Positions 1-64,000 of a stretch of DNA of 64,000 bases are shown here, piece by piece. The notes below the pieces were generated by a model that was given only the letters and a program-made list of their open reading frames with translations, was not told the DNA's origin and searched no databases. The translations under genes were made by a program, and so were the position numbers. Within the stretch, counting starts at the first letter, position 1, and each line of letters begins with the position of its first letter. Origin of the DNA: Flavisolibacter tropicus (GTDB taxonomy: Bacteria; Bacteroidota; Bacteroidia; Chitinophagales; Chitinophagaceae); NCBI RefSeq assembly GCF_001644645.1, contig NZ_CP011390.1:3654001-3718000 (forward strand), in the 5' to 3' direction.

Positions 1-416
1 TGCAATAGCCCATGCATTACTATTTAAACCATCTCTTGGGTTAGGTTGCAGATTAAGAAGAGTACGATCGCTTGTTTTACAACTTTCCCATTAAAAGAAA
101 GAATCCCTGTCTTTTGTAGCGGTTCTTTTACAGATGGCCTACTATCACAACGACCTGTTGTTCAACCACTTAATTTAGATCATTCACAAGGCTTACCTGC
201 TGTAGCTGGGCTGCCACCAGCCAAACTTAAAAATTATTAACTCCTATTTGTTTGATAGCGTAACCATAGAAAAAATGCTAATAAAGAAGCGGAACTTTTC
301 TAAGCGCATTTACCTATATTGATCACGCACAATTTCTTAATAGTGTTAAGTTTTTCCACTTCCTTTTAATTTCTACTCTGCCTTCCTTAATTTGCCGCTC
401 AGAATTATTTAACCTA
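1..416. other. Left-edge intergenic stretch, no supported gene
   Basis: This 416-base stretch before the first convincing gene holds only a 64-codon open frame at 46-240 (TTG start, no recognisable domain, stop codon just upstream at 25-27). I see no terminator, repeat or RNA gene in it. It may be a decayed gene fragment. Confidence 0.4.
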
Positions 417-929
417 ATGAAGATCATGAAATTCTATTCCCTTCTCTTTAGCGCTGCTGTTTTAGCAACAGCTTGTAACAGTAAGCCAGATGCAGCTAGC
501 ACTACCGCAACACCAACAGTAGATACTGGAATGGTAATCGTAGGGCCCGAGATAGCTGCAGATTCGCAACAATTGAACAACACGCCTTCTGCTGAAGCAA
601 AGGAAACTGCCCCTCCTAGCAAATCGACACATAAGTCGGCTGGCAGCAATCCTACCAGCAGCCACCAGTCTTCAGCTGGCAACGCAGGCAACTCAGCTTC
701 TGCTCCTGCAGATGGTGCTGCATCAACAGGAACTGAAAACTCAACCGCTAAAAAAGGCTGGAGCAAAACGGCGAAAGGTGCTGTAATTGGTGGTGTAACA
801 GGTGCCGCTGCTGGTGCCGTGATCAACAAAAAGAACCGTGGTGTTGGTGCAGTGGTTGGCGGCGTTACTGGTGCTGCTGCCGGTGCGGTGATTGGCAACC
901 AAATGGATAAAAAAGACGGACGTCATTAA
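417..929 (+). CDS. Glycine-zipper lipoprotein
   Basis: The 170-residue product starts with a lipoprotein signal (hydrophobic stretch then LATAC, lipobox Cys about residue 20), so it should be lipidated and membrane-anchored outside the cytoplasm. Residues about 25-115 are a low-complexity Ser/Ala/Thr/Pro linker. The last 55 residues carry two near-identical Gly/Ala blocks (GAVIGGVTGAAAGAVI and GAVVGGVTGAAAGAVIG) joined by a basic NKKNRG turn, the pattern of the YMGG-like glycine-zipper family whose paired helices pack in or on membranes. A strong hairpin terminator follows 20 bases after the stop, so it is probably transcribed alone. The precise role is unknown; related proteins are often envelope-stress or outer-membrane lipoproteins. 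Confidence 0.85.
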   Translation: MKIMKFYSLLFSAAVLATACNSKPDAASTTATPTVDTGMVIVGPEIAADSQQLNNTPSAEAKETAPPSKSTHKSAGSNPTSSHQSSAGNAGNSASAPADGAASTGTENSTAKKGWSKTAKGAVIGGVTGAAAGAVINKKNRGVGAVVGGVTGAAAGAVIGNQMDKKDGRH

Positions 930-948
930 CTAATAAAAAGCACTAATA

Positions 949-978
949 AAAAAGCCGCCTGATTCCAGGCGGCTTTTT
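949..978 (+). terminator. Rho-independent terminator
   Basis: A 12-bp stem AAAAAGCCGCCT/AGGCGGCTTTTT with loop GATTCC ends in a T run. It sits 20 bases after the glycine-zipper gene and also faces the convergent gene ending at 1033, so it could work in both directions. Confidence 0.85.
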
Positions 979-1032
979 TATTAGTGTAATCAGATATGTA
1001 TTGTTTGTTCTTTAAGCACAAGTATTAATTTC

Positions 1033-1752
1033 TTACGGCTGTAAATACGCATATAAATACATCTTCCCCACCTGCTTGGCCAGGTCTGGTACACTACCAT
1101 TAAAATCAATCACTATGGCTGGTGGATCTTTTTCATTCTCCGGATTTGTTGGACGGTATATACCTGCAAAACCTTTAAGTGCGCCTGATATAAAGCGGAT
1201 GACTTTCTTTTTACTATCACAGGAGCATGTGCCTTTTTTGTTATTAATGGTATAGGAAGAATAACTATTTAGAATAAGCTTATACTGAAAGTTGAACGAT
1301 GCGCCATTGCTTTGATAAACATGGTAAGTTCCCAAAGGCAGTTGAGCTGGTGCCGCCTTCGTTGGTTTAGCAGGCTCTTTAGTTTTTATAAAGCGGCTGT
1401 TTCTTAAAAAGATCGCGTCGCGATTTTTTTGATTATAATCTCCCGTAACCATAACGGTTTCACCGGCTTTTAGCTGTCCTAGCGTCACCGTATCTTCAAC
1501 AGGGAACTGACAAACGATAAAATTCTCATAACCTGTGGCGGTAATATAAACATTGTGGTACTGGTTCCACCCCTTAGTACCGACACTGATGCTCCTGATC
1601 TTTCCTTTAATGGTTAGTGTTTTGTTGAAATACTTATTTTCAAAGTTGTAGCTGTTTTGATTGTACTCGTCATAGAGCTGCTTGGCTGTATACGTTTGCG
1701 CAAAAAGGTTGTGACTTATTAATGCCAAAACAGTTACCAACAGATACTTCAT
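1033..1752 (-). CDS. Secreted OB-fold (tRNA_anti-like) domain protein
   Basis: The 239-residue protein begins with a Sec signal peptide (MKYLLVTVLALISHNLFAQ, cleavage likely after FAQ). Residues about 20-120 match the pattern of the tRNA_anti-like OB-fold family found in Bacteroidota periplasmic proteins: a short YTAKQLYDEY helix, then KTLTIKGKIRSI, a central VYI strand, and GETVMVTGDYNQK near the end. A Lys/Pro-rich linker about residues 125-140 leads to a second unrecognised domain with a CSC motif and a C-terminal IVIDFNGS strand. Ligand and role are unknown. It is isolated, convergent with the gene to its left, with a 20-bp perfect hairpin about 130 bases upstream of its start. Confidence 0.75.
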   Translation of the reverse strand: MKYLLVTVLALISHNLFAQTYTAKQLYDEYNQNSYNFENKYFNKTLTIKGKIRSISVGTKGWNQYHNVYITATGYENFIVCQFPVEDTVTLGQLKAGETVMVTGDYNQKNRDAIFLRNSRFIKTKEPAKPTKAAPAQLPLGTYHVYQSNGASFNFQYKLILNSYSSYTINNKKGTCSCDSKKKVIRFISGALKGFAGIYRPTNPENEKDPPAIVIDFNGSVPDLAKQVGKMYLYAYLQP

Positions 1753-1885
1753 ATAGATTTCGTAATTGTCGTTGTAAGGTATAATAAATATTTATGCAGC
1801 TGTGAGATTTATAAACAAAACACCTGATATTAAAAGATCATCTTACAGTAAACTGTATGCTAGCTTTTTAAGTAACACAACTTGT

Positions 1886-1936
1886 ACTACTAATAGCTAT
1901 CCTATGTAGTCAAACTATAGGATAGCTATTAGTAGT
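1886..1936. repeat. Perfect 20-bp inverted repeat (hairpin)
   Basis: Bases 1886-1905 (ACTACTAATAGCTATCCTAT) are exactly complementary to 1917-1936 with an 11-base loop. There is no T run on either side, so it is not an ordinary terminator. The core AGCTATCCTAT recurs at 50299-50309, beside the IS110 transposase gene. Confidence 0.8.
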
Positions 1937-2027
1937 TATTAGTACCTGCTATTTTGCCTATAGCATGTATATAGAAATAGCCTATTGCTCGAATATCAGT
2001 TATGTACTTATAAGGTCACAGATTCTA

Positions 2028-2366
2028 TTAGCGTGTAATCCTCGTGATTACAAAGTTCTCAATGCAGCAGGGCTGTGAATTTCCTTGAGTCGTCTGTTTT
2101 ACATTGCCGCTTATAGTTACTTGCAGATTATTGACTTGAAATTCGTTTGGCAGGTTACAGGGTTTAAGCTTTGTGTCAATAGTGCCTTGTTCTAAAATAT
2201 AAAATTCCCCGCTGGCAGATATAATGGTTGCACTCCGATTGTTTACTTGTCTATAAGTTGGTGTATCTGGCAAACAGTCCGGTGAAGTATGGTTATCCTT
2301 TTTACAGGATGAGGCAAATGTCAAAAGAATGGTGATTCCTATTAATGCCATTCGCTGATGAATCAT
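2028..2366 (-). CDS. Small hypothetical lipoprotein
   Basis: The 112-residue product has an N-terminal hydrophobic segment ending in FASSC (lipobox Cys about residue 21) followed by KKDNHTSPD, the usual charged linker after the anchor Cys in Bacteroidota lipoproteins. The mature part of about 90 residues has three further Cys, including a CC pair near residue 100, and alternating hydrophobic strands (SGEFYILEQG, NLQVTISGNV) that suggest a small beta fold. I do not recognise a family. It stands alone between a hairpin region and the desaturase gene. Confidence 0.65.
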   Translation of the reverse strand: MIHQRMALIGITILLTFASSCKKDNHTSPDCLPDTPTYRQVNNRSATIISASGEFYILEQGTIDTKLKPCNLPNEFQVNNLQVTISGNVKQTTQGNSQPCCIENFVITRITR

Positions 2367-2547
2367 ACGTTTTTTGTGGTTGACAGCGATAAAAGGTAGA
2401 GCGTTGCATTCAGCCTAAACGGGTCTTACAGTTTTGTCTTGTCGCATAAAATCTGTTGTGAAAGTTGCTGCCTTTATCAAACTCAGTGCTTCTGTTAACA
2501 CCTAGGCTTAGTATAGGAGGTACGACTAGAACCAAGGCTACTTTACA

Positions 2548-3330
2548 TCAAAATGTTTTCTTTTTCTCTATATCAGGTAACACTTGATCAATACGTTTGG
2601 CAAGTTCGGGAAGCTTTATGGTGGGTACTGCAGGAAAGAGATGGTGTTCAAGATGATAGAACATACTGAACGTAAGTTTGTTCTTCCATCCTGTACGTTG
2701 AGTTCTGGCCAACTCGGGATGTTCGTGTGTATCATGGTGCACAGTCCATACAGCGAAGAAAGCCATCAGGAGTTCGCCAATAATCATTACAATAATGTGA
2801 TAGATCAGAAATTGAATCTGAAAATAAATGGCCAGGAAAGCAAAAGCTGCAATAGACGTCAGTTCCAGAAATACATTTCGCTTATATGTCTTATTGCCCA
2901 GCTGCAGGGTGATTTTATGAATCAAGAACATATGAACTGGCCCATATAAAATAGCTCCGTACCATGTCATGCCAGCCGATTTTCCTTCATAGTCTTCTTC
3001 ACTTAGGCAATACTTATGGTGCCGGATGTGATTGAATTTAACTGCATGAATAGACACCATCATCAGGATGCTGTTAATATAAAGTGACAACCAGGTAAGG
3101 AATTTGTTTGTACCTAAAGAATTATGAAAGCCATTGTGTACTTGCCGGAGGCCGGTAAGAAAGAAAAAGGCGGAGAAAGGCAAAGCGGCAATATAGTACT
3201 TATAGTAGGCTAAAGTAATAGAGAGTAAAAACCAGGGAATAGTGAGATTGTTTTCAATGAGCATCTCTTTTACCGATAGGTTTTTGAGATCTTTCCATTC
3301 AACTTTCCGGAGTAGCTCTTGATGGGTCAT
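2548..3330 (-). CDS. Fatty acid desaturase family protein
   Basis: The 260-residue integral membrane protein carries the three histidine clusters that bind the di-iron centre of membrane fatty-acid desaturases: HNGFH at about 65-69, HIRHH at 101-105 and HLEHH at 226-230, with further His in VHHDTHEHPE before the last box. Hydrophobic helices lie at about 30-60, 80-95, 120-140 and 150-190. The family inserts double bonds or hydroxyl groups into acyl chains, carotenoids or sphingolipids using O2; the substrate cannot be told from sequence. At 260 residues it is shorter than typical delta-9 enzymes (300 or more), closer to compact desaturase-like proteins. No linked redox partner is visible. Confidence 0.85.
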   Translation of the reverse strand: MTHQELLRKVEWKDLKNLSVKEMLIENNLTIPWFLLSITLAYYKYYIAALPFSAFFFLTGLRQVHNGFHNSLGTNKFLTWLSLYINSILMMVSIHAVKFNHIRHHKYCLSEEDYEGKSAGMTWYGAILYGPVHMFLIHKITLQLGNKTYKRNVFLELTSIAAFAFLAIYFQIQFLIYHIIVMIIGELLMAFFAVWTVHHDTHEHPELARTQRTGWKNKLTFSMFYHLEHHLFPAVPTIKLPELAKRIDQVLPDIEKKKTF

Positions 3331-3512
3331 AGAGAAGGATTTAAAAATCTACAACCTATAAATATACTCATACCATTTCTTACAATCTAGTCCTTAATTA
3401 ATCAACAATAAGGCATGCACATTTACTTATTGGCCAGACTTTATAAGGATAAGGTATCTATGAGATGGAATATTTTGACAATTGCACAAGAGAAAATGTT
3501 GGACGCAACGAC

Positions 3513-4235
3513 TTAATCTGGAAGAACATCAAACGTAACTATAACAGGAACATGGTCACTATACTTCGTCCAGAATTCATAATTACCAACTTCAACTGAT
3601 TTCAAGCATTCAAGCATATCAATAGATACAAAACAATAGTCAAGATGGTAAGGCTTGTCATGATGTCTGTACATGTACCATGTGGGATGTTGCTCTTTGC
3701 CTTGTGTTTGATTAAAATGTTTGTGATAAACGCTATAGATTCCTTTCTCTTCTAAACGCTTTACAACGGCAGAATGATTGCCTTCCCTCCTGGGTTTATC
3801 CCAAATGGTATTGCTATTGAAGTCACCAATTAATATTGTCTGTTTACTTGTAATGGAAGTGTCGTAATGGTGGATGGCTTTCCAAACCTGCGTTACATAG
3901 GCTCCGTCTGGATCTCCTGGATTATTGGCCCAAATAGCAAAAAGCGTAAAATCAAATTGCCCACCTGAGACAGTTATAGGAATAATCATTTTCAAGTTGT
4001 CATTGTGAACATCTAAAACCTTAAACCGAAAGTGGCCGTAAGAAAAAATGCCAAGCCCTTTATTCTGATTGTGCCCAAACCATAAGGTATCTGTTGGCTT
4101 TGGTGTGTCACCATTGAAACGCAATTTGTCCGGATGCTCACATTCTGGAACCACCAGAATATCTGGTTGGTGCATCAGAATGATGTCAGCCTTTTTTCTG
4201 AATGCCATATTGCAGTTCCAGGTAATGATTTTCAT
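3513..4235 (-). CDS. Endonuclease/exonuclease/phosphatase (EEP) family protein
   Basis: From the start chosen at 4235 the protein begins MKIITWNCN, the canonical first strand of the EEP fold with its metal-side Asn. An acidic metal ligand follows in VPECEHPD (about 30-36), then GDFN, the catalytic Asp/Asn motif, and SDHVPVIV near the C-terminus, the catalytic His motif. About 240 residues fits a single-domain EEP hydrolase that cleaves phosphodiesters in nucleic acids or small molecules. A longer frame reaches 4328, but the extra 31 codons lack a signal peptide and would bury the conserved first strand, so I favour the shorter start. The substrate is unknown. Confidence 0.85.
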   Translation of the reverse strand: MKIITWNCNMAFRKKADIILMHQPDILVVPECEHPDKLRFNGDTPKPTDTLWFGHNQNKGLGIFSYGHFRFKVLDVHNDNLKMIIPITVSGGQFDFTLFAIWANNPGDPDGAYVTQVWKAIHHYDTSITSKQTILIGDFNSNTIWDKPRREGNHSAVVKRLEEKGIYSVYHKHFNQTQGKEQHPTWYMYRHHDKPYHLDYCFVSIDMLECLKSVEVGNYEFWTKYSDHVPVIVTFDVLPD

Positions 4236-4482
4236 GCTATAATAAGTGTTCAGCAGGAATACAAAGCACCCTAATTTACATAACTCTTTATGCAGTTTGC
4301 TGTTAATAACAAGTACAAGGCTGAGCAAGAAGGTGTCTCCTTATAGCACAAGAGGGTTTCACAGCGCAGCATGTCCAAGTAGTAAAGAACTTACTTAGAC
4401 CATAAAACTGATAAGCACTCTGACTGCCCCGGCAAGCAATTTGCTGCTTTCCTAATTGAGCAGGCTCTTATTCAGCAGCATT

Positions 4483-4554
4483 ATGAAGGCAGTCTTCGTT
4501 ATAATTATCATTATCATTCTATTACTACTTGCAGTGCTACTCATTTTTGGATAA
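4483..4554 (+). CDS. Possible 23-residue single-span membrane peptide
   Basis: An ATG-initiated frame encodes MKAV followed by an almost unbroken run of Ile, Leu, Val and Ala and ends IFG. It would form one transmembrane helix. It lies in the 576-base gap between the EEP gene and oligoendopeptidase F, on the opposite strand. There is no clear ribosome site or promoter, and low-complexity DNA can produce such a frame by chance, so this is only a candidate. Confidence 0.2.
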   Translation: MKAVFVIIIIIILLLLAVLLIFG

Positions 4555-4630
4555 AGTTGAGTAGGCAATGAAAATCAGATTTTAATGAACCAACGGCAAC
4601 TTTGTAAAACAAATGCTGCCCTAATCAAGC

Positions 4631-4680
4631 GTCGTGTCCCTGCAAACACACAAGGCTAGGAAGGAGAAACGGCTGGGACG
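4631..4680. repeat. Degenerate copy of the GGTCC/GCCGTGTC palindrome family
   Basis: GTCGTGTCCCTGC at the left and GGAGAAACGGCTGGGACG at the right are imperfectly complementary. They match the better copies at 15889-15935 and 45121-45172. It sits 3' of the minus-strand pepF gene, the same relative position as the other copies. Confidence 0.45.
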
Positions 4681-4721
4681 TAAAGACCTTTATTAATAAA
4701 AAGCTTATCTCATAAAACAAA

Positions 4722-4748
4722 AAAGCACTCCCACTATAGGAGTGCTTT
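4722..4748 (-). terminator. GCACTCC-family terminator of pepF
   Basis: A stem AAAGCACTCC/GGAGTGCTTT has a T-rich tail on the minus strand, downstream of the oligoendopeptidase gene. The same hairpin recurs at 7636, 34924, 53549 and 56387, and as a broken half at 57749, so it belongs to a dispersed family. Confidence 0.75.
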
Positions 4749-4811
4749 ACTATGTAAAACTGTTTGCTCTTCTGGTCTTGTGCCGTGGCGAGGTCCTCCC
4801 TTCAGGAGGAT

Positions 4812-6545
4812 TTAGGAGGGCTTATGCGACACCTTCTCAATCTCATTATGCACAAACAACATCAACTCACTGATATATTCAGGCGTGAAATTGAATTCCA
4901 GTCCAGCGGCTTTATACAACTCAGGTAAGCTGCGTGTGCCACCTAACTGCAATGCATTGATATAGTTGTTGATTGCTTGCTCTTTGTTTTCTTTGAACTG
5001 TTTCCACAATCCGATAGCACCTAATTGAGCAATACCATATTCAATGTAATAGAAAGGCACTTCAAAAAGGTGTAATTGGCGCTGCCAGCCATACTTGCGG
5101 TATCCTTCCAGACCGGTTACATCTATATTAATTGGAGTAAACTCGTTTTGAATCCTACGCCAGTTTTCCGCGCGCTCCTCCAAGGTATGGTTTGGATTTT
5201 CATACACCCAATGCTGAAACTTATCGATGGTAGCAATCCAGGGGAAGATGGTTATCACACGTTCTAATTGATGCTCTTTTGCGCGGCGCAATTCTTCAGC
5301 ATTATCAAAGAAAGTGTCCCAGTAGTCCATGCTCATTAGTTCCATGGCCATGGATGCCACTTCAGCAATTTCCATGGGGTATTGCTTAAAAGATGTCAGT
5401 GGCAGGTCGTGCGCCAGGAAGGAGTGTACGGCATGACCACCTTCGTGTACCATGGTGGTTACATCATGCATTTGACCAGCGGCATTCATGAAAATAAATG
5501 GCGCACCAGTTTCTTCCAGCGGACAATTATAACCTCCGGGCGCCTTGCCCTTGCGGCTGTCCAGGTCCAGGCGACCCATTTCTTTCATCTTCACTATACA
5601 ATCAGCAAAGAACGGGTTCATCTTGCGGAAGGTAGCTACTGTTTTATCTACCAGTTCATCGGCAGTCTGGAAGGGCGACAAAGGCTTAATACCTTCAGGC
5701 TCAGCTTCCATATCCCAAGGGCGTAACATATCCAATCCTAAACGCTGGCGTTTACGATCGTACAGAAAGTTCACAATATCCAGTACATGTGTGCGTACTG
5801 CTTCCTGAAACTGGAAACAGTCTTCCTTGGTATAATCAAAGCGACCCAGTTCTACAAATCGATAGTCGCGATAATTGGCAAAGCCAGCGTTCTTAGCAAT
5901 CTGATCACGCTTTTGTACCAGGGAGGTATAAAGATCGTTCAGCTGGTCCTTGTCCTGCAGGCGGCGCTCCTGGATTTTACGATATACCTGCTCGCGCAGC
6001 TCGCGGCTGGGGCTTTCTAAAAACTTGGCAGCTTGTTGCAGAGTATATTCCTTTCCCTCTACTTCAACGGTCATTTTACCGGAGATAACGCCAAACTGCT
6101 GGGCCATTACAGCTGTTTCTGCCTGTAAAGGAATGTTTTCCTCGCGGAAGAGCTCAATGCTTTTCCGCACATTGCGCAGGTAAATATGATAGGCTTCGCC
6201 TTTCAGCTCACCTACAAATGGATTTTCTACCAGCTTGCGGTTCAGCTTATCAGCATAGGGCTGCATCTTAGGCTGAACCTCCATCACAAAGTATTCAAAG
6301 GCCTGCTCCAGTTCTTTGTTTTCGGTATCGCAGGTCATGCGGATCTGGCGCCAGGCGGCGTCTTCTCCAACAACCGCTTCCAGCTCACTCATGTCCTTGA
6401 GCCATTTCTCCAGCTCTTCTTTAGAATTGAGTGGCCGGTCCAGTAACTCTTTAAAATAAGGCTCCAGGTTTTGCCAATCGCTTACTTTAAAATCTTCTGG
6501 TAAATAGGTCCGGGGTAATTTTTTAATATCTGCACTAAGGTTCAT
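4812..6545 (-). CDS. pepF: M3 family oligoendopeptidase F
   Basis: The 577-residue cytoplasmic protein has the thermolysin-like zinc motif HEGGHAVHSF (HExxH, about residue 368), preceded by the family's TTMVHE strand and followed by EIAEVASMAMELMSM, which supplies the third zinc ligand Glu. The long helical N-terminal half is typical of the clamshell M3 fold. These enzymes trim short peptides of roughly 7-17 residues in the cytosol. Length and motif spacing match the PepF/M3 clade common in Bacteroidota. The start is close to a recognisable N-terminus (LPRTYLPEDFKVSDW). A GCACTCC-type hairpin lies about 65 bases beyond the stop. Confidence 0.93.
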   Translation of the reverse strand: MNLSADIKKLPRTYLPEDFKVSDWQNLEPYFKELLDRPLNSKEELEKWLKDMSELEAVVGEDAAWRQIRMTCDTENKELEQAFEYFVMEVQPKMQPYADKLNRKLVENPFVGELKGEAYHIYLRNVRKSIELFREENIPLQAETAVMAQQFGVISGKMTVEVEGKEYTLQQAAKFLESPSRELREQVYRKIQERRLQDKDQLNDLYTSLVQKRDQIAKNAGFANYRDYRFVELGRFDYTKEDCFQFQEAVRTHVLDIVNFLYDRKRQRLGLDMLRPWDMEAEPEGIKPLSPFQTADELVDKTVATFRKMNPFFADCIVKMKEMGRLDLDSRKGKAPGGYNCPLEETGAPFIFMNAAGQMHDVTTMVHEGGHAVHSFLAHDLPLTSFKQYPMEIAEVASMAMELMSMDYWDTFFDNAEELRRAKEHQLERVITIFPWIATIDKFQHWVYENPNHTLEERAENWRRIQNEFTPINIDVTGLEGYRKYGWQRQLHLFEVPFYYIEYGIAQLGAIGLWKQFKENKEQAINNYINALQLGGTRSLPELYKAAGLEFNFTPEYISELMLFVHNEIEKVSHKPS

Positions 6546-6831
6546 AGCTAAGAGGTTAAAGCGTTAATGTGATAAAGAGGATTTGGGTTTTCAATATAGC
6601 AATACTAATGCCTAGGCTAAGAGATTAAAAGAGGAGCTAAGAGAAGAATGAGTATAAAGAGAAAAAGAGGAAAGGTGTACATATGCCACTTTTCCTCTTT
6701 CCTATATTTTAGTGCCGATGAGTTAAAAGGATCATTAAGTATAAACTCCTTTTCTTCCTTCCTTGTCAACATATCAACTAGTCAACCTGTCAACTCCCAT
6801 CAGCTAATCTTCACATCAGCTAATCAGCTAA

Positions 6832-7419
6832 TTATTCTTTGCTTTTGGCTTTCTTTTTCGGCGCAGCTTTTTCAGCTTTTTCAGCACCTTCAACCTCAGC
6901 ATCTTCAGCTTTTTTCTTGCGTGGTGCACGTTTTGGCTTAGCTGTTTCTGCTGTATCCTCGGCTTTCACGTCCAGCACTACCTTTTCACCAGCTGCTTCC
7001 AAGGTTTCTGCTACGTTTTCTTCTTCTTCAGCAGGAGCAGAGGCTTTAATTTCAATATTGTTGTTGTTCAACACTTCAAACCATTTTACCATCTTCTTCA
7101 TATCAGAGGTATACACGCGTTCGAAGTCCATATCAGGATAAACTTTTTCGAAATAGCCTTTCAGTGCCTTGTTGTCTTTTACATCTGGCAGCTTGGTTTT
7201 GTTAGACTGCATAGCCAGGAAGATCTCTACCAGGTTTACGTTATCACGTACGGTATATATTTCAATACTCTCCAGGTGAGACAGGTTGTGCACACGAGAA
7301 GAGATAAACTTAGTCGTCTTATCGTCTAATGAACGCACCAGCGCGCCGTCGGTTTTGCTACTTACAATTTCATACAAACCGGGCAAACCCGTAACAGCTA
7401 CTATTCTGTTGTATTCCAT
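6832..7419 (-). CDS. DUF5606 domain protein
   Basis: From the start at 7419 (MEYNRIVAVTGLPGLYEIV) the 195-residue protein has the conserved Bacteroidota DUF5606 N-terminal domain (about 1-130): an SH3-like first strand pair, the KTDGALVRSLDD turn and a helical stretch with MDFERVYTSDMKKMVKWFE. The C-terminal 65 residues are low complexity, rich in Glu, Ala and Lys, ending in a KPKRAPRKKKA-type basic tail that could bind nucleic acid. An upstream in-frame ATG at 7455 would add 12 residues with no conservation pattern I recognise. Function is unknown. Confidence 0.8.
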   Translation of the reverse strand: MEYNRIVAVTGLPGLYEIVSSKTDGALVRSLDDKTTKFISSRVHNLSHLESIEIYTVRDNVNLVEIFLAMQSNKTKLPDVKDNKALKGYFEKVYPDMDFERVYTSDMKKMVKWFEVLNNNNIEIKASAPAEEEENVAETLEAAGEKVVLDVKAEDTAETAKPKRAPRKKKAEDAEVEGAEKAEKAAPKKKAKSKE

Positions 7420-7879
7420 AATACTTCTTTTTTGGGAGGTGCAAGATACAACCACGGATTTAAATGTTTAAAAAAGGATTGCCGGGATTTTAGAGGGCAC
7501 TTGGCGTTTCCATCTAAAACCTTTGTGCGAAATCGTGAAACGTCAGGCCCCTCCCAGCCTCCCCGAAGGGAGGAGGCCGGTTGCACAGCGGCCAGCTTAG
7601 CAAACAGTACTTTCATTTGCAATTAGAATAAAATGAAAAAGTACTCCCCTTTAAGGAGTGCTTTTTTTATGTAAAACTGTTTGTACTTGTGGGATTGTTC
7701 GGCAGCTAAGTCCTCCCTTCGGAAGGATTTAGGAGGGCCTCACGTTTCACGTTTGACGTTTCACGATGAGCCTTCTACAGCTTCTCCGCATCAACTATTA
7801 ACCTTAATTAACCATAAGTGGGGTACCTAACGGCATGGTTTTTAGCGCCTTTAATACAGTTCTGGTAAATTATATGACC
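7420..7879. other. Divergent intergenic region filled with repeat modules
   Basis: The 460 bases between two divergent genes hold a CCTCCC...GGGAGG hairpin near 7546-7582, a CGTGAAACGTC module near 7530, the GCACTCC hairpin at 7636-7668, a TTTAGGAGGGCCT module near 7711-7740 and a CGTTTCACGTTTGACGTTT block at 7743-7765. The same modules recur elsewhere in the window. No small gene was seen. Confidence 0.6.
7636..7668. repeat. GCACTCC-family terminator-like hairpin between divergent genes
   Basis: AAAAAGTACTCC pairs with GGAGTGCTTTTT around a 7-base loop, with A and T runs on the two sides. It lies between two genes transcribed away from each other, so it has no upstream transcript to terminate. 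That suggests it arrived as part of a dispersed element. Confidence 0.7.
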
Positions 7880-10774
7880 ATGTATAGAAAGTTATTGTTT
7901 TTTAGCCTGGCTTTATTTTCTTTCTTTTTTTCACAAGCACAATCGTTTTCTATATCCGGCCGTATCATTGATGCCGAATCCCGAACTGCCCTTCAGGGGT
8001 CCAGTGTACTATTAAGAAGCATCAAAGACACTACGTTATCGTATTCCACTTTTACCGACTCCACAGGCCGGTTTCAATTTGATAATATTCAGCGTGATTC
8101 GTTTCGGTTAACCATCAGCGCTGTCGGCTATGAAACCTTAAGCCGCAGTGTACGCGTAGATTCAGCCAATGTAGTATTAGCCAATATCACTGTGCCACGC
8201 ACTTCCAGAGAGCTTACAGGGGTAACGGTAACCACCCGCATACCACCAGCACAGCAAAAGGGCGACACCGTACAGTTCAATGCCAACCAGTTTAAAGTAA
8301 ACCCCGATGCTACCGCAGAGGAGTTAGCGCGCAAAGTACCGGGCATTACGGTTGAGAATGGCCAAGTAAAAGCACAAGGCGAAAACGTACGCCGTGTAAC
8401 AATAGATGGTCGGGAACTTTTTGGTGAGGATGCTACGGCAGCCTTACGCAACCTGCCGGCCGAGATCATTGATAAGATTCAGGTGTTTGACCGGCTGAGC
8501 GACCAGGCCCAGTTTAGCGGGTTTGACGATGGCAATACCAGCAAAGAGATCAACATTGTGACCAAGGCCAATATGCGCAATGGCCATTTTGGAAGAGTGT
8601 TTGCCGGCTACGGTACTGACGATCGCTACCAGGCCGGTGGTAATGCCACCCTGCTTAAAGGTAATCGCCGCATTTCCCTGGTAGGCAACTTTAATAATAT
8701 CAACCAGCAAAACTTTTCCCAGCAAGACCTGTTGGGCGTTACCAGTAATGCCCAGCGGGGTGGCGGAGGTGGTGGTCCCCGCGGTGGTGGCGGAGGACCA
8801 AGAGGTGGTAGCGGCAACCGTGGGCAGGGCTCGGGCAACCAGGGTGGTGGTAATTTTGGCGGCTTTGGTAGCAGCGGCAACTTCCTGGTAGGCCAGCAAA
8901 ATGGTATCAACCGCACGAAGGCTTTTGGTATTAACTACTCCGATCTATGGGGTAAGAAGGTCACTGTATCGGCCAGTTATTTTTTCAACAACACAGATAA
9001 TACCACCAGCGAGTTGACTAATCGCCAATACTATCTAACCACCATACCCAACATACGCGAGAATAACAATAACAACAGTCAGAACACTAACCACCGCTTC
9101 AACATGCGACTGGAGTATCGTATAGATTCATCCAACCAATTGATCATTACACCGAATCTTTCTTTTCAGAACAACGATGCCAAGAGCCTGCGGAATACTC
9201 TTCGTTTCTTTAATGAAGGCCAAACAGTAAGCAAAGTGGACAATAACCGCATTAGCGACCGCGCCGGCAATAACCTGAATAACACAATCCTTTACCGGCA
9301 CTCATTCCCCAAGAAAGGGCGCACATTTTCTGTGAATCTAAATACATCCTATAATAAAAGAGATGGTGACACTTACCAACAAACATTCACCACTAACTAT
9401 TCAGGGTCTACCTCCTTTGACACGTCTGACCAACAACACATTGACCAGCTAAACAATGGCTACCAGGTTTCTACCAATTTTGTTTATACCGAGCCACTGT
9501 GGAAGAACACACAGCTCCAATTAAATTACAACCCAACTTTTTCTAAAAGCAAGTCTGACCAGCAAGCCTTCCGGTTTGATGAACTCAGCGACAAATACTC
9601 GCTATTTGATACCAGCCTATCCAATCAGTTTGAGAATAAAACACGCGCACAAAATGGTGGTATCTCGTTCCGCACCGGTACACGCGACAACCAGTTCTCG
9701 GCAGGTGTCAACTATCAAAATACCAACTTGAACAGCGACCAGGTATTTCCAACAGTGCTCCAGGTCAATAAAACTTTTCAGAACATCTTACCTAATGCTA
9801 TGTTCCGCTACAAGTTTTCGCCCAAAAGCAATATAAGGCTGATGTACCGGAGCAGCGTGAACCTGCCATCAGTAACGCAGTTGGCCGCAGTAGCTGATAT
9901 TACGGACCGGCCATTTGTTACTGTTGGTAATCCTAATTTGGATCCACAGTATACCCATACGTTTAGTGGCCGCTATACATTCACCAACACGGCAAAAGGC
10001 AGTTTGATCCTGGCCAATGTGTTCTGGCTACAGTCCAACAATTACATTACCAATGCTACCTATGTAGCCACAAAAGACTCTGTTATCAGCAATAACATTG
10101 TACTAAACCCAAGCGACGAGCTTACTGTGCCCATAAACCTGGATGGTTACAACAGCTTACGTTCTTTCTTAACCTTTGCCATACCGGTGCGAGCCATTAA
10201 ATCGAACGTTAACATTAACGGCGGCTTTACCTACAACCGCTTCCCTGGCTTAATCAATAACGTAAGTAATTTGGCCAATAATTACGTTTATACCATAGGA
10301 ACAGTAATAGCAAGTAATATCAGCCAATACGTAGACTTTACAGTGTCCTATTCAGCCAATTTTAATAATGTAACCAACAGCATCGTTAAAGAACGAAACG
10401 ACAGCTACTTTCAGCATACTGCCGGCTTGCAGCTGAACCTATTATCTAAGAAAGGCTGGTTTTTCCAGAATGATCTGAACAACCAATACTATTCTGGACT
10501 TTCAGCAGGCTATAACCAAAGCTTCTGGCTGTGGAATATGGGTGCAGGTAAAAAGTTCCTGAAAGATCAAAAAGGAGAACTGCGTTTTAATGTGTTTGAC
10601 CTTTTAGGCCAGAACCGCAGCTTGGGACGTAATGTAACGGAAACCTATATTGAAGATGAACGCAATGAGGTGTTGCAGCGTTATTTCATGCTGACTTTTA
10701 CTTACAACCTGCGCAACTTTGGAACGGCCGCTGCGCGTGCCGCTAATCGGAGTGGGGCTGGTGGTACCAGATAA
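7880..10774 (+). CDS. TonB-dependent-receptor-like outer membrane beta-barrel protein
   Basis: From the ATG at 7880 the 964-residue protein has a signal peptide (MYRKLLFFSLALFSFFFSQAQ). A carboxypeptidase-regulatory-like beta-sandwich follows (ISGRIIDAESRTALQGSSVLL...), then a plug-like segment (NPDATAEELARKVPGITVENG, VRRVTIDGRELFGED) and a long barrel rich in Asn and aromatic residues. This is the outer_membrane_beta-barrel/OMP_b-brl_3 group related to SusC-type receptors, probably a transporter or adhesin in the outer membrane. Around residues 295-330 there is an unusual Gly/Arg/Pro-rich loop with repeated GGGGGPRGG. In-frame ATGs at 7835 and 7874 also exist; 7880 gives the cleanest signal peptide. 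No SusD partner is adjacent. Confidence 0.88.
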   Translation: MYRKLLFFSLALFSFFFSQAQSFSISGRIIDAESRTALQGSSVLLRSIKDTTLSYSTFTDSTGRFQFDNIQRDSFRLTISAVGYETLSRSVRVDSANVVLANITVPRTSRELTGVTVTTRIPPAQQKGDTVQFNANQFKVNPDATAEELARKVPGITVENGQVKAQGENVRRVTIDGRELFGEDATAALRNLPAEIIDKIQVFDRLSDQAQFSGFDDGNTSKEINIVTKANMRNGHFGRVFAGYGTDDRYQAGGNATLLKGNRRISLVGNFNNINQQNFSQQDLLGVTSNAQRGGGGGGPRGGGGGPRGGSGNRGQGSGNQGGGNFGGFGSSGNFLVGQQNGINRTKAFGINYSDLWGKKVTVSASYFFNNTDNTTSELTNRQYYLTTIPNIRENNNNNSQNTNHRFNMRLEYRIDSSNQLIITPNLSFQNNDAKSLRNTLRFFNEGQTVSKVDNNRISDRAGNNLNNTILYRHSFPKKGRTFSVNLNTSYNKRDGDTYQQTFTTNYSGSTSFDTSDQQHIDQLNNGYQVSTNFVYTEPLWKNTQLQLNYNPTFSKSKSDQQAFRFDELSDKYSLFDTSLSNQFENKTRAQNGGISFRTGTRDNQFSAGVNYQNTNLNSDQVFPTVLQVNKTFQNILPNAMFRYKFSPKSNIRLMYRSSVNLPSVTQLAAVADITDRPFVTVGNPNLDPQYTHTFSGRYTFTNTAKGSLILANVFWLQSNNYITNATYVATKDSVISNNIVLNPSDELTVPINLDGYNSLRSFLTFAIPVRAIKSNVNINGGFTYNRFPGLINNVSNLANNYVYTIGTVIASNISQYVDFTVSYSANFNNVTNSIVKERNDSYFQHTAGLQLNLLSKKGWFFQNDLNNQYYSGLSAGYNQSFWLWNMGAGKKFLKDQKGELRFNVFDLLGQNRSLGRNVTETYIEDERNEVLQRYFMLTFTYNLRNFGTAAARAANRSGAGGTR

Positions 10775-10940
10775 TTATAAAAAGAGGTAAAGGTTCAATC
10801 TTTATAGTTCCGGCCCTGCCTACCTTATAGCCATGTGCCGTGAAAAGAGTTAGTGGTGAGAGCATAAAACAATAAACATTGCACACCATTCATTTGGACT
10901 TGAACTTTACTTCATAAGGTTTCAACTGTTGTATCAATCT

Positions 10941-11903
10941 CTATTTGTTAATGGGCTCTGTATAATATTCTGCGTGTTTAAGGAAGTTTTCAACTGCAGT
11001 AGTATCCGAATAGTTTAATTCTATGATTTCCTTGGTTGCTCTTTTTTTGTCTGGCGCATTCTTATAGTACGCTTTACAAATGGCATAACCCATAAAATAG
11101 CCTAAATCAGCAACTGTCTTTGCATTAGAGCCATTGTAAAGCCAATTGCTGTAGGAAGAAGTAAACATGTCTAATTTAAACTGCTCCTTGAGTTCTGCTT
11201 CATGCTGATTCCCGTAAACCAGGTAATTATTCTGTAAGGGTTTGCCCATTACAAGTTCTGTAATAAAGTCGCAAGCTCCTTCTCTAATGGATTGACCTAG
11301 CAAATTTTGTGCTTTTCCTTTTTGCTGAGTATGCACATATTCATGAATGTTCAACGGAACAATATTGCCTGTCTCTTGGCTTTTAAACACCCCTCCGAGC
11401 CAGTTGTTAGAAAATTCCGAAACGTCAGTTGTAGGATTGCCAGTAGCAATTTCAGTCCCTATCAATACCATATCATTCCTAGTTGTCCCACCTGAACGAA
11501 GTCCTCCGATCGTAAAATACATTTTGGCTTCTTTCAGCTCTGGGTATAGTGTTCTTAGCTTCTGAATGCTATTTTCGATTTCTATAGCTTTTGACTTCGC
11601 GGTAAGCGTATTAGGTCGGATGGAACTCCAAAACTTAGGTAACTTACGAATCAGCCTAACCCATAATTCAGCTGTATAATCTCTGGCTTCCATAAAGGCC
11701 TTTAACCCCTCTGTGCCTTTATCAATATAGAGTGTTTGAAGGTAGTGAAGTTGCTGTAAACTGTCGGAGGTGGTTAGGCAACTGTCATAGGCCCTCCAAA
11801 AGTTATCAATATCGGAAGTATAAACTTTTTGATTTGTTTTCTGCCCTGCAACGGAAAGTAAAACAACAAGAAAAAGAACTGCTGTTGCAACTATTCGCTT
11901 CAT
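10941..11903 (-). CDS. DUF2268-type putative zinc protease, secreted
   Basis: The 320-residue protein starts with a signal peptide (MKRIVATAVLFLVVLLSVAGQ). A metallopeptidase motif HEYVHTQQ (HExxH) lies about residue 195, and about 25 residues later REGACDFITEL supplies a candidate third ligand Glu. That spacing and the DFITEL helix match the DUF2268 predicted Zn-dependent proteases of Bacteroidota. The substrate is unknown. It is the leftmost member of the minus-strand accessory run. Short inverted sequences TGTTGTAT (10927) and ATACAATA (11928) bracket it, as seen with other genes of the run. Confidence 0.8.
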   Translation of the reverse strand: MKRIVATAVLFLVVLLSVAGQKTNQKVYTSDIDNFWRAYDSCLTTSDSLQQLHYLQTLYIDKGTEGLKAFMEARDYTAELWVRLIRKLPKFWSSIRPNTLTAKSKAIEIENSIQKLRTLYPELKEAKMYFTIGGLRSGGTTRNDMVLIGTEIATGNPTTDVSEFSNNWLGGVFKSQETGNIVPLNIHEYVHTQQKGKAQNLLGQSIREGACDFITELVMGKPLQNNYLVYGNQHEAELKEQFKLDMFTSSYSNWLYNGSNAKTVADLGYFMGYAICKAYYKNAPDKKRATKEIIELNYSDTTAVENFLKHAEYYTEPINK

Positions 11904-12060
11904 TGTTTAAAACTGGTTTTGGTATGTATACAATAATTGAATATACGAACTACAACGAGTTGCTTAGCTGCCCTGAACTAATGCTGATGGCCGAGGCTGT
12001 TATACCATAGTTTAAATTGTCTGTGGTCTTTATTTACAGAACTGTTTGTCATTTCTTTCT

Positions 12061-12118
12061 ATGGTCCCTGCCGTGTCTCTTCCGCATAGCCATGTGCGTT
12101 GCAAAAGGCACGCTGTGG
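12061..12118. repeat. Imperfect palindrome of the GGTCC/GCCGTGTC family
   Basis: Left arm GGTCCCTGCCGTGTCTC and right arm GGCACGCTGTGGTC are partly complementary, with an inner CCGCA/TGCG match. It lies directly 3' of the DinB gene. It resembles the copies at 12779, 15889, 45121 and 47397. Confidence 0.55.
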
Positions 12119-12127
12119 TCAAAATAT

Positions 12128-12613
12128 TTAATTGTCATTCACTACTATCTTTTTAATCAATACAATTTGTCCTAAATGATAATAGCTATGTTCAATCATA
12201 GCTTCTATGTTTCGTTGATAGGTCCCATACTTTTCATCAACAAACACCTCGTTTAATTTTTCGTCTGGCATTTGTTCAATCAAGGAGGCAAATGCTTCTG
12301 CATCATTCCAGAATGTAGTCAAAAAGCTTTCCCATTCTTTTTGTGATTGTATTGGTGGAAATTCGAAACTGTATTTATCTTTTATGTCAAGGCTTCCGCC
12401 TTCAAAAACATTCTTAATCCCTTTTATGTAATAGTGAATATGTTGAGCCAGTAAGGCTATTGTATTTAGGGAACGAACTTTAGCAGTCGCTATTTCCCAG
12501 CTTAGGTCGGTCAATTGATGTTTGAAATTGGTGTTTGCAATCCAGGTTCCACTTAGAATAACCTCTCTAAACCGATTTGCAATTTGATAAGTAGTCTCCA
12601 TCTGATTTTTCAT
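12128..12613 (-). CDS. DinB-like superfamily protein
   Basis: The 161-residue protein shows the DinB/YfiT four-helix-bundle pattern. There is a His in the first half (LLAQHIHYYIKGI, about residue 60) and the C-terminal EHSYYHLGQIVLIKK with two His four residues apart, which together bind a divalent metal. Some family members are thiol transferases or damage-inducible proteins; most are uncharacterised. It belongs to the accessory minus-strand run. About 90 bases upstream is a block (12699-12740) shared with the region upstream of arr, with TATCTTTC on the coding strand, a possible variant -7 box. Confidence 0.82.
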   Translation of the reverse strand: MKNQMETTYQIANRFREVILSGTWIANTNFKHQLTDLSWEIATAKVRSLNTIALLAQHIHYYIKGIKNVFEGGSLDIKDKYSFEFPPIQSQKEWESFLTTFWNDAEAFASLIEQMPDEKLNEVFVDEKYGTYQRNIEAMIEHSYYHLGQIVLIKKIVVNDN

Positions 12614-12698
12614 GAAACGACCTGTTACTATTTTTTACAACAAAAGGGTATTTCTAGCAGTTGAGAAAGTCTGATCGACTACCGCTTAGCCTACTTTA

Positions 12699-12740
12699 TT
12701 TGTTGATTAGCATTTACTGTTGAAAGATAGTATATACCCT
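12699..12740. repeat. Dispersed block shared with 48149-48190
   Basis: TTTGTTGATTAG, then TTTA and GTTGAAAGATAGTA and a CCT end, are found in the same order at 48149-48190 with a few substitutions. In both places the block lies upstream of a minus-strand cassette-like gene. On the minus strand it contains TACTATCTTTCAAC, which could be a promoter. Confidence 0.7.
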
Positions 12741-12778
12741 ACATGGAAGCAATATGGTGCAAACAGCAGCATTGTTAT

Positions 12779-12836
12779 GGTTCTAGCCATGTCTTTTCAG
12801 CATTCCCTTCTGCGTTGCAAAGGTCACGGCTAGAAC
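12779..12836. repeat. Imperfect palindrome, 19-bp arms
   Basis: GGTTCTAGCCATGTCTTTT on the left and AAAGGTCACGGCTAGAACC on the right form a long stem with few mismatches. An inner GCA/TGC pair surrounds TTCCCTTC. GTTATGG overlaps the left end, giving an ATAAC edge on the minus strand. It lies 3' of the DoxX-like gene. Confidence 0.75.
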
Positions 12837-12896
12837 CAAACTAATTCCCAGCTTTATGAAGTCAGGAGTCAACTTTAGAATCCATGTTATCCACTA

Positions 12897-13277
12897 TTAA
12901 CTTACTGCAATTAGTTTTCTATCCGCAGGTCTAAAATACCATGACACAAGCGTTAGAACCAGCAGAAGCAATGGAGGGAATAATACTGTTGCTGGGCCGC
13001 CCAACGCAATATGTGAAAGCAGCGCACCCATCATGGCAAAGAAAAAGCCTGCATAAGCCCACTCTTTTAATACTGGTGTTTTAGGAATAAGCACGGCAGC
13101 TACACCCAGGAACTTCCCAACAGCCAGTATGGTAAGAAAGTAAATAGGATAACCCAAATGTGTAAAAAGGTCAACCTGTTCTTTTTGTTTTAATAATTGT
13201 ACGAGTCCAGTTGAAAACATTCCTAGCGAAAGCCAAAGGGTAGCAATCCAATAGATGATCTTATTTCTTTTTGTCAT
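12897..13277 (-). CDS. DoxX-like small integral membrane protein
   Basis: The 126-residue protein has four predicted membrane helices (about 8-25, 45-62, 72-90 and 100-117) and the DoxX_2 pattern: G-L-x-Q-L after helix 1, GYPIYFLTILAVGKFLGVAAV across helix 2, and KEWAYAGFFFAMMGALLSH in helix 3. It starts 6 bases after the SRPBCC gene and is the last gene of an ArsR-SRPBCC-DoxX operon, an arrangement often seen in Bacteroidota. The function of DoxX-like proteins of this type is not established; redox or membrane-thiol roles have been suggested for the wider family. Confidence 0.85.
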   Translation of the reverse strand: MTKRNKIIYWIATLWLSLGMFSTGLVQLLKQKEQVDLFTHLGYPIYFLTILAVGKFLGVAAVLIPKTPVLKEWAYAGFFFAMMGALLSHIALGGPATVLFPPLLLLVLTLVSWYFRPADRKLIAVS

Positions 13278-13283
13278 TGTGCG

Positions 13284-13748
13284 TTATTTTAATTGCTTAA
13301 GGATTTCTTGTATGCGGTTATGTGCCATGTTGATACCTTGAGCAAAAGGCATTTGCAGCAGTTGGTCTCTTTGGGTGATTGATTTATAAACGACGTGCAT
13401 AGTAAGTTTACTGGTATCATCAGTAAGCTTTTCAAACACCAAATACTCCATCCAGGCATCAAACGGCGTTTTTTCCATTTCAAATGTTCTTGTGATCTTT
13501 TGGTCAGGGATAAACTCATGAATGACTCCGTTGAAGCCGTGTTTATTTCCTTTAGGATCGGTTGTTTCAAATTGATAGCTGCCATGCTTTTTACTTTCCA
13601 ATTTCAGCACTTTTGTTCCCATCCACTGCTCAACAAACTCAGGCTCTACATAGGCTTTAAAAAGTAGATCCACTGGCAATTCAAATTCCCTTGTGATCAA
13701 TAGTTCCTGTTTACCGTTTTCGGCATTGACCTTTGTTCTTTGTTCCAT
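13284..13748 (-). CDS. SRPBCC (AHSA1-like) domain protein
   Basis: The 154-residue protein has the START/AHSA1 helix-grip pattern. It begins ELLITREFELPVDLLFKAYVEPEFVEQWMG, followed by paired strands with HGFNGVIHEFIPDQKITRTFE and a long C-terminal helix (INMAHNRIQEILKQL). These proteins bind hydrophobic ligands in a central cavity; the ligand here is unknown. It lies 6 bases after the ArsR gene and 6 bases before the DoxX-like gene, so all three are almost certainly one transcript. ArsR-linked AHSA1 proteins are very common and are thought to act with their regulator. Confidence 0.9.
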   Translation of the reverse strand: MEQRTKVNAENGKQELLITREFELPVDLLFKAYVEPEFVEQWMGTKVLKLESKKHGSYQFETTDPKGNKHGFNGVIHEFIPDQKITRTFEMEKTPFDAWMEYLVFEKLTDDTSKLTMHVVYKSITQRDQLLQMPFAQGINMAHNRIQEILKQLK

Positions 13749-13754
13749 AAGCTG

Positions 13755-14078
13755 TTATTTTCCTGATTTGTGTTTTTTCATGATAGCCTCCAGTTTATTA
13801 AATCTGTCATCCCACATGGTGCGGAATGGTTCAATAAAATCGGCTACTTCTTTCATCTTTTTAGCGTTAATATGATAGTGAATCTCCCTGCCGTTTTGCT
13901 CCTGTTCCAGCAGTTCGCACTCGGTGAGTATATGCAAGTGTTTTGAAATGGTTGGCCTTGCTGTATCAAAGTTGGCAGCTATGGCACCTGCTGTCATGGA
14001 CTGCGTGGCTACCAGAAGCAGTATAGCCCTCCTTGTGGGGTCTGCTATGGCTTGAAATACATCTCGTCTCAAATTCAT
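13755..14078 (-). CDS. ArsR-family winged-helix repressor
   Basis: The 107-residue protein begins with the signature of the ArsR subgroup paired with AHSA1 proteins ([20 protein letters not shown]). A winged helix-turn-helix follows, [23 protein letters not shown], then the wing segment [16 protein letters not shown]. No Cys metal site (CxC) is visible, so it is probably not a metal sensor. It is the first gene of a three-gene operon. Its start codon lies 2 bases from a large symmetric inverted repeat (14080-14125) that is a convincing autoregulatory operator. Confidence 0.92.
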
Positions 14079-14079
14079 T

Positions 14080-14125
14080 GCGTAGCTATTTGGCTACGAA
14101 TATACATGTAGCCACTTAGCTACGC
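14080..14125. promoter_or_regulatory. Probable ArsR operator: four-half-site inverted repeat
   Basis: GCGTAGCTA (14080-14088) mirrors TAGCTACGC (14117-14125). Inside these, GGCTAC mirrors GTAGCC around GAATATACAT. This gives four alternating copies of a TAGCYA-type half-site immediately upstream of the ArsR start. The position and symmetry fit autorepression. Confidence 0.8.
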
Positions 14126-14332
14126 AAATTATTCTACTAATTTTTAGCATCTATTTTCTTTTAGCTAGGTGTGAATGAGTATAGGCTGTTTTTATTATAT
14201 AGCCATAGAAGGATGCAACACGAAAGCTGATTCAAGGCAATATTGTGCGTCTAACGTACCAAGATGGGCAGGATGAAGCTTGCGCTTTGCATTACTAATA
14301 TCTTTTGGCTTTTCTACCCTTTGCTGTGGAAT

Positions 14333-14450
14333 AGCTGTCCTCATCATCGTGTCAGGCTGGTAACGGCCTCGGCACTGGTTCGGTTAACAATACCTTTACG
14401 CCTACCGGTGCCGAAGCAATCCCAACTTTGAACTAACGATGAGGACAGCT
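14333..14450. repeat. 118-base nested inverted repeat
   Basis: AGCTGTCCTCAT (14333-14344) is perfectly complementary to ATGAGGACAGCT (14439-14450). A second stem CCTCGGCACTGG (14367-14378) pairs with CCGGTGCCGAAG (14405-14416). The two stems are nested and separated by asymmetric bulges. It lies 3' of the SnoaL-like gene on the minus strand. It could be a structured RNA or a cassette-type recombination site. Confidence 0.65.
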
Positions 14451-14530
14451 AAGAGTAGGAAAGAGGGCAATAAAACAACAGCGAGGGACTGCAAAACTTG
14501 GTGATGAACCTGTGTGTTTTATAGTTTGCT

Positions 14531-14980
14531 TTAGCTGGAATGATCATGCAGAATCTTCCAGACATTACCTCTACGAACAAAAATTAAGGTATAGATCCCT
14601 CTTCTTTCCGGCAGGCCGTTTCCAGACAATACAAACTTGCCCGTTAGTAGTGCATGCTCATTACCAAGAGGGCGCACCACCATGTCTTCATATCGTAAGT
14701 TTTGCTTGGGCTTATCGCCGTTAAAAAATCCTTTCTGGTAATTTTCCCGCATACCTTTTATTCCAACCGGGCCTTTGGAAAGCATAAACGTAGAAGCCGT
14801 GTCATACACAGCCATGAAAGCATCAAGGTTACCGGCATTCCAGTCTTGGGCAGACTGGTTCATTACTGTTACTATTTCATTGACGTTTCCACCTTTACTT
14901 TGTTTTTTTACTGACGCACAACTCCAAAGCAATACTGGGAACATAATAAACAACAGATTCTTCTTCATATACAACTTCAA
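14531..14980 (-). CDS. SnoaL/DUF4440-like lipoprotein
   Basis: The 149-residue protein has a lipoprotein signal (LLFIMFPVLLWSC, Cys about residue 21) and an NTF2-like fold: NQSAQDWNAGNLDAFMAVYDTASTFM at the start of the cone, and GIYTLIFVRRGNVWKILHDHSS as the closing strands. DUF4440/SnoaL-like domains bind small ligands or act as isomerases; no catalytic set is evident. Starting at the internal Met (14968) would give a tighter signal peptide. It is a single gene in the accessory run, followed by the nested inverted repeat at 14333-14450. Confidence 0.82.
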   Translation of the reverse strand: MKLYMKKNLLFIMFPVLLWSCASVKKQSKGGNVNEIVTVMNQSAQDWNAGNLDAFMAVYDTASTFMLSKGPVGIKGMRENYQKGFFNGDKPKQNLRYEDMVVRPLGNEHALLTGKFVLSGNGLPERRGIYTLIFVRRGNVWKILHDHSS

Positions 14981-15137
14981 ATAAAAGTTTTCTAATAGAA
15001 TTCAAATGTACTAGTAGTTTTTACTTGAATGTATTGCATCAGTCTTATAGTAAGGCATAAGTCAGCCAGGCTGCTAGTGTCCACAACAAAAAGACCTGCG
15101 CCAGGTGGGAGGGTACCATGTTAGCAACCTTTATTTA

Positions 15138-15713
15138 TCAAAATTGTTTGGGCTTCATTTTACGTGATGCAAGTTCAGCTATTTCATCAATGCGCTTTAG
15201 TCTTGTATCTGGTCGTTTGGCCAGCACCAGCCATTGTAACATTGCCTTTCTCACCGATTTGCTTAGGCTTAGAAAATAATCTTTTGAACCATGTTTTGAT
15301 TGAAACGCATTTTCTAAATCTTCCGGAATGACCAATTCTTCTACCTGATCCAACATTGTCCACGAGCCATTTTGTTTAGCCATTTCAATAGCATCAATAC
15401 CAGCTTTCGACATTAATCCTTTATCAATAAGTTTAATTACTTTTTCCTTGTTGATTTTGGACCAGGTGCTTTTTGGTTTTCGTTTGCTGAAAAACTGGTG
15501 TGAAGTTTCTTCGTCTATCTTTATTTTTTTGCTGTCAATCCAACCAAAGCAGAGCGCTACATCTACAGCGTCAGTCCAACTTATCGTTTTTCTGCCCGAC
15601 TTTTTACTATAGAAAACAAGCCATACAGCTGTCTTTGAAAGATGATTTTTCTCCAGCCATTTTCGCCACGTGTTAATGCTTTCGGGATAAAATACAGTTA
15701 TACTATTCTGCAT
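15138..15713 (-). CDS. YdeI/OmpD-associated family protein
   Basis: The 191-residue protein matches the YdeI family: WLEKNHLSKTAVWLVFYSKKSG near the start, then ISWTDAVDVALCFGWIDSKKIKIDEETS, and FFSKRKPKSTWSKINKEKV. The C-terminal half ends in a Lys-rich YFLSLSKSVRKAMLQWL helix and RLKRIDEIAELASRKMKPK. Family members are linked to antimicrobial-peptide resistance in enterobacteria, but the biochemical role is unknown. A second protein with this C-terminal module fused to DUF1801 is at 31022. It is an isolated gene in the accessory run. Confidence 0.88.
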   Translation of the reverse strand: MQNSITVFYPESINTWRKWLEKNHLSKTAVWLVFYSKKSGRKTISWTDAVDVALCFGWIDSKKIKIDEETSHQFFSKRKPKSTWSKINKEKVIKLIDKGLMSKAGIDAIEMAKQNGSWTMLDQVEELVIPEDLENAFQSKHGSKDYFLSLSKSVRKAMLQWLVLAKRPDTRLKRIDEIAELASRKMKPKQF

Positions 15714-15792
15714 AAGATAGCATTAAGCCTTACAATTTACGACACTGTAAATAGCTTTCACCAACGGCCTGATAAGGAGTGCCTATGATTCT

Positions 15793-15826
15793 GTTGTTGG
15801 TGACACAACGGCTACCGCACACTGAG
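15793..15826. repeat. Short palindromic repeat shared with 48079-48121
   Basis: GTTGTTGGTGACACAACGGC and the following CCGCACACTGAGAA match, in order, a block upstream of arr at 48079-48121, where the arms CCGTTGTTG and CAACAACGG are perfect complements. Both copies lie between cassette-like genes. Confidence 0.6.
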
Positions 15827-15888
15827 AACAGGTACTGGCTGCGAAAGCCACAAGAAAGCAGGCAACCCAACCTTCACGAATACCGTCG

Positions 15889-15935
15889 TGTCCCTTTCCA
15901 CGCGCACGGCTAAGCAAAGGAGACACGGCGGGGAC
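15889..15935. repeat. GGTCC/GCCGTGTC palindrome
   Basis: CGTGTCCCTTT on the left pairs with AAAGGAGACACG on the right, continuing into GCGGGGACC. It begins five bases from the GTTATGC sequence that brackets the next gene. This is one of the clearest copies of the family. Confidence 0.65.
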
Positions 15936-15962
15936 CGAAATGTTATGCATAGCTTTCATGTG

Positions 15963-16463
15963 CTAGAAAGCCCTTCCCACCTTCTTTTTAATTGTTTCAT
16001 CAAAAGCTGTTCGAGCTGCTTGGCTATAAATTGAATCACTGGAGGCTTTACTGGTTATAATACTTTCAGCATAATCTAGCGGATTGGCATCTGAGGAGTT
16101 TCCATAAACGCCTGTCACACCATAGTAAACAACTGCGGGCATAATCGGAGTGTCTTTCGCATTCAAGTTTTGTACTGGAACTTTGGTCCGCTTACCAGTA
16201 TTGTCTACAAAGTAATACTCCTGGTCTAAAACACCAGTTTCCAGCTTCGAACTTGTAATTAAAACACCATCAGCAGGAATATGGTAAATTCTTCGCCCAA
16301 TCTCAATAGGTATCGGAGCCGCATTGGGCTGGTTGAAAATAACGTTGATGCGTCCTTCAAATCCGGCAGGAACGAGAAAAGTTTCTTTTACTTTCTGCCC
16401 GCATGAGCTAAGAAAACAAAATAGGAATGATATTGCAGTTAGAAGTCTCATAAGATTACGCAT
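15963..16463 (-). CDS. Lipoprotein of DUF6843 type
   Basis: The 166-residue product has a lipoprotein signal (LLTAISFLFCFLSSC, Cys about residue 21). It then reads GRINVIFNQPNAAPIPIE..., GVLITSSKL, and DQEYYFVDNTGKRTKVPVQ, the pattern I associate with Bacteroidota DUF6843 proteins. A role is not known. The gene is bracketed closely by GTTATGCAT (15942-15950) and ACGCATAAC (16458-16466), an inverted pair of which the right member overlaps the start codon. It is followed 3' by a GGTCC palindrome. Confidence 0.65.
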   Translation of the reverse strand: MRNLMRLLTAISFLFCFLSSCGQKVKETFLVPAGFEGRINVIFNQPNAAPIPIEIGRRIYHIPADGVLITSSKLETGVLDQEYYFVDNTGKRTKVPVQNLNAKDTPIMPAVVYYGVTGVYGNSSDANPLDYAESIITSKASSDSIYSQAARTAFDETIKKKVGRAF

Positions 16464-16564
16464 AACGTCAGAATGCTTCCCGCAGTGGCATTGGCTGTTC
16501 TGGCGTTGATTTATGTTCTAAAATAGCCAATTTGTTCTTCTGTTTCATTGCAGCACGTTAGCCG
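16463..16564. repeat. attC-like folded site
   Basis: Read on the minus strand, this 100-base gap starts GGCTAACGT and ends ACGTTATGC. The outer TAACGT/ACGTTA pair and an inner ATTGGCT/AGCCAAT pair are complementary. On the plus strand CACGTTAGCC resembles the simple-site end of integron recombination sites. The layout (R''-like edge, imperfect inner stem, R'-like edge, between two short ORFs in the same direction) is that of an attC, but the edges deviate from the RYYYAAC/GTTRRRY consensus. Confidence 0.45.
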
Positions 16565-16594
16565 CTGTTGTGGAAAGCAAATGTTGTATGCCGT

Positions 16595-17236
16595 TTAAAT
16601 CTCCAGTCTTGCTCTTGCCATTCTAATATTCTCTTCTAAAATCTTATTTACCTCTGAATATTGTTCTTGACTGATAAGGTTTTTAATGGTTTTGAACTTT
16701 GGCACTTTGCTCGGCTGATGATTTTCCCACCACTGGATGGCTTCCTTGTATAATCCTGCTTTTAAAAAGAAATAGCCTTTGTCTACGAAGGTGCTGGGTA
16801 TATACCAAATAAAAGCATATTTATCAGCGGTTACCAGTTCAGATATGTTATGGCTCTCCTTAGAGAACTCAAAGAAGGGCAAAACACTGTTGTAAAGTAT
16901 ATACTTGATTTCAGCTACGCCTTCTTGCACTTTATTAGCATCATCACAGTACCACCACTTGTCTTTTTCAGTCTTGGCAAACTGTCCAATCCGATTGCCT
17001 GGCTGTAATGTGTCAAACGAGCACCCCGGCGCAAATAGTCCCTTTTGGACAATGTTAATTGTCATTTGATTGCTCAGTGAACTAGCACCTTTTTGAAAAG
17101 AAAGGAATTGAAGTAAGTCGTTGTCGGTCGTTCTGTAAAGAATAAATGTTTTATACGACTTAAAGCCAAAGCTGCCGAGAAATGCTTTGACCTCATTTTG
17201 AATGTATTTGTATCCTGTCAGTAAACTTGCTTCCAT
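16595..17236 (-). CDS. DUF4304-like protein
   Basis: The 213-residue cytoplasmic protein reads AFLGSFGFKSYKTFILYRTTDNDLLQFLSFQKG near the start and then MTINIVQKGLF, the pattern of DUF4304 proteins. The C-terminal third (YFFLKAGLYKEAIQWWENHQPS...) looks like helical repeats. No catalytic motif is visible. It is bracketed by GTTGTATGCC (16583-16592) and GGCATACAATAC (17253-17264), a gene-specific inverted pair. It is the right-hand end of the accessory run. Confidence 0.6.
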   Translation of the reverse strand: MEASLLTGYKYIQNEVKAFLGSFGFKSYKTFILYRTTDNDLLQFLSFQKGASSLSNQMTINIVQKGLFAPGCSFDTLQPGNRIGQFAKTEKDKWWYCDDANKVQEGVAEIKYILYNSVLPFFEFSKESHNISELVTADKYAFIWYIPSTFVDKGYFFLKAGLYKEAIQWWENHQPSKVPKFKTIKNLISQEQYSEVNKILEENIRMARARLEI

Positions 17237-17454
17237 AGAGGTTTTCTAAAATGGCATACAATACTTAAATCTACACATGTTTTTGCAGGCTCATAAGGAT
17301 TGTAGCTGAGCTACTTCGGCTTCAAAATGAAGCGCTTTCACTTGTGTTTCCTTGCTATCGTTAACATGAAAAGCGCATGTTTCTAATAAAGCTGTTAACC
17401 CTAAAAACGCAAGTGTAAAGTTCTTCAGCCTACGTTCACAAACTTGTCCTCTTT

Positions 17455-18105
17455 TTATTCTTTTATCTCCTCCAATACTTTTTCAATCCTTGCCTTCATC
17501 GTCTCATAATCCGTATAGCCGCGGCTAAGCAAAAAGAATTTGCTATCGGATACCTGCATGAGCACGGAAGGAAAACCATTGACTTGTAATTGTTTTACCA
17601 GTGCCATATCGTAATAGGCTTTCTCTCTGTACTCTTCACTATTTAGTTTGGTATAGAACTCGTCTTCCGGGATGTTGTACTTGGGCAACAGGTGGCGATA
17701 GGCTTCATTGTCGGTCAGGTCGCGGCCTTCATAATTGAGGGCATATTGCAGGTCCGATGCAAAGGCCACGGCTTTATCAGGATCGTAGTCTTTCAGAATG
17801 CCAAGAGCTATAGCTGGTTTAGTAGAATCGGGGAACCAGTCGGTTTTATCAGGATTGTTTACATGCCAGAGAAAATCTTCGCCAAACTTTACACCGGTTA
17901 ATTCTTCTACTTGTCTGTACTCCTCCTGAATGTATTTGGCCAGGGGCGCAAAATGCTGGGGCTCTTCCGGTAAGATCATTCCACCAGAGAGCACATCAAA
18001 TACCACTTGGCCCTTATATTCTTCAGATAGTTTTTTAATCACAGGGCTGAAGCCATAGCACCAACCGCAATACGCATCATAGCAATAATAGAGAGTAGGG
18101 GTCAT
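17455..18105 (-). CDS. DsbA/FrnE-like thioredoxin-fold oxidoreductase
   Basis: The 216-residue protein begins LYYCYDAYCGWCYGFSP, with the thioredoxin-fold active site CGWC about residue 15. It carries a helical insert and the cis-Pro loop in VNGFPSVLMQV, the arrangement of cytoplasmic DsbA-family (FrnE-like) proteins. There is no signal peptide. It should catalyse thiol-disulfide exchange or glutathione-linked redox chemistry. Its start codon overlaps the stop of the sterol-desaturase-family gene by one base (TAATG), so the two are translationally coupled. Confidence 0.88.
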   Translation of the reverse strand: MTPTLYYCYDAYCGWCYGFSPVIKKLSEEYKGQVVFDVLSGGMILPEEPQHFAPLAKYIQEEYRQVEELTGVKFGEDFLWHVNNPDKTDWFPDSTKPAIALGILKDYDPDKAVAFASDLQYALNYEGRDLTDNEAYRHLLPKYNIPEDEFYTKLNSEEYREKAYYDMALVKQLQVNGFPSVLMQVSDSKFFLLSRGYTDYETMKARIEKVLEEIKE

Positions 18106-18866
18106 TAAACTTTGTTTTTCTTGGTTACTTCATCAAAACGCACATCGTAATCCTTGCGCAAGGTACCCATTACACGGTCCCAAAACGTAAAATATAATCC
18201 GTAGTTGCCCTTAAAATATTGGTGGTGCTGGTTGTGACTCACAGAGGTATTGATCCATTTGCCCAGCCAATGCTTATTAAATCTGTTAGGATATAGTTCA
18301 TAACCGAGATGACCATAGACATTATACACGATCATAAAAAAGAAGAAGAGCACTATGTGCAGGCTATGTACCGGCAGCGTAAATAAGAACACTACAAAAA
18401 CACCGGCTTCTACCACTGCCTCCAATGGATGAAATGCATAGGCCGCCCAAGGAGAAGGATTGGTAGATTGATGATGCACCAAGTGGACGGTCTTGAACAG
18501 GCGCTTGTGATGCATGAGGCGGTGTGTCCAGTAAAAATAGGTATCGTGAATCATGAACAGTAGAGGAAAGGCTAGGAAGAAATACAACCAACCGTGCTGT
18601 TCAATCTTGGTATAAAATGTAGTATACTGCCGGATCGAAGGCACCTGTAGCATCACCAACACCACCAATCCAAAAATGGCAACGGTGATCATGGAGTAGC
18701 CTATCTCACGCACATAATCACTTTGCTTAGGTGTACGCGCTTGTATCTTTTTATATCGCGTCTTTTGTATTCTCAATATGTAGAAAAGCAAAAAGAAAAT
18801 GCCCGCAACCATGAAATACCGGCTACCGATTCGCTCAACATATAAAACGTATTGCTCCCAGCGCAT
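18105..18866 (-). CDS. Sterol desaturase / fatty acid hydroxylase family membrane protein
   Basis: The 253-residue membrane protein has the di-iron histidine boxes of the fatty acid hydroxylase superfamily: HDTYFYWTHRLMHH (about 125-138), HLVHHQS (about 147-153) and, near the C-terminus, HNQHHQYFKGNYG. Four hydrophobic segments lie at about 15-32, 52-70, 88-110 and 160-185. These O2-dependent enzymes hydroxylate or desaturate sterols, carotenoids or acyl chains. The one-base overlap with the DsbA-like gene indicates a two-gene operon; the partner could keep thiols reduced or be unrelated to the lipid step. Confidence 0.88.
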   Translation of the reverse strand: MRWEQYVLYVERIGSRYFMVAGIFFLLFYILRIQKTRYKKIQARTPKQSDYVREIGYSMITVAIFGLVVLVMLQVPSIRQYTTFYTKIEQHGWLYFFLAFPLLFMIHDTYFYWTHRLMHHKRLFKTVHLVHHQSTNPSPWAAYAFHPLEAVVEAGVFVVFLFTLPVHSLHIVLFFFFMIVYNVYGHLGYELYPNRFNKHWLGKWINTSVSHNQHHQYFKGNYGLYFTFWDRVMGTLRKDYDVRFDEVTKKNKV

Positions 18867-19011
18867 TTTTCAACTCCTTCTTAAGAATCACGAATGATAC
18901 AAAGGTCTTTAAATTATGAATACCGGTGTAAGCTTCTGCTTTGTTAACCTATTATTATGTGCTCATATTCATTTGCGCAATTATCATCAATGTACAATTG
19001 TGTAAAAACAA

Positions 19012-19034
19012 AAAGGACGCTTAACGCGTCCTTT
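19012..19034 (-). terminator. Terminator of the zinc-ribbon/SPFH operon
   Basis: AAAGGACGC and GCGTCCTTT form a perfect 9-bp stem with a 5-base loop. A T-rich tail follows on the minus strand, 26 bases beyond the last gene of the operon. Confidence 0.85.
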
Positions 19035-19059
19035 CAATAATTAATAGGCAATACAGTTC

Positions 19060-19467
19060 TTAATAGATAATATATAAGATGCCCATGATGATAGCCAGAA
19101 AACCTAGCGGTATCTGATAGTTCAACAGCTTCATGCGCACAGCTTCTCCTTTTTCAATGGCCGCTGTGTTTCCCCGGAACACATAGGTACTGATCAGACC
19201 AAAGCCAAGGATAAAACCTACGGCTAGGTCGGCTATGCCGCATAACAACCAGAAGGTCCATGTCAATGCAAAACCGTTGGACAACCATTCGGTTAATCGC
19301 AGTGCGCCAAAGATCTCCCAGATCCCCCAGCCAAACATCACCATACCGATCCATCCCTGGTAAGGCGCAATTTTGTCAATGAGTTCCTGGGCATTGGGCT
19401 TCTTTCTGATAATAAATCCCGAAGCGGCTAATAAACCGCCTGCAATTGTAATTAATCCTCCAATCAT
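19060..19467 (-). CDS. Small four-helix membrane protein, last gene of SPFH operon
   Basis: From the ATG at 19467 the 135-residue protein has four hydrophobic segments (about 2-20, 37-58, 68-100 and 112-133) with short charged loops, including FIIRKKPNAQELIDKIAPYQG after the first. I do not recognise a family. A longer frame extends upstream into the preceding gene, but its first 31 codons have no membrane or signal character. It starts 46 bases after the preceding gene and is followed by a clear terminator, so it is the last gene of the five-gene operon. It may form the membrane platform for the SPFH protein. Confidence 0.75.
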   Translation of the reverse strand: MIGGLITIAGGLLAASGFIIRKKPNAQELIDKIAPYQGWIGMVMFGWGIWEIFGALRLTEWLSNGFALTWTFWLLCGIADLAVGFILGFGLISTYVFRGNTAAIEKGEAVRMKLLNYQIPLGFLAIIMGILYIIY

Positions 19468-19513
19468 AGAATTTGGTTTTGGTTTATAAATAAAAGCTTG
19501 GATTATAAGTGGT

Positions 19514-20731
19514 TTAGAAATCAATATCGCTGCCGGCCTTTGGAGGTGCCGCAGCCGCAAATTCAGCGTTGTACTTATCCATCAACGCTGACATTTTCAT
19601 GGCATTCTCCAGATTACTGCCTAGCTGTGGCGACCAATGGCCGTTGATCACACCCCAATCACCAAGGGATAGCCCGTATTGTTTTAATATAGTGGTGGCG
19701 TCAAGCCCTTGGGTGCTGCCGATGTTTTGGTGACACATGATCTTTACATAGAGGTCCAAATCCTTCTTTACTTGTTCTACTACCGGGTTATTGGCAGAAT
19801 CGGTGGACGCAGCAGCACCGGCAAACTTCCCGATGTTGGAATTGGTAAAGGCATCACCATAGACTTTGCTGATGGCAAACGTGGTGTCTTGCGACATGCG
19901 GGCCATCCACTCGGCGGAGGCTTCATCCCAAATGGGTTTTTCGGTGCCTAATACTTTCAATACATCGTTCAGTGGCATACCACTAGCTATCTTGGCATTG
20001 GCAGCCGCCCAATCTTCCATAGAGATGCCTTTAATTGGATCCAGCAATCCACTTGCCTTAGCCGCATCAATATTGGCATTCATCTGTTGGCTTAACTTGT
20101 CCGTTGTTTCATCAATGACTGCCTGCGCTTCAGCATAGGCCTTCTTGATCTGCTTTTTAGTAGACTCGATGATATACAACAAATGATCGCGGTTTTTAAA
20201 GCCGGCGGCCTGAAGTTTCGCTTCATCTGTTTCTTTTGCTAACGCTTCAAACTCCAACATACACTTCTGTGCATCCGTGCCCACATATTGGTCAGGTGTT
20301 TCAAAGCCTAACAAGAAGCCTTTTCTTTCTACACCTGATTTAAATTGGTTGTTTAGATCCACCCAGTGCGCTTTGGTCAAGTCTTTCTTGTATGGCCACA
20401 AGTCATATTTTTTATCCTCTTCCAAGTCTGGAAATGATTCATCAGCACATGGCCAAGTTTTGTAATCATACTTTTGCCAGTTCCAGGAATCAATGGTCAT
20501 CATGTAATCCCAGATATCATCGCGTGTACAACCCGCAACATTGCGATACACGGAAATAGGATTGTTTTTATCGGGGTTGTAATTCGCTGGAACTTGACCG
20601 GGCACGCCTACACCCGCCGCCTTGCCGCTACCAACCGGGTTCACCGGTGCCAAGGTGTCAAAAAGGCCACTCTTGTGATCGTCTGAATCATCATCATTAT
20701 CATCATATTCCTCTTCTTCATATTCCTCCAC
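19514..20731 (-). CDS. Uncharacterised acidic/helical protein, probably frameshifted at its N-terminus
   Basis: This frame encodes at least 405 residues. A strongly acidic N-terminal stretch (runs of Glu and Asp) precedes a mostly helical region with the pattern RDDIWDYMMTIDSWNWQKYDYKTWPCADESF and a second half rich in Ala/Asp helices. The readable frame has only a GTG start at 20731. Upstream at 20856 there is an ATG beginning MSFFKKLFG, a very common start for such proteins, but it is one base out of frame; adding a single G to the GGGG run (CCCC on the plus strand, 20829-20832) would join it to the acidic region and give about 447 residues. I do not recognise the family. It lies in the middle of the operon, between SPFH and the membrane protein. 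Confidence 0.75.
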   Translation of the reverse strand: MEEYEEEEYDDNDDDSDDHKSGLFDTLAPVNPVGSGKAAGVGVPGQVPANYNPDKNNPISVYRNVAGCTRDDIWDYMMTIDSWNWQKYDYKTWPCADESFPDLEEDKKYDLWPYKKDLTKAHWVDLNNQFKSGVERKGFLLGFETPDQYVGTDAQKCMLEFEALAKETDEAKLQAAGFKNRDHLLYIIESTKKQIKKAYAEAQAVIDETTDKLSQQMNANIDAAKASGLLDPIKGISMEDWAAANAKIASGMPLNDVLKVLGTEKPIWDEASAEWMARMSQDTTFAISKVYGDAFTNSNIGKFAGAAASTDSANNPVVEQVKKDLDLYVKIMCHQNIGSTQGLDATTILKQYGLSLGDWGVINGHWSPQLGSNLENAMKMSALMDKYNAEFAAAAPPKAGSDIDF

Positions 20732-20856
20732 ATCTTCATCCTCTTCCTCTTCATACTGTTGGTAAGTATTCTCTGGTTTAAATGAATCGTTTGGTTTTAC
20801 ATCTTCGTTTTCTTTATCTGCGTTTCCGCCCCGAATAGTTTTTTAAAAAAGCTCAT
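20732..20856 (-). pseudogene. Out-of-frame 5' end of the preceding gene
   Basis: The minus strand reads ATG AGC TTT TTT AAA AAA CTA TTC (MSFFKKLF) from 20856 and meets a stop 11 codons later in this frame. In the adjacent frame the DNA codes GGNADKENEDVKPND and joins the acidic stretch of the downstream protein without a stop. The switch point is a G4 run next to T6 and A6 runs, so it could be a sequencing error, a mutation or programmed slippage. Confidence 0.6.
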
Positions 20857-20887
20857 AGCGTCTTGTTTTTGTTGTTGGTTGAATTAA

Positions 20888-21931
20888 TTATAACGTGGAT
20901 AGGATATCTTGTTTTTTAGATGCGTATTCCTGTTCGTTGATCAGGCCCAGATCAAACATCTTTTTCAGCTTCTCCAGCTTTTGCATAGGATCTTCAGCGG
21001 CAGGAGCTACAGGCGTTGGTTGAGGCGTGGACGGCTGTGGTTGGCCAAAGGGTTGCTGCATTGTGCTGCCCATCATGTTACCGAACATATTGGCCATTTG
21101 CATACCCATACCCAGTTGCATGCCCATGTTGCCCTGTCCTTCGTTTTTGGCCATATCACGCATAGCCTGCAGTTGTTGGTGCTGCACATAGTCAATACCT
21201 AGCTCTTTTAAGGCTTGTGCTTCTGCGCTCATATCTGCTATCTTTCCAATGCGGCCTTGGGTGGCTTCATCGAAGTTGGTTCCCTCAATGCGGAAGTCTA
21301 TCAATTGAAAGCCCAGTTCATCAAAAATGGAACGGACAGCGCCACTGGAAAATTCTGCGATGGCATTACGGTGCTTATCAATTTCTGAGTAACCAAAGGA
21401 CGCATTGGCTAAATAATCAGAAATGGGCTGCGTGATCCGGGAGAGCAACACTTTTTGAATCTCGCGCACCGAGTAGTAATGTTCACCAGCCACTACCTTG
21501 CGGAAGAAGTCTGTAGGCTGCGTAATGCGGAAGGAAAAATTACCAAAGGCACCCAAGCCTACTGGAAACTTATACTTAGGATCATTATACGTGATAGGAG
21601 AAGGGGTACCCCAGCGCTTGTTTAAGATATCGGCCTTTCGGAAAAAGAAAATTCCCACCTTATGCACTGACTCGAAATTGTACATAAAACTTTTCACCGT
21701 TGTCCACAGTGGGATATTAGCGGTTTTCAGATCATAGATTCCCTCTTCGGTAAAGCAGCCTTCTACCCGTCCCTCATATACGAAAATGCAACCTTGACCA
21801 GGGCCTACAATTAGTTTGGAAGCGTTTTTGATTTCATCGCCATCCTCTGTCCAACGTTCAAACAAGGTATCAGGATGCGGGTCTACCCACTCGATCACTG
21901 AGCGGAGTTGTTTAGTATTGAATAATGACAT
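20888..21931 (-). CDS. SPFH/Band-7 protein with C-terminal SHOCT domain
   Basis: The 347-residue protein has a YdjI/virion-core-type SPFH domain (about 1-240; GQGCIFVYEGRVEGCFTEEGIYDL, VGLGAFGNFSFRITQPTDFF, and the strand FQLIDFRIEGTNF). A Met/Gly/Gln-rich linker (about 260-300, several GMQ/NMM repeats and Pro/Gln) leads to a SHOCT motif (KLKKMFDLGLINEQEYASKKQDIL). In B. subtilis the related YdjI recruits PspA to stressed membranes together with the zinc-ribbon proteins YdjG and YdjH. Here it is the third gene of an operon whose first two genes also encode zinc-ribbon proteins. No PspA is present in the window. The start at 21931 (MSLFNTKQ) fits the family. Confidence 0.9.
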   Translation of the reverse strand: MSLFNTKQLRSVIEWVDPHPDTLFERWTEDGDEIKNASKLIVGPGQGCIFVYEGRVEGCFTEEGIYDLKTANIPLWTTVKSFMYNFESVHKVGIFFFRKADILNKRWGTPSPITYNDPKYKFPVGLGAFGNFSFRITQPTDFFRKVVAGEHYYSVREIQKVLLSRITQPISDYLANASFGYSEIDKHRNAIAEFSSGAVRSIFDELGFQLIDFRIEGTNFDEATQGRIGKIADMSAEAQALKELGIDYVQHQQLQAMRDMAKNEGQGNMGMQLGMGMQMANMFGNMMGSTMQQPFGQPQPSTPQPTPVAPAAEDPMQKLEKLKKMFDLGLINEQEYASKKQDILSTL

Positions 21932-21957
21932 CGTTATTGTTGTTTAATTAGAAAAGT

Positions 21958-23154
21958 TTATTCATCATCCTCGTCTTCATCACCCCAATCATAATCATCA
22001 TAGTCAAACCAGCCATACCACTCAAGGTCTTTACTCACACTCCAGCCCAATCGAATATGTTCACGTTGTTCAAAAAGCCAATCAATAGCCTGCCCGATCG
22101 TTTTGCTAGCGGCATCTGCTATACGTAAGCCAAAAGCATCTTCAATTTCTTCCTCGAAATATTGCAAGTATTCTCCAAGGTCTTTTAATGGAGTAAGCTG
22201 TATTTTTTCCGGAGCTTGTGCAAAGTCGACATCATCAAAATACATCTCCGCTATTTGATTGAATAAATGGGTAATATCTTCTTTTGACAGGAATGCAAAA
22301 TCACGGGCAAACTCATCCGACAAAGTCCATTTGCGTAGCTGCTCTATTTTAGCAACCCGGTCTTTTTTATACCTCTTTTCATAATCGGGTATAATCTCAA
22401 TACGGGCTTTGAGGTAGATCTCTACATATTTTGTATAAGCCTCGAGTACTTGTTCTGCGGAAATAACTTTAGGTTCATCTTCACGTTGTGCTTTGAACTT
22501 ACTTTCCAGATCCCAGTAGGTAAAATATTCCTTCAGAGCTTTTTCTTCTGCTATAGGTTGCAGGGCAAAGTGCTCCACGTTGCGTGCAATCGTACCCGGC
22601 TCAAAAGTGTTCATGGTCTGGCAATACTCACAAGCCTGGTAATATGAACGGAATATGTTTTGCTGAACCGGTAATGGCGCCCGGCATTGTGTACAAGAAA
22701 AATTGCCGGATAGGATTTCCTTTGCTTTTACCTGTAGTTTTCTACCGGCCTCGGCAAAGGTCCTCACTTCATAAGCTTTTAGGGCTTTATTTAAGTGGTG
22801 CGCCCGCTCTCTTCCCTTATCCAGTTCCAAATAATACAGTTTATAAAAACTGGTATAGAATTCATCCAGGTTTTCGCCAGCTTCTTCCACTTTTGCCTCT
22901 TCGGTTTCTTTTACTTCTTCAAAGGTATTAGACACTTTTTCTTCCCAAGTGTCGTTAATTTTTTTAATTAGCTCACTCCCCTGATTGTGTATCCCTGTCC
23001 AGGCGTTACCAAAGGGAATGGTATCAAAGTTCTGGTAGTCCAGTAGCTGTGGTAAAATGCTTTCCGCCTGGCCAAGCGTTTCGTGAAAGCGTTCTTCAAT
23101 TTTAGAAAGAAAGGTTTCCCAACGTTGTTGGGCTTCTGTAAAAGCAGTATTCAT
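21958..23154 (-). CDS. Zinc-ribbon helical protein of the SPFH operon
   Basis: The 398-residue protein is mostly helical, with predicted coiled-coil-like segments (about 1-130). A single zinc ribbon sits in the middle (CTQCRAPLPVQQ, then ACEYCQTMNTFEPG, about residues 155-190), followed by a second helical half and an acidic Asp/Glu/Tyr tail (DWGDEDEDDE). No signal peptide or membrane span is visible. It is the second gene of the operon, 47 bases after the short zinc-ribbon gene and 26 bases before the SPFH gene. It may be an adaptor, in the way YdjG is proposed to act with YdjI. I do not recognise a named family. Confidence 0.7.
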   Translation of the reverse strand: MNTAFTEAQQRWETFLSKIEERFHETLGQAESILPQLLDYQNFDTIPFGNAWTGIHNQGSELIKKINDTWEEKVSNTFEEVKETEEAKVEEAGENLDEFYTSFYKLYYLELDKGRERAHHLNKALKAYEVRTFAEAGRKLQVKAKEILSGNFSCTQCRAPLPVQQNIFRSYYQACEYCQTMNTFEPGTIARNVEHFALQPIAEEKALKEYFTYWDLESKFKAQREDEPKVISAEQVLEAYTKYVEIYLKARIEIIPDYEKRYKKDRVAKIEQLRKWTLSDEFARDFAFLSKEDITHLFNQIAEMYFDDVDFAQAPEKIQLTPLKDLGEYLQYFEEEIEDAFGLRIADAASKTIGQAIDWLFEQREHIRLGWSVSKDLEWYGWFDYDDYDWGDEDEDDE

Positions 23155-23201
23155 TGTAGTAACAAGGTTTGAAGAATGATGGCTGGAAAAAGAAATGGCT
23201 C

Positions 23202-23417
23202 TTATTCGCCCGTTTTGAAAAATTCAAAGCCGCAATAATCACACGTGCTCAGATCCGTGCCTTCGGGCCGGGCTGCACCACAGTTAGAACACTTTCGGGT
23301 TTCTACACCCGAGCTTTCTGTTGCATACTTTTGGGAGCTTGCTAAAGCGTTACCCAGAATATTAAAAAGGGGGTTGTTGGCATTGTTGCCAGGGCCATTG
23401 TTGTTTTGGTTTTCCAT
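23202..23417 (-). CDS. Small zinc-ribbon protein, first gene of the SPFH operon
   Basis: From the ATG at 23417 the product is 71 residues: an Asn/Gly-rich disordered start (MENQNNNGPGNNANN), a short amphipathic helix (PLFNILGNALASSQKYAT), and a C-terminal zinc ribbon CSNCGAARPEGTDLSTCDYC with four Cys in CxxC pairs. A longer frame to 23468 adds 17 hydrophobic residues but overlaps the likely promoter. It opens a run of five minus-strand genes with gaps of 26-47 bases. It could target or recruit a partner through the ribbon. Confidence 0.72.
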   Translation of the reverse strand: MENQNNNGPGNNANNPLFNILGNALASSQKYATESSGVETRKCSNCGAARPEGTDLSTCDYCGFEFFKTGE

Positions 23418-23807
23418 GTATTTGACGGGTATAAGATTAATGCCGATTACTATTACTGACACAAACATTACTACCTAAAACCTCTATAAGAGCAGTAGGT
23501 AAAAGAATTACGTATCGATAATTCTTAAGATCAGGATTTAGTAATTGTTACCCCAATTTAAAACACTAAAGCAGTCAGAATTCACTAAAACTGGAATAGT
23601 ATATAACTGCTATATATAACCGAGTGAGTTGCAAAAAACATTTTTTAACTACTAATGAAAAGCCATTATAAAACACAGTTTTCAGTAATACTTACTTAAA
23701 TAAAAAAGGCTGTAGCAAATTGCTACAGCCTTTTTTATTTCAAAATCCCAAAAAACAAATTCCAAATCTGAAATCCAGAAATCCTGTTAATCCAATTAAT
23801 CCGCGGT
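23418..23807. other. Intergenic region with polA terminator and repeat module
   Basis: This 390-base gap holds the promoter region of the zinc-ribbon operon on its left and, on its right, the polA terminator at 23702-23736. It also carries a CCTGTTAATCCAATTAATCC module (23782 onward) that runs into the end of polA. The same module is at 29739 and 56458. No gene is visible. Confidence 0.55.
23702..23736 (-). terminator. polA terminator
   Basis: A perfect 16-bp stem AAAAAAGGCTGTAGCA/TGCTACAGCCTTTTTT has a 3-base loop and a T run on the minus strand, 72 bases after the polA stop. Confidence 0.9.
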
Positions 23808-26621
23808 CTAGTGCGCCTCCAACCAGTTGATACCTTCGCCTATTTCAGCAATGATCGGAATATTATTAGGCAGCGTCATTGCCGACTGCATACTTTCTAT
23901 AATCACAGGCTTGATGGCTTCCAGTTCTTCTTTAACCACATCAAACACCAATTCATCATGTACCTGCAGTACCATACGCGATTTGAAGCCATGCTCTTTG
24001 AAGGCTTGGTGTACACGTACCATAGCCAATTTGATCATATCTGCTGCTGTTCCTTGAATAGGGGAGTTGATCGCGTTGCGTTCAGCTAAGCCCCGCACTG
24101 TGAAGTTGGCAGAGTTGATATCGCGCAACCAACGCTTGCGTCCTAAAATCGTTTGTACATAACCGTGCTCACGCGCAAAGTTGATCGTCTCATCCATGTA
24201 GCGGGTTACGCCGGCAAACTCAATCTTATAGTTGTCAATGATCTCTTTAGCCTCTGCACGTGGTATCTGCAGGTTCTCGGCCAAACCAAACGCGCTTTGT
24301 CCGTATACAATACCAAAGTTTACACTCTTGGCCTTGCGACGCATGTCTTTGGTTACTTCGCTTTCGTCTATCTTATACACTTTCGCAGCTGTAGCCGTGT
24401 GGATGTCCTTATTTTGTAAAAAGGCTTCACTCATAGCCGGATCTCCACTAATGGCGGCTACAATGCGTAGCTCTATCTGTGAGTAATCGGCGCTTACCAG
24501 GATGTGGTTCTCATCTCTTGGAATAAAGGCCTTTCGAATTTCTCGTCCACGTTCAGTGCGAATGGGAATGTTTTGCAGATTCGGATTATTAGAAGATAAA
24601 CGACCCGTTACGGCAATGGCCTGCGCAAACGTGGTATGTACACGGTTGGTTTTTTTGTTTATCAGCAAAGGCAATGCATCAACATAGGTAGAACGTAGTT
24701 TAGTATATTCTCTATAGGCCAAAATATCAGCTGCAACAGAATGCTCATTAGCTAGTTTGCTTAATACTTCTTCGCCGGTAGCGTATTGACCGGTCTTTGT
24801 TTTTTTGGCCTTGGGATCCAGCTTTAGTTTTTCAAAAAGCACTTCACCCAATTGTTTAGGTGAACCCAAGTTAAAACGTACACCAGCGGCTTCATACACA
24901 GCCTCTTCATGTTTGCGGGCTTCTTCTTCCAGCAGGCGGGAGTATTCATTTAAGAAACCGGTATCGATCCGCACCCCTTCAAACTCCATATCCGTTAGTA
25001 CGGGTACCAGCGGCACTTCTACTTCATCAAACACACGCTGTACATCGTATTTCTTTAAGAGGGGCGAAAAAACATCTTTGAACTGGAAGGTCACATCGGC
25101 ATCTTCAGCGGCGTAGTCCTTTACTTTAGCTGGTTCTACATCGCGCATGTTGCCTTGGTTCTTTCCTTTCTTACCAATCAGTTCTTCAATGTGAATGGGC
25201 TCGTAGCCAAGGTATTTGTTACTAAGCCAGTCCATATTATGTTTCCCATCTGGTTCTACTAAGTAGTGCGCCAGCATGGTATCAAACAATTGACCTTTGA
25301 TCTCTGCACCATACCATTTCAGCACCAGCATATCGTACTTTATGTTGTGGCCAATCCAGGTGCGATCCGTTTCATTAAAGAAAGGTTGAAACTTTTCAAG
25401 GATAGCCTTTGCTTCTGTTTTGGAAGGAGGCACCGGAACATACCAGCCGCTGTTAGCCTTTACACTAAAGCTCAATCCTACCAGCTCGGCATCGTTAGCA
25501 TCGATGGAAGTTGTTTCCGTATCAAAAGACACTACTTTATGTTGTTGAATTGCCTCCAACAATAACTTCATTTCCCCTTCACTTTCCACCAGCTCGTATT
25601 CATGAGATGTGTTGTGGATATTTTTAGTGGGAAGTCCAACAATTACTTCTTCTGTTTCTTCGACAGTAACACTAGTTTCGCTCACGCCGCCAAACAAATC
25701 AGTTTGTACACCGGGAGCTGCCTTGCGCACAGCGGCTGGTTCGCCAAAGTCGTCGCCTAATAAACGACGGCCAATTGTTTTAAACTCTAATTCATTAAAC
25801 ACTTCTTTCAGTAACTCATTGTTCCATTCCTTCAAGCGGAAATCTTCTTCATGGAATTCTACCGGTACAGTTGTAACAATGGTGGCCAGGCGCTTAGACA
25901 TAATAGCGTCTTCCCGACCTGCTCTCAGTTTTTCACCCAACGCTCCTTTAATGTTATCGGCATTGGCTAAAATATTTTCCATCGAGCCGTACTCGGTGAT
26001 CAGCTTGCAGGCCGTTTTTTGACCAATACCGGCTACACCTGGAATATTGTCAATCGCATCACCCATAAGACCCAGGATATCAATTACCTGTTCTACGCGT
26101 TCAATACACCATTTTTCACACACTTCTTTAGGCCCCATTATCTCTACTTCGCCACCTTGATAGCCAGGTTTATAGATCTTTATGTTTTCGCTTACCAGCT
26201 GGCCATAGTCTTTATCTGGGGTTACCATAAAAACTTCGTAACCCAGCTTCTCGGCTTGCTTACACAGCGTACCAATCACGTCATCAGCTTCATAACCGGC
26301 ACTGTCAATCATGGGTATATTCAGGCCTTGTAAAATGCGACGGATGTCGGGTATCGAAGCCGAAAGATCTTCAGGAGCCTCTTGACGGTTGGCTTTATAA
26401 TCAGCATAATCATTGGTTCTTTCAATGGGGGTAGATGATTCAAAACACACCGCCATATGGGTTGGCTTCTGGTTTTTGATCAGGTCTATAATTGTGTTGG
26501 TAAACCCAAACTGGGCATTTGTATTTTTTCCTTTCGAGGTAATTCTTGGATTGCGGATCAGTGCATAATAAGCTCTAAAAACAAGAGCCATAGCATCCAG
26601 CAAAAACAGCTTTTTTTCCAT
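23808..26621 (-). CDS. polA: DNA polymerase I
   Basis: The 937-residue protein (start at 26621, MEKKLFLLDAMALVFRAYYAL) has all three PolA domains. The 5'-3' exonuclease (about 1-290) carries YEADDVIGTL, TPDKDYGQLV and GDAIDNIPGVAGIG. The 3'-5' proofreading domain has FDTETT (Exo I), NIKYD (Exo II) and YAAED (Exo III), so proofreading looks active, unlike some bacterial PolA proteins. The polymerase domain has motif A DYSQIELRI, motif B RRKAKSVNFGIVYG and motif C QVHDEL. It fills gaps in excision repair and processes Okazaki fragments. A longer frame to 26705 has no conserved content. The gene has its own terminator and lies near uvrB and recA, though not in one operon. Confidence 0.97.
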   Translation of the reverse strand: MEKKLFLLDAMALVFRAYYALIRNPRITSKGKNTNAQFGFTNTIIDLIKNQKPTHMAVCFESSTPIERTNDYADYKANRQEAPEDLSASIPDIRRILQGLNIPMIDSAGYEADDVIGTLCKQAEKLGYEVFMVTPDKDYGQLVSENIKIYKPGYQGGEVEIMGPKEVCEKWCIERVEQVIDILGLMGDAIDNIPGVAGIGQKTACKLITEYGSMENILANADNIKGALGEKLRAGREDAIMSKRLATIVTTVPVEFHEEDFRLKEWNNELLKEVFNELEFKTIGRRLLGDDFGEPAAVRKAAPGVQTDLFGGVSETSVTVEETEEVIVGLPTKNIHNTSHEYELVESEGEMKLLLEAIQQHKVVSFDTETTSIDANDAELVGLSFSVKANSGWYVPVPPSKTEAKAILEKFQPFFNETDRTWIGHNIKYDMLVLKWYGAEIKGQLFDTMLAHYLVEPDGKHNMDWLSNKYLGYEPIHIEELIGKKGKNQGNMRDVEPAKVKDYAAEDADVTFQFKDVFSPLLKKYDVQRVFDEVEVPLVPVLTDMEFEGVRIDTGFLNEYSRLLEEEARKHEEAVYEAAGVRFNLGSPKQLGEVLFEKLKLDPKAKKTKTGQYATGEEVLSKLANEHSVAADILAYREYTKLRSTYVDALPLLINKKTNRVHTTFAQAIAVTGRLSSNNPNLQNIPIRTERGREIRKAFIPRDENHILVSADYSQIELRIVAAISGDPAMSEAFLQNKDIHTATAAKVYKIDESEVTKDMRRKAKSVNFGIVYGQSAFGLAENLQIPRAEAKEIIDNYKIEFAGVTRYMDETINFAREHGYVQTILGRKRWLRDINSANFTVRGLAERNAINSPIQGTAADMIKLAMVRVHQAFKEHGFKSRMVLQVHDELVFDVVKEELEAIKPVIIESMQSAMTLPNNIPIIAEIGEGINWLEAH

Positions 26622-26666
26622 GCCGACGAAGTTAGGTAATGCCGCATCCAAAAACAGGGCAGGCAT

Positions 26667-26692
26667 AAAAAAACCCTGCGGACAGCAGGGTT
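26667..26692 (-). terminator. Terminator of the small membrane-protein gene upstream of polA
   Basis: AACCCTGC pairs with GCAGGGTT around a 5-base loop, with seven Ts following on the minus strand. It ends transcription of the gene at 26723-26989 before polA. A related hairpin (AACCCTGT/ACAGGGTT) lies at 36796-36815. Confidence 0.85.
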
Positions 26693-26722
26693 CTTCATTG
26701 GACATTTCTATTATATTCTATA

Positions 26723-26989
26723 TTAGTTTATGGATTGCTTTAAAGCAGCTCCATCCTTCGTAGGAGATAATTTCTTTGATGTCTTTTGTGTTTCCATCGA
26801 CTCTTTAGTTTCTGGTACAACCAAGCGAGACGCAGGACTACTGATGTGTACTGTTTCTGGTGTTGGGATCATCGGCATAGCCGCAACAGCATCTTTATGA
26901 ATGAAGTTCAGATACAATGCAAAAAACAACAGGTTAAATGCAAAGAAGTTGAAAAACATGTATACACGCTTTTGCATAAGGTAGTTCAT
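26723..26989 (-). CDS. Small single-span membrane protein
   Basis: The 88-residue protein has one hydrophobic segment (VYMFFNFFAFNLLFFALYLNF, about 9-29) with a basic N-terminus. A Pro/Ser/Lys-rich tail of about 55 residues ends KLSPTKDGAALKQSIN and is probably exposed outside the membrane or disordered. I recognise no family. It is separated from polA by its own terminator and from uvrB by 140 bases. Confidence 0.5.
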   Translation of the reverse strand: MNYLMQKRVYMFFNFFAFNLLFFALYLNFIHKDAVAAMPMIPTPETVHISSPASRLVVPETKESMETQKTSKKLSPTKDGAALKQSIN

Positions 26990-27129
26990 AGTTTGGAGCC
27001 GCTAAGCTAATATGCGTTATTTCCCTGCAAAAGCCTAATCTGATCTATTTACTTAATTTAAGCAAATACTCTTATACAGTAGCGTGATTTTGCGTTTCAT
27101 ATTTCGTAATTTTCACAGGAGTAATGCGA

Positions 27130-29163
27130 TCACGCCTTCATTCCCTCTAGTCTTTTTTGCATCGAAAACATCTCATCGCGCAGACGAGCAGCTTCCATAA
27201 AGTCCATATCCCGGGCAGCTTTTTCCATTTCCTTTTTAGTCTTGTTAATCGCTTTTTCCAGTTGTGGAATGGTAGTGTACTCACCATCCGATTCAGCCGC
27301 CTTCGTTACTGGAATTTCATCTAAAGCATATGGCGATTCAGGATCATAGCCCTTGATATCCAATACTGAAGTTTGCGCCATGATCTGCTCTTTCGACTTG
27401 CTAACCGTTTTGGGCACAATGCCATGTTTCTGGTTATAAGCCACCTGCTTTTCCCGGCGGCGGTCCGTTTCATCCATGGTCCGCTGCATACTTTCAGTGA
27501 TCTTATCAGCATAGAAAATCACCAGACCTTCTGCATTCCGCGCCGCCCGGCCGGCTGTTTGGGTCAGCGAACGTTCGTTACGCAGGAAGCCTTCTTTATC
27601 GGCATCCAAGATGGCTACCAGCGATACCTCAGGTAAGTCAAGGCCCTCCCTCAGCAGGTTTACACCCACCAGGACGTCTATAGCACCTAAGCGCAGGTCA
27701 CGCAATATTTCAATCCTCTCCAGTGTATCTACGTCAGAGTGAATGTATTTTGATTTGATATCGATCCGCTTCAGGTATTTATCCATTTCCTCGGCCATAC
27801 GTTTGGTAAGGGTTGTCACCAATACACGATCGCCTTTCTTTACCCGCTTGTCTATTTCGTCCAGCAGGTCATCAATCTGGTTCACACTGGGACGCACTTC
27901 AATAGGAGGTTCCAACAGACCCGTTGGTCGTACTACCTGTTCTACCACTACACCACCTGTTTGTTCCAGCTCGTAATCCCCCGGAGTAGCACTTACAAAC
28001 ACCACCTGGTTCAGCAGATTTTCAAACTCATGGAAGTTAAGCGGACGGTTGTCTAGCGCTGAAGGAAGGCGGAAACCATAATCCACCAATGTCATCTTAC
28101 GACTGCGGTCACCACCATACATACCGCTCACCTGTGGCACTGTCTGGTGGCTTTCATCGATCATGCATACAAAGTCTTTGGGGAAATAGTCCAGCAAACA
28201 GAACGGCCGGGTACCAGGTTTGCGCCTATCAAAGAAGCGCGAGTAGTTTTCTATACCATTACAAAAGCCCAGCTCACGAATCATTTCCAGGTCGTAATCC
28301 ACGCGCTCTTTGATGCGTTGGGCTTCAATGAACTTGCCTATACTTTTAAAATACTCTACCTGTGCCGCCATTTCATCTTGTATCTCGTAAAGGATCTGTT
28401 GCTGCATGTCTTTGGGCGCCAAGTATAGGTTGGCCGGGAAGATGGCAGCGTGGTCCAGCTTGCCAATGCGTTTGCCATTCTGCACATCGATGCTTTCAAT
28501 CTCTTCAATCTCATCGCCAAAGAAAGTTACCCGGTAACCATAGTCCACATAAGGCAGATTGATGTCTACGGTATCACCTTTTACCCGAAACGTACCACGC
28601 GTAAACTCAATAGTAGTACGGCTGTACAAGGAGTTAACCATGTTATGCAGGAAGGCCTGCCGGGACATGGTGTCTCCTTTGGCAATGCGGATGATCCCAC
28701 TTTCAAAATCGGTAGGGTTACCCATACCGTAAATACAGCTTACAGAAGCTACTACAATAATATCTCTGCGGCCGGAAAGCAGGCTGGTTGTAGCACGCAG
28801 ACGCAGCTTATCCAGCTCTTCATTAATGTTCAGATCCTTTTCAATATAGGTATCTGTGGTAGGCATGTAGGCCTCCGGCTGGTAGTAGTCGTAGTAAGAA
28901 ACAAAGTACTCTACCGCATTGTCTGGAAAGAACTGTTTGAATTCGCCGTACAGCTGAGCCACCAGTGTTTTGTTGTGGGTAAGCACAAGGGTAGGCCGCT
29001 GTAAATTGGAAATGACATTGGCCATGGTAAAGGTTTTGCCTGAACCGGTTACCCCCAGCAATACCTGGTATTCGTCACCCCGCAATATGCCGTCGGTTAA
29101 TTCTTTAATGGCCGTAGGCTGATCGCCTGACGGTTTATATGGAGCATGAAGTTTAAATGGCAT
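27130..29163 (-). CDS. uvrB: UvrABC system protein B
   Basis: The 677-residue protein has the complete UvrB set. Walker A GVTGSGKT is near residue 40. The beta-hairpin that threads damaged DNA includes YYDYYQPEAYMP. Helicase motif II is DESH, further motifs are FVSATPGDYE and QTAGRAARN, and a C-terminal UVR domain (MEKAARDMDFMEAARLRDEMF) contacts UvrC. In nucleotide excision repair it verifies damage after UvrA2 loads it and positions UvrC. Start MPFKLHAPYKPSGDQP matches the family N-terminus. Its partners are not in the window. The 3' end runs close to the window's polA region but with separate transcription signals. Confidence 0.97.
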   Translation of the reverse strand: MPFKLHAPYKPSGDQPTAIKELTDGILRGDEYQVLLGVTGSGKTFTMANVISNLQRPTLVLTHNKTLVAQLYGEFKQFFPDNAVEYFVSYYDYYQPEAYMPTTDTYIEKDLNINEELDKLRLRATTSLLSGRRDIIVVASVSCIYGMGNPTDFESGIIRIAKGDTMSRQAFLHNMVNSLYSRTTIEFTRGTFRVKGDTVDINLPYVDYGYRVTFFGDEIEEIESIDVQNGKRIGKLDHAAIFPANLYLAPKDMQQQILYEIQDEMAAQVEYFKSIGKFIEAQRIKERVDYDLEMIRELGFCNGIENYSRFFDRRKPGTRPFCLLDYFPKDFVCMIDESHQTVPQVSGMYGGDRSRKMTLVDYGFRLPSALDNRPLNFHEFENLLNQVVFVSATPGDYELEQTGGVVVEQVVRPTGLLEPPIEVRPSVNQIDDLLDEIDKRVKKGDRVLVTTLTKRMAEEMDKYLKRIDIKSKYIHSDVDTLERIEILRDLRLGAIDVLVGVNLLREGLDLPEVSLVAILDADKEGFLRNERSLTQTAGRAARNAEGLVIFYADKITESMQRTMDETDRRREKQVAYNQKHGIVPKTVSKSKEQIMAQTSVLDIKGYDPESPYALDEIPVTKAAESDGEYTTIPQLEKAINKTKKEMEKAARDMDFMEAARLRDEMFSMQKRLEGMKA

Positions 29164-29765
29164 GAGACAGAAATAAATTTTATAAATGACGCTGCTGCAA
29201 TACGTATGCTAATTACACTTTATCGTTTTGTTAAACAGCAATTACCGCTACAACAAACACCCCGCTCAGGCGTTTTGTTTTTAGTGTAATAGTTAGCTGC
29301 ACCGGGCTTACAAACAGCGAAACCGTTATAGTAACGCCAAAATATACGCTGAAAATCAAACACTTGCGTTTATGGCAAAGTCTTTGTGTATTTTATAACA
29401 AGTACCTAAAAATATTACCTGAAAAACCAACCCTATCATAGAACAATCCCAACCTTTTTAAACTAGTAAATCTATATAGCACCGAAAAGTCCCCGCTCTG
29501 TTGTGGGGGCTTTTTGTTTATCACAGATTAGAGGATTTCAGATGGATTTCGCTGATATGCCGGACAGTGGCTCCTGCTTCTGATAAGCTCTTCGTGAAAC
29601 GTGAGCGCTTTACTGCGAGCTTTTTCTTGACCTTCTTACACTTTTTAACTACCCAATCCTCTCGTTAGCTAATCTCTTTTCCTCCCAATCTTATTCTATC
29701 CCTAGAATCCTGGTTCTATTCTCCTCCTAATCCTGTTAATCCTACTAATCATCCCAATCCGCGGT
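29164..29765. other. Long uvrB-recA intergenic region with repeat modules
   Basis: About 600 bases without a gene. A hairpin AAAAGTCCCC...GGGGGCTTTTT lies at 29485-29515, with T runs on both strands. Further right are a CGTGAAACGTGAG module (29594-29608) and a CCTGTTAATCC...CCGCGGTC module (29739-29766) shared with 23782 and 56458. The left 300 bases contain the uvrB promoter region; I see no clear TAnnTTTG box. Confidence 0.55.
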
Positions 29766-29810
29766 CAAAAGAAATCCCGCTTCCCTCAACGAATCTTGGG
29801 ATAGCGGGAT
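29766..29810 (-). terminator. recA terminator
   Basis: ATCCCGC (29774-29780) pairs with GCGGGAT (29804-29810), with an inner TCCC/GGGA match. The minus strand continues into TTTCTTTTG. It lies 27 bases beyond the recA stop. Confidence 0.75.
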
Positions 29811-29836
29811 CGGGTTTAACAACTATTCGCAACCAA

Positions 29837-30838
29837 CTACGAAGCTTGCAACTCTTTAATCTTTTCGCGAATCTTTGTTTCAATTTCGTCAGCCAGTTCC
29901 TTGTTGTCTTGCAGTAAGTTTTTCACCGCTTCACGGCCCTGACCTAATTTGTTGTCGCTATAGCTAAACCAGCTACCGCTCTTGTTTACGATACCCATTT
30001 CTACACCGATATCCAGGATCTCACCAATCTTAGAGATACCTTCACCGAAGATGATATCAAATTCTGCCTGGCGGAACGGAGGGGCTACTTTGTTTTTCAC
30101 CACTTTCACTTTTACGCGGTTACCTACAGCTTCTTCACCATCTTTGATCTGGCTCATACGACGGATATCCAGACGTACAGAAGCATAGAACTTTAAGGCG
30201 TTACCACCAGTTGTTGTTTCAGGGTTACCGAACATTACACCGATCTTTTCACGCAACTGGTTGATAAAAATACAGATGGTGTTTGTTTTGTTGATGGTGG
30301 CGGTTAGTTTACGCAGGGCCTGGGACATCAAACGAGCCTGAAGACCCATTTTAGAATCACCCATTTCACCTTCCAATTCACCTTTTGGCACCAATGCAGC
30401 CACAGAGTCAATTACTACTACATCCAACGCTCCGGAAAGGATCAGACGGTCAGCAATTTCCAGCGCTTGTTCACCATAGTCAGGCTGAGAGATCAATAAG
30501 TTATCAATGTCCACACCCAGCTTTTGCGCATAGTTGCTATCAAAGGCATGCTCGGCATCGATAATGGCACACATCCCGCCTTTCTTTTGCGCTTCGGCGA
30601 TCACGTGTATGGCAACGGTTGTTTTACCAGAACTTTCCGGTCCGTAGATCTCAATCACACGGCCTCTTGGCAAACCACCGATACCTAAGGCTGTATCCAG
30701 TCCAATAGAGCCAGTCGAAATCACCTCCTGCTGGTGCTCTCCTTTTTCGTTCATCATCATTACACTACCCTTACCAAAGTCCTTGTCGATCTTGTCCATG
30801 GTAAGTTTGAGTGCCTTTAATTTTTCAGAATTTGACAT
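29837..30838 (-). CDS. recA: Recombinase RecA
   Basis: The 333-residue protein has the RecA core: Walker [10 protein letters not shown] about residue 66, the catalytic Glu in [10 protein letters not shown], Walker [11 protein letters not shown], loop L1 [21 protein letters not shown], the L2 region with [21 protein letters not shown], and a short C-terminal domain. It forms filaments on single-stranded DNA for homologous recombination and repair. The N-terminal start [29 protein letters not shown] is standard. It is divergent from the DUF1801 gene, and the shared upstream region has a -7-like TATTTTTG and a double-dyad operator candidate. Confidence 0.98.
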
Positions 30839-30927
30839 TTGTTGTTGGTTGAATAGTGAAGTGAATAAAGCCCTTTCGGACCCCTTATTCGTGAATTTTT
30901 AATTAGGTGTAAAACTAATGATTTTAG

Positions 30928-30935
30928 CAAAAATA
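30928..30935 (-). promoter_or_regulatory. Possible recA -7 box
   Basis: The minus strand reads TATTTTTG, matching the Bacteroidota TAnnTTTG -7 element, about 90 bases upstream of the recA start. No clear TTTG -33 element is visible; the inverted repeat at 30948-30982 lies where it would be. Confidence 0.45.
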
Positions 30936-30947
30936 AGGAAGTAAAAC

Positions 30948-30982
30948 GGTTCTTTAACCCTTTAAAAATAGGTTAAAGAACC
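30948..30982. promoter_or_regulatory. Double-dyad inverted repeat between recA and its divergent neighbour
   Basis: GGTTCTTTAACC (30948-30959) and GGTTAAAGAACC (30971-30982) are exact reverse complements separated by 11 bases, and each is itself a GGTT-N4-AACC dyad. The flanks AAAC and CGTTT extend the symmetry with one extra C. Centre-to-centre spacing is 23 bases, near two helical turns. The position upstream of the candidate recA -7 box suits a dimeric regulator. Confidence 0.65.
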
Positions 30983-31021
30983 CGTTTATTTTTTGTGTAT
31001 TTTGGCGGCAAAAATCTGCAC

Positions 31022-31624
31022 ATGCCATCTGCCATGAAATCCGCTACCAACAACGTTTTAGACTACATAGAGTCCCTGCCCCAATGGTCAAAAGAAATTT
31101 GTTGTGAGCTGCGTCGCATTACATTGGCAGCCGATGCTTCCATCGCTGAAGAATGGAAATGGGGACCGCATTACAGCAGCCAGGGAATGGTTTGCGGCTA
31201 TGGTGCGTTTCAAAAGCATGTGAAGCTTACCTTTTTCAATGGTTCGGCCATGAAAGACCCCAAGGGTTTGTTTAACCATTGTGTTGATAATGAATTCAGC
31301 CGCAGTATCAAGTATACCGATATCAGCGAGATTGATGCTAAGACGCTAACAACTTATATCAAAGAATCCATAGCCGCAAATAAGAAAGGTTTTAAACGAG
31401 TGGTGACCGATAAAACAGTTGATGTACCCGAAGACCTGCAAAAAGCGCTAAAAGCTAACAAAAAAGCAACTGCATACTTTGATGGCTTGACCTATGGCTA
31501 CAAAAAAGAATACATAGAACACGTAACTACCGCCAAGCAGGAGAAAACGCGTCTGGATCGCATAGCCAAGATCGTTGACTTATGCGCCGAAGAGAAGACG
31601 CTGAATCATAAGTATAAGAAGTGA
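31022..31624 (+). CDS. DUF1801 domain fused to a YdeI-type C-terminal module
   Basis: From the ATG at 31022 the protein is 200 residues. The N-terminal half is a DUF1801 domain (NNVLDYIESLPQWSKEICCELRRIT..., EEWKWGPHYSSQGMVCGYGAFQKHVKLTFFNG). The C-terminal half carries the YdeI-like pattern (VPEDLQKALKANKKATAYFDGLTYGYKKEYIEHV...AKQEKTRLDRI). DUF1801 proteins have an SRPBCC-like or YdhG-like fold with no proven function. The gene is divergent from recA and shares its regulatory region, so damage regulation is possible but unproven. An upstream in-frame ATG at 30995 would add nine residues. Confidence 0.85.
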   Translation: MPSAMKSATNNVLDYIESLPQWSKEICCELRRITLAADASIAEEWKWGPHYSSQGMVCGYGAFQKHVKLTFFNGSAMKDPKGLFNHCVDNEFSRSIKYTDISEIDAKTLTTYIKESIAANKKGFKRVVTDKTVDVPEDLQKALKANKKATAYFDGLTYGYKKEYIEHVTTAKQEKTRLDRIAKIVDLCAEEKTLNHKYKK

Positions 31625-31977
31625 GTGGCGCAGGCCGAGCACACCCCCGGCCCCTAAAGGGGGGAGCCGCGCGGCAAGAGCTGGCTGGTGAATGGTGAAT
31701 GGAGAGTAATCGTGAGACGTGAAAGGAGAGCTGTAAGCTATACGCTGCACGCTTCAAGCAAACAGCCGTAAGACCTGAAAGATGGCCGCGATTTTAAGAT
31801 TAGTGGCATTAGCGGGATTTAGGATGGCTGATTTAAAGATTTCAATGGAACCCGCATCCATAACCACAGCTTGTTAGGGGGTTTCTTTTGTTGATCCACG
31901 AGATACCTAGCAATAATTTTATCACATTGAATATTCGATTTTGTTGACTTAACTGCCTATCTAACAAATAAGTAAAC
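31625..31977. other. Intergenic mosaic of repeat modules
   Basis: This 353-base gap contains a CCCCTAAAGGGGGGAGCC hairpin module (about 31655), a CGTGAGACGTGAAAGG module (31711) and a GCTGCACGCTTCAAGC module (about 31744), all recurring elsewhere, notably at 39979-40058 and 53467-53537. The right part is AT-rich and probably carries the promoter of the S41 protease gene. Confidence 0.6.
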
Positions 31978-33246
31978 ATGAGAGTCTTCCTTTTCCCCAT
32001 ACTCCTAGCAACCAGCAGCTTCTTGCATGCTCAGAAATTAAACACTAAGGAATACAAAGAAGACTTTACTTATTTCTGGAATACGCTACGCGAGGATTAT
32101 GCCTATTTTGATAAAAAGCAAACCAATTGGAATGCAGTAAAAACCCATTATGAAAAGGGGTTGGACACCATAAAGTCTAACCGGGACTTTACCTTCTTGC
32201 TGGAAGCCGTATTTCGTGAGCTTTATGATGACCATGCTTCTCTAAACACCAACACGCCTTACTCCCGTCGCCTAGTGCCTTCTGGTACCGATGTGTGGGC
32301 TGCCTATGTTAAGGGGAAGCCGCTCATTCTAGAAGTGCGCCACCGTTTTGGTGCGGAAAAGGCGGGCATTACGGCAGGCATGGAAGTGGTGGCTATCAAT
32401 GATGTAGCAGTAGAACAAGCTATTGCACCTTTTCTTCCTAAAACAATGAAAAATGAAGACCCGGAGGCGCTCAATTATGCCTTGCGAGTAGCATTGGCTG
32501 GCAATCATATACAACCCAGGAAATTAAGCTTAAAACAAAAGGATAAGGTTACCGACTATTTCCCAGACACACCGCAAATGCTTTTGGAAAATATTCAATA
32601 TCCATCATTGGTAAACAGTGCCATCAACAATGATATTGGCTATATTAAAATCAACAACAGCCTGTACAACAATGAGCTCATTGCAGCATTTGATAGCATA
32701 ATGGCAAATATGGCCAATACCAAAGCGCTGATTCTTGACCTGCGCGAAACACCCAGTGGCGGCAATACCACAGTGGCACGTGCCATCTTAGGCTGGTTTG
32801 TGAACAAAGACCAGTTTTACCAAAAACATGAAATCCCTGCAGAAGAACGAGCCTATGGTGTCAAACGTAGCTGGATAGAGATTGTTTCTCCGCGAAAGGG
32901 TAAATACTACGGTAAACCGCTGGTGGTTTTAGGCAGCCATTGGACGGGCAGTGCAGGAGAGGGAATTACCATTGCGTTCGATGGTTTAAAGCGCGCCACT
33001 GTCATTGGTACCCGCTTAGCCGGGTTAAATGGCGCTATTTATTCGTACAGCATGCCCAACACCAAAATTGGTTTCTCTTTTCCAGTAGAGAAACTCTATC
33101 ATGTTGACGGCACTCCACGTGAATTATATAAACCCACTATTGAACTAGACCTTGCGGCTGTGCCTGCGCTATATAATCAAGACCCGGCACTAGAAGAAGC
33201 GAAAGCTACAATTGACCGTAAACTAAAAATAACAAAAAAGAAATAG
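31978..33246 (+). CDS. S41 family (tail-specific) peptidase, secreted
   Basis: The 422-residue protein starts with a signal peptide (MRVFLFPILLATSSFLHAQ). A helical N-terminal segment (FWNTLREDYAYFDKKQTNWNAV) is followed by a PDZ-like part (FGAEKAGITAGMEVVAINDVAV) and the S41 protease core (IGYIKINNSLYNN, ALILDLRETPSGGNTTVA). The nucleophile Ser is expected in GSHWTGSAGEG; the following TVIGTRLAG has Arg where Ctp-type enzymes place the catalytic Lys region, so it may use the Tricorn/NSR-type arrangement. It probably degrades peptides in the periplasm. It appears to be a single gene. Confidence 0.87.
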   Translation: MRVFLFPILLATSSFLHAQKLNTKEYKEDFTYFWNTLREDYAYFDKKQTNWNAVKTHYEKGLDTIKSNRDFTFLLEAVFRELYDDHASLNTNTPYSRRLVPSGTDVWAAYVKGKPLILEVRHRFGAEKAGITAGMEVVAINDVAVEQAIAPFLPKTMKNEDPEALNYALRVALAGNHIQPRKLSLKQKDKVTDYFPDTPQMLLENIQYPSLVNSAINNDIGYIKINNSLYNNELIAAFDSIMANMANTKALILDLRETPSGGNTTVARAILGWFVNKDQFYQKHEIPAEERAYGVKRSWIEIVSPRKGKYYGKPLVVLGSHWTGSAGEGITIAFDGLKRATVIGTRLAGLNGAIYSYSMPNTKIGFSFPVEKLYHVDGTPRELYKPTIELDLAAVPALYNQDPALEEAKATIDRKLKITKKK

Positions 33247-33379
33247 TAATAGCTTACCTGCTGAAATTTACATTGACAGGACGAGTGTACCTGGAGGTTT
33301 ACCCTTGTTAACTTGTGAACATACCAACCTATTAACCTTTTCTTCTTAAACCTATACTACCGCCATCACCTTAGTTCTA

Positions 33380-33387
33380 TATCTTTG
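33380..33387 (+). promoter_or_regulatory. Candidate -7 box for the DUF4920 gene
   Basis: TATCTTTG matches the Bacteroidota TAnnTTTG element and lies 21 bases before the start codon at 33409, which would give a very short leader. No convincing TTTG -33 box is seen upstream. Confidence 0.5.
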
Positions 33388-33408
33388 TTACACTTAAACT
33401 TTACTGTT

Positions 33409-33888
33409 ATGAAAAAGCTGCTGCTCTCTTTTCTTGTTTTAGGTACGCTGCACGTACAAGCACAAGACCACAATAGCGAAATCAAGCCTGCTGCTAAAGG
33501 CGTACTTTATGGAAGCGAAATAGCAGCTGCTGGTGATGCTATCAACGCCAATGATATTCAGGCTAAAATGAACAATGGTGTATATGATGGAAAAGTAACC
33601 GGCAAGGTAACAGAAGTGTGTAAGGCCATGGGTTGCTGGATCCGCGTGGCCAAAGCCGACGGCTCTACGCTGATGGTAAAAACAAAAGACCATGCTTTCT
33701 TTTTACCGCAAGACCTGGTTGGCAAAACAGTAGTGATGGAAGGCTCTGCCAGTGTGAAAGAAGTAACTGAGGAAAAGCGTAAACATTTTGCTGAAGATGC
33801 GGGCAAAAGCAAAGCCGAGATCAAAAAAATCAAAGGCTCTGAAAAAGAGGTACAATTCATTGCCAGCGGCATAAAAGTGATGGATTAA
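33409..33888 (+). CDS. Secreted DUF4920 protein
   Basis: From the ATG at 33409 the 159-residue protein has a signal peptide (MKKLLLSFLVLGTLHVQAQ). It then matches DUF4920: KGVLYGSEI, the strand GKVTGKVTEVCKAMGCWIRV with a conserved Cys pair, LMVKTKDHAFFLPQDLVGKTVVMEG, and VKEVTEEKRKHFAEDAGKS. The OB-like fold with two Cys (CKAMGC) may bind a metal or a heme-like ligand, but no function is proven. A clear terminator follows. Confidence 0.9.
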   Translation: MKKLLLSFLVLGTLHVQAQDHNSEIKPAAKGVLYGSEIAAAGDAINANDIQAKMNNGVYDGKVTGKVTEVCKAMGCWIRVAKADGSTLMVKTKDHAFFLPQDLVGKTVVMEGSASVKEVTEEKRKHFAEDAGKSKAEIKKIKGSEKEVQFIASGIKVMD

Positions 33889-33914
33889 CCGCTCTATAAT
33901 TAATTTATATCGAG

Positions 33915-33940
33915 GCCCGTGTTTACTACACGGGCTTTTT
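33915..33940 (+). terminator. Terminator after the DUF4920 gene
   Basis: GCCCGTGT pairs with ACACGGGC around a 5-base loop, followed by five Ts. Confidence 0.88.
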
Positions 33941-33982
33941 CATTTTACAGGGTTTTCTCCCCCTACTTGGCACAGGCTTTTT

Positions 33983-34792
33983 ATGAGTGCCTGTATGCGC
34001 TGTTGTTTTATAGTTCTTGTTGCTTTCCTGCTTAGCTGTAACAATTCGGCCAAGCCCCGTGTGCTAACAGAAGACTCTGCCAAACCCGACGGTACTGAAG
34101 TTAATGATACCACTACCATCATTTCTACTGATACCGCCCAGGCATATAGTGCCAAGGTGCTTCCTCCCGCCGCTATCAAACTTCCCCTTGGTTTTTACCG
34201 TGTAAAGGTTCCCTGCGTTAATTGCCCCGAGGTAGAACAAACCGTATATTTTGAACGCAACAAAACCTTTTTAATGGAAGAAACCGACCCGGAAAGCCAT
34301 TCGGGCATAGTAAGAACAAGCGGTTCTTTTAATCCCGCCGGCAGCACCGTATGGGCCTATAAAGGCCAGGTAGTAAAAGCCCGTTATACCTGGGGGGGCG
34401 ATACTTTGTACTACCTGTTGCCAAATGGAAAGCGCCTGCGCATGCAAAAAGTAACCGCTGCTATTGATAATGATGCCTGGAAAAAGAAAGGCAAAGAAGG
34501 GCTCGTATTTTTTGGTATTGGCAATGAGCCTTTCTGGAACCTGGAGATCAATCAGCAGGAGCATCTTGCTTTTCATCAGGCTGAATGGACAACACCGCTG
34601 CAGTTTGATAGTGTAAACGTGTCCACTACTGAAGATTCACTGGTTTATACTGCTTCTTTAGATTCGGCTTCCATTAAAGCTGTCATCTACAACCGTTTTT
34701 GCTCTGATGGCATGAGTGATTATATCTACCCTAACAGTATAAAGGTGGAGTATAATGGAAAGACCTTTAAAGGATGTGGAATAAAGTACTAG
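33983..34792 (+). CDS. Lipoprotein with NlpE-like and COG3650-like domains
   Basis: The 269-residue protein has a lipoprotein signal (CFIVLVAFLLSC, Cys about residue 19) and a Ser/Asp/Thr linker. An NlpE-type beta-barrel domain follows (about 68-155; LGFYRVKVPCVNCPEVEQTVYFERNKTFLMEE with the CxxC pair). A COG3650-type domain closes the protein (about 165-269; FFGIGNEPFWNLEIN near the start and CSDGMSDYIYPNSIKVEYNGKTFKGCG at the end). NlpE senses surface contact and copper stress through Cpx in enterobacteria; Bacteroidota homologues lack a known Cpx partner. The fused arrangement suggests an envelope-stress or metal sensor in the outer membrane. Confidence 0.88.
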   Translation: MSACMRCCFIVLVAFLLSCNNSAKPRVLTEDSAKPDGTEVNDTTTIISTDTAQAYSAKVLPPAAIKLPLGFYRVKVPCVNCPEVEQTVYFERNKTFLMEETDPESHSGIVRTSGSFNPAGSTVWAYKGQVVKARYTWGGDTLYYLLPNGKRLRMQKVTAAIDNDAWKKKGKEGLVFFGIGNEPFWNLEINQQEHLAFHQAEWTTPLQFDSVNVSTTEDSLVYTASLDSASIKAVIYNRFCSDGMSDYIYPNSIKVEYNGKTFKGCGIKY

Positions 34793-35119
34793 CAAGTGCA
34801 GGCCCTAGGGCATGATTGCAGATTTTAGATTGGCGATTGCAGATTGAAGGGAAGGAATATTTAACAAGGAATGATGAATAATCAGTGATGAATAATTAAT
34901 AATTATTCATGGAGAATGTAAATAAAAAGCACCCTTTTAGTGGAGTGCTTTTGTTCTATTAGAGTGTTTGATCTTTTGGCTTTGTGCCCGCTGGCCAATG
35001 ACTATTGACGACTAACCATTGACTCGCTAGGCTTCTGCTGCGCTGCCCTCCCCTTTAGAGGCCGGGGCGTGTGCTGGCATTATTCTCCATTCACCATTCA
35101 CGAGCTTAGACCCGAGCGC
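34793..35119. other. Convergent intergenic region with repeat modules
   Basis: This gap holds an AACAAGGAATGATGAATAAT module (34863 onward), a GCACTCC-family terminator (AAAAGCACCC/GGAGTGCTTTT, 34924-34951) and a reverse CCCCTTTAGAGGCCGGGGCG module (about 35050). It separates two convergent genes. Confidence 0.6.
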
Positions 35120-35506
35120 TTATTTCTTAGTTCCTTTTGCTTTTTTTAGTTTCTCCTCTACATATTTAGCAAACTGTTTACGTTTTTCGACTCCCATGAT
35201 CGCATCCAATTGTGCAGACCGTGCGGCAGTAACAGCTTTGGCATACTTCTCTTTGTCGGCATCTGTTTTCGCGTATCGATCGATCCTATCCAAGGTAGAG
35301 AGGTAACAGATATTGACATTATCAATATCGGCTAGCTGGTCTTCAGTCATCTTTAGGGTATTTTTTAGATAGTTCTGGTTATCATCCCGGAACGACTCGA
35401 GCTTCATCATCTTTTCTTCATCGGTGAGATCGCTCCATTTTTGAGCAAACAAAGACAGACCTGATCCCATCAGCAAGAGGCCCAACAGTAAAACGTACTT
35501 TTTCAT
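35120..35506 (-). CDS. Small secreted helical protein (Spy/CpxP-like in pattern)
   Basis: The 128-residue protein has a signal peptide (MKKYVLLLGLLLMGSGLSLFAQ) and an almost fully helical mature part. The pattern is WSDLTDEEKMMKLESFRDDNQNYLKNTLKMTEDQLADI, then NICYLSTLDRI, ending in an extremely basic AKYVEEKLKKAKGTKK. The LTxEQ-like turns and Lys-rich tail recall Spy/CpxP chaperone-like proteins, but the match is weak and I do not assign a family. Confidence 0.6.
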   Translation of the reverse strand: MKKYVLLLGLLLMGSGLSLFAQKWSDLTDEEKMMKLESFRDDNQNYLKNTLKMTEDQLADIDNVNICYLSTLDRIDRYAKTDADKEKYAKAVTAARSAQLDAIMGVEKRKQFAKYVEEKLKKAKGTKK

Positions 35507-35766
35507 AATTGATTTTTAATGTGTTATGCCTTGCGGTTCATTTTCATCGTCTTTCTCCTGGTGTAACATAAAGCTCACCTCATTCCAGAGGCGATATGTA
35601 TGCTGTGACATCTGGATAGAGAACTAATCCGAATGAACCTCTTTGTATAGACACAGTCGGGCCGTTATTCCGCCAAGAAACAATTAAAAATGTACAGAAA
35701 AAGTTATGCTGGTTCGTGCGTAGGCTACTCGCCACTCACGAGCCTAGTTTTTGCCGTGTAGCTCCT

Positions 35767-36648
35767 TTACACATGCGGTGGGTTGATTTGCGGGATCTGG
35801 TATTTATCACCGCCAGATAAGATATGCACTTTCATATCGCGGATAGTTATAGGTCTTTCTTCAGTAAAATCATCAATGCTTGATTCGGTAATATGAAAGC
35901 CTTCAATTATAATGACTGTACCAGTTCCTACTACCTCTACATCCAATCCGTTGCGCACTACAATAGCAGTATCTTCTTCTATACCCATGCCAACGCAAGT
36001 AGGATTGGTTACAACAACCTGTGCCATGCGCACAAACCGGCCCCGGTGTACAAAATGCGTATCAATACACACGTCTTTTAAAAACTCCAAGCCCGTGGTT
36101 ACTTTGATCATTCCCCCCAGCTCCTGCACTTCGTCATTACCGGCATAGATCATTGGCGTTGACAGTACCATTGCGCCAGCACTGGTTCCGGCAATAACTA
36201 TTTTATCATGGATGTAGCGATCCTTCAAAGCCAGCAGAAACTGTGTACCACCATATATAGAGGTGTATTTGAGCTGATTGCCCCCGGTAAAGAAGATAAC
36301 ATCGGTTTGCCTCAGCCGCTCCAGTAAGGCTTCATCCTTCTCAAAAAGCTCTTTATGTGAGTAATGATGGATATGACCTACGTGTTTAATCTTCAGCTTA
36401 GCAAATGTCTTTTTGTAGTCATCAAAGGCTTCTTTCGGATCAGAAGTACCTGTAGTAACCATTTCAATAACAGGTTGGTCTTTCCTTGTTAATTCAACAA
36501 GCTTTTTCAAAACCTCCAGACGTTTAAAATCGTCCGGTGTTTGTTTGTCTTTGGCTGTTTCTTCTCCTTTATTCTCAGCTCCGCCGATAATCAACAAGAT
36601 GCCTTTTGGTACCGGGCAGGTATTCGCTGGTCTTGCTCGCTGTGCCAT
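35767..36648 (-). CDS. cphB: Cyanophycinase (S51 family)
   Basis: The 293-residue protein has the S51 dipeptidase/cyanophycinase layout. The first strand is PKGILLIIGGAENKGE, then IFFTGGNQLKYTSIYGGT. The nucleophile loop AGTSAGAMVLSTPMIYAG contains the catalytic Ser, and VDVCIDTHFVHRGRFVRMAQ with GMGIEEDTAIVV completes the active site. These enzymes hydrolyse cyanophycin or related beta-Asp-Arg polymers to dipeptides. No cyanophycin synthetase is adjacent in the window, so it may act on imported peptide or on an unlinked pathway. There is no signal peptide. Confidence 0.93.
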   Translation of the reverse strand: MAQRARPANTCPVPKGILLIIGGAENKGEETAKDKQTPDDFKRLEVLKKLVELTRKDQPVIEMVTTGTSDPKEAFDDYKKTFAKLKIKHVGHIHHYSHKELFEKDEALLERLRQTDVIFFTGGNQLKYTSIYGGTQFLLALKDRYIHDKIVIAGTSAGAMVLSTPMIYAGNDEVQELGGMIKVTTGLEFLKDVCIDTHFVHRGRFVRMAQVVVTNPTCVGMGIEEDTAIVVRNGLDVEVVGTGTVIIIEGFHITESSIDDFTEERPITIRDMKVHILSGGDKYQIPQINPPHV

Positions 36649-37096
36649 TCCAAAACGCTTAAACGTTAACCAAAATTCCTACAAGTTTTACGCCACCAAA
36701 AGCTCTACATGATAAGTCGACATTACCTGATTTACGGTTTGCCATTGTGGTTACCACTGGCATAAAAGTGTATGATTGTATTGTTTAAAAAAGAAAACCC
36801 TGTAGACACAGGGTTCGATGAAAAGTTCGTTTCCATTGAAACGCGGCAAAGGTGATCGATTACTGTTTTACAATATGGAACGGCCTGATTGAAATGTTGA
36901 AATTGTAGAGTGAATAGTATTAGCGATAAAACATATAATTCTTATCGCCCCTGCATATCTATGGAATCAGATCTTTTACACTTAAAACAGAATACTTCTT
37001 AAAGCAAACAAGCCTATCTTTATTTGAATCCAGAACTTATGCAGAAGTATTCAAGAATGCCTTCAGTACTTTTCAACAAAGTCCATCCACCGTACT
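36649..37096. other. Intergenic region with an orphan minus-strand terminator
   Basis: The 448-base gap has a terminator-like hairpin at 36796-36815 pointing along the minus strand, but no gene upstream of it on that strand within the gap. On the right it carries TATCTTTA at about 37015, a possible promoter box for the next gene. A small RNA on the minus strand is possible. Confidence 0.45.
36784..36815 (-). terminator. Orphan terminator-like hairpin
   Basis: AACCCTGT/ACAGGGTT with loop AGAC is followed on the minus strand by TTCTTTTTT. It is related to the hairpin at 26672-26692. It has no obvious cognate gene. Confidence 0.6.
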
Positions 37097-37762
37097 ATGC
37101 AAGAATTCCTTACTTTCAAAACCTTCCCAGATAACGAAACTGCACTAGACTTTGCTGAAGTTCTTAAGCAGCAAAATATTAATTACTTCATTGAGGAAGA
37201 CATACTGGTATTTGATCCTAGCTATGCCAATAATCCCTTAAATAAGGATTATGCCATTAAAATCATGTCGGGGGACTTTATACGTGCCACCAAAGCTTAT
37301 GAAGACTACTTCTTCACACATTTAGACCAAGTAGATTCAGATTATTACTTGTTTAGTTTTAGTGTTGAGGAGTTGAAAGACATCATTGTAAAACCTGACG
37401 AGTGGGGAAGTTTTGATTATCAATTGGCACAAAAAATATTAAAAGATAAAGGGTTAGAGGTTAGTGAAGAACAGAAACTGGCTTATAAAACCCAACGTAA
37501 TAAAGAGTTGGCCAAGCCAGAAAACGAAAGCAGTTCAAATGTCTTGTTGTATTATATTTTGTCTCTCCTCTTTTTTCCATTGGGCATGATAGCTGGCTGG
37601 ATATGGGCCTACTCTAAGAAGACACTACCAAATGGACAACGAATTTATGTTTACGATACAACAGTACAAAGACACGGTAAAAGGATACTAACGATAGCCA
37701 CCTTACTTTTTATTCTCACTATTTATTGGAAGATCATTGGACCTTATATACATAGATTTTAA
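37097..37762 (+). CDS. Uncharacterised protein with DUF2007-like start and two C-terminal membrane helices
   Basis: The 221-residue protein begins with LTFKTFPDNETALDFAEVLKQQNINYFIEED, which resembles the putative signal-transducing (DUF2007) fold. A charged helical middle follows, then two hydrophobic helices (about 152-173 and 200-216) separated by a basic loop with KKTLPNGQRIYVY. No motif for an enzyme is visible. It may be an inner-membrane protein with a cytoplasmic sensing domain. It stands alone. Confidence 0.6.
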   Translation: MQEFLTFKTFPDNETALDFAEVLKQQNINYFIEEDILVFDPSYANNPLNKDYAIKIMSGDFIRATKAYEDYFFTHLDQVDSDYYLFSFSVEELKDIIVKPDEWGSFDYQLAQKILKDKGLEVSEEQKLAYKTQRNKELAKPENESSSNVLLYYILSLLFFPLGMIAGWIWAYSKKTLPNGQRIYVYDTTVQRHGKRILTIATLLFILTIYWKIIGPYIHRF

Positions 37763-37977
37763 GTTTGGCTACCTGCCTGATACGGCAAAGTGGTGAAACT
37801 CCCTTTGTACTTTGTTTTTGATCCAGACTTGCCAAAGAACCAATACTTAAATGCTTTATTTTTGTAATATAAGGCTTACATCCAACGCTATGAATACTAT
37901 ACTACGCTATAAACGCGTCTGCATATACCACTCCAAGGCTTTGAAGCCAACTATCAACCTCTATCAACTCCCAGGCT

Positions 37978-39984
37978 GTGATTAAGCATTTCACCCCCTT
38001 TCGCAGGCTCATTGGCTATGTCATTCTGTTTTGCGGCCTGCTCATTTTTTTGATCTGGAATCAGCTGTTAAGCCACCTGGATAAATACCGACAGGAAAGC
38101 ATTGCTGTAGCTACCAACCGGAACGCAAACCTGGTTGCAGGGTTGGAGCAATACACCATCAGTATTATTCAAAACGCAGATGCTGTTTTGAAGTTGGTAA
38201 AGCTGGAATATGAACAAACCGGGAAAGTTGATTTTAATACCCTGGTAAAGCGCGAGGTTATAGATGTCCAAAAATTTAATAGCCTCGCCATCCTGGATGA
38301 GAAGGGATTCTTAAAGGTTTCCAATATTGACAAGAAGGATAAATCATCGCTTAGCTTTTCTGATCGCGAGTATTTTACGTTTCACATCAACCACCCGGAT
38401 GGCTTGTTTGTTAGTGAGCCTTTATTTTCCAGGACCATCAATAAAACAGTTGTTGTATTAAGCCGTCGCATCAATAGGAAAGATGGACATTTTGATGGGG
38501 TAGTGGCTGTTCAGATAGAGCCGACAACCTTTACCCGCTTTTACGCCAATGCCAATCTTGAAACCAATGATATTATTTCATTGATTTCACCCTCCGGTAT
38601 AACCTACGCCCGCAGAACAGGCAACAAAGAAAGTTTTGGAGAAAGTATTATAAAGAGCCCTCTGTTTGCCCATGTAAAACAAAAGCCTATTGACAACTAC
38701 TATGCAAAAGATGCTTTGCATGGGATCCCTACTTATTTCAGTTACCGCAAACTGGAAAACTATCCTGTTATTGCCACAGTGGGAGCGGCCGAATCTGTTG
38801 TGCTATTGGATTATTACAAAAAGAAGGATCATGACTACACCTTTGGTATCATAATCACACTTCTACTCATTCTGTTCGCCATTTTAATATGCGCCACACT
38901 CATACATTATAAAAAAGCAGATAGCCAGATAAAAGATAGTAACGCACGTTACCGCACCATTTTTGACAACAGCCGCGATGGTATCTTTTTGCTATCACCT
39001 AATGGTTGTATTGCTGCCATCAATGAAGCGGCGTACCAGCTCTTTAAAGTAGATGTAGATGTTAGTGGGGAAGTGGCCTTTGAGCAGCTATTCCAAAGCG
39101 CTATACCTGCCATCAATTTTGAACAGCTTACTGCTAACTGGGATACCAAAAACGAATTTCAGTTTACCTGTCTGGACAACAGTTCATTCATTGGAGAGAT
39201 TGCCTTGAACTCTTTTCAAGATTCTTCTTTCACAAAACATCTTATCATCAACATAAGAGACATTACTGCCCGCAAGCATATGGAGCAGCAGTTGCTGGAG
39301 GAGCAAAAGCGTTTTCAGCTGCAGTTGACCAAACAAATTATCCAGGCACAGGAAAAGGAGCGGGAAGCCATTGGTCATGAACTGCACGACAATGTCAATC
39401 AAATTCTTACTACTGTAAAGCTGTACCTGGAAATGGCTTATGCCAGCCCTGAAAACCGGGATACCTTATTGCCCAGATCCATTACCCATGTCAATGAGTG
39501 CATCCATGAAATAAGGGATCTATCACACGCTCTTTCGTCACCCACATTAGGTACCCGATCATTAGTAGATTCAGTGAAGGCTTTGTTGGAGTCTATAGAA
39601 TCGTCCACTTCGCTTTGTATCTCCTTTAATCACGAAGCGTATAACAAACCTATTATTATAGATCAAAAACTGACCATTTACCGGATCCTGCAAGAACAAT
39701 TGACCAATATTATTAAACATGCAGAAGCCACTAATGTATCTGTAACGATTTCACAAACTGATGCAGCTACGGAAGTAAGCGTTATTGATGATGGAAAAGG
39801 GTTTAACATGGATGCCCTTCGCCAAGGCATTGGTCTTAATAATATGCTAAGCCGGGTAAAAGTATGGAATGGAGATATGAAGGTCTACTCGCAAGTAAAT
39901 GATGGATGCGAGCTTTGGATCAGTCTTCCTATACATGCAGCTAAGGCGGTTGTATCGAGGAAGGTGGGGAGCGAGGGATCGTGA
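37978..39984 (+). CDS. Membrane sensor histidine kinase (Cache-PAS-HisKA_3)
   Basis: The 668-residue protein has a first membrane helix (about 12-30), an extracytoplasmic Cache-like domain (about 35-290; features FNSLAILDEKGFLKVSNI, FSDREYFTFHI, VVVLSRRINRKDGHFDGVVAVQIE), and a second helix (about 283-307). A PAS domain follows (about 320-430), then a coiled region (EQQLLEEQKRFQLQLT) into a HisKA_3 phosphoacceptor (EREAIGHELHDNVNQIL) and a NarL-type HATPase with NIIKHAEATNV, VIDDGKGFN and GIGLNNML. The Cache domain suggests it senses a small extracellular ligand. It starts at GTG; TATTTTTG at 37857-37864 is a possible promoter box. No response regulator is adjacent, so it is an orphan kinase. 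Confidence 0.92.
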   Translation: MIKHFTPFRRLIGYVILFCGLLIFLIWNQLLSHLDKYRQESIAVATNRNANLVAGLEQYTISIIQNADAVLKLVKLEYEQTGKVDFNTLVKREVIDVQKFNSLAILDEKGFLKVSNIDKKDKSSLSFSDREYFTFHINHPDGLFVSEPLFSRTINKTVVVLSRRINRKDGHFDGVVAVQIEPTTFTRFYANANLETNDIISLISPSGITYARRTGNKESFGESIIKSPLFAHVKQKPIDNYYAKDALHGIPTYFSYRKLENYPVIATVGAAESVVLLDYYKKKDHDYTFGIIITLLLILFAILICATLIHYKKADSQIKDSNARYRTIFDNSRDGIFLLSPNGCIAAINEAAYQLFKVDVDVSGEVAFEQLFQSAIPAINFEQLTANWDTKNEFQFTCLDNSSFIGEIALNSFQDSSFTKHLIINIRDITARKHMEQQLLEEQKRFQLQLTKQIIQAQEKEREAIGHELHDNVNQILTTVKLYLEMAYASPENRDTLLPRSITHVNECIHEIRDLSHALSSPTLGTRSLVDSVKALLESIESSTSLCISFNHEAYNKPIIIDQKLTIYRILQEQLTNIIKHAEATNVSVTISQTDAATEVSVIDDGKGFNMDALRQGIGLNNMLSRVKVWNGDMKVYSQVNDGCELWISLPIHAAKAVVSRKVGSEGS

Positions 39985-40058
39985 AACGTGAGACGTCAAA
40001 CGTGAAAGGGCCGCGCGGACGCCCCCAGCCCCTAAAGGGGAGCACCCACGCACAGCGA
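39979..40058. repeat. Mosaic of intergenic modules
   Basis: CGTGAAACGTGAGACGTCAA is followed by the CCCCTAAAGGGG hairpin module with a GAGCACCC tail. The two modules occur in the same or reverse order at 7711-7765, 31650-31722, 53467-53494 and 57606-57640. Confidence 0.6.
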
Positions 40059-40117
40059 TCTCCCGCAGATAGCGCGGATAGACGCAGAGAAGCTAAAAAA
40101 AGCTTCTCCACACTTTA

Positions 40118-40939
40118 CTAATAACAACTTTCTGGTCTTAGTTTTTTAATGGCGTATCCTGCATAAAGAATGTTCATGTCATTGCTTTCAACTAGCCAGA
40201 ACTTGCTGCCCAGGTCTGCAAAACTCCACTCGCCTTTTGCTCTTTTTCTCAGGTAGCCCAACATCGTTGGAATAGAAATATTGGGTGATGATCCTTTATG
40301 TCCCTGACACTCTAAATCGTTATGCAGCAGCAGTCTTTTGACCTCCGCTGGCTTAATAAACATTTTCCAAACGTGAAGATTAGGAGGCATAAATGCCCAT
40401 CGTTTCCACTCCTGCCAAATTTTGATGGCCACCAGCTTACTGATAAACGTGCGGTTTAATGTATCATAGAAGAAAACGCCATCTGGTTTCAACACTCTTG
40501 AAATTTCTGCAATTACTTTTGGCAGGTCCTGTACATGTTCTAACACATCGCAGCAAAACACGCAATCAAAACTATCGTCCGCATAGGGGAGTTGCTCGCC
40601 TATCCCCGACTCATAGCGAATGTCCAGTCCATTGGCTTCGGCATGCCCTGCTGCTGTGCGTAATGATTCTTCCGATGGATCGATACCTGTGGTAACAAAG
40701 CCCATTTTCCGGATCTCTTCCGTTAGAATACCCCCGCCGCAACCCACTTCAAGTGCTGATTTTCCATTGGGATCTATCTCAAGCTGTTTAATGATATTCG
40801 TTGAATAACCTACACGCCAGGGATTGATTGAGGTTTTCAACAAATGCAAAACGGTATCCTCTTTCCACCAAATATCACCTTGTGCATTGTATAGGTTGTT
40901 GTCTATCCTTTTATAGACCTTTTCGCTTACCTTTTCCAT
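40118..40939 (-). CDS. Class I SAM-dependent methyltransferase, UbiG-like
   Basis: The 273-residue protein has the Rossmann methyltransferase motifs: ALEVGCGGGILTEEI (motif I), GFVTTGIDPSEESL (acidic end of strand 2), FDCVFCCDVLEHVQDL (motif II/IV) and RVLKPDGVFFYDTLNRT (post-motif). The NPWRVGYST start and DVLEHV pattern are those of UbiG-type O-methyltransferases, but Bacteroidota make menaquinone, so the substrate is uncertain; another quinone, phenol or lipid is possible. It is isolated. Confidence 0.85.
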   Translation of the reverse strand: MEKVSEKVYKRIDNNLYNAQGDIWWKEDTVLHLLKTSINPWRVGYSTNIIKQLEIDPNGKSALEVGCGGGILTEEIRKMGFVTTGIDPSEESLRTAAGHAEANGLDIRYESGIGEQLPYADDSFDCVFCCDVLEHVQDLPKVIAEISRVLKPDGVFFYDTLNRTFISKLVAIKIWQEWKRWAFMPPNLHVWKMFIKPAEVKRLLLHNDLECQGHKGSSPNISIPTMLGYLRKRAKGEWSFADLGSKFWLVESNDMNILYAGYAIKKLRPESCY

Positions 40940-41175
40940 GTATATGTGTTTAGTGTTTTAGCTTGTTTGTTATAGCTATCAACAGGTAGAAGGCCAGCCA
41001 GAAAGTTTACGTGGGAAGGGGAATCGAGAGAGTAACTCCTATAAAGGTAGTTAGAAAGACCATTGGTAGTAAGATTTTAAATAAGTGGAGTCCAGCTTGA
41101 AGAGCTAAGCAGTAAGGCCTCCATTTAGATCAAAAGCGTATACGCGAAGCCATTCTTTAGAACATTATGCCTTCC

Positions 41176-41226
41176 CGATCCTCACTGTGTTTCCTAAGCT
41201 TGGCTTGGTGTGTTTGCTGGGACCGA
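41176..41226. repeat. Degenerate GGTCC/GCCGTGTC-family palindrome
   Basis: GATCCTCACTGTGTTTCCTAA and TTTGCTGGGACC are loosely complementary and match the better copies. The block is adjacent to the serine-hydrolase terminator and follows ATTATGCC, an edge-like sequence seen next to other copies. Confidence 0.4.
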
Positions 41227-41256
41227 AAAAAAGCGCCGCAGTAAGAACAGCGGCGC
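41225..41256 (-). terminator. Terminator of the serine hydrolase gene
   Basis: GCGCCGC/GCGGCGC has a 10-base loop and eight Ts on the minus strand, 34 bases beyond the stop at 41290. Confidence 0.9.
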
Positions 41257-41289
41257 GTGTAGGTAATAGTTAAAAATAAGAATCATCGT

Positions 41290-42633
41290 TTATTGCGTAG
41301 TAGCCACCCGCTTAAAGCTCAACGTCTTTCCATTGTTTGAAAGATTGACACCTGAAACATTTTCATTTTCGTCTTTTACAAATTCTACGTCACCATCCAT
41401 ACCCTTGATGAAAAAGCGGGTTTCGGCTTCAGCCAGCATTTCAAAATAGGATTGGTTACCCAGCTTGCCTTTCAACTTTCCTTCTTCAAATACAATTAAC
41501 AACGACGGACCTTTTTCCATTTGATACTGTCCTGTATATAGTTTGTAAATCGACTCGTTCAGCACAATCGCCTTTTTCTCTTTCGGTACCTGGTAAGGCT
41601 CGTTAAAAACAATAGCGGTCAGGTCTTTGCAGATCTGGGGGCCCTTGGACTGAAAGTAATTGGATAAAAAAATAATGCACACATCCTGATCTGGAAAACG
41701 CATAAAATTGCTCAAGTACCCATCAATGGAGCCACTGTGGCTGATCAGCGTACGGCCTTTTACCTGTTCAATCTCCCAACCCAAACCATAGTTCTTTTTA
41801 GCAGGCGTGAGCATTAGCTTCTTGGAAGCATCGCTTAAAAGCTGATTGCCATACCAGGCGCGGTCCCAGGTATAAAGATCGCGGGCCGTACTATAGATGG
41901 CCCCTGCGCCCGATAATACAGACATATCATTAAAGCGGGCTACCGAAAAGCTATCCGTTGGGGTAGTGGCATAACCAATAGCCTTGTCTTTAGAGCGTCT
42001 ATCATTTTGATCCACTCCCGACTGCTTCATCTTTAGCTTTTGAACTATGGACTTTTCCAGCAGTTTTGAAAACGATAAGCCACTGGCTTTTTCAGCAATG
42101 CGGCTTAGTAAAATATAATTGGAGTTGCTATACTCAAAGCGGCTTCCGGGAGTGAAACTAAGGGGCTCGTTTTTAAAGTGGCTGATCGTATTATCTAACG
42201 TTGAAGGTTGTGCCATCCACTTTTCATAGTATTCCTTCATCGAAGTAATACTCTTAATACCGGAGGTATGATTCAGCAACTGTTCAACTGTAATTGAATC
42301 ACCTTTGGGATAGTCGGGAATGTATTTCTGAATAGGATCTTTAATGTTCAACTTACCCTTTTCCTGCAATTGCATAATAAGGGTAGCAGTAAAAGGTTTG
42401 CTTAAAGAACCGATGCGAAACTCAGTGGTTGGCGAGTTAGGTAATTGGCGGTTCAGATCGGCAAAGCCATATCCTTTTTCAAATACAATTTTTCCTTCTT
42501 TAGCGATCAAGACTGTACCAGTAAACTTGCCTTGTTTATGGTAGGCTGTAAGTAATTCGTCAGCTTTGGTAGCAACATCTTGGCTTTTGCCTAAAAAGGG
42601 CAACAAAGCCACAAATAGAAAGATTTTTCTCAT
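41290..42633 (-). CDS. Serine hydrolase of the beta-lactamase/penicillin-binding (class C) family
   Basis: The 447-residue protein has a signal peptide (MRKIFLFVALLPFLGKSQ) and the class C beta-lactamase/DD-peptidase motifs: SxxK in RIGSLSKPFTATL (about residue 75), YxN in FEYSNSNYILLS, and a KTG-like HSGSIDGYLSNFMRF about residue 295. About 130 residues follow the hydrolase core and may form a beta-sandwich (lipocalin-like) domain. These enzymes include peptidases, esterases and lactamases, so the substrate is not certain. It is a single gene with its own terminator. Confidence 0.9.
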   Translation of the reverse strand: MRKIFLFVALLPFLGKSQDVATKADELLTAYHKQGKFTGTVLIAKEGKIVFEKGYGFADLNRQLPNSPTTEFRIGSLSKPFTATLIMQLQEKGKLNIKDPIQKYIPDYPKGDSITVEQLLNHTSGIKSITSMKEYYEKWMAQPSTLDNTISHFKNEPLSFTPGSRFEYSNSNYILLSRIAEKASGLSFSKLLEKSIVQKLKMKQSGVDQNDRRSKDKAIGYATTPTDSFSVARFNDMSVLSGAGAIYSTARDLYTWDRAWYGNQLLSDASKKLMLTPAKKNYGLGWEIEQVKGRTLISHSGSIDGYLSNFMRFPDQDVCIIFLSNYFQSKGPQICKDLTAIVFNEPYQVPKEKKAIVLNESIYKLYTGQYQMEKGPSLLIVFEEGKLKGKLGNQSYFEMLAEAETRFFIKGMDGDVEFVKDENENVSGVNLSNNGKTLSFKRVATTQ

Positions 42634-42741
42634 AGTCAGTAGTTTCAGTAAAGACTAAGACTACACTTTTACACAAGAGGTTACAGGTAAATTCATTTTA
42701 TTCTACCAGGCTCCTGCTGTGTTTCGTCATTTCAATAGTTG

Positions 42742-43131
42742 TCAGTGTATAATAGTAGCAGATCTGATTTTCCAGACCAGCCATCCTCCAAACAACCCAA
42801 TTACAAATCCTATGGGGGCAGCAAACATGCTCATAACCGGGCAAATATTGCAGTCGGGGTATAAAACCAATGCGCCGATAAAGGTTAAACCAAAAGCAAG
42901 AACACCACCAATGAATCCGCCTTGAAACATTCGAGTAAGCAGTTGCGCCTGAATGTGCGCGGCACCTTGCCATACCAAAAATGAAAATACCACGGCCACC
43001 CCAGCCGAAACCAAATTGGAATTATCGACAATTACCTTAGGAATACGAAGGGCCACCATGATAATGAATGTTGAAATCAAATAACCGGCACAAAAGGCAA
43101 ATACCGCTAAAATAATACGTGTAGCTCTCAT
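42742..43131 (-). CDS. Small four-helix membrane protein
   Basis: The 129-residue protein has four hydrophobic helices (about 5-27, 38-56, 70-92 and 97-121) with short loops containing NICPVMSM and a positively charged C-terminus. I do not recognise a family. A partial GGTTCTAGCCGTGTG sequence upstream (43150) resembles half of the cassette-type palindrome. Confidence 0.65.
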   Translation of the reverse strand: MRATRIILAVFAFCAGYLISTFIIMVALRIPKVIVDNSNLVSAGVAVVFSFLVWQGAAHIQAQLLTRMFQGGFIGGVLAFGLTFIGALVLYPDCNICPVMSMFAAPIGFVIGLFGGWLVWKIRSATIIH

Positions 43132-44021
43132 CGTTTGTTGCGTTTGGTTTTGTTCTAGCCGTGTGCCTTTCCGCGTGTAAGAGTAAATGAAGACGCCACG
43201 TCAGGAAACGTAAAAAGTATTTTTGTGTACTTAGTGTAACGTGGTCTTTTTATCAACTATCGTGCTTGTGCTTTCGTCCGGCACTGTTGGTCATGTGCAA
43301 CAGATAGTCGATATTCTAAAGTAAAGAATGTGTACTTTTTCTTTGTAGAAGTTCACCGACAATTAGCGAGAGTTTTTTATGGGCATATCACTGTGAGAGC
43401 AGACATTTATTAGATATATTAATTTAGTCCTTTGCAATTGCCAAGGTAAAACGGCACAAAATATTGTGAGCTATCTTTCTTAAACTTATTTATTGTAATT
43501 AGGCTTGCGCCATTATTTAAAATAGTGTCTCCAAAACGAAATGGTTTTTCTGTTTATAGCGCAAATAGAATTTTGCAGGATGAGAAGCTTTTCGTTTTGT
43601 GTGTTCCATTTTAATCTGGCTTTTCAACTTTTTTCCTTGATGAAAAAAGTTGAGCCAAAAAATCAATCCCGCACCTGCGGGACCACCCGACCGCTCCGCG
43701 CGTTGGGCCGGCCCTCGCACAGCACCCCTCCGCTGTTAGGATCCTTGTTTCGGATAGGCAGGTCGTTTTACGCGTACCCTTCCCAACGTTGGGTGCAGTG
43801 AACAGGGAAGGTAGAGAACGCTGAATAAGTAAGGTACTGCAGGCGCTGTATATTCCGCCCGACTCTGATAATAAAGTGAGGCTGAAAATGCGGGGCGCAA
43901 TATAAGGCGCTGGACCACCCGAAAGAGAGGGCGGATAGCAAATGGCTCATAGTCGATTTGAAGATGGCTGATTGGGTCTAGGTGTTGAGATGGGTACTTT
44001 ACCTTTTAGTATGAGGAGAAT
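43132..44021. other. 890-base gap with a GC-rich element common in Bacteroidota
   Basis: The stretch holds a half-palindrome at 43150 and, at 43625-43665, CTTTTTTCC-TTGATG-AAAAAAG hairpins and a CCAAAAAATCAA segment. A perfect CCCGCA/TGCGGG hairpin (about 43668-43681) then leads into a markedly GC-rich block (to about 43735). From memory, a TTGATGAAAAAAGT...CCAAAAAATCAA block followed by GC-rich sequence recurs between genes in many Bacteroidota genomes. Short open frames across it (for example 43541-43801) look like chance. Confidence 0.5.
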
Positions 44022-45074
44022 TTAGTTCCACTTTATCCAGTTTCCATGCCCGTTTGTTTCAGCCATGAACGTTTCCTGCTTTTGCTTGTTTTTGTAAGTG
44101 GTCAATACTACTGCGGTATTACTAACGCCGTGCTTCAACTGCACGGCTTGGGTAGCTTCAGCTGAAAGAAAATAGAAATCTCTATGTTGACCCATGTCAT
44201 CCAGGAAATTATAGAACTCACGGAGTAGGTCAGGTGTAAATTGATATAGAACATGTGTAGCATATAGGATAAGTGTCTCATTAGGATCAACTGCTTCAAC
44301 TACCTTCTTAAAATCAGCTATTGTGCTTCCTGCAATAAGTTTAATCGCTGAAAGGAGCGGGGTCTGTAAGGCTTCTGCCAACTGTATAAATCTTTCTGCC
44401 TGATCGGGCCATACCAATGCCTGCAGCCAAGTGAGATCCTCCGCATTGGCCAGGTCAATGGGATGCTGATCAATTCCAATCTTCTGAATAGAATTGCTGC
44501 ATGGCTTTATGTTAGGCATCCTGCCTTCTTTAATTTGGCAATGCAGTTTTATATGGCTGTCTCCATATACCATGTTGTCATTATAATAATACTCATATTG
44601 GTCAAAGTTCAAATTTAGTCCGGCACTGGCACCAATGTCGATGATGGTTACCGGCTTATTGTTCAAAGAAAGGATGTTTGAAAAGATCGGCAACAGGTAG
44701 TTACAACGTGTAATGACATTGGTTTGAACAATGCGATTTTGAAGAAGGTGAACAATGCCTTGTTGATGCTCTTGTACAAACGCTTTAAATAGATCGAATG
44801 AAATGGCTTCTGTTGGCTGGCCGGTTACAGAGGGATAGTATTGTGCTAAAAACGCTGTTTTGTTTTTTAAAACATAAAAGTGGACCGCTGCTAAAAACGC
44901 ATTCGGAACTGGCTGGCCTTCTTTTACAAATGTGCATAAACGAAGTAGTTCTTCATCACACGCAATTTGCTTACTTAGGGTAAAGTATAATGGTGAATTG
45001 CCTTTACATTCTTCTTCAGCAAAACGTTCAAATCTTTTACTCAAGGCAGCGGTATTGGTTGACAGCGTTTTCAT
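44022..45074 (-). CDS. DUF2332 family protein
   Basis: The 350-residue protein matches DUF2332: LSKRFERFAEEECKGNSPLYFTLSKQIACDEELL at the start, then PITIIDIGASAGLNLNFDQYEYYY (a Rossmann-like GASAGLNL loop as in methyltransferases), IDQHPIDLANAEDLTWLQALVWPDQAERF, and LILYATHVLYQFTPDLLREFYNFLDD. The loop suggests it binds a nucleotide or SAM-like ligand, but the reaction is unknown. It is a single gene with a palindrome immediately upstream. Confidence 0.88.
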   Translation of the reverse strand: MKTLSTNTAALSKRFERFAEEECKGNSPLYFTLSKQIACDEELLRLCTFVKEGQPVPNAFLAAVHFYVLKNKTAFLAQYYPSVTGQPTEAISFDLFKAFVQEHQQGIVHLLQNRIVQTNVITRCNYLLPIFSNILSLNNKPVTIIDIGASAGLNLNFDQYEYYYNDNMVYGDSHIKLHCQIKEGRMPNIKPCSNSIQKIGIDQHPIDLANAEDLTWLQALVWPDQAERFIQLAEALQTPLLSAIKLIAGSTIADFKKVVEAVDPNETLILYATHVLYQFTPDLLREFYNFLDDMGQHRDFYFLSAEATQAVQLKHGVSNTAVVLTTYKNKQKQETFMAETNGHGNWIKWN

Positions 45075-45120
45075 GTTGGAAGATTTAATTTGCTATGATG
45101 AATAAATATACGCTAGTGTT

Positions 45121-45172
45121 CCTGCCTCCGCCGTGTCCCATGCCACGCACCAAGCTATGCTATGGAGACACG
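45121..45172. repeat. GGTCC/GCCGTGTC palindrome
   Basis: CCGCCGTGTCCCATGCCACGC and GGAGACACGGCGGGAAC form an imperfect stem around AAGCTATGC. Next to the copy at 15889 it is the clearest member of the family. It lies 3' of the SDR/DUF2867 gene. Confidence 0.65.
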
Positions 45173-45209
45173 GCGGGAACGGAAAAAGGCGGAAAAAGCC
45201 TACTGATTG

Positions 45210-46631
45210 CTATATAGCTGCAATCTGCCGGATCATACCTTTAAAAATAAACCCATGAAAGGGTAGTACCGCGTACCAATAAAGGCGCCCCCAAAGACCC
45301 AATGGCCGGAAGGTGGCGGTTTGCTCCAGTATATCGCCCTGAATCTTGAACTCCAGCCAAGCTTCTCCTGGCAACTTCATTTCAGCATATAAGAGCAGGC
45401 GCTTCTGCGACCGACTGGCTAACAGTACCCGCCAAAAGTCCAAGGCATCACCTGCATTAATCTTCGTAGGACTACGCCGACCTCTTCGTAGCCCAACACC
45501 ACCTACCATTTTATCCATTAATCCGCGCAAGCCCCAAAGCCAATTACCATAGTACCAACCATTGTTGCCACCAATGGCCCATATCTTATTCAACACCGCT
45601 TCACTATTTTGAATCTTGAGGGTCCGCACGTCTTTGTAGCATCCATTGACCGGCACCTCAATGTATTTGTCCAAGCCTCTGTTCAGGATGTGGCTGGACA
45701 AAGCATCTTTCCAACTGGAGACTACCTCGTTTTGTTCAATTTTGTCAAACGCCATAGCAATGGCTTTTTTGTAAGAAATCAATTGAATGCCGAGGTGCTT
45801 GCCCAGATCATTTGGCCGCACCACCACTTTTACTTTCATACTATCCACCAGGTTACGTGCCAGTGTATACGAAGTGGCAGTTACAAAGTATAACCAATAA
45901 GAGGAAAGCCGAGGTGTCATTACAGGCACTACCAGAATGCGCCTTTTTAGTCCTCTAACTTCGCCAAATTGCAGGAGCATCTGTTTATAAGTAAGAATAT
46001 CCGGCCCCCCAATATCACAACTCTTGCCATATGTAGGGGGCTTGAGAAGCACGCCGGAAAGAAACTCAATCACATTGCGGATAGCAATAGGCTGACAAGG
46101 CGTGTTGAGCCAACGGGGTGCAATCATAACAGGCAGCTTTTCTACCAAGTCGCGGATAATTTCAAAGGAAGCACTACCAGAGCCTACAATAATGCCAGCC
46201 CGTAGTGTGGTTAATGGCACCTTTCCTGCTGCCAGTATGCGCTCTACATTGTATCGAGAGCGCAAATGTTTAGACAAGTGCTGTTCATTGACAATGCCGC
46301 CAAGGTACACAACTTGTTTTGCCTGGGTTTGGCTGATAGCAGCCACAAAGTTGGAAGCGGCATCAGCTTCCATGGTGGTAAAGTCACCGACGGTGGCCGA
46401 CATGGAGTGAATCAGGTAATAGGCTGCATCAATATCAGCCGGGATATTGGAAAGCGTTTCTTTTTGCAAGAAGTCAACCTCTATTATACTCAGCCTTTCC
46501 GCATCCGGACTTTCCCTGTAAAACCGGTGTTTATCTCGTACACAGCATACCACTTCATGTCCGGCCTCCAAGAGTACCGGCAATAATCGTCGTGCTATGT
46601 AACCGGTAGCACCGGTGAGTAAGATCTTCAT
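45210..46631 (-). CDS. SDR-family NAD(P)-binding protein with DUF2867 domain
   Basis: The 473-residue protein begins with an atypical SDR Rossmann fold (KILLTGATGYIARRLLPVLLEAGHEVVCCVRD), a TGxxGxxG-type NAD(P) site. It contains DAAYYLIHSMSA and the NAD-binding-like VVYLGGIVNE. A C-terminal DUF2867 domain (about 320-470) follows, with YRSQKRLLLYAEMKLPGEAWLEFKI. The substrate is unknown; proteins of this type may act on polyketide or lipid intermediates. It is a single gene between two palindromes. Confidence 0.88.
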   Translation of the reverse strand: MKILLTGATGYIARRLLPVLLEAGHEVVCCVRDKHRFYRESPDAERLSIIEVDFLQKETLSNIPADIDAAYYLIHSMSATVGDFTTMEADAASNFVAAISQTQAKQVVYLGGIVNEQHLSKHLRSRYNVERILAAGKVPLTTLRAGIIVGSGSASFEIIRDLVEKLPVMIAPRWLNTPCQPIAIRNVIEFLSGVLLKPPTYGKSCDIGGPDILTYKQMLLQFGEVRGLKRRILVVPVMTPRLSSYWLYFVTATSYTLARNLVDSMKVKVVVRPNDLGKHLGIQLISYKKAIAMAFDKIEQNEVVSSWKDALSSHILNRGLDKYIEVPVNGCYKDVRTLKIQNSEAVLNKIWAIGGNNGWYYGNWLWGLRGLMDKMVGGVGLRRGRRSPTKINAGDALDFWRVLLASRSQKRLLLYAEMKLPGEAWLEFKIQGDILEQTATFRPLGLWGRLYWYAVLPFHGFIFKGMIRQIAAI

Positions 46632-46774
46632 GCGCGTTCCCTTTTGCAGCCGCTTTCCAGGCCAACCGTTTTTAAAGAAACAAATGAAGAAGAGGTTTGG
46701 TTGTTAGCAGCGACACGTCTACGTTTTTATTAAAAGCAGATTTGCCTGTTTGTCGTAAAAACTTTCCCATTGGC

Positions 46775-46822
46775 AACCTTTTTCACAAGTAAAGGAACCA
46801 CGGCGAGGACCGAGATACAAAT
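46775..46822. repeat. Partial GGTCC-family palindrome with gene-bracketing edge
   Basis: CCTTTTTCACAAGTAAAGGAACCACGGCGAGGACC-type sequence resembles the right half of the palindrome family. It ends in GATACAAAT (46814-46822), the reverse complement of ATTTGTATC at 47382-47390, on the other side of the GNAT gene. Confidence 0.45.
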
Positions 46823-46882
46823 GTTGAGTTTACAACTGTCCGCCCCACTATTGCCAAACCGATGTTTCCAGCTGTGTTGTTG

Positions 46883-47365
46883 TTACGTTAGTTTGTAAAT
46901 AAATTCCTCTATTTCTGCCTGTCGTGCATTGGCAAAACCTTTGTCTTGACCGATTCTTACAAAGCCACATTTCTCTAACACTCTTTGTGAACCAAAATTG
47001 TCAAATGCTACTCGTCCGAAAATGGGTCTGGCCTTTTCAAGAGTTAGAAAGTGTTTAAGCGCTTTTGTTGCCACACCTTTACTCCAAAACTTTTTGTCAA
47101 TCCAATAGGTAATTTCCGCCTTGCCTTCCATTTCAAACTTCGAGACACTTCCAGCAATACTATTGTCAACTATTATTGTCTGCATATTTATAGTCGGGTC
47201 ATTCACCAACTTTGTATACTTGATTAAATAGGCTGCTTTGTCTGTCGGGTCTTTTGCCGTGAAAGCGGCTAAATAGTTAGCTTCTTTGTCAAGCTGAAAA
47301 ATAAAGAAGGTATCTAAATCAGCAACTTCAGTCTTTCGCAATATGATTTCACTATCGGTTATCAT
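46883..47365 (-). CDS. GNAT-family N-acetyltransferase
   Basis: From the ATG at 47365 the 160-residue protein has the GNAT fold. It starts IILRKTEVADLDTFFIFQLD, then carries the substrate strands (TIIVDNSIAGSVSKFE), the acetyl-CoA motif FWSKGVATKALKHFLTLEKARPIFGRV and the motif B segment DNFGSQRVLEKCGFVRIGQDKGF. It resembles RimJ-like or aminoglycoside-type acetyltransferases, but the substrate is not clear. It lies between two palindromes and has the inverted pair GATACAAAT/ATTTGTATC around it. A longer frame to 47455 runs through the palindrome and is unlikely. Confidence 0.87.
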   Translation of the reverse strand: MITDSEIILRKTEVADLDTFFIFQLDKEANYLAAFTAKDPTDKAAYLIKYTKLVNDPTINMQTIIVDNSIAGSVSKFEMEGKAEITYWIDKKFWSKGVATKALKHFLTLEKARPIFGRVAFDNFGSQRVLEKCGFVRIGQDKGFANARQAEIEEFIYKLT

Positions 47366-47386
47366 TGCTTTACATTTTTCTATTTG

Positions 47387-47489
47387 TATCAATTCGGCCC
47401 CTGCCGTTTCTCCGACCACCGCCATGCCCCTTGCCACGCGCACAAGGCCACACAAAGGAGACAGGGCGAGGACTAAAAACTAATTGATA
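47387..47489. repeat. Large palindrome between GNAT and arr
   Basis: The outer TATCAATT (47387-47394) and AATTGATA (47482-47489) are complementary. Inside, GGCCCCTGCCGTTTCTCC pairs imperfectly with GGAGACAGGGCGAGGAC, and there are inner GCCATG and GGCCACAC segments. The palindrome overlaps the stop codon of arr and spans about 100 bases, the size of an integron attC site. Confidence 0.65.
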
Positions 47490-47905
47490 ATTTCTCCTTT
47501 GATATTCGCCAGCTTTTCTTGCCATTGTTGCCGCTCCTCGGGTGTTAGTCTCACCCAATCTGTGACTTCGCCAACGATTTTCAACGGCGCCTGGCTGCGG
47601 TAGGAGCGTGTTGGATTGCCCGGAAACTTTTTGTCGGTAACGTTTGGATCATTTTCAAAGCTTCCCGTGGGTTCAACGATATAAACACGTTCGCGGCCAT
47701 CCCCTTTGGCTAAGGCGGCAGCAAGTCCCGCCCCGTTAACCAAGGCGGTAAAATAAATGTGATTCATGGTGACGTCGGGTTTGTAATTCGATAGGAACCC
47801 TGCTGTCAACAAATCGCCCACCTGCAGGTCCGCTTTTGTCCCGTGATAAAAAGGACCGCTGTCTAAAATGGTAGTCCCTGCAACTTCCATATTTTTATTT
47901 TCCAT
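47480..47905 (-). CDS. arr: Rifampin ADP-ribosyltransferase (Arr family)
   Basis: From the ATG at 47905 the 141-residue protein matches Arr closely: FYHGTKADLQVGDLLTAGFLSNY (with the family's HGTKADL), MNHIYFTALVNGAGLAAALAKGDG, RVYIVEPTGSFENDPNVTDKK and FPGNPTRSYRSQAPLKIVGEV. Arr transfers ADP-ribose from NAD to rifamycins and inactivates them. The longer frame up to 48130 reads through a palindromic region and has no Arr similarity. Arr is a frequent integron-cassette gene, and here it sits between cassette-type palindromes, so horizontal acquisition is likely. Confidence 0.94.
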   Translation of the reverse strand: MENKNMEVAGTTILDSGPFYHGTKADLQVGDLLTAGFLSNYKPDVTMNHIYFTALVNGAGLAAALAKGDGRERVYIVEPTGSFENDPNVTDKKFPGNPTRSYRSQAPLKIVGEVTDWVRLTPEERQQWQEKLANIKGEIIN

Positions 47906-48228
47906 CCTTACGTGCAGTGTTTTTAGTGTCGGAGTACTCACGCTTTCTGGAGCTTTTGAACTGAAGAATACCCCGAATAGGTAAGGTAAACTTAATGAAA
48001 TTCTTCGGTCCACGCCTGCAGCACATAAGCCAGGCGGTAAAACTCGACGGAGAAGAAAATGGCTGTTGCCTAAGCTTCCGTTGTTGGTCAAAAGACACAA
48101 CAACGGCCGCCGCACACCGAAGACCAACAAAGGCAGTAACCTTGTTCGTTTGTTGATTAGTGATTTACAGTTGAAAGATAGTACATAGCCTGTGTTGCAG
48201 CAATACTTATGTTATAGGCTGTTCTGCC
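47906..48228. other. Arr upstream region: palindrome and dispersed repeat
   Basis: This 323-base gap contains the palindromic repeat shared with 15793-15826 (CCGTTGTTG/CAACAACGG, 48078-48106), the dispersed block at 48149-48190 and the bracketing sequence TACTTATGTTATAGGC at 48204-48219. No gene is evident; a frame from 48130 to arr is probably spurious. Confidence 0.6.
48149..48190. repeat. Dispersed block shared with 12699-12740
   Basis: The TTTGTTGATTAG...GTTGAAAGATAGTA block recurs here. On the minus strand TACTATCTTTCAAC could serve as a promoter for arr, about 250 bases upstream of its start. Confidence 0.65.
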
Positions 48229-48732
48229 TTAGTTCTGAAACAACCTTCTATGCCAAAACAAGTTTCCTGTGTAATATTCTGCAAGCAGTTGATTTACGAA
48301 CTTTCGATTGTAGAAGTTACTAACATTAGCAACTAAGGCAGCAACAGTCATATCCCCGCCTATACAACCAAACATTACAGGCACTTGAGTACTATCCTTT
48401 AGAAAATTTTTTTCAACGTCCGTCATGCCTTTATGTCGATTATGCACCAAAGCCGCATAGGCGTACGCCCGTAAACAAGCACTGGTATCTTTTGTTAGTT
48501 TCAGCCACTGCTCATTATCCAGAGTGTTCAGCAAGAAGAGAAAGCCTTGAAACTGCATAGATTGCTGACCCGCAAAGCCGATAGCGTAGGAGTTCACTTC
48601 TCGTAGTTGCCTCATTTTGGTTTTGACATATTCTACAGAATCCGCTTGGCTTTTAAGCTGGGCACTATTTTGTGCGATGGATGAATGGCCGCAACAAAGT
48701 AAGAGGATGACTATGAATAATTTCACTTTCAT
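48229..48732 (-). CDS. Uncharacterised secreted protein
   Basis: The 167-residue protein has a signal peptide (MKVKLFIVILLLCCGHSSIAQ). The mature domain is helical, with motifs SVEYVKTKMRQLREVNSYAIGF, a Gly/Gln-rich turn, DTSACLRAYAYAALVHNRHKGMTDVEKNFLKDS and FYNRKFVNQLLAEYY. I do not recognise a family. The gene is bracketed by TACTTATGTTATAGGC (48204-48219) and GCCTATAACAAGTA (48754-48767), a gene-specific inverted pair. Confidence 0.55.
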   Translation of the reverse strand: MKVKLFIVILLLCCGHSSIAQNSAQLKSQADSVEYVKTKMRQLREVNSYAIGFAGQQSMQFQGFLFLLNTLDNEQWLKLTKDTSACLRAYAYAALVHNRHKGMTDVEKNFLKDSTQVPVMFGCIGGDMTVAALVANVSNFYNRKFVNQLLAEYYTGNLFWHRRLFQN

Positions 48733-49223
48733 TAAATGAAGATCTGTGATATTGCCTATAACAAGTAAATCCTATGTAATAGGGATAGCTGGTTGCTGAT
48801 AAAGATACGTTGGTTTTCAAAGTGTAGTATAAGCGGTAAGTTGGTAGGGCCGCCGCCGCTGTATTCTAAAGCACAATAGGGGCCCTGCCAGCTGACTAAA
48901 TCCTTTAATCCGTTTCCCTTTTGATTACTAAAAAAAGCCTTACGCCAGCTGCGCGGTCGGGTTGTCTTTTTTCACCTTATTACCTTTGTCTTGGCATCCT
49001 ATCAGCAGTCGGAGTCCTTGTGTCCGCTGCAAGCATTTATTATAGGCAAAGGAAGTGGCGCTGTATGCTATACGACAGCAGTCTTCGGCCTATACTAAGC
49101 ACAGGGAGCTATACTAAGCACAGGGAGCTGCATAGCGTGTTTTACAGTCGCCACTTTTTATTTTTAAATGCCTTTTCTGCATTGTGTTAAAAGATCAGAA
49201 CGGTAATAAGATACAGGCCTCTG
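48733..49223. other. Non-coding region 3' of the IS110 transposase
   Basis: The 491-base region between the unknown gene and the transposase stop holds TACATAGG-type sequence with ATAGGGATAGCT (about 48780), and a perfect 19-base tandem duplication (unit TATACTAAGCACAGGGAGC, 49091-49109 and 49110-49128). ATGCTATACG (49065-49074) is repeated directly at 50318-50327. It could carry the IS right end and possibly a bridge/seek RNA. Small open frames here look spurious. Confidence 0.5.
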
Positions 49224-50267
49224 TTAGGCCAGGGCTTTTACTTTTTCCAATTGGTAGGGTTCTCCTGTTTTGATCACATGGTACATCCGGCTGAGGGTCT
49301 TGGCAGCCAGCTTGACGATCAGCTTTTTATGATCACCACCTTTGCGCTCCTGGTAGTACTGCATTAAGACCGGATCTTTTTTGCATGCCACCCAGGCCGC
49401 CTCTACCAAATAGCTTCTCAACAGGGCTTTACTACGCCGGGTTAGTCCCTTGGTATAGGTGCGTCCACCGGAGCTGTGTACGGCAGGTACTAACCCCACA
49501 TAGGCACTTAAGCGGTCGATGCCTTTAAAGCGGCGGATGTCGCCCACTTCAGCCAAGACCCCGATGGCGGTTAGGGGGCCCACACCCGGTAGCGAGCGCA
49601 ACAGGTAATAATCCTGGCGGTGGTTTTTGCGGGTATAGATGCGCAACTCCTTGGAGACCTGTAGGAACTGGGTTTTCAAAAATTCCAGTTCTGCTAATCG
49701 GCTGTGCATGGCTGTGGTAGCTGGTGTGTAAGACCAATGCTGCTGCCCCAGCCACTGGAGCATCTCTTTACTCCAGGTGATGGTGTCGTATTTTTTAGGC
49801 AGTACAATGCCATAGTACAAGAGCATGCTTTTAATGCTGCACTTAATACGCCGGATATTTTTAACCAGGTCATTACGCCGGCGAAAAAGGCTACGGAACT
49901 GTTCTTGTTCGTGCGATGGAATATAAATGCCGGTGAGTCGTCCCGCCGCCAGTTCCTGGGCCAGGTGGGTGCTGTCAATCTTATCGGTTTTACAAACGGC
50001 AAGTTTATGGCCACGGGCAATATCACCGGGGTTGACCACCAGCACCTGCCAACCCGCAGCCGTCAGGGAGTGGTAGATGTGGTAGCCGCAGCAGCAGCTC
50101 TCATAACAGCACTGTACCTGGTGATGGGGAAAATGCTTTTGAATATAGTTCACTAAGATGGCTGCATTGGCTTCCATAGTGAAGCGTTTGACAACAAGGT
50201 GTTCTTCCTGGATAGTAACCGCCCACGTTTTTTTGTGGACATCTAAACCAATAAAAAGCTGTTGCAT
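49224..50267 (-). CDS. IS110-family transposase
   Basis: The 347-residue protein has the DEDD RuvC-like N-terminal domain (FIGLDVHKKTWAVTI with the first Asp, CCYESCCCGY with the Glu, CKTDKIDSTHLAQEL with the Asp pair). A helical middle leads to the C-terminal Transposase_20 domain with LRSLPGVGPLTAIGVLAEVGDIRRFKG and the catalytic Ser region VHSSGGRTYTKG. These enzymes recombine using a short RNA encoded in the element's non-coding end. The gene is full length, in frame and has a strong ribosome site, so it may be active. Confidence 0.96.
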   Translation of the reverse strand: MQQLFIGLDVHKKTWAVTIQEEHLVVKRFTMEANAAILVNYIQKHFPHHQVQCCYESCCCGYHIYHSLTAAGWQVLVVNPGDIARGHKLAVCKTDKIDSTHLAQELAAGRLTGIYIPSHEQEQFRSLFRRRNDLVKNIRRIKCSIKSMLLYYGIVLPKKYDTITWSKEMLQWLGQQHWSYTPATTAMHSRLAELEFLKTQFLQVSKELRIYTRKNHRQDYYLLRSLPGVGPLTAIGVLAEVGDIRRFKGIDRLSAYVGLVPAVHSSGGRTYTKGLTRRSKALLRSYLVEAAWVACKKDPVLMQYYQERKGGDHKKLIVKLAAKTLSRMYHVIKTGEPYQLEKVKALA

Positions 50268-50682
50268 AACTTACCTCCTTTAGTGTTTAGGACCGGTAAG
50301 CTATCCTATTTACATGAATGCTATACGCAACAACACTACCTTAAAAGCAGATATGCCTTTCTTGCCTAACACAAAGAAGATATATTCATTTCAATTGCTT
50401 TTTTGTGTTTTTTATTTCACCTAACCTCTGCTGTTATGCGATTTCAAAAACACAGAAAACGCAATCAGTTTACCACCAATCTAGTGAATAAATAAATACA
50501 GCTACGCTGCTGCTGGCCAATATTAGCATAGATCAGGTTTGATATGAAATCATGAAGCCCTACCAACCGTTGATCATTTTACCGCTTCCCTTTTTGCACA
50601 TTCTAGTTTATCTTAATCGCCGTCAACTGCAAAACAAATTCTTGCATTGGCACTTCACGTTCTTTCACTAAACACAAGGCTT
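50268..50682. other. Region between the IS transposase and the M16 operon
   Basis: The left 50 bases carry the transposase ribosome site and possible IS left end (AGCTATCCTAT at 50299, ATGCTATACG at 50318). The rest is AT-rich with no visible gene or hairpin; it presumably holds the promoter of the M16 peptidase operon. Confidence 0.45.
50273..50280 (-). promoter_or_regulatory. Strong Shine-Dalgarno sequence of the transposase
   Basis: The minus strand reads AAGGAGGT six to seven bases before the ATG. Most genes of this window have no Shine-Dalgarno match, so this is unusual and consistent with the transposase coming from another genome. Confidence 0.7.
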
Positions 50683-52068
50683 ATGAACAAAATGTCGCAT
50701 CGACCTTTTCGTAAAATGCTGCTACTGGCATTGGCAGCCCTGCCCACACTGGGATGGGGACAAACACCTGCATCTACATCCAGCATGCAGGTGCCGGTTA
50801 CTTATTACAAACTGCCTAATGGATTAAAAGTGGTACTGTCGCCCGATAAGACAGCGCCCACCATTGCCGTAGGTGTATATTACAACATTGGCTTTCGCAT
50901 TGAGCCCAAGAACCGCACGGGTTTTGCCCACCTCTTTGAACATATGATGTTCCAGGGTTCAGAGAACTTAGGCAAGATGGAGTTCATTCAACTGGTACAG
51001 AAAAACGGTGGCATCCTAAACGGTTCTACGCGCTTTGATTTTACCAATTATTTTGAAGTGATGCCCGCGCACAAACTGGAAACGGCCCTTTGGGCTGAAG
51101 CAGATCGCATGCGTGGCTTGAAGATCACCCAGGAAAACCTCACCAACCAACAAGGTGTGGTAAAGAATGAAGTAAAGGTAAACGTGCTCAACCAGCCCTA
51201 TGGTGGCTTCCCCTGGCTAGACATGCCGCAATACGCCAACAAGAACTGGTATAATGCCCACAACTTCTATGGCGATCTGAAAGACCTGGACTCCGCTAAG
51301 CTGGGAGATGTAGATGCCTTCTTCAAAACCTTCTATGCACCGAATAATGCGGTACTGGTGGTATCGGGCGATTTTGAAGTGCCTGCTGCCCGCCAGATGG
51401 TGGATAAGTACTTCAGCAAGATCGCTTCTTCTCAATTACCACCACCACCAGACCTGACAGAGCCCAAGCAAACGGCCGAACAACGCTTTGTAAAAGAAGA
51501 CAAGCTGGCCAAAAAGCCCGCTATTGCGGTGGCTTATAAAATGCCAGCCCGCAATACACCCGAGTACTTTGCTATGGGAATTATTGACCAGATTTTGGTA
51601 CAAGGCCAGGATAGCCGTCTTTACCAGCAACTGGTACAAACCAAGGGTTACACAAATAGTGTAAGCGGAGGAATCAACTTTGCCCTGGGCAATATGTACG
51701 ATTACAACGGGCCCATGCTATGGATGTCTAACCTGATTTATGATTCTACGTTAGCGCCCGACTCCATCATAGCCGAATACGATAAGGCCATTGCCAACCT
51801 GGCCAATGTTACCAACGAAGACCTGCAGATGGCGCTTGTGAAAATCCGTTCTGGCTTGTATGATGCTATGGGTGGCAATTTTGGTATTGGTAAGGTTAAC
51901 CTGCTGGCTTGCTTCGCCCTGTTTGATAATGATCCTAATCGCATCAACAACCTGGAGAATGAGTTCAAGAAGGTAACGCCCGAGCTTATACGTCGCACGG
52001 TTCAAAACTACCTGACACCTACCAACCGAACCATTTTGATTATTGACCCTAAAGCACCCAAAGCATGA
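50683..52068 (+). CDS. M16 metallopeptidase, catalytic subunit
   Basis: From the ATG at 50683 the 461-residue protein has a signal peptide (FRKMLLLALAALPTLGWGQ) and the inverted zinc motif HLFEH (about residues 83-87), with the third ligand Glu about 75 residues on (VKNEVKVN). Strand YYKLPNGLKVVLSPDKTAPT is typical of pitrilysin-fold domains. It should be a periplasmic peptide-degrading or processing enzyme. The next gene overlaps it by four bases (ATGA) and encodes a second M16 protein without the zinc motif, so the two probably form a heterodimer. Confidence 0.92.
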   Translation: MNKMSHRPFRKMLLLALAALPTLGWGQTPASTSSMQVPVTYYKLPNGLKVVLSPDKTAPTIAVGVYYNIGFRIEPKNRTGFAHLFEHMMFQGSENLGKMEFIQLVQKNGGILNGSTRFDFTNYFEVMPAHKLETALWAEADRMRGLKITQENLTNQQGVVKNEVKVNVLNQPYGGFPWLDMPQYANKNWYNAHNFYGDLKDLDSAKLGDVDAFFKTFYAPNNAVLVVSGDFEVPAARQMVDKYFSKIASSQLPPPPDLTEPKQTAEQRFVKEDKLAKKPAIAVAYKMPARNTPEYFAMGIIDQILVQGQDSRLYQQLVQTKGYTNSVSGGINFALGNMYDYNGPMLWMSNLIYDSTLAPDSIIAEYDKAIANLANVTNEDLQMALVKIRSGLYDAMGGNFGIGKVNLLACFALFDNDPNRINNLENEFKKVTPELIRRTVQNYLTPTNRTILIIDPKAPKA

Positions 52069-53456
52069 GAAAAAACATCATCTATATCATAACGGCTTTT
52101 TGTATAGCTATCGCTCAACCGGCAATAGCTCAAAAGCAAACACCGCCGGCAGGTGGCAAGGCCAAGGACTTTAAGCTGCCCGCCAAAAAGACCCAGTCGT
52201 ATGCCAATGGCCTAAAGAGCACTACGATCCCTTATGGCATTATTCCCAAGGCCACTATTAGCCTGATCATCAAAACCGGCAATGTGCATGAAGGGCCTAA
52301 CCAGGTATGGCTGGCCGATCTGACTGGCCGTATGCTGCGCGAGGGCACTGCCAATGCCGACTTTGCAGCCTTGTCTAAAAAAGTAGCCATGATGGGCGGT
52401 AGTCTTAACGTTAGTGTTGGGCCTACTCAAACCACTATTTCCGGGTCGGTGCTATCGGAATACGCCCCAGAGTTTATCCGCCTCATTTCAGGCCTGGTAC
52501 AGCAACCCGCCTTCCCGGCTTCTGAAATCGAACGCCTGAAGGGCAACATGAAGCGTCAGCTAGTGACACAAAAAGCCTCTCCACAATCACAGGCCCAGGA
52601 GCAGTTTATGCAGGCCATTTACAAAGACCATCCTTACGGCCGCATCTATCCTACAGAAGAAATGATCAACAGCTATACGGTAGACATGGTGAAGGATTTT
52701 TATGAAAAGAATTTTGGCGCCAGGCGTTCGGTGATCTACGTAGCCGGTAAGTTTGATGAAAGTGCTGTAGCATCAGCCATCAACAGCTCCTTATCAAAAT
52801 GGAAGGAAGGGCCGGAAGTAAGCTATCCACCTGTAAATCTGTCGCCGGTAGTGGACACGTTGTTGGTAGACCGCAAGGGCGCACCGCAAACCACCCTTAT
52901 GGTGGGTATGCCGGTTATAACACCTACCAATAAAGACTATGTACCACTGTTAGTGACCAACTCCTTGTTAGGCGGCTCGTTTGGATCACGCATTACATCC
53001 AACATTCGCGAGAATAAGGGTTACACCTATTCGCCTTTCAGCACTATTCAGAACCGTAAAGGCAGCGCCCTGTGGTTTGAGCAGGCCGATATTACCAGTG
53101 AGCACACGGTAGATGCGCTAAATGAAATAGAAAAGGAGATCAAGCGCCTGCAAATGGAAGCACCCACCAAGGAAGAGTTAGCAGGTATTCAAAACTATGA
53201 AGCGGGCATTTTTGTACTACAAAACTCTACGCCCAACGGTATCATTGGTCAGCTAAACTTCCTGGACTTGTATGGCCTGGATGACAGTTACCTGAACAAC
53301 CTGGTGAAGAACATTTATGCGGTTACACCCGAGAAGGTATCAGAAACCGCTAAGAAATATGTTCAGTACGATAAAATGACCAAGGTGATGATTGGTGATA
53401 AAGAAGCTGTTCAGCAGCAAATTGAAAAGCAAAAGGCGATGAAGAAGACGTTTTAA
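52065..53456 (+). CDS. M16 family protein, non-catalytic partner
   Basis: The 463-residue protein has a signal peptide (MRKNIIYIITAFCIAIAQPAIAQ) and the M16 fold (AKKTQSYANGLKSTTIPYGIIPKATISLIIKTGN). At the place of HxxEH it reads WLADLTGRMLREG, so zinc is probably not bound. It keeps the R/Y substrate-binding segment typical of the inactive subunit (FGSRITSNIRENKGYTYSPFST). It overlaps the catalytic subunit gene by four bases and is followed by a GCACTCC-family terminator. Confidence 0.9.
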   Translation: MRKNIIYIITAFCIAIAQPAIAQKQTPPAGGKAKDFKLPAKKTQSYANGLKSTTIPYGIIPKATISLIIKTGNVHEGPNQVWLADLTGRMLREGTANADFAALSKKVAMMGGSLNVSVGPTQTTISGSVLSEYAPEFIRLISGLVQQPAFPASEIERLKGNMKRQLVTQKASPQSQAQEQFMQAIYKDHPYGRIYPTEEMINSYTVDMVKDFYEKNFGARRSVIYVAGKFDESAVASAINSSLSKWKEGPEVSYPPVNLSPVVDTLLVDRKGAPQTTLMVGMPVITPTNKDYVPLLVTNSLLGGSFGSRITSNIRENKGYTYSPFSTIQNRKGSALWFEQADITSEHTVDALNEIEKEIKRLQMEAPTKEELAGIQNYEAGIFVLQNSTPNGIIGQLNFLDLYGLDDSYLNNLVKNIYAVTPEKVSETAKKYVQYDKMTKVMIGDKEAVQQQIEKQKAMKKTF

Positions 53457-53771
53457 GGGTAGAGATCATGAAACGTCAAACGTGAGACGTGAAAGGAAGG
53501 CTGCAAGCTACAAGCTGCACGCTTCAAGCCAACAGCCAACTTCTTTTTAAAAGAAAAGCACTCCTTAGGCGGAGTGCTTTTCTTTTATAGACAGTTTTTC
53601 TTGGCGTCTACTAACCTTAGCGCCTTTGCGTGAAACCTACCTTGTGAACTTATCAACTTGTTAACCTGTCAACAATCATCAGCTAATTCTTTTTTCATTG
53701 GCAACCTTTCCTCCTTCCCACATCTGCTTGGCATGAGTTTTCATGAGGTTGAGCTAATACAATCAACAGCT
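53457..53771. other. Intergenic repeat mosaic with terminator
   Basis: The gap holds CGTCAAACGTGAGACGTGAA (53474 onward), GCTGCACGCTTCAAGCC (about 53512), the terminator hairpin at 53549-53586 and a TTGTTAACCTGTCAAC module (about 53657). The same modules occur at 31710-31771, 6771 and 63110. Confidence 0.65.
53549..53586 (+). terminator. GCACTCC-family terminator of the M16 operon
   Basis: AAAAGAAAAGCACTCC pairs perfectly with GGAGTGCTTTTCTTTT (16 bp) around loop TTAGGC. The other 16-bp copy (56387) has AAAGGAAAAGCACTCC with the matching CCTTT change, so the arms co-vary. Confidence 0.9.
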
Positions 53772-54701
53772 ATGAAGAAGATGCTACTCCTTTGCTGCCT
53801 GCTTTACGCCGGGCTTCTAATGGCCCAGGATACCACTGTAAGAGACCTTAGAAAGCAGACGGAACGAACTATTAAAAAAGACTCTGCAGATACCACCAAT
53901 TGGGTTTGGAAAACAGGTGGTCTTTATACATTGACTGTCTCACAAGGTTCCTTGAGCAACTGGGCAGCCGGGGGCGACGACTTCACCCTTTCTCTCAATA
54001 CAATACTCAGCCTGTTTGCCTTTTACCGCAAGGACAGGCACAATTGGGATAACACACTGGACTTTGCTTATGGGTTTGTGCGTACCACCAGTACCGGCAG
54101 CCGTAAAAATGATGACCGTCTTGACCTGTTGTCCAAATACGGTTATGCCATTGCACCCAAGTGGAACATTGCAACTCTTTTTAATTTTCGTACGCAGAGC
54201 TTTAAAGGTTACCAATTTCATAGCGATAATACCAAAACACTTATTTCTAACTTTTTATCGCCCGGTTATGTACTGTTCAGCATAGGTATGGATTACCGGC
54301 CCAATCAATGGCTATCTGTCTATCTTTCTCCCATCACCACCCGCTGGGTTATTGTAAAAGATGATAGCTTATCTCAAAAGGGACTGTATGGAGTACCTGC
54401 CGGCAAACACAGCCATAATGAAATTGGCGCTTTTGTAACAGCCTCTTTTCTTAAGGACCTGGCAAAGAACATCACCTATAAGGGGCGCCTGGACTTGTTT
54501 AGTAACTATAAACACAATCCGCAGAATATAGACATCACTATGACCAATATATTGGCCATTAAACTCTGGAAGTCGCTGGCCCTTACCTGGAATGTAGACA
54601 TCGTCTACGATGATGACACCCGCATATTTGGCCCTAATGGCACATCAGCCCGCACGCAGTTCAAGTCGCTGGTAGGCGTAGGCCTGGCCCTTCGCTTTTA
54701 A
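53772..54701 (+). CDS. DUF3078 outer-membrane beta-barrel protein
   Basis: From the ATG at 53772 the 309-residue protein has a signal peptide (MKKMLLLCCLLYAGLLMAQ). A short periplasmic segment is followed by the DUF3078 barrel (WKTGGLYTLTVSQGSLSNWAAGGDDFTLSLNTILSLFA..., DNTLDFAYGFVR). It alternates aromatic-rich strands to the C-terminal LVGVGLALRF, with the Phe terminus typical of outer-membrane barrels. It is probably a porin-like or envelope protein of unknown cargo. A longer frame to 53658 is not supported. Confidence 0.88.
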   Translation: MKKMLLLCCLLYAGLLMAQDTTVRDLRKQTERTIKKDSADTTNWVWKTGGLYTLTVSQGSLSNWAAGGDDFTLSLNTILSLFAFYRKDRHNWDNTLDFAYGFVRTTSTGSRKNDDRLDLLSKYGYAIAPKWNIATLFNFRTQSFKGYQFHSDNTKTLISNFLSPGYVLFSIGMDYRPNQWLSVYLSPITTRWVIVKDDSLSQKGLYGVPAGKHSHNEIGAFVTASFLKDLAKNITYKGRLDLFSNYKHNPQNIDITMTNILAIKLWKSLALTWNVDIVYDDDTRIFGPNGTSARTQFKSLVGVGLALRF

Positions 54702-54828
54702 TTGGCGACAGTTATAAACTATTGTTTGTACCTTATTTCTTTCTATCAGCGCGATAGAAAAGGCACCCTATTTGTAATCCCTTCCTTCTTGAATGATTTG
54801 TGTGATCATAGGGCAAAACGTTTATAGT

Positions 54829-55788
54829 ATGAACCGGTATGTAATAGCAGCCTTTGTAATTGTGGTTCTTATGATTCCCGTGAGCTTTTTCTGGCACGAC
54901 CTGCAGCGGGTTTTTGGAAACAAGCTTCCCGTAGTAGAAGCTGGTATGAATGGTGACCAGCCAAAGAAGGATAAAAAAGAGAAGAAGAAAAAGGAAGACA
55001 AAAAAGAAGAGAAAACAGCAGAGGCGCCACCGTCTACCAATGTACTCGTTACCCAAAAATGGAGCATGCCAAAAGAGCTGACCGAAATATCAGGTATGGC
55101 CTTTCTTGGTAACAACCAGTTTGCCTGTATTCAGGATGAAGACGGTAGTATTTTTATTTATAATACGGCCACCAATAAAGTGGATAAAGAAATTCCCTTT
55201 GGTAAACATGGTGATTATGAAGGCATTGCCGTAGTAGGTAGTACGGCATATGTATTGCGCTCAGATGGAACCCTGTTTGAGGTGACGAACTATTTAGGAA
55301 ACAATCCTTCGACACAGAAGTATAAAACTTCCCTCACCTCCCAGCAAGATGTAGAGGGGTTGTGTTATGATAAAAACAACAACCGCTTGTTGTTAGCCAT
55401 TAAAGGCATCGACTCTCACTCCAACGACTATAAAGGCATTTATGCTTTCAATCTTTCTACCAAACAGTTAGCCCCAAATCCTGTTTACAAGATCGATCTA
55501 AACGACAAGATCTGGGATGACCTAAAAGAAAAGAAAGCCCAGCACCGCATGCAGCCTTCCGATATTGCCATTCACCCCACCACCGGCGATCTGTATCTTG
55601 TAGACGGCCCAAGGCCCAAGCTGTTGGTCATGGACACCCAAGGCCATCTTAAAAGAGTATATAACATTTCCAGAGCTGACTTCAAGCAGCCTGAAGGTCT
55701 GTCTTTTACACCTGCGGGCGAGCTCTACATATCCAGTGAAGGAGTGGAGGGTGCGGGGGTGCTGGCGAGGGTGGAGATAGAGAACTAG
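54829..55788 (+). CDS. SdiA-regulated-type beta-propeller protein
   Basis: From the ATG at 54829 the 319-residue protein has an N-terminal hydrophobic anchor (about 4-23) and a strongly basic/acidic linker (KKDKKEKKKKEDKKEEK). A SdiA-regulated (YjiK-like) beta-propeller domain follows: LTEISGMAFLGNNQFACIQDEDGSIFIY, GDYEGIAVVG, DVEGLCYDKNNNRLLLAIKG, PEGLSFTPAGELYISSEG. It is likely periplasmic and membrane-tethered. The function is unknown. Confidence 0.88.
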   Translation: MNRYVIAAFVIVVLMIPVSFFWHDLQRVFGNKLPVVEAGMNGDQPKKDKKEKKKKEDKKEEKTAEAPPSTNVLVTQKWSMPKELTEISGMAFLGNNQFACIQDEDGSIFIYNTATNKVDKEIPFGKHGDYEGIAVVGSTAYVLRSDGTLFEVTNYLGNNPSTQKYKTSLTSQQDVEGLCYDKNNNRLLLAIKGIDSHSNDYKGIYAFNLSTKQLAPNPVYKIDLNDKIWDDLKEKKAQHRMQPSDIAIHPTTGDLYLVDGPRPKLLVMDTQGHLKRVYNISRADFKQPEGLSFTPAGELYISSEGVEGAGVLARVEIEN

Positions 55789-55813
55789 GATTTTCAGGAA
55801 GGGAAGGGAATGA

Positions 55814-55900
55814 TGAACAAGGAACAAGGAATGATGAATATAGAAGGGAGGAAATGTTCAATGCTCAACTTTCAATACTCAATGTTCAATGAAGAGAGAT
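55814..55900. repeat. 87-bp direct repeat, copy 1
   Basis: It starts TGAACAAGGAACAAGG and ends GAAGAGAGAT. It is identical to 56291-56377, 477 bases away. Its first part recurs alone at 57658 and 63190. Confidence 0.85.
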
Positions 55901-56290
55901 AGAATTGGGAATTAGGGATTTGGAATTCGGAGGGAAAAGAGAGAAATTGTCAATGCTCTAGTATCAATGTTCAGGGTATAAGGGAGAAAAGAACTTGCTC
56001 TACAGGCAAGGGTTTTGTATCTTTAAGCTTCTTCTTTTAGGGCATCTTCAGCCTTTCTTATTCCACTTTTCTTTACTATTTATATGTGTTTATAGCAATG
56101 AACGGACGGCGGCATACGGCTCTAGGTACGGGTGAGGTAGGGCCAAGGATCGGCCGAGGTACGGGTGAGATACGGAGTTAAGTAGGCTCCCATACGGAGT
56201 AACCTAGTATTCTATACGGAGTAACCATGAAGGGACAGAGGAGGAGTAATGAAGGAACAGAGGAGTAGCAGGCAAGGAACAAGGGAATAA

Positions 56291-56377
56291 TGAACAAGGA
56301 ACAAGGAATGATGAATATAGAAGGGAGGAAATGTTCAATGCTCAACTTTCAATACTCAATGTTCAATGAAGAGAGAT
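56291..56377. repeat. 87-bp direct repeat, copy 2
   Basis: It is identical to 55814-55900. It is followed after 9 bases by the GCACTCC terminator hairpin. Confidence 0.85.
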
Positions 56378-56386
56378 GGAATTGAT

Positions 56387-56425
56387 AAAGGAAAAGCACT
56401 CCACTTAACGGAGTGCTTTTCCTTT
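56387..56425 (+). terminator. GCACTCC-family terminator
   Basis: AAAGGAAAAGCACTCC pairs with GGAGTGCTTTTCCTTT (16 bp) with a 7-base loop. It lies about 600 bases after the SdiA-regulated-type gene, so it is too far to be a simple gene-end terminator. Confidence 0.85.
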
Positions 56426-56667
56426 TTAGAGATTTACTTTTTTCATCACTCTTTTAAATCCTGTTAATCCTACTAATCCAAACCAATCCGCGGTCCTCGT
56501 TTTCTCCTTTGCTCTGTGCGACACTATCTAGTGCGAAGCGCTCTTCTTAGCGGCTTATAGAGCCGGCTGAGCAGCAATTAATCCATTTCTTTTAGCAGTT
56601 CATGCGGGGTGGAATTGTAAAGCACCTATTCCCATGACTAATTTTCCGCATACGAAACAAACTGTCT

Positions 56668-57621
56668 ATGATCCTTAAGATTTTGAAATGGACGGGTATC
56701 ATTATCCTGATCCTTGTTTTAGGAGCCACCCTTACGGTAGCCCTTCGCCAGCACCTCACTTACGAACGCCCTTATCCGAATATCAAAGCCTCTACCGATC
56801 CGGCTATTATTGCTAAGGGTAAACATATTGTGCTGGGCCCTGGCCATTGTGCCGACTGCCATAGTAAGGTGAAGAATGTGGATTCTGTTTTAAAGGTGGG
56901 TGGGGAAGTGCCCCTAACGGGTGGCAATACCTTTGACCTGCCCTTTGGTGTGTTTTACACACGTAACCTGACACCGGATAAAGAAACCGGTATTGGCAAC
57001 CTGACCGATGGGGAGATAGCCCGGGTATTGCGTTATAGTGTGAAGAAAAATGGCGAAGCGGTGTTACCTTTCATGCAAGCCCAGAATTTCAGCGATGCTG
57101 ATATTACAGCCGTTATTTCTTACCTACGCTCGCTAAAGCCTATCTCTAATAAAGTACCTGATCACGATTACAACATAATGGGAAGAGTGATCAAGGCCTT
57201 TATGCTGAAGCCGCAAGGTCCTACCGAACCGGTGCGCACCGACTTGAAAGCCGATTCATCAATTGAATATGGCCGCTATATGGTAATGGCTGTGGCCAAC
57301 TGTAATGAGTGCCACACCAAGCGAGATGAGATTGGCAACTATGTAGGTAAGCCCATGGCGGGTGGTGGCCCATTTGTAGAAGAAGGCAAAACCACACTTA
57401 CACCTCCCAATCTTACGCCACACCCAACCAGCCGCATTTATGGCTGGACAGAGCAAAACTTTATTGACCGCTTCCGCATGGGTCGTGTTATACAACATAG
57501 CCATATGCCTTGGGAGTCATTTGGTCGCATGAGCGATACTGAGTTGAAGGCGATTTATAACTATCTGAAAAGTTTGCCGCCAACCCCGACGGAGGAAGCT
57601 AAGAGCACCCCGGGTACCTAA
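56668..57621 (+). CDS. Membrane-anchored diheme cytochrome c
   Basis: The 317-residue protein has an N-terminal membrane helix (WTGIIILILVLGATLTVAL) and two c-type heme motifs: GHCADCHSK (about 58-63) and ANCNECHTK (about 212-217). Axial Met candidates are MQAQNF and MPWESFGRM. Two cytochrome c domains of about 130 residues each match the cytochrome subunit of membrane-bound alcohol or aldehyde dehydrogenases. It may accept electrons from a periplasmic dehydrogenase, but none is adjacent. The alcohol dehydrogenase at 57859 is a cytoplasmic NAD-type enzyme. Confidence 0.92.
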   Translation: MILKILKWTGIIILILVLGATLTVALRQHLTYERPYPNIKASTDPAIIAKGKHIVLGPGHCADCHSKVKNVDSVLKVGGEVPLTGGNTFDLPFGVFYTRNLTPDKETGIGNLTDGEIARVLRYSVKKNGEAVLPFMQAQNFSDADITAVISYLRSLKPISNKVPDHDYNIMGRVIKAFMLKPQGPTEPVRTDLKADSSIEYGRYMVMAVANCNECHTKRDEIGNYVGKPMAGGGPFVEEGKTTLTPPNLTPHPTSRIYGWTEQNFIDRFRMGRVIQHSHMPWESFGRMSDTELKAIYNYLKSLPPTPTEEAKSTPGT

Positions 57622-57779
57622 AGGGGAGCACCAGCGCGGCGAAGGCCAGGCAGAATATTGAACAAGGAACAAGGAATGATGAATAATGAGTGATGCGTAA
57701 GGAGTAATGAGAGAGGGAATGTTCAATGGAGAAGTAAGAAAACAAAAAGCACTCCATAACTAGATGTCCATATGTAAAC

Positions 57780-57805
57780 AGCAGCCCTGTCTATAGGGCT
57801 GCTTT
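57780..57805 (+). terminator. Terminator after the cytochrome gene
   Basis: AGCAGCCCT pairs with AGGGCTGCT around GTCTAT and is followed by TTATTAT. About 30 bases upstream is a lone AAAAAGCACTCC half of the dispersed hairpin, as if the family member had been replaced. Confidence 0.85.
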
Positions 57806-57858
57806 ATTATGGTGGCAGGCATTCACAAAATTGCTAGTTTCTTTAGAGCGCTCATACT

Positions 57859-58962
57859 CTACCTAGACAATTCCTCTTTCTTTTCTCCGCTCACAGCCTT
57901 ATGTATGGTCACCCCTTCAGCCTCTATGATAACTTTAAGCGCTTTTTCTGTTCCTGCATTCCCAAACACGTTGTATGCATTCAAAATGTCATTCATCTTA
58001 AAACGGTGAGTGATAAGTTTCTTGGGCTCCAGTTTGCCTGATGCCACTGTCTTTAATAACATAGGCGTTGTGTATGTGCTAACCAATCCTGTAGTCATTG
58101 TTATGTTTTTTATCCATAATTTATCCAGCTGCAGATCTACGCCATGCCCAAATACACCTATAACAGCCAAGTGTCCACCCGGGCGTACAATGCGCTGACA
58201 CACATCGAAGGAAGCCGGCAAACCGACGGCTTCAATTGCCACATCGACACCGTCTTTTGTTTCAACCATAACCCTTTGTACTGGGTCTTCAGTTTCTGAG
58301 TTGATAACATGCGTAGCACCAAATCGTTTTGCAACAGACAGGCGGTTGTTATCCATATCTACCATATAGATCTTGGCAGGAGAATAAAATTGGGCGGTTA
58401 ATAAGGCTGCCAACCCAATAGGACCGGAACCAATAATAGCTATTGTATCGCCGGGCTTCACACGGCCATTTAAAACACCGATTTCATAGCCGGTAGGCAA
58501 GATATCACTCAACATTACCAACGCTTCTTCATCTGATCCAGGAGGGATGTGGTGAAGGCTATTATCTGCATGGGGTATGCATACATATTCTGCTTGTGTG
58601 CCATTGATCAGATGGCCTAAGATCCAGCCTCCGTCTTCACAATGGGCATACATGCCTTTTTTGCAATACTCGCAGGTGCCGTCTGAAGTAATGCAGGAAA
58701 TAAGTACATGGTCACCTTTCTTAAAGTTGCGAACGGCAGTTCCCACTTCTTGTACTATACCTACACCTTCATGTCCTAGTGTTGTTCCGGGTTTCACGTC
58801 GGGCACCTTCCCTTTTATTATGCCTAAGTCGGTGCCACATATCGTAGTCATTGTTATTTTAATCAATGCATCTGTAGGCTTATTGAGTGTTGGAACTGCT
58901 ACTTCTTTTAGTTCTATACTTTCTGGCCCATTGTAGACAAGGGCCCTCATGGTATTTTTCAT
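57859..58962 (-). CDS. Zinc-dependent alcohol dehydrogenase (MDR family)
   Basis: From the ATG at 58962 the 367-residue protein has the MDR features: TTICGTDLGIIKGK (catalytic Cys/Asp region), GHEGVGIVQEVG (zinc-binding His-Glu), a structural Cys cluster (CEYCKKGMYAHC), and a Rossmann NAD site IIGSGPIGLAALL with MVDMDNNR. It probably oxidises alcohols or related polyols with NAD. The longer start at 59022 adds a basic/aromatic stretch without conservation. It is a single gene. Confidence 0.93.
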   Translation of the reverse strand: MKNTMRALVYNGPESIELKEVAVPTLNKPTDALIKITMTTICGTDLGIIKGKVPDVKPGTTLGHEGVGIVQEVGTAVRNFKKGDHVLISCITSDGTCEYCKKGMYAHCEDGGWILGHLINGTQAEYVCIPHADNSLHHIPPGSDEEALVMLSDILPTGYEIGVLNGRVKPGDTIAIIGSGPIGLAALLTAQFYSPAKIYMVDMDNNRLSVAKRFGATHVINSETEDPVQRVMVETKDGVDVAIEAVGLPASFDVCQRIVRPGGHLAVIGVFGHGVDLQLDKLWIKNITMTTGLVSTYTTPMLLKTVASGKLEPKKLITHRFKMNDILNAYNVFGNAGTEKALKVIIEAEGVTIHKAVSGEKKEELSR

Positions 58963-59249
58963 AAGTAAAATTCTTAAGTGGTTATAAAAGAAGAAAAACC
59001 ATTGCGTTCTGCACGGCACCAAGTGTTGGTGTTGAAATAGCTATAATAAGCTGTTCACTGCTTGCCACACTTAGCCTGGCGCAGACTACCTATTTTAAAG
59101 CTTTCTTGTTGAAGTTAGATGTAAGTCAATCGCCCTTTAATGACGGCCGTCACTTATAGACATGACTTCAGTTTATGATTTGACTGAAGCAGTTTAAGGT
59201 TGTTTTAGAAATGCGAGTTCTCATACAGATATGAACCAAGCTTAACTCT

Positions 59250-60458
59250 CTACCACAACTTATTCCAACTGTTGGCGATTGTTACGTATCCCATCCAGCT
59301 CATTACGATTACGACCAACCAGCCGGCAATGGACATCCATAGCGGATGCTGGTAGTTACCCACTACCCGCTGCCTGGTGGCAGCTATTAATATAACGGCC
59401 AAGGCTATGGGCAGAATCAGTCCATTCACTGCACCGGCTATTATTAATAGCTTCACCGGATTGCCTAATAGGGTAAATATGATTGTAGAGGCAATGATGA
59501 ATAGCGAGACAATGGTGCGTTGGTTTTTTTCAATAGCCGGGTGCAATGTGCGAAAGAAAGAGACCGATGTATAGGATGCGCCAACTACTGAAGTAATGGC
59601 GGCGCACCACATCACAAAACCAAAGAAGCGAAAGCCAATGTTGCCAGCAGCTATTTGAAACACCGAACCGGCCGGATTGCTTCCATTTAATGTGGCCCCA
59701 TGCCATACCACACCCAAGGCTGCAAAGAAGAGCACAAACCGCATAACGGATGTAATGAGAATACCACTAACGGCGCTACGTGTTACTTGTGGTAAAGCTT
59801 CTTTTCCCCGGATGCCTGCATCCAACAAACGGTGCGCGCCAGCAAATGAAATATAGCCGCCCACCGTACCACCTACCAGGGTTACGATCTTTAGCATATC
59901 TATCTTTTCAGGCCATACTGTTCTATACAACGCCTCTGTTACCGGAGGCTGCGATACAATAGCAATATAGAGTGTCAGGCCAATCATTAACAGCCCCAGC
60001 ACTTTGGTAAAGCCATCCATCAGTCGGCCTGCTTCTTTATACCAAAAGATACCCAGTGACATTACACAACTCAGGACAGCACCTGCTTTGATATCCATAC
60101 CCGTCAGGGCCTGCAGTCCCAACCCACAACCAGCGATATTGCCAATATTAAAAACCAGTCCACCAAAGGCAACCAATATAGCCAATGCTATTCCCAAGCC
60201 CGGCACCAGTTTGTTAGCCACATCCTGTGCACGTTTATTACTTACCGTTATAATCCGCCAGATGTTGGTTTGTGCACCAATATCCAGTAATAGTGACACC
60301 AGGATCACAAAGCCAAAGGAAGCCAGTAGATCAGCAGTGAAGAGCGTGGTTTGGGTAAGAAATCCTGGTCCAATGGCCGAAGTGGCCATTAAAAAAGCGG
60401 CGCCCAAAATAGCCGAACCAGCGGCTTTGTTCTTTTGTGATGGAGTATTATCTGGCAT
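59250..60458 (-). CDS. NRAMP-like divalent-metal or solute transporter
   Basis: The 402-residue membrane protein has about 11 hydrophobic helices and the NRAMP pattern: AIGPGFLTQTTLFTADLLASFGFVI at helix 1, DIGAQTNIWRI, and GLVFNIGNIAGCGLGL. It is the last gene of the pxpB-pxpC-pxpA operon. B. subtilis has the equivalent gene order with the NRAMP-like YcsG, so it may supply a cation or substrate (possibly 5-oxoproline) to the oxoprolinase. The key DPGN motif of classical NRAMP metal transporters reads IGPG here, so metal specificity is uncertain. Confidence 0.88.
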   Translation of the reverse strand: MPDNTPSQKNKAAGSAILGAAFLMATSAIGPGFLTQTTLFTADLLASFGFVILVSLLLDIGAQTNIWRIITVSNKRAQDVANKLVPGLGIALAILVAFGGLVFNIGNIAGCGLGLQALTGMDIKAGAVLSCVMSLGIFWYKEAGRLMDGFTKVLGLLMIGLTLYIAIVSQPPVTEALYRTVWPEKIDMLKIVTLVGGTVGGYISFAGAHRLLDAGIRGKEALPQVTRSAVSGILITSVMRFVLFFAALGVVWHGATLNGSNPAGSVFQIAAGNIGFRFFGFVMWCAAITSVVGASYTSVSFFRTLHPAIEKNQRTIVSLFIIASTIIFTLLGNPVKLLIIAGAVNGLILPIALAVILIAATRQRVVGNYQHPLWMSIAGWLVVIVMSWMGYVTIANSWNKLW

Positions 60459-60509
60459 ATTGTGGCTCTGGCAGTTGTTTGTAACGGGTAATCGGATTAG
60501 TCTATGTTT

Positions 60510-61265
60510 TTATAATGGTGCCTTCTGCAATGATTGAATAGTAATGCCTTCGCTTTCCAGTGTTTTGCGAAGTGCTTTTGCAAAACGGGTGGCATGTATT
60601 CCATCGCCATGCAAACAAATAGTCTCTGCCTTTAGCGGTACATCTTTACCCGACAGGGCCATTACACTTCCCTGCTTTACCATTTGCAATACCTGCTGAA
60701 TGCTGGCAGCTTCTTCTTCAATGAGTGCACCCGGCTGTGTGCGAGGCGTCAGGCTACCATCATCCTGATAGGTTCTATCAGCAAAAACTTCACTGGCGGT
60801 CGTTAAACCTAGTGTTTCCGCTTCAGTGATCAAGTAGCTACCACTTAAGCCTACTACTATTAAATGTGGGTCAATATCTTTCACCGCTTGGGCAATAGCA
60901 GCTGCCAGTTGTTGCTCTCGGGCTGCCTGGTTATAGAGAGCGCCATGAGGCTTCACATGTACCAGGTTAATATCCAGTTGCGATGCCAAAAGCTGTAGTG
61001 CCTGTACCTGTAGTTGCACCCATTGATAAACTTCGACAGGTGTGCACGACATCTCTAGTCTACCAAAATTCGCGCGATCCGGAAAGGAGGGATGTGCCCC
61101 AGCAGCTACCCTAAATTGTTTACACAACTGAAGGGTCTGCATCATGGTTTCTGCATCACCGGCATGATAGCCACAGGCAATATTTGCTGAGGTTATATAG
61201 GGCATGAGTTGTTCATCGTTTCCAATGCCTTCACCCATATCGCAATTTAGGTCAACGTGCTGCAT
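60510..61265 (-). CDS. pxpA: 5-oxoprolinase subunit A (LamB/YcsF family)
   Basis: From the ATG at 61265 the 251-residue protein has the LamB/YcsF hallmarks: VDLNCDMGEGIGNDEQLMPYITSANIACGYHAGD, GAHPSFPDRANFGR, VHVKPHGALYNQ, SEVFADRTYQDDGSLTPR and ICLHGDG. In the PxpABC complex it works on ATP-dependent hydrolysis of 5-oxoproline to glutamate. It overlaps pxpC by 14 bases. Confidence 0.95.
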   Translation of the reverse strand: MQHVDLNCDMGEGIGNDEQLMPYITSANIACGYHAGDAETMMQTLQLCKQFRVAAGAHPSFPDRANFGRLEMSCTPVEVYQWVQLQVQALQLLASQLDINLVHVKPHGALYNQAAREQQLAAAIAQAVKDIDPHLIVVGLSGSYLITEAETLGLTTASEVFADRTYQDDGSLTPRTQPGALIEEEAASIQQVLQMVKQGSVMALSGKDVPLKAETICLHGDGIHATRFAKALRKTLESEGITIQSLQKAPL

Positions 61266-62241
61266 GCAATCGATTTTCGATCTTGAATTTACAGGCATTT
61301 TGCAATTGCACGAGGTATTTGTGTTGCGCCAGCAGTTTTTCTTCAGCCACGTGGTTGTTAGTCAATGCAAAGCGAAAGCTATCGTTAGGCTTTGCCTGTG
61401 CTAAGTGTGGCAAATGCGCTGTAATAACATGACCAATGCGGGGGTAGCCACCAGTGGTTTGGTGATCGGCCATCAGCACCACTAATTGTCCATTGGGCAA
61501 AAGTTGTATGGTACCGAAACTAACAGCTGAAGAGATAAGGCTAATCGATTGCTCCGTGTGTAAAGCGGCACCTACTAGCCGGTAGCCCATGCGGTCAGAT
61601 GCAGGCGCTATTGTATACACCTGGTTGAGAAACTGGGTTTGCATGGTGGTATTGAGTTCGTACCATTCATTGCCAATTGTAAACTGCACTTCCTCAAAAC
61701 GGGTGTGCACACCTTCTGCCGCCCAGTGTAGTGGCATCATCACTTGCCCTTGCAACAGTGGCTCTATATTGATGGCATTAGTGAAAGCAAGCACATCTTC
61801 TTTCTGCAAAGGCCGTCCTTCATAGCCACCTGCACCCACTTTATAGGCCGTACTATAACTGCCCAACCATGGGGTTAGCTGTAAAGACTGCAGCGTTGCC
61901 AGATAGCAGCGTGCACCAGCTTGTAAGGCTTTGAAGGCAAGCACTGCCTCTTTAGATACGGCTACTGGCTGATTCAGCGGTATAGGTTTGCCATTGATAG
62001 TAGGTGTAAAATCGGCACCTGTTAAACAAATAACAGTTGCTTCCTGAAACTGAATAGTAGCTGCGGGGAAATGCATTTCAATTACTGGCTCATTCAGTGT
62101 TTTTCCCAACAAGGCATTAGCCAACTGCGCTGAAAAGCGATCCATAGCGCCATTCACGTTGACGCCTAAGTGCTGATAGCCCCAGCGGCCCGTATCCTGT
62201 ATGGTATCAAGCAGTCCTGCCTTTATAACTTTCAAACTCAT
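61252..62241 (-). CDS. pxpC: 5-oxoprolinase subunit C (KipA family)
   Basis: From the ATG at 62241 the 329-residue protein has the biotin-dependent carboxyltransferase-like KipA fold: VIKAGLLDTIQDTGRWGYQHLGVNVNGAMD, NEPVIEMHF and TTGGYPRIGHVI near the end. It forms the ATP-dependent 5-oxoprolinase with PxpA and PxpB. It overlaps pxpB by 35 bases and pxpA by 14, indicating coupled translation. Confidence 0.93.
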   Translation of the reverse strand: MSLKVIKAGLLDTIQDTGRWGYQHLGVNVNGAMDRFSAQLANALLGKTLNEPVIEMHFPAATIQFQEATVICLTGADFTPTINGKPIPLNQPVAVSKEAVLAFKALQAGARCYLATLQSLQLTPWLGSYSTAYKVGAGGYEGRPLQKEDVLAFTNAINIEPLLQGQVMMPLHWAAEGVHTRFEEVQFTIGNEWYELNTTMQTQFLNQVYTIAPASDRMGYRLVGAALHTEQSISLISSAVSFGTIQLLPNGQLVVLMADHQTTGGYPRIGHVITAHLPHLAQAKPNDSFRFALTNNHVAEEKLLAQHKYLVQLQNACKFKIENRLHAAR

Positions 62242-62935
62242 CTTCTGTAATTGAATAGAATTGTACTTCATCCCCAGGCTGGAGTAAAGTGGGCTCCTTT
62301 TGGTGTAGATCAAAAAGCTTTAACGGTGTGCGTCCAATAATCTGCCACCCTCCTGGTGTAGTAAAAGGGTAGATGCCTGTTTGTCGACCAGCAATACCCA
62401 CTGATCCTGCTTCTACCCGCAAGCGTGGCTGATCTCTTCTAGGCATAGCTATCTTTTCATTAACCTCTCCCATGTAAGCAAAGCCCGGCACAAAGCCAAT
62501 CATGTATACACGGTATGTCTGTGTCGTGTGTAGCGCTACTACATACTCAGTAGTCATCGCTTTTGCACTGGCCAAGGCTTGTAAGTCGGGCGCATAGGTA
62601 TCACTGTAACATACAGGCACTTTAACCAGGCGCGATGCCTGGTAGCTTTCTACTTCTAAAGAAGCAAGTGTATTTTCCAAAAGCACTTCCATGGCATGTG
62701 CCGGTGTTAGATCGTCATGAATAAGTTGCTGCACTTGTACTACATCATAATAAATGGTGAGTGATGCGTAGGCAGGTACTATATCTAACAAAAAGGGCAG
62801 CTTCAGTTCCCGTAATTTTTCGAAAAGCGCTAATACCCGTTTGTTTATCGCTGCATCTATTACATTGCCAAAATCGAGGGTCAATGCTGTTTCGCCTAGC
62901 GGATAGATGGTATATGACTTCTGTTGTTCGGGCAT
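62207..62935 (-). CDS. pxpB: 5-oxoprolinase subunit B (KipI family)
   Basis: The 242-residue protein has the KipI cyclophilin-like domain: LGETALTLDFG, VPVCYSDTYAPDLQ, YMIGFVPGFAYMGEVNEKIAMPRRDQPR and VEAGSVGIAGRQTGIYPFTTPGGWQIIG. KipI in B. subtilis also inhibits KinA, but here the operon layout points to the PxpB role in 5-oxoproline cleavage. It is the first gene of a four-gene operon with pxpC, pxpA and the transporter. Confidence 0.95.
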   Translation of the reverse strand: MPEQQKSYTIYPLGETALTLDFGNVIDAAINKRVLALFEKLRELKLPFLLDIVPAYASLTIYYDVVQVQQLIHDDLTPAHAMEVLLENTLASLEVESYQASRLVKVPVCYSDTYAPDLQALASAKAMTTEYVVALHTTQTYRVYMIGFVPGFAYMGEVNEKIAMPRRDQPRLRVEAGSVGIAGRQTGIYPFTTPGGWQIIGRTPLKLFDLHQKEPTLLQPGDEVQFYSITEDEFESYKGRTA

Positions 62936-63364
62936 AGGAGGATGCGTTTATGAATGTACCACAATTCAAGAGAAGAAAGGAATGATTGGAAGGAAAAGCT
63001 ACGAGCCTTGAGCTATGAGCTGCGAGAGGAGTCCACAGTCGACAGACGACAGTCCACAGGAAGAGAGAACCAGGATTATAAGATTGGAAAGGATTAGAAG
63101 GAGAAGGAGAAGGTTGACAGGTTAACAAGTTGAAAAGTTGATAAGGAAGCTAAGCGTTTAAAAGAGAGGAAGGAGAAAAGGAGGAAAATATTGAACAAGG
63201 AACAAGGAATGATGAATAATGAGTGATGAGTAAGGAGAGAGGGAATATTCAATGCTCAATTATCAATGTTCAAGGCACAAGGGAAATGTGGTGCGGGTAG
63301 ATATCCCATATCTTGAAGATATGGGATATCGAGAAGAGGGAATTTACTAAGATTGTTTACATCA
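62936..63364. other. Intergenic repeat mosaic
   Basis: The gap contains CTACGAGCCTTGAGCTATGA (about 63000), GGTTGACAGGTTAACAAG (about 63112), TGAACAAGGAACAAGG (63190), CAATGCTCAATTATCAATG (about 63250) and the palindrome at 63300-63330. It also carries the pxp operon promoter on its left. No gene is visible. Confidence 0.6.
63300..63330. repeat. Near-perfect 15-bp palindrome
   Basis: GATATCCCATATCTT is exactly complementary to AAGATATGGGATATC with one central base. No T run follows. It may be a protein-binding or REP-like site. Confidence 0.75.
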
Positions 63365-63853
63365 CTATCGTTTTGCCATGATCTGGCCGCGCACCTCGCC
63401 ATTGGCATTCGTTGCTGTACCTAATGTGTAATACCATCTGCCGGCCAGCAAATCGGCTTCCTGCGCATCGGTCAGGATCATATTTCCAGTGTACGTACCA
63501 GCAGCTGTGGTATTAGTACCTAAGGTCCAGGCAGAGCCTACCATTGTCCCCGATTGACCACTAGCGCCCATGTAAAAACCTGCTTTGGTTGGTCCACCCG
63601 TTAGCCCAGTCCACGTGCTTGTGTATGACAACTGATTGGTGCCGGTATTGTATGTACCCGTAATTGTACCCGAGCCTGTACCAGTTACAGCAGGTACCAT
63701 CTGACTACCGGCTGCATTGCCACTAATGGTGTACGTTGTACCCGTGTCGTCCATTTCACCTAAATCTCCTTTACAGCTGGAGAAAGCAAATACACTTAGC
63801 GCAGCAAAAGCTGCAGTCATTAACTTACCGGAGAAGCTTCTCGTTCCTTTCAT
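63365..63853 (-). CDS. CHRD-domain lipoprotein
   Basis: The 162-residue protein has a lipoprotein signal (LMTAAFAALSVFAFSSC, Cys about residue 27), a short linker (KGDLGEMDDTGTT) and one CHRD domain: YTISGNAAGSQMVPAVTGTGSGTITGTYNTGTNQLSYTSTWTGLTGG, ending LLAGRWYYTLGTATNANGEVRGQI. CHRD domains are beta-rich modules related to chordin; in bacteria they are surface or periplasmic proteins of unknown role. Confidence 0.92.
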   Translation of the reverse strand: MKGTRSFSGKLMTAAFAALSVFAFSSCKGDLGEMDDTGTTYTISGNAAGSQMVPAVTGTGSGTITGTYNTGTNQLSYTSTWTGLTGGPTKAGFYMGASGQSGTMVGSAWTLGTNTTAAGTYTGNMILTDAQEADLLAGRWYYTLGTATNANGEVRGQIMAKR

Positions 63854-64000
63854 TTTACACTATTTAATGATTAATAAAATCTTTGGTGCCTGTGTTCATT
63901 TACAATCATTATGCCTAATAACGGTAATGGATGAGCGGAGCTAAGAGAAGGAAAGAGAGGAAGGAGGAAGGAGAGCTACGAGCTATGAGGAAAATATTGA
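63854..64000. other. Right-edge region
   Basis: It holds the promoter region of the CHRD gene and, near the end, GAGCTACGAGCTATGAGG and ATATTGA, the start of another copy of the modules seen at 63000 and 63190. It is cut by the window edge. Confidence 0.4.

Follow-up and report, generated by a model that had tools for sequence, protein, structure and literature searches.

Genes in a 64-kb stretch of the Flavisolibacter tropicus chromosome (hereafter the window; C1:3654001-3718000 of the single-contig 5.94-Mb genome) are very probably cassettes and cassette remnants of an integron-like system of the Bacteroidota, the arrays of which are headed by a tyrosine recombinase that lacks the insertion defining integron integrases (IntI). 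The evidence consists of gene arrays behind the recombinase, brackets specific to each gene, covarying hairpins, the absence of the insertion, flanking genes that lie adjacent in relatives and, in two relatives, duplicated units bordered by CGTT. The finding is real and larger than the first-pass annotation had it: that annotation drew attention to inverted repeats around five short genes of the window, and the system to which we trace them is a Bacteroidota integron-like system, the recombinase of which falls outside the defining test for IntI. The same type of system looks intact in related bacteria.

Recombinase-headed arrays and their hairpin sites

About 550 kb from the window, a gene for a 389-aa tyrosine recombinase (C1:3103028-3104197, minus strand), the best match in the genome to the integron integrase model, heads an array at 3095.9-3104.2 kb with cassettes on the recombinase's own strand. 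Genes of this array start with a GTT, and their opening bases recur as the reverse complement at their end, giving the exact pairs GTTGTGTGC/GCACACAAC, GTTGTACGC/GCGTACAAC, GTTAGCGGCA/TGCCGCTAAC, and GTTGTACGTA/TACGTACAAC. In the middle of the array is a gene that reads like a transposase, with further, less exact pairs behind it. The core consensus of integrons is GTTRRRY, from which the cores in this array depart, being GTTRNNNGY-like over 9-10 bp (for example, GTTGTGTGC and GTTAGCGGCA). The suggestion that the repeats in the window belong to a system of cassettes, perhaps with modified cores, is borne out by this well-preserved array with its exact gene-specific brackets, as well as by at least 52 matches to an attC-like model across the genome, three of which are in the window.

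We compared 25 loci, made up of the F. tropicus locus, 20 regions, from its family Chitinophagaceae, around related recombinases, and four named loci from a single-protein scan of genome contigs (three Chitinophagaceae-like and the fourth from Marivirga). Brackets that begin with GTT[AG], agree in at least eight exact bases, and enclose an open reading frame (ORF) number 55 downstream of the recombinase and 0 upstream, and occur downstream in 15 of the 25 loci, with a small number of the 55 overlapping each other. Eight of the ten loci with no bracket are contigs that end less than 900 bp downstream of the recombinase, while in L154 and L167 no exact bracket occurs in 11 kb downstream, although these loci contain three and two matches, respectively, to the site model R1 described below. 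With the GTT core at nine bases, there are 54 brackets downstream (157.9 kb) versus two upstream (193.9 kb). Among 15 control cores, TTG gave 29 and TGT nine downstream, an excess that we attribute to the overlap of both with GTT, and the other 13 gave zero to three on either side. In 15 loci from other families and classes, downstream brackets were present in nine (32 in total) and absent from six, and G608 has one upstream. The arrays thus follow the recombinase, and run in its direction, in 15 of the 25 and nine of the 15 loci. In five canonical IntI loci, brackets were found on the classic side in two (one and two brackets); G457 has two downstream brackets, and G598 has a same-strand bracket upstream. 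In one array, eight of ten cassette genes tested had no Pfam match at E <= 0.001.

The sites between neighbouring cassettes can fold. Of 24 such sites, 21 measure 176-186 nt between their R boxes. We aligned 19 of them, two from F. tropicus (alignment A2; the L117 site, a 105-nt L151 site, two more L151 sites, and the L159 site were omitted), and the alignment describes a hairpin in which R'' pairs with R', followed by an unpaired stretch and then by long mismatched L arms, with changes on both sides in 12 of 20 pairs. A second alignment, A4, contains 19 shorter sites from the F. tropicus genome, none of them in the window and with shorter or truncated sites omitted; it has the same L arms, and 11 of its 14 pairs are changed on both sides. 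The imperfect hairpin with R''/L'' and L'/R' arms that characterizes attC is therefore present. In A4, 92.9% of cells are paired, compared with 63.2% in shuffled and 32-47% in slid alignments, and the covariation score is 0.719, compared with 0.182 on shuffling (0 of 500 shuffles) and 0.03-0.10 on sliding; related sequences can beat shuffles without any structure, but the slid control still drops.

Covariance models were built from A2 (R1) and A4 (R2), and the E-values of both are rough owing to a short calibration. R1, the training set of which was picked by brackets downstream of the recombinase, was run on 11 family loci (out of 20 fetched) and on 12 control loci (out of 15) and gave 61 matches at E <= 0.001, all of them in the family loci and none in the controls; 16 of the 61 are training sites. 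Downstream on the recombinase strand lie 59 of the 61, the other two being a partial match upstream in L156 and, in L151, a downstream match on the opposite strand that overlaps another. In the F. tropicus genome, where 150 of 2467 first-look candidates were scored, R2 gave at least 56 matches at E <= 1 and at least 52 at E <= 0.005. These 52 comprise the 19 training sites and at least 33 sites from outside the training set, three of them in the window, and they stand singly and in small clusters.

Duplicated units within the arrays bear on whether the cassettes move. In L151 (genome G099), a 475-nt unit occurs twice with 100% identity and different neighbours, the identity running from one CGTT to immediately after the next. 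In L117, from Marivirga arenosa, a 492-nt unit is duplicated and the identity continues four bases into the next R' box. The edges near GTT are less clear for the near-identical copies in L277 (98.6%) and L279 (99.4%). Duplicates bounded by CGTT, found in these relatives and not in the window, are what recombination at the core would leave. These observations also weigh on a reading of the repeats as intergenic RNA hairpins, such as terminators or regulators at the 3' ends of genes, with no recombination. The sites do fold and do sit at gene 3' ends, and covariation fits RNA or single-stranded DNA and cannot tell them apart. However, RNA hairpins do not account for gene-start bases that match the end site, for arrays behind a recombinase, or for identical duplicates bordered by CGTT, which makes this reading extremely unlikely.

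A recombinase without the IntI insertion

In 43 aligned proteins of the new type, residues R245, H334, R337, H360, and Y369 are invariant and, by analogy with other tyrosine recombinases, would be catalytic. The first catalytic arginine is separated from the HxxR box by 89-95 residues in 55 such proteins, by 131 residues in 29 canonical IntI drawn from the 30 best-scoring loci, and by 93 and 96 residues in the XerC/XerD-like proteins of F. tropicus. The ~40-residue insertion that defines IntI is absent from all 55 aligned recombinases, part of which are covered by the array check. The F. tropicus recombinase likewise lacks the IntI additional domain, scores 177 bits against the IntI cut-off of 265, and faces residues 182-246 of IntI4 (2A3V), a stretch of 65, with 22 residues. 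As all 55 lack the insertion, the system appears to work in an integron-like manner with recombinases that do not count as IntI. A C-terminal SPLD-like motif is common to IntI and most of these recombinases.

In a midpoint-rooted tree of 48 sequences, which takes in 31 recombinases no shorter than 340 aa together with 15 of the 29 IntI and leaves out archaeal XerA, the new type forms one clade (SH-aLRT 94) and IntI another (100), with both placed against Xer (99). An AlphaFold2 model of the recombinase (mean pLDDT 88.8, pTM 0.65) has XerA and IntI4 as its best structural matches. The N-terminal ~110 residues matched no clear family, DUF5710 matching three of 43 members. Recombinase matches at E <= 1e-60 occur in 148 of 394 genomes of the family and 92 of 395 genomes of the phylum, and many weaker matches in the phylum start near residue 110, without the N-terminal extension.

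These proteins raise the question of whether the arrays could be the work of a canonical chromosomal integron, with the insertion-less recombinase a mere neighbour. The anatomy of the arrays is integron-like, IntI above the cut-off occurs in 105 of 395 genomes of the phylum and is frequent in its other classes, and certain genomes, G432 among them, encode both kinds of recombinase. However, the F. tropicus genome contains no IntI above the cut-off, and no genome of its family is among the IntI matches listed for the 395-genome sample. Further, the arrays start behind the insertion-less recombinase, with only two of 56 and one of 33 brackets and one of 61 R1 matches upstream. Across all 15 relatives' loci and the five canonical IntI loci, the best R2 match has an E-value of 0.11, and the silence of R2 in the IntI loci at E <= 0.05 means no more than that these loci have different sites or none. 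We consider a canonical integron very unlikely as the source of the arrays.

The array in the window

The block at 10.9-17.4 kb of the window consists of accessory genes, all on the minus strand according to the Pfam search and ORF list. It is flanked by a gene that resembles those of TonB receptors (7835-10774) and by a DsbA-like gene (17455-18105), the labels of these two being read from the sequence. Its genes are a GldB-like/DUF2268 gene (10941-11903), a DUF1572/DinB-like gene (12128-12613), an operon of DoxX_2, AHSA1, and ArsR-like genes (12897-14078; all with Pfam support except the ArsR-like gene at 13755-14078, labelled from its sequence), a DUF4440/SnoaL_3 gene (14531-14980), an OmdA gene (15138-15713), a DUF6843 gene (15963-16463; PF20862), and a DUF4304 gene (16595-17236; PF14137). 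Farther along the window, and also on the minus strand, are a cassette-like GNAT acetyltransferase gene (46883-47362; PF13302) and a gene for a 167-aa protein with no Pfam family (48229-48732). Rfam (gathering threshold) and tRNA searches of the window found nothing, and none of the five PF00589 matches of the genome lies inside it.

In loci fetched around the DsbA-like gene from 15 relatives, the genes that flank the block are 26 bp to 1.2 kb apart in eight, all of the same genus, with zero to two other ORFs of at least 70 aa on the cassette side of the gap. The distance is 26 bp in G004, ~190 bp in G003, and 0.6-1.2 kb in G015, G006, G009, G001, G002, and G014. In the remaining seven (G013, G005, G007, G019, G016, G018, and G020), the receptor gene is absent nearby, broken, or separated by other genes. 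The adjacency of the flanks in eight of 15 loci indicates that the block is an insertion in the lineage of F. tropicus or an expanded variable spot; relatives that kept these genes in place would have spoken against the cassette idea of the first-pass annotation, which survives this comparison. Compared with 394 genomes of the family, DNA of the block has matches in 270; those listed are mostly to the DoxX operon and stop at gene edges, and are therefore uninformative about cassette borders.

R2 detects three sites in the window, all on the gene strand, and its next match has an E-value of only 3.8. The first (16457-16592, minus strand; R2 E 3.9e-11, R1 E 0.0034) lies between the DUF4304 and DUF6843 cassettes, with R'' GGCATACAAC at 16583-16592 and R' GTTATGCGTA at 16457-16466. 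The second (12636-12768, minus strand; R2 E 6.1e-7), between the DoxX operon and the DinB-like gene, has degenerate R boxes. The third (48087-48220, minus strand; R2 E 7.9e-7) follows the 167-aa gene and has a convincing R''/L'' 5' half, while its 3' half runs into another repeat and is probably misaligned by R2. R1 did not find the second and third sites at E <= 5. In addition, an nhmmer profile built from 21 recombinase-adjacent sites found a half site (R''/L'' side) after the GNAT gene, at its 3' end (46815-46872, minus strand; E 9.1e-6), which is cut off by a REP-like palindrome. With models of the R1/R2 type, not those of IntegronFinder, the window contains a CALIN, that is, at least two attC sites in surroundings free of an integrase, in the pair at 16457-16592 and 12636-12768, which are 3.7 kb apart. 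Only one attC-like site lies among the genes from 10941 to 15713, and most other intergenic spaces of the block contain none, so several of its genes may have arrived by other means. With three R2 sites and most other spaces empty, the window contains a decayed, recombinase-less array, the worn edge of a larger system.

The brackets in the window agree with the decayed array in part. All ten bracket strings quoted in the first-pass annotation are found where it placed them, and of the five brackets they form, one passes a strict definition (GTT start, at least eight exact bases, ORF enclosed), two are near matches, and two fail. The strict one is also the only such bracket in the 64 kb: the cassette of the 167-aa gene (48211-48762, minus strand), which has the exact 9-bp bracket GTTATAGGC with R' at 48754-48762 and R'' at 48211-48219. 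The near matches are the DUF6843 cassette (15942-16466, minus strand), with R' GTTATGCGT at 16458-16466 and R'' ATGCATAAC at 15942-15950 agreeing in eight of nine bases, and the DUF4304 cassette (16583-17262, minus strand), with R' ATTGTATGCC at 17253-17262 and its R'' at 16583-16592 agreeing in nine of ten bases with a G to A change at the crossover base. These two brackets, 15942/16458 and 16583/17253, are inexact, but both flank the independently found attC-like site at 16457-16592. As for the pairs that fail, GATACAAAT/ATTTGTATC (46814/47382) has no GTT or AAC and abuts REP-like palindromes, and each string of TGTTGTAT/ATACAATA (10927/11928) occurs five times in the window. The half site at 46815-46872 (E 9.1e-6) adjoins the former pair. 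Relaxing the strict definition to seven bases gives four brackets for plus-strand ORFs and five for minus-strand ORFs, and given this similarity the short brackets in the window, by themselves, look near chance. Brackets taken from raw strings alone were set aside as too weak to serve as evidence.

Palindromic repeats of a different kind occupy the same regions. A REP-like palindrome at 15887-15936 adjoins the R'' of the DUF6843 cassette, and repeat comparison placed others at 4630-4679, 12060-12112, 12776-12828, 45128-45185, 46787-46816, and 47395-47482. The class 1 motif, GGTCCYYGCCGTGTCTC, occurs 29 times in the genome versus two for its reversed control. The genome has three Y1 transposase genes, of which the two tested score above the cut-off of NF047646 (REP-associated). 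The many palindrome copies and the RAYT genes, present together in the genome, are what a REP/RAYT system entails, for class 1 palindromes only. When the 29 REP matches are merged to 21 loci and compared with the 52 R2 sites, including the three in the window, 13 of 21 loci are within 10 kb of an attC-like site, with 1.9 expected. We rejected class 1 palindromes as attC sites; they form inverted pairs with no gene-specific parts, and for that reason fit REP-like elements better. A Y1 transposase as the mover of the block was dropped because REP elements are not gene-specific.

The block could also be read as an ordinary genomic island with repeats of the REP/BIME type, dispersed by RAYT transposases, and with brackets that arise by chance. 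The palindromes in the window, the Y1 transposase genes, and the near-chance look of the short brackets all agree with that reading. On the other hand, the attC-like sites differ from REP elements in sequence and structure, are found by models free of REP sequence, and form arrays that follow a recombinase, to which REP elements have no tie. The proximity of REP loci to attC-like sites leaves the gene-specific brackets unexplained, and the CGTT-bounded duplications in two related arrays weaken the reading further. We regard an island with REP elements and chance brackets as unlikely, and the REP-like palindromes as a separate layer over the cassette array.

Proposed mechanism and relation to known integrons

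In the mechanism that we propose, a cassette would consist of a gene that runs from a GTT core (R') to an attC-like hairpin, the R'' of which is the reverse complement of the gene's own R'. The putative catalyst, a tyrosine recombinase related to IntI and XerA, would capture the folded hairpin strand and, presumably in single-strand mode, recombine it, by way of the GTT core, beside an attI site shortly behind the recombinase gene. In 16 loci, selected for a near first bracket from 24 with brackets, this first bracket begins 51-809 bp downstream of the recombinase gene. A TATATTTAT/ATAAATTTA-like element precedes the first GTT in eight of the ten family loci, in which the bases before the first bracket read like TATATTTATGT or ATAAATTTATGA; such an element is not clear before the first cassette in the other two or in any of the six outside loci. 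The -7 promoter element of Bacteroidota is TAnnTTTG, which this element resembles, so the site of the first cassette may, judging by its bases, be attI and promoter together. With a -7-like element just before the crossover, incoming cassettes would be integrated and expressed in the same orientation as the recombinase. As in integrons, from which we take over this feature, the cassettes would lack promoters of their own. The array in the window would have arrived as a recombinase-less, CALIN-type offshoot laid down between two core genes, to be disrupted afterwards by mutations and REP-like palindromes and possibly also by an IS element.

Much of this anatomy is shared with chromosomal integrons and CALINs: single-gene cassettes mostly in one orientation, hairpins with R''/L''/L'/R' arms in which unpaired bases separate R from L, R' and R'' that are complementary in a gene-specific way, a tyrosine recombinase next to the array, other sites in the genome that have no recombinase with them, and an SPLD-like motif at the C terminus. 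The differences from chromosomal integrons are the missing ~40-residue insertion, the N-terminal extension of ~110 residues, the GTTRNNNGY-like core of 9-10 bp, and an array that runs in the direction of the recombinase gene. The last of these is also found in the 'reverse' integrons of Spirochaetota, for which Treponema is the example type. In the accessible part of the source, typical Spirochaetota IntI are described as generally in reverse orientation and are counted as IntI by their additional domain (PMC9668308), which the present recombinases lack. The catalytic part has some of its best matches, in structure and in sequence, among recombinases of the XerA/XerH type (PDB 5hxy, 4a8e), but the new clade heads cassette arrays and groups with IntI against the XerC/XerD of its own genome, in the midpoint-rooted tree without archaeal XerA.

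According to the portions of the literature available, the additional domain is held to let IntI recombine a folded single strand, and tools for finding integrons rely on it (PMC9024848; PMC9668308). The same portions name Salinibacter ruber M1 as having one complete integron among complete genomes of Bacteroidetes proper (PMC9024848) and list intI in the Bacteroidetes/Chlorobi group (PMC2426708). In the accessible text of PMC8138268, the insertion is not fully conserved in a subgroup of integron-like recombinases, yet is called essential for integron function; judging from that text, insertion-less relatives of IntI are, as proteins, not wholly new. The accessible parts of PMC8618304, PMC9024848, PMC8138268, PMC2426708, PMC9668308, PMC8565304, PMC3414803, PMC12690207, and PMC8352920 do not describe the present system with its arrays. 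Our search, which did not extend to preprints and most subscription journals, found no published description, and one may exist elsewhere.

We think it likely that the system represents a second, widespread lineage of integrons in Bacteroidota, its folded attC cassettes being moved by a sister of IntI that has no IntI additional domain. As part of that reading, the lineage would either be the ancestral state from before the domain was acquired or have arrived at its solution independently, with the N-terminal extension taking over the work of the domain. Such a lineage, if it exists, would escape tools that require the IntI domain. Integron anatomy under domain-less recombinases makes the role of the additional domain and the origin of integrons directly testable, and it points to a platform for gene capture that surveys have overlooked and that carries many cassette genes of unknown function.

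REP-like palindromes and neighbouring repeats

The window contains REP-like palindromes, hereafter REP, with the core GGTCCYYGCCGTGTCTC, frequently arranged as inverted pairs. They occur at 4630-4679, within the 10.9-17.4 kb accessory-gene block (12060-12112, 12776-12828, and 15887-15936), and in the right part of the window (45128-45185, 46787-46816, and 47395-47482). Across the whole genome, 13 of 21 merged REP loci have an attC-like site, the putative hairpin recombination site of integron-like gene cassettes, no more than 10 kb away, compared with 1.9 loci expected from circular shifts.

A second repeat family, with a core resembling GTTGTTGGTC...ACAACGGCYRCCGCACAC, adjoins cassettes at 15781-15870 and 48061-48170, and further copies are found close to other REP loci. 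The gene block also includes a strong hairpin of ~120 nt at 14330-14450 (arms AGCTGTCCTCATC.../...GATGAGGACAGCT), of which no close copies were found among the F. tropicus loci compared.

Transposase genes

The genome encodes three Y1 transposases, two of them near-identical, on contig C1 at positions 557066 (locus L079), 5393550 (L080), and 3087660 (L081). Two of the three were tested, the genes at 557 kb and at 3088 kb, and both exceed the cut-off of NF047646, a REP-associated family. The gene at 5393 kb adjoins a cassette with an attC-like site on each side (L080, 4378-4514 and 5221-5358). A putative IS110-like transposase gene, labelled from its sequence, adjoins the second cassette group at window positions 49224-50267.

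Recombinases and integrases in related genomes

In the fetched loci L148, L149, L152, L153, L160, L165, L114, and L116, the contig stops less than 900 bp downstream of the tyrosine recombinase, of the type that heads cassette arrays, as repetitive arrays would cause it to do. Array numbers in draft genomes are probably too low. Canonical IntI, the integron integrase with its additional domain, scored above the cut-off in 105 of the 395 genomes in the phylum sample; among the matching genomes listed, only G451, which shares the order of F. tropicus, belongs to its class.
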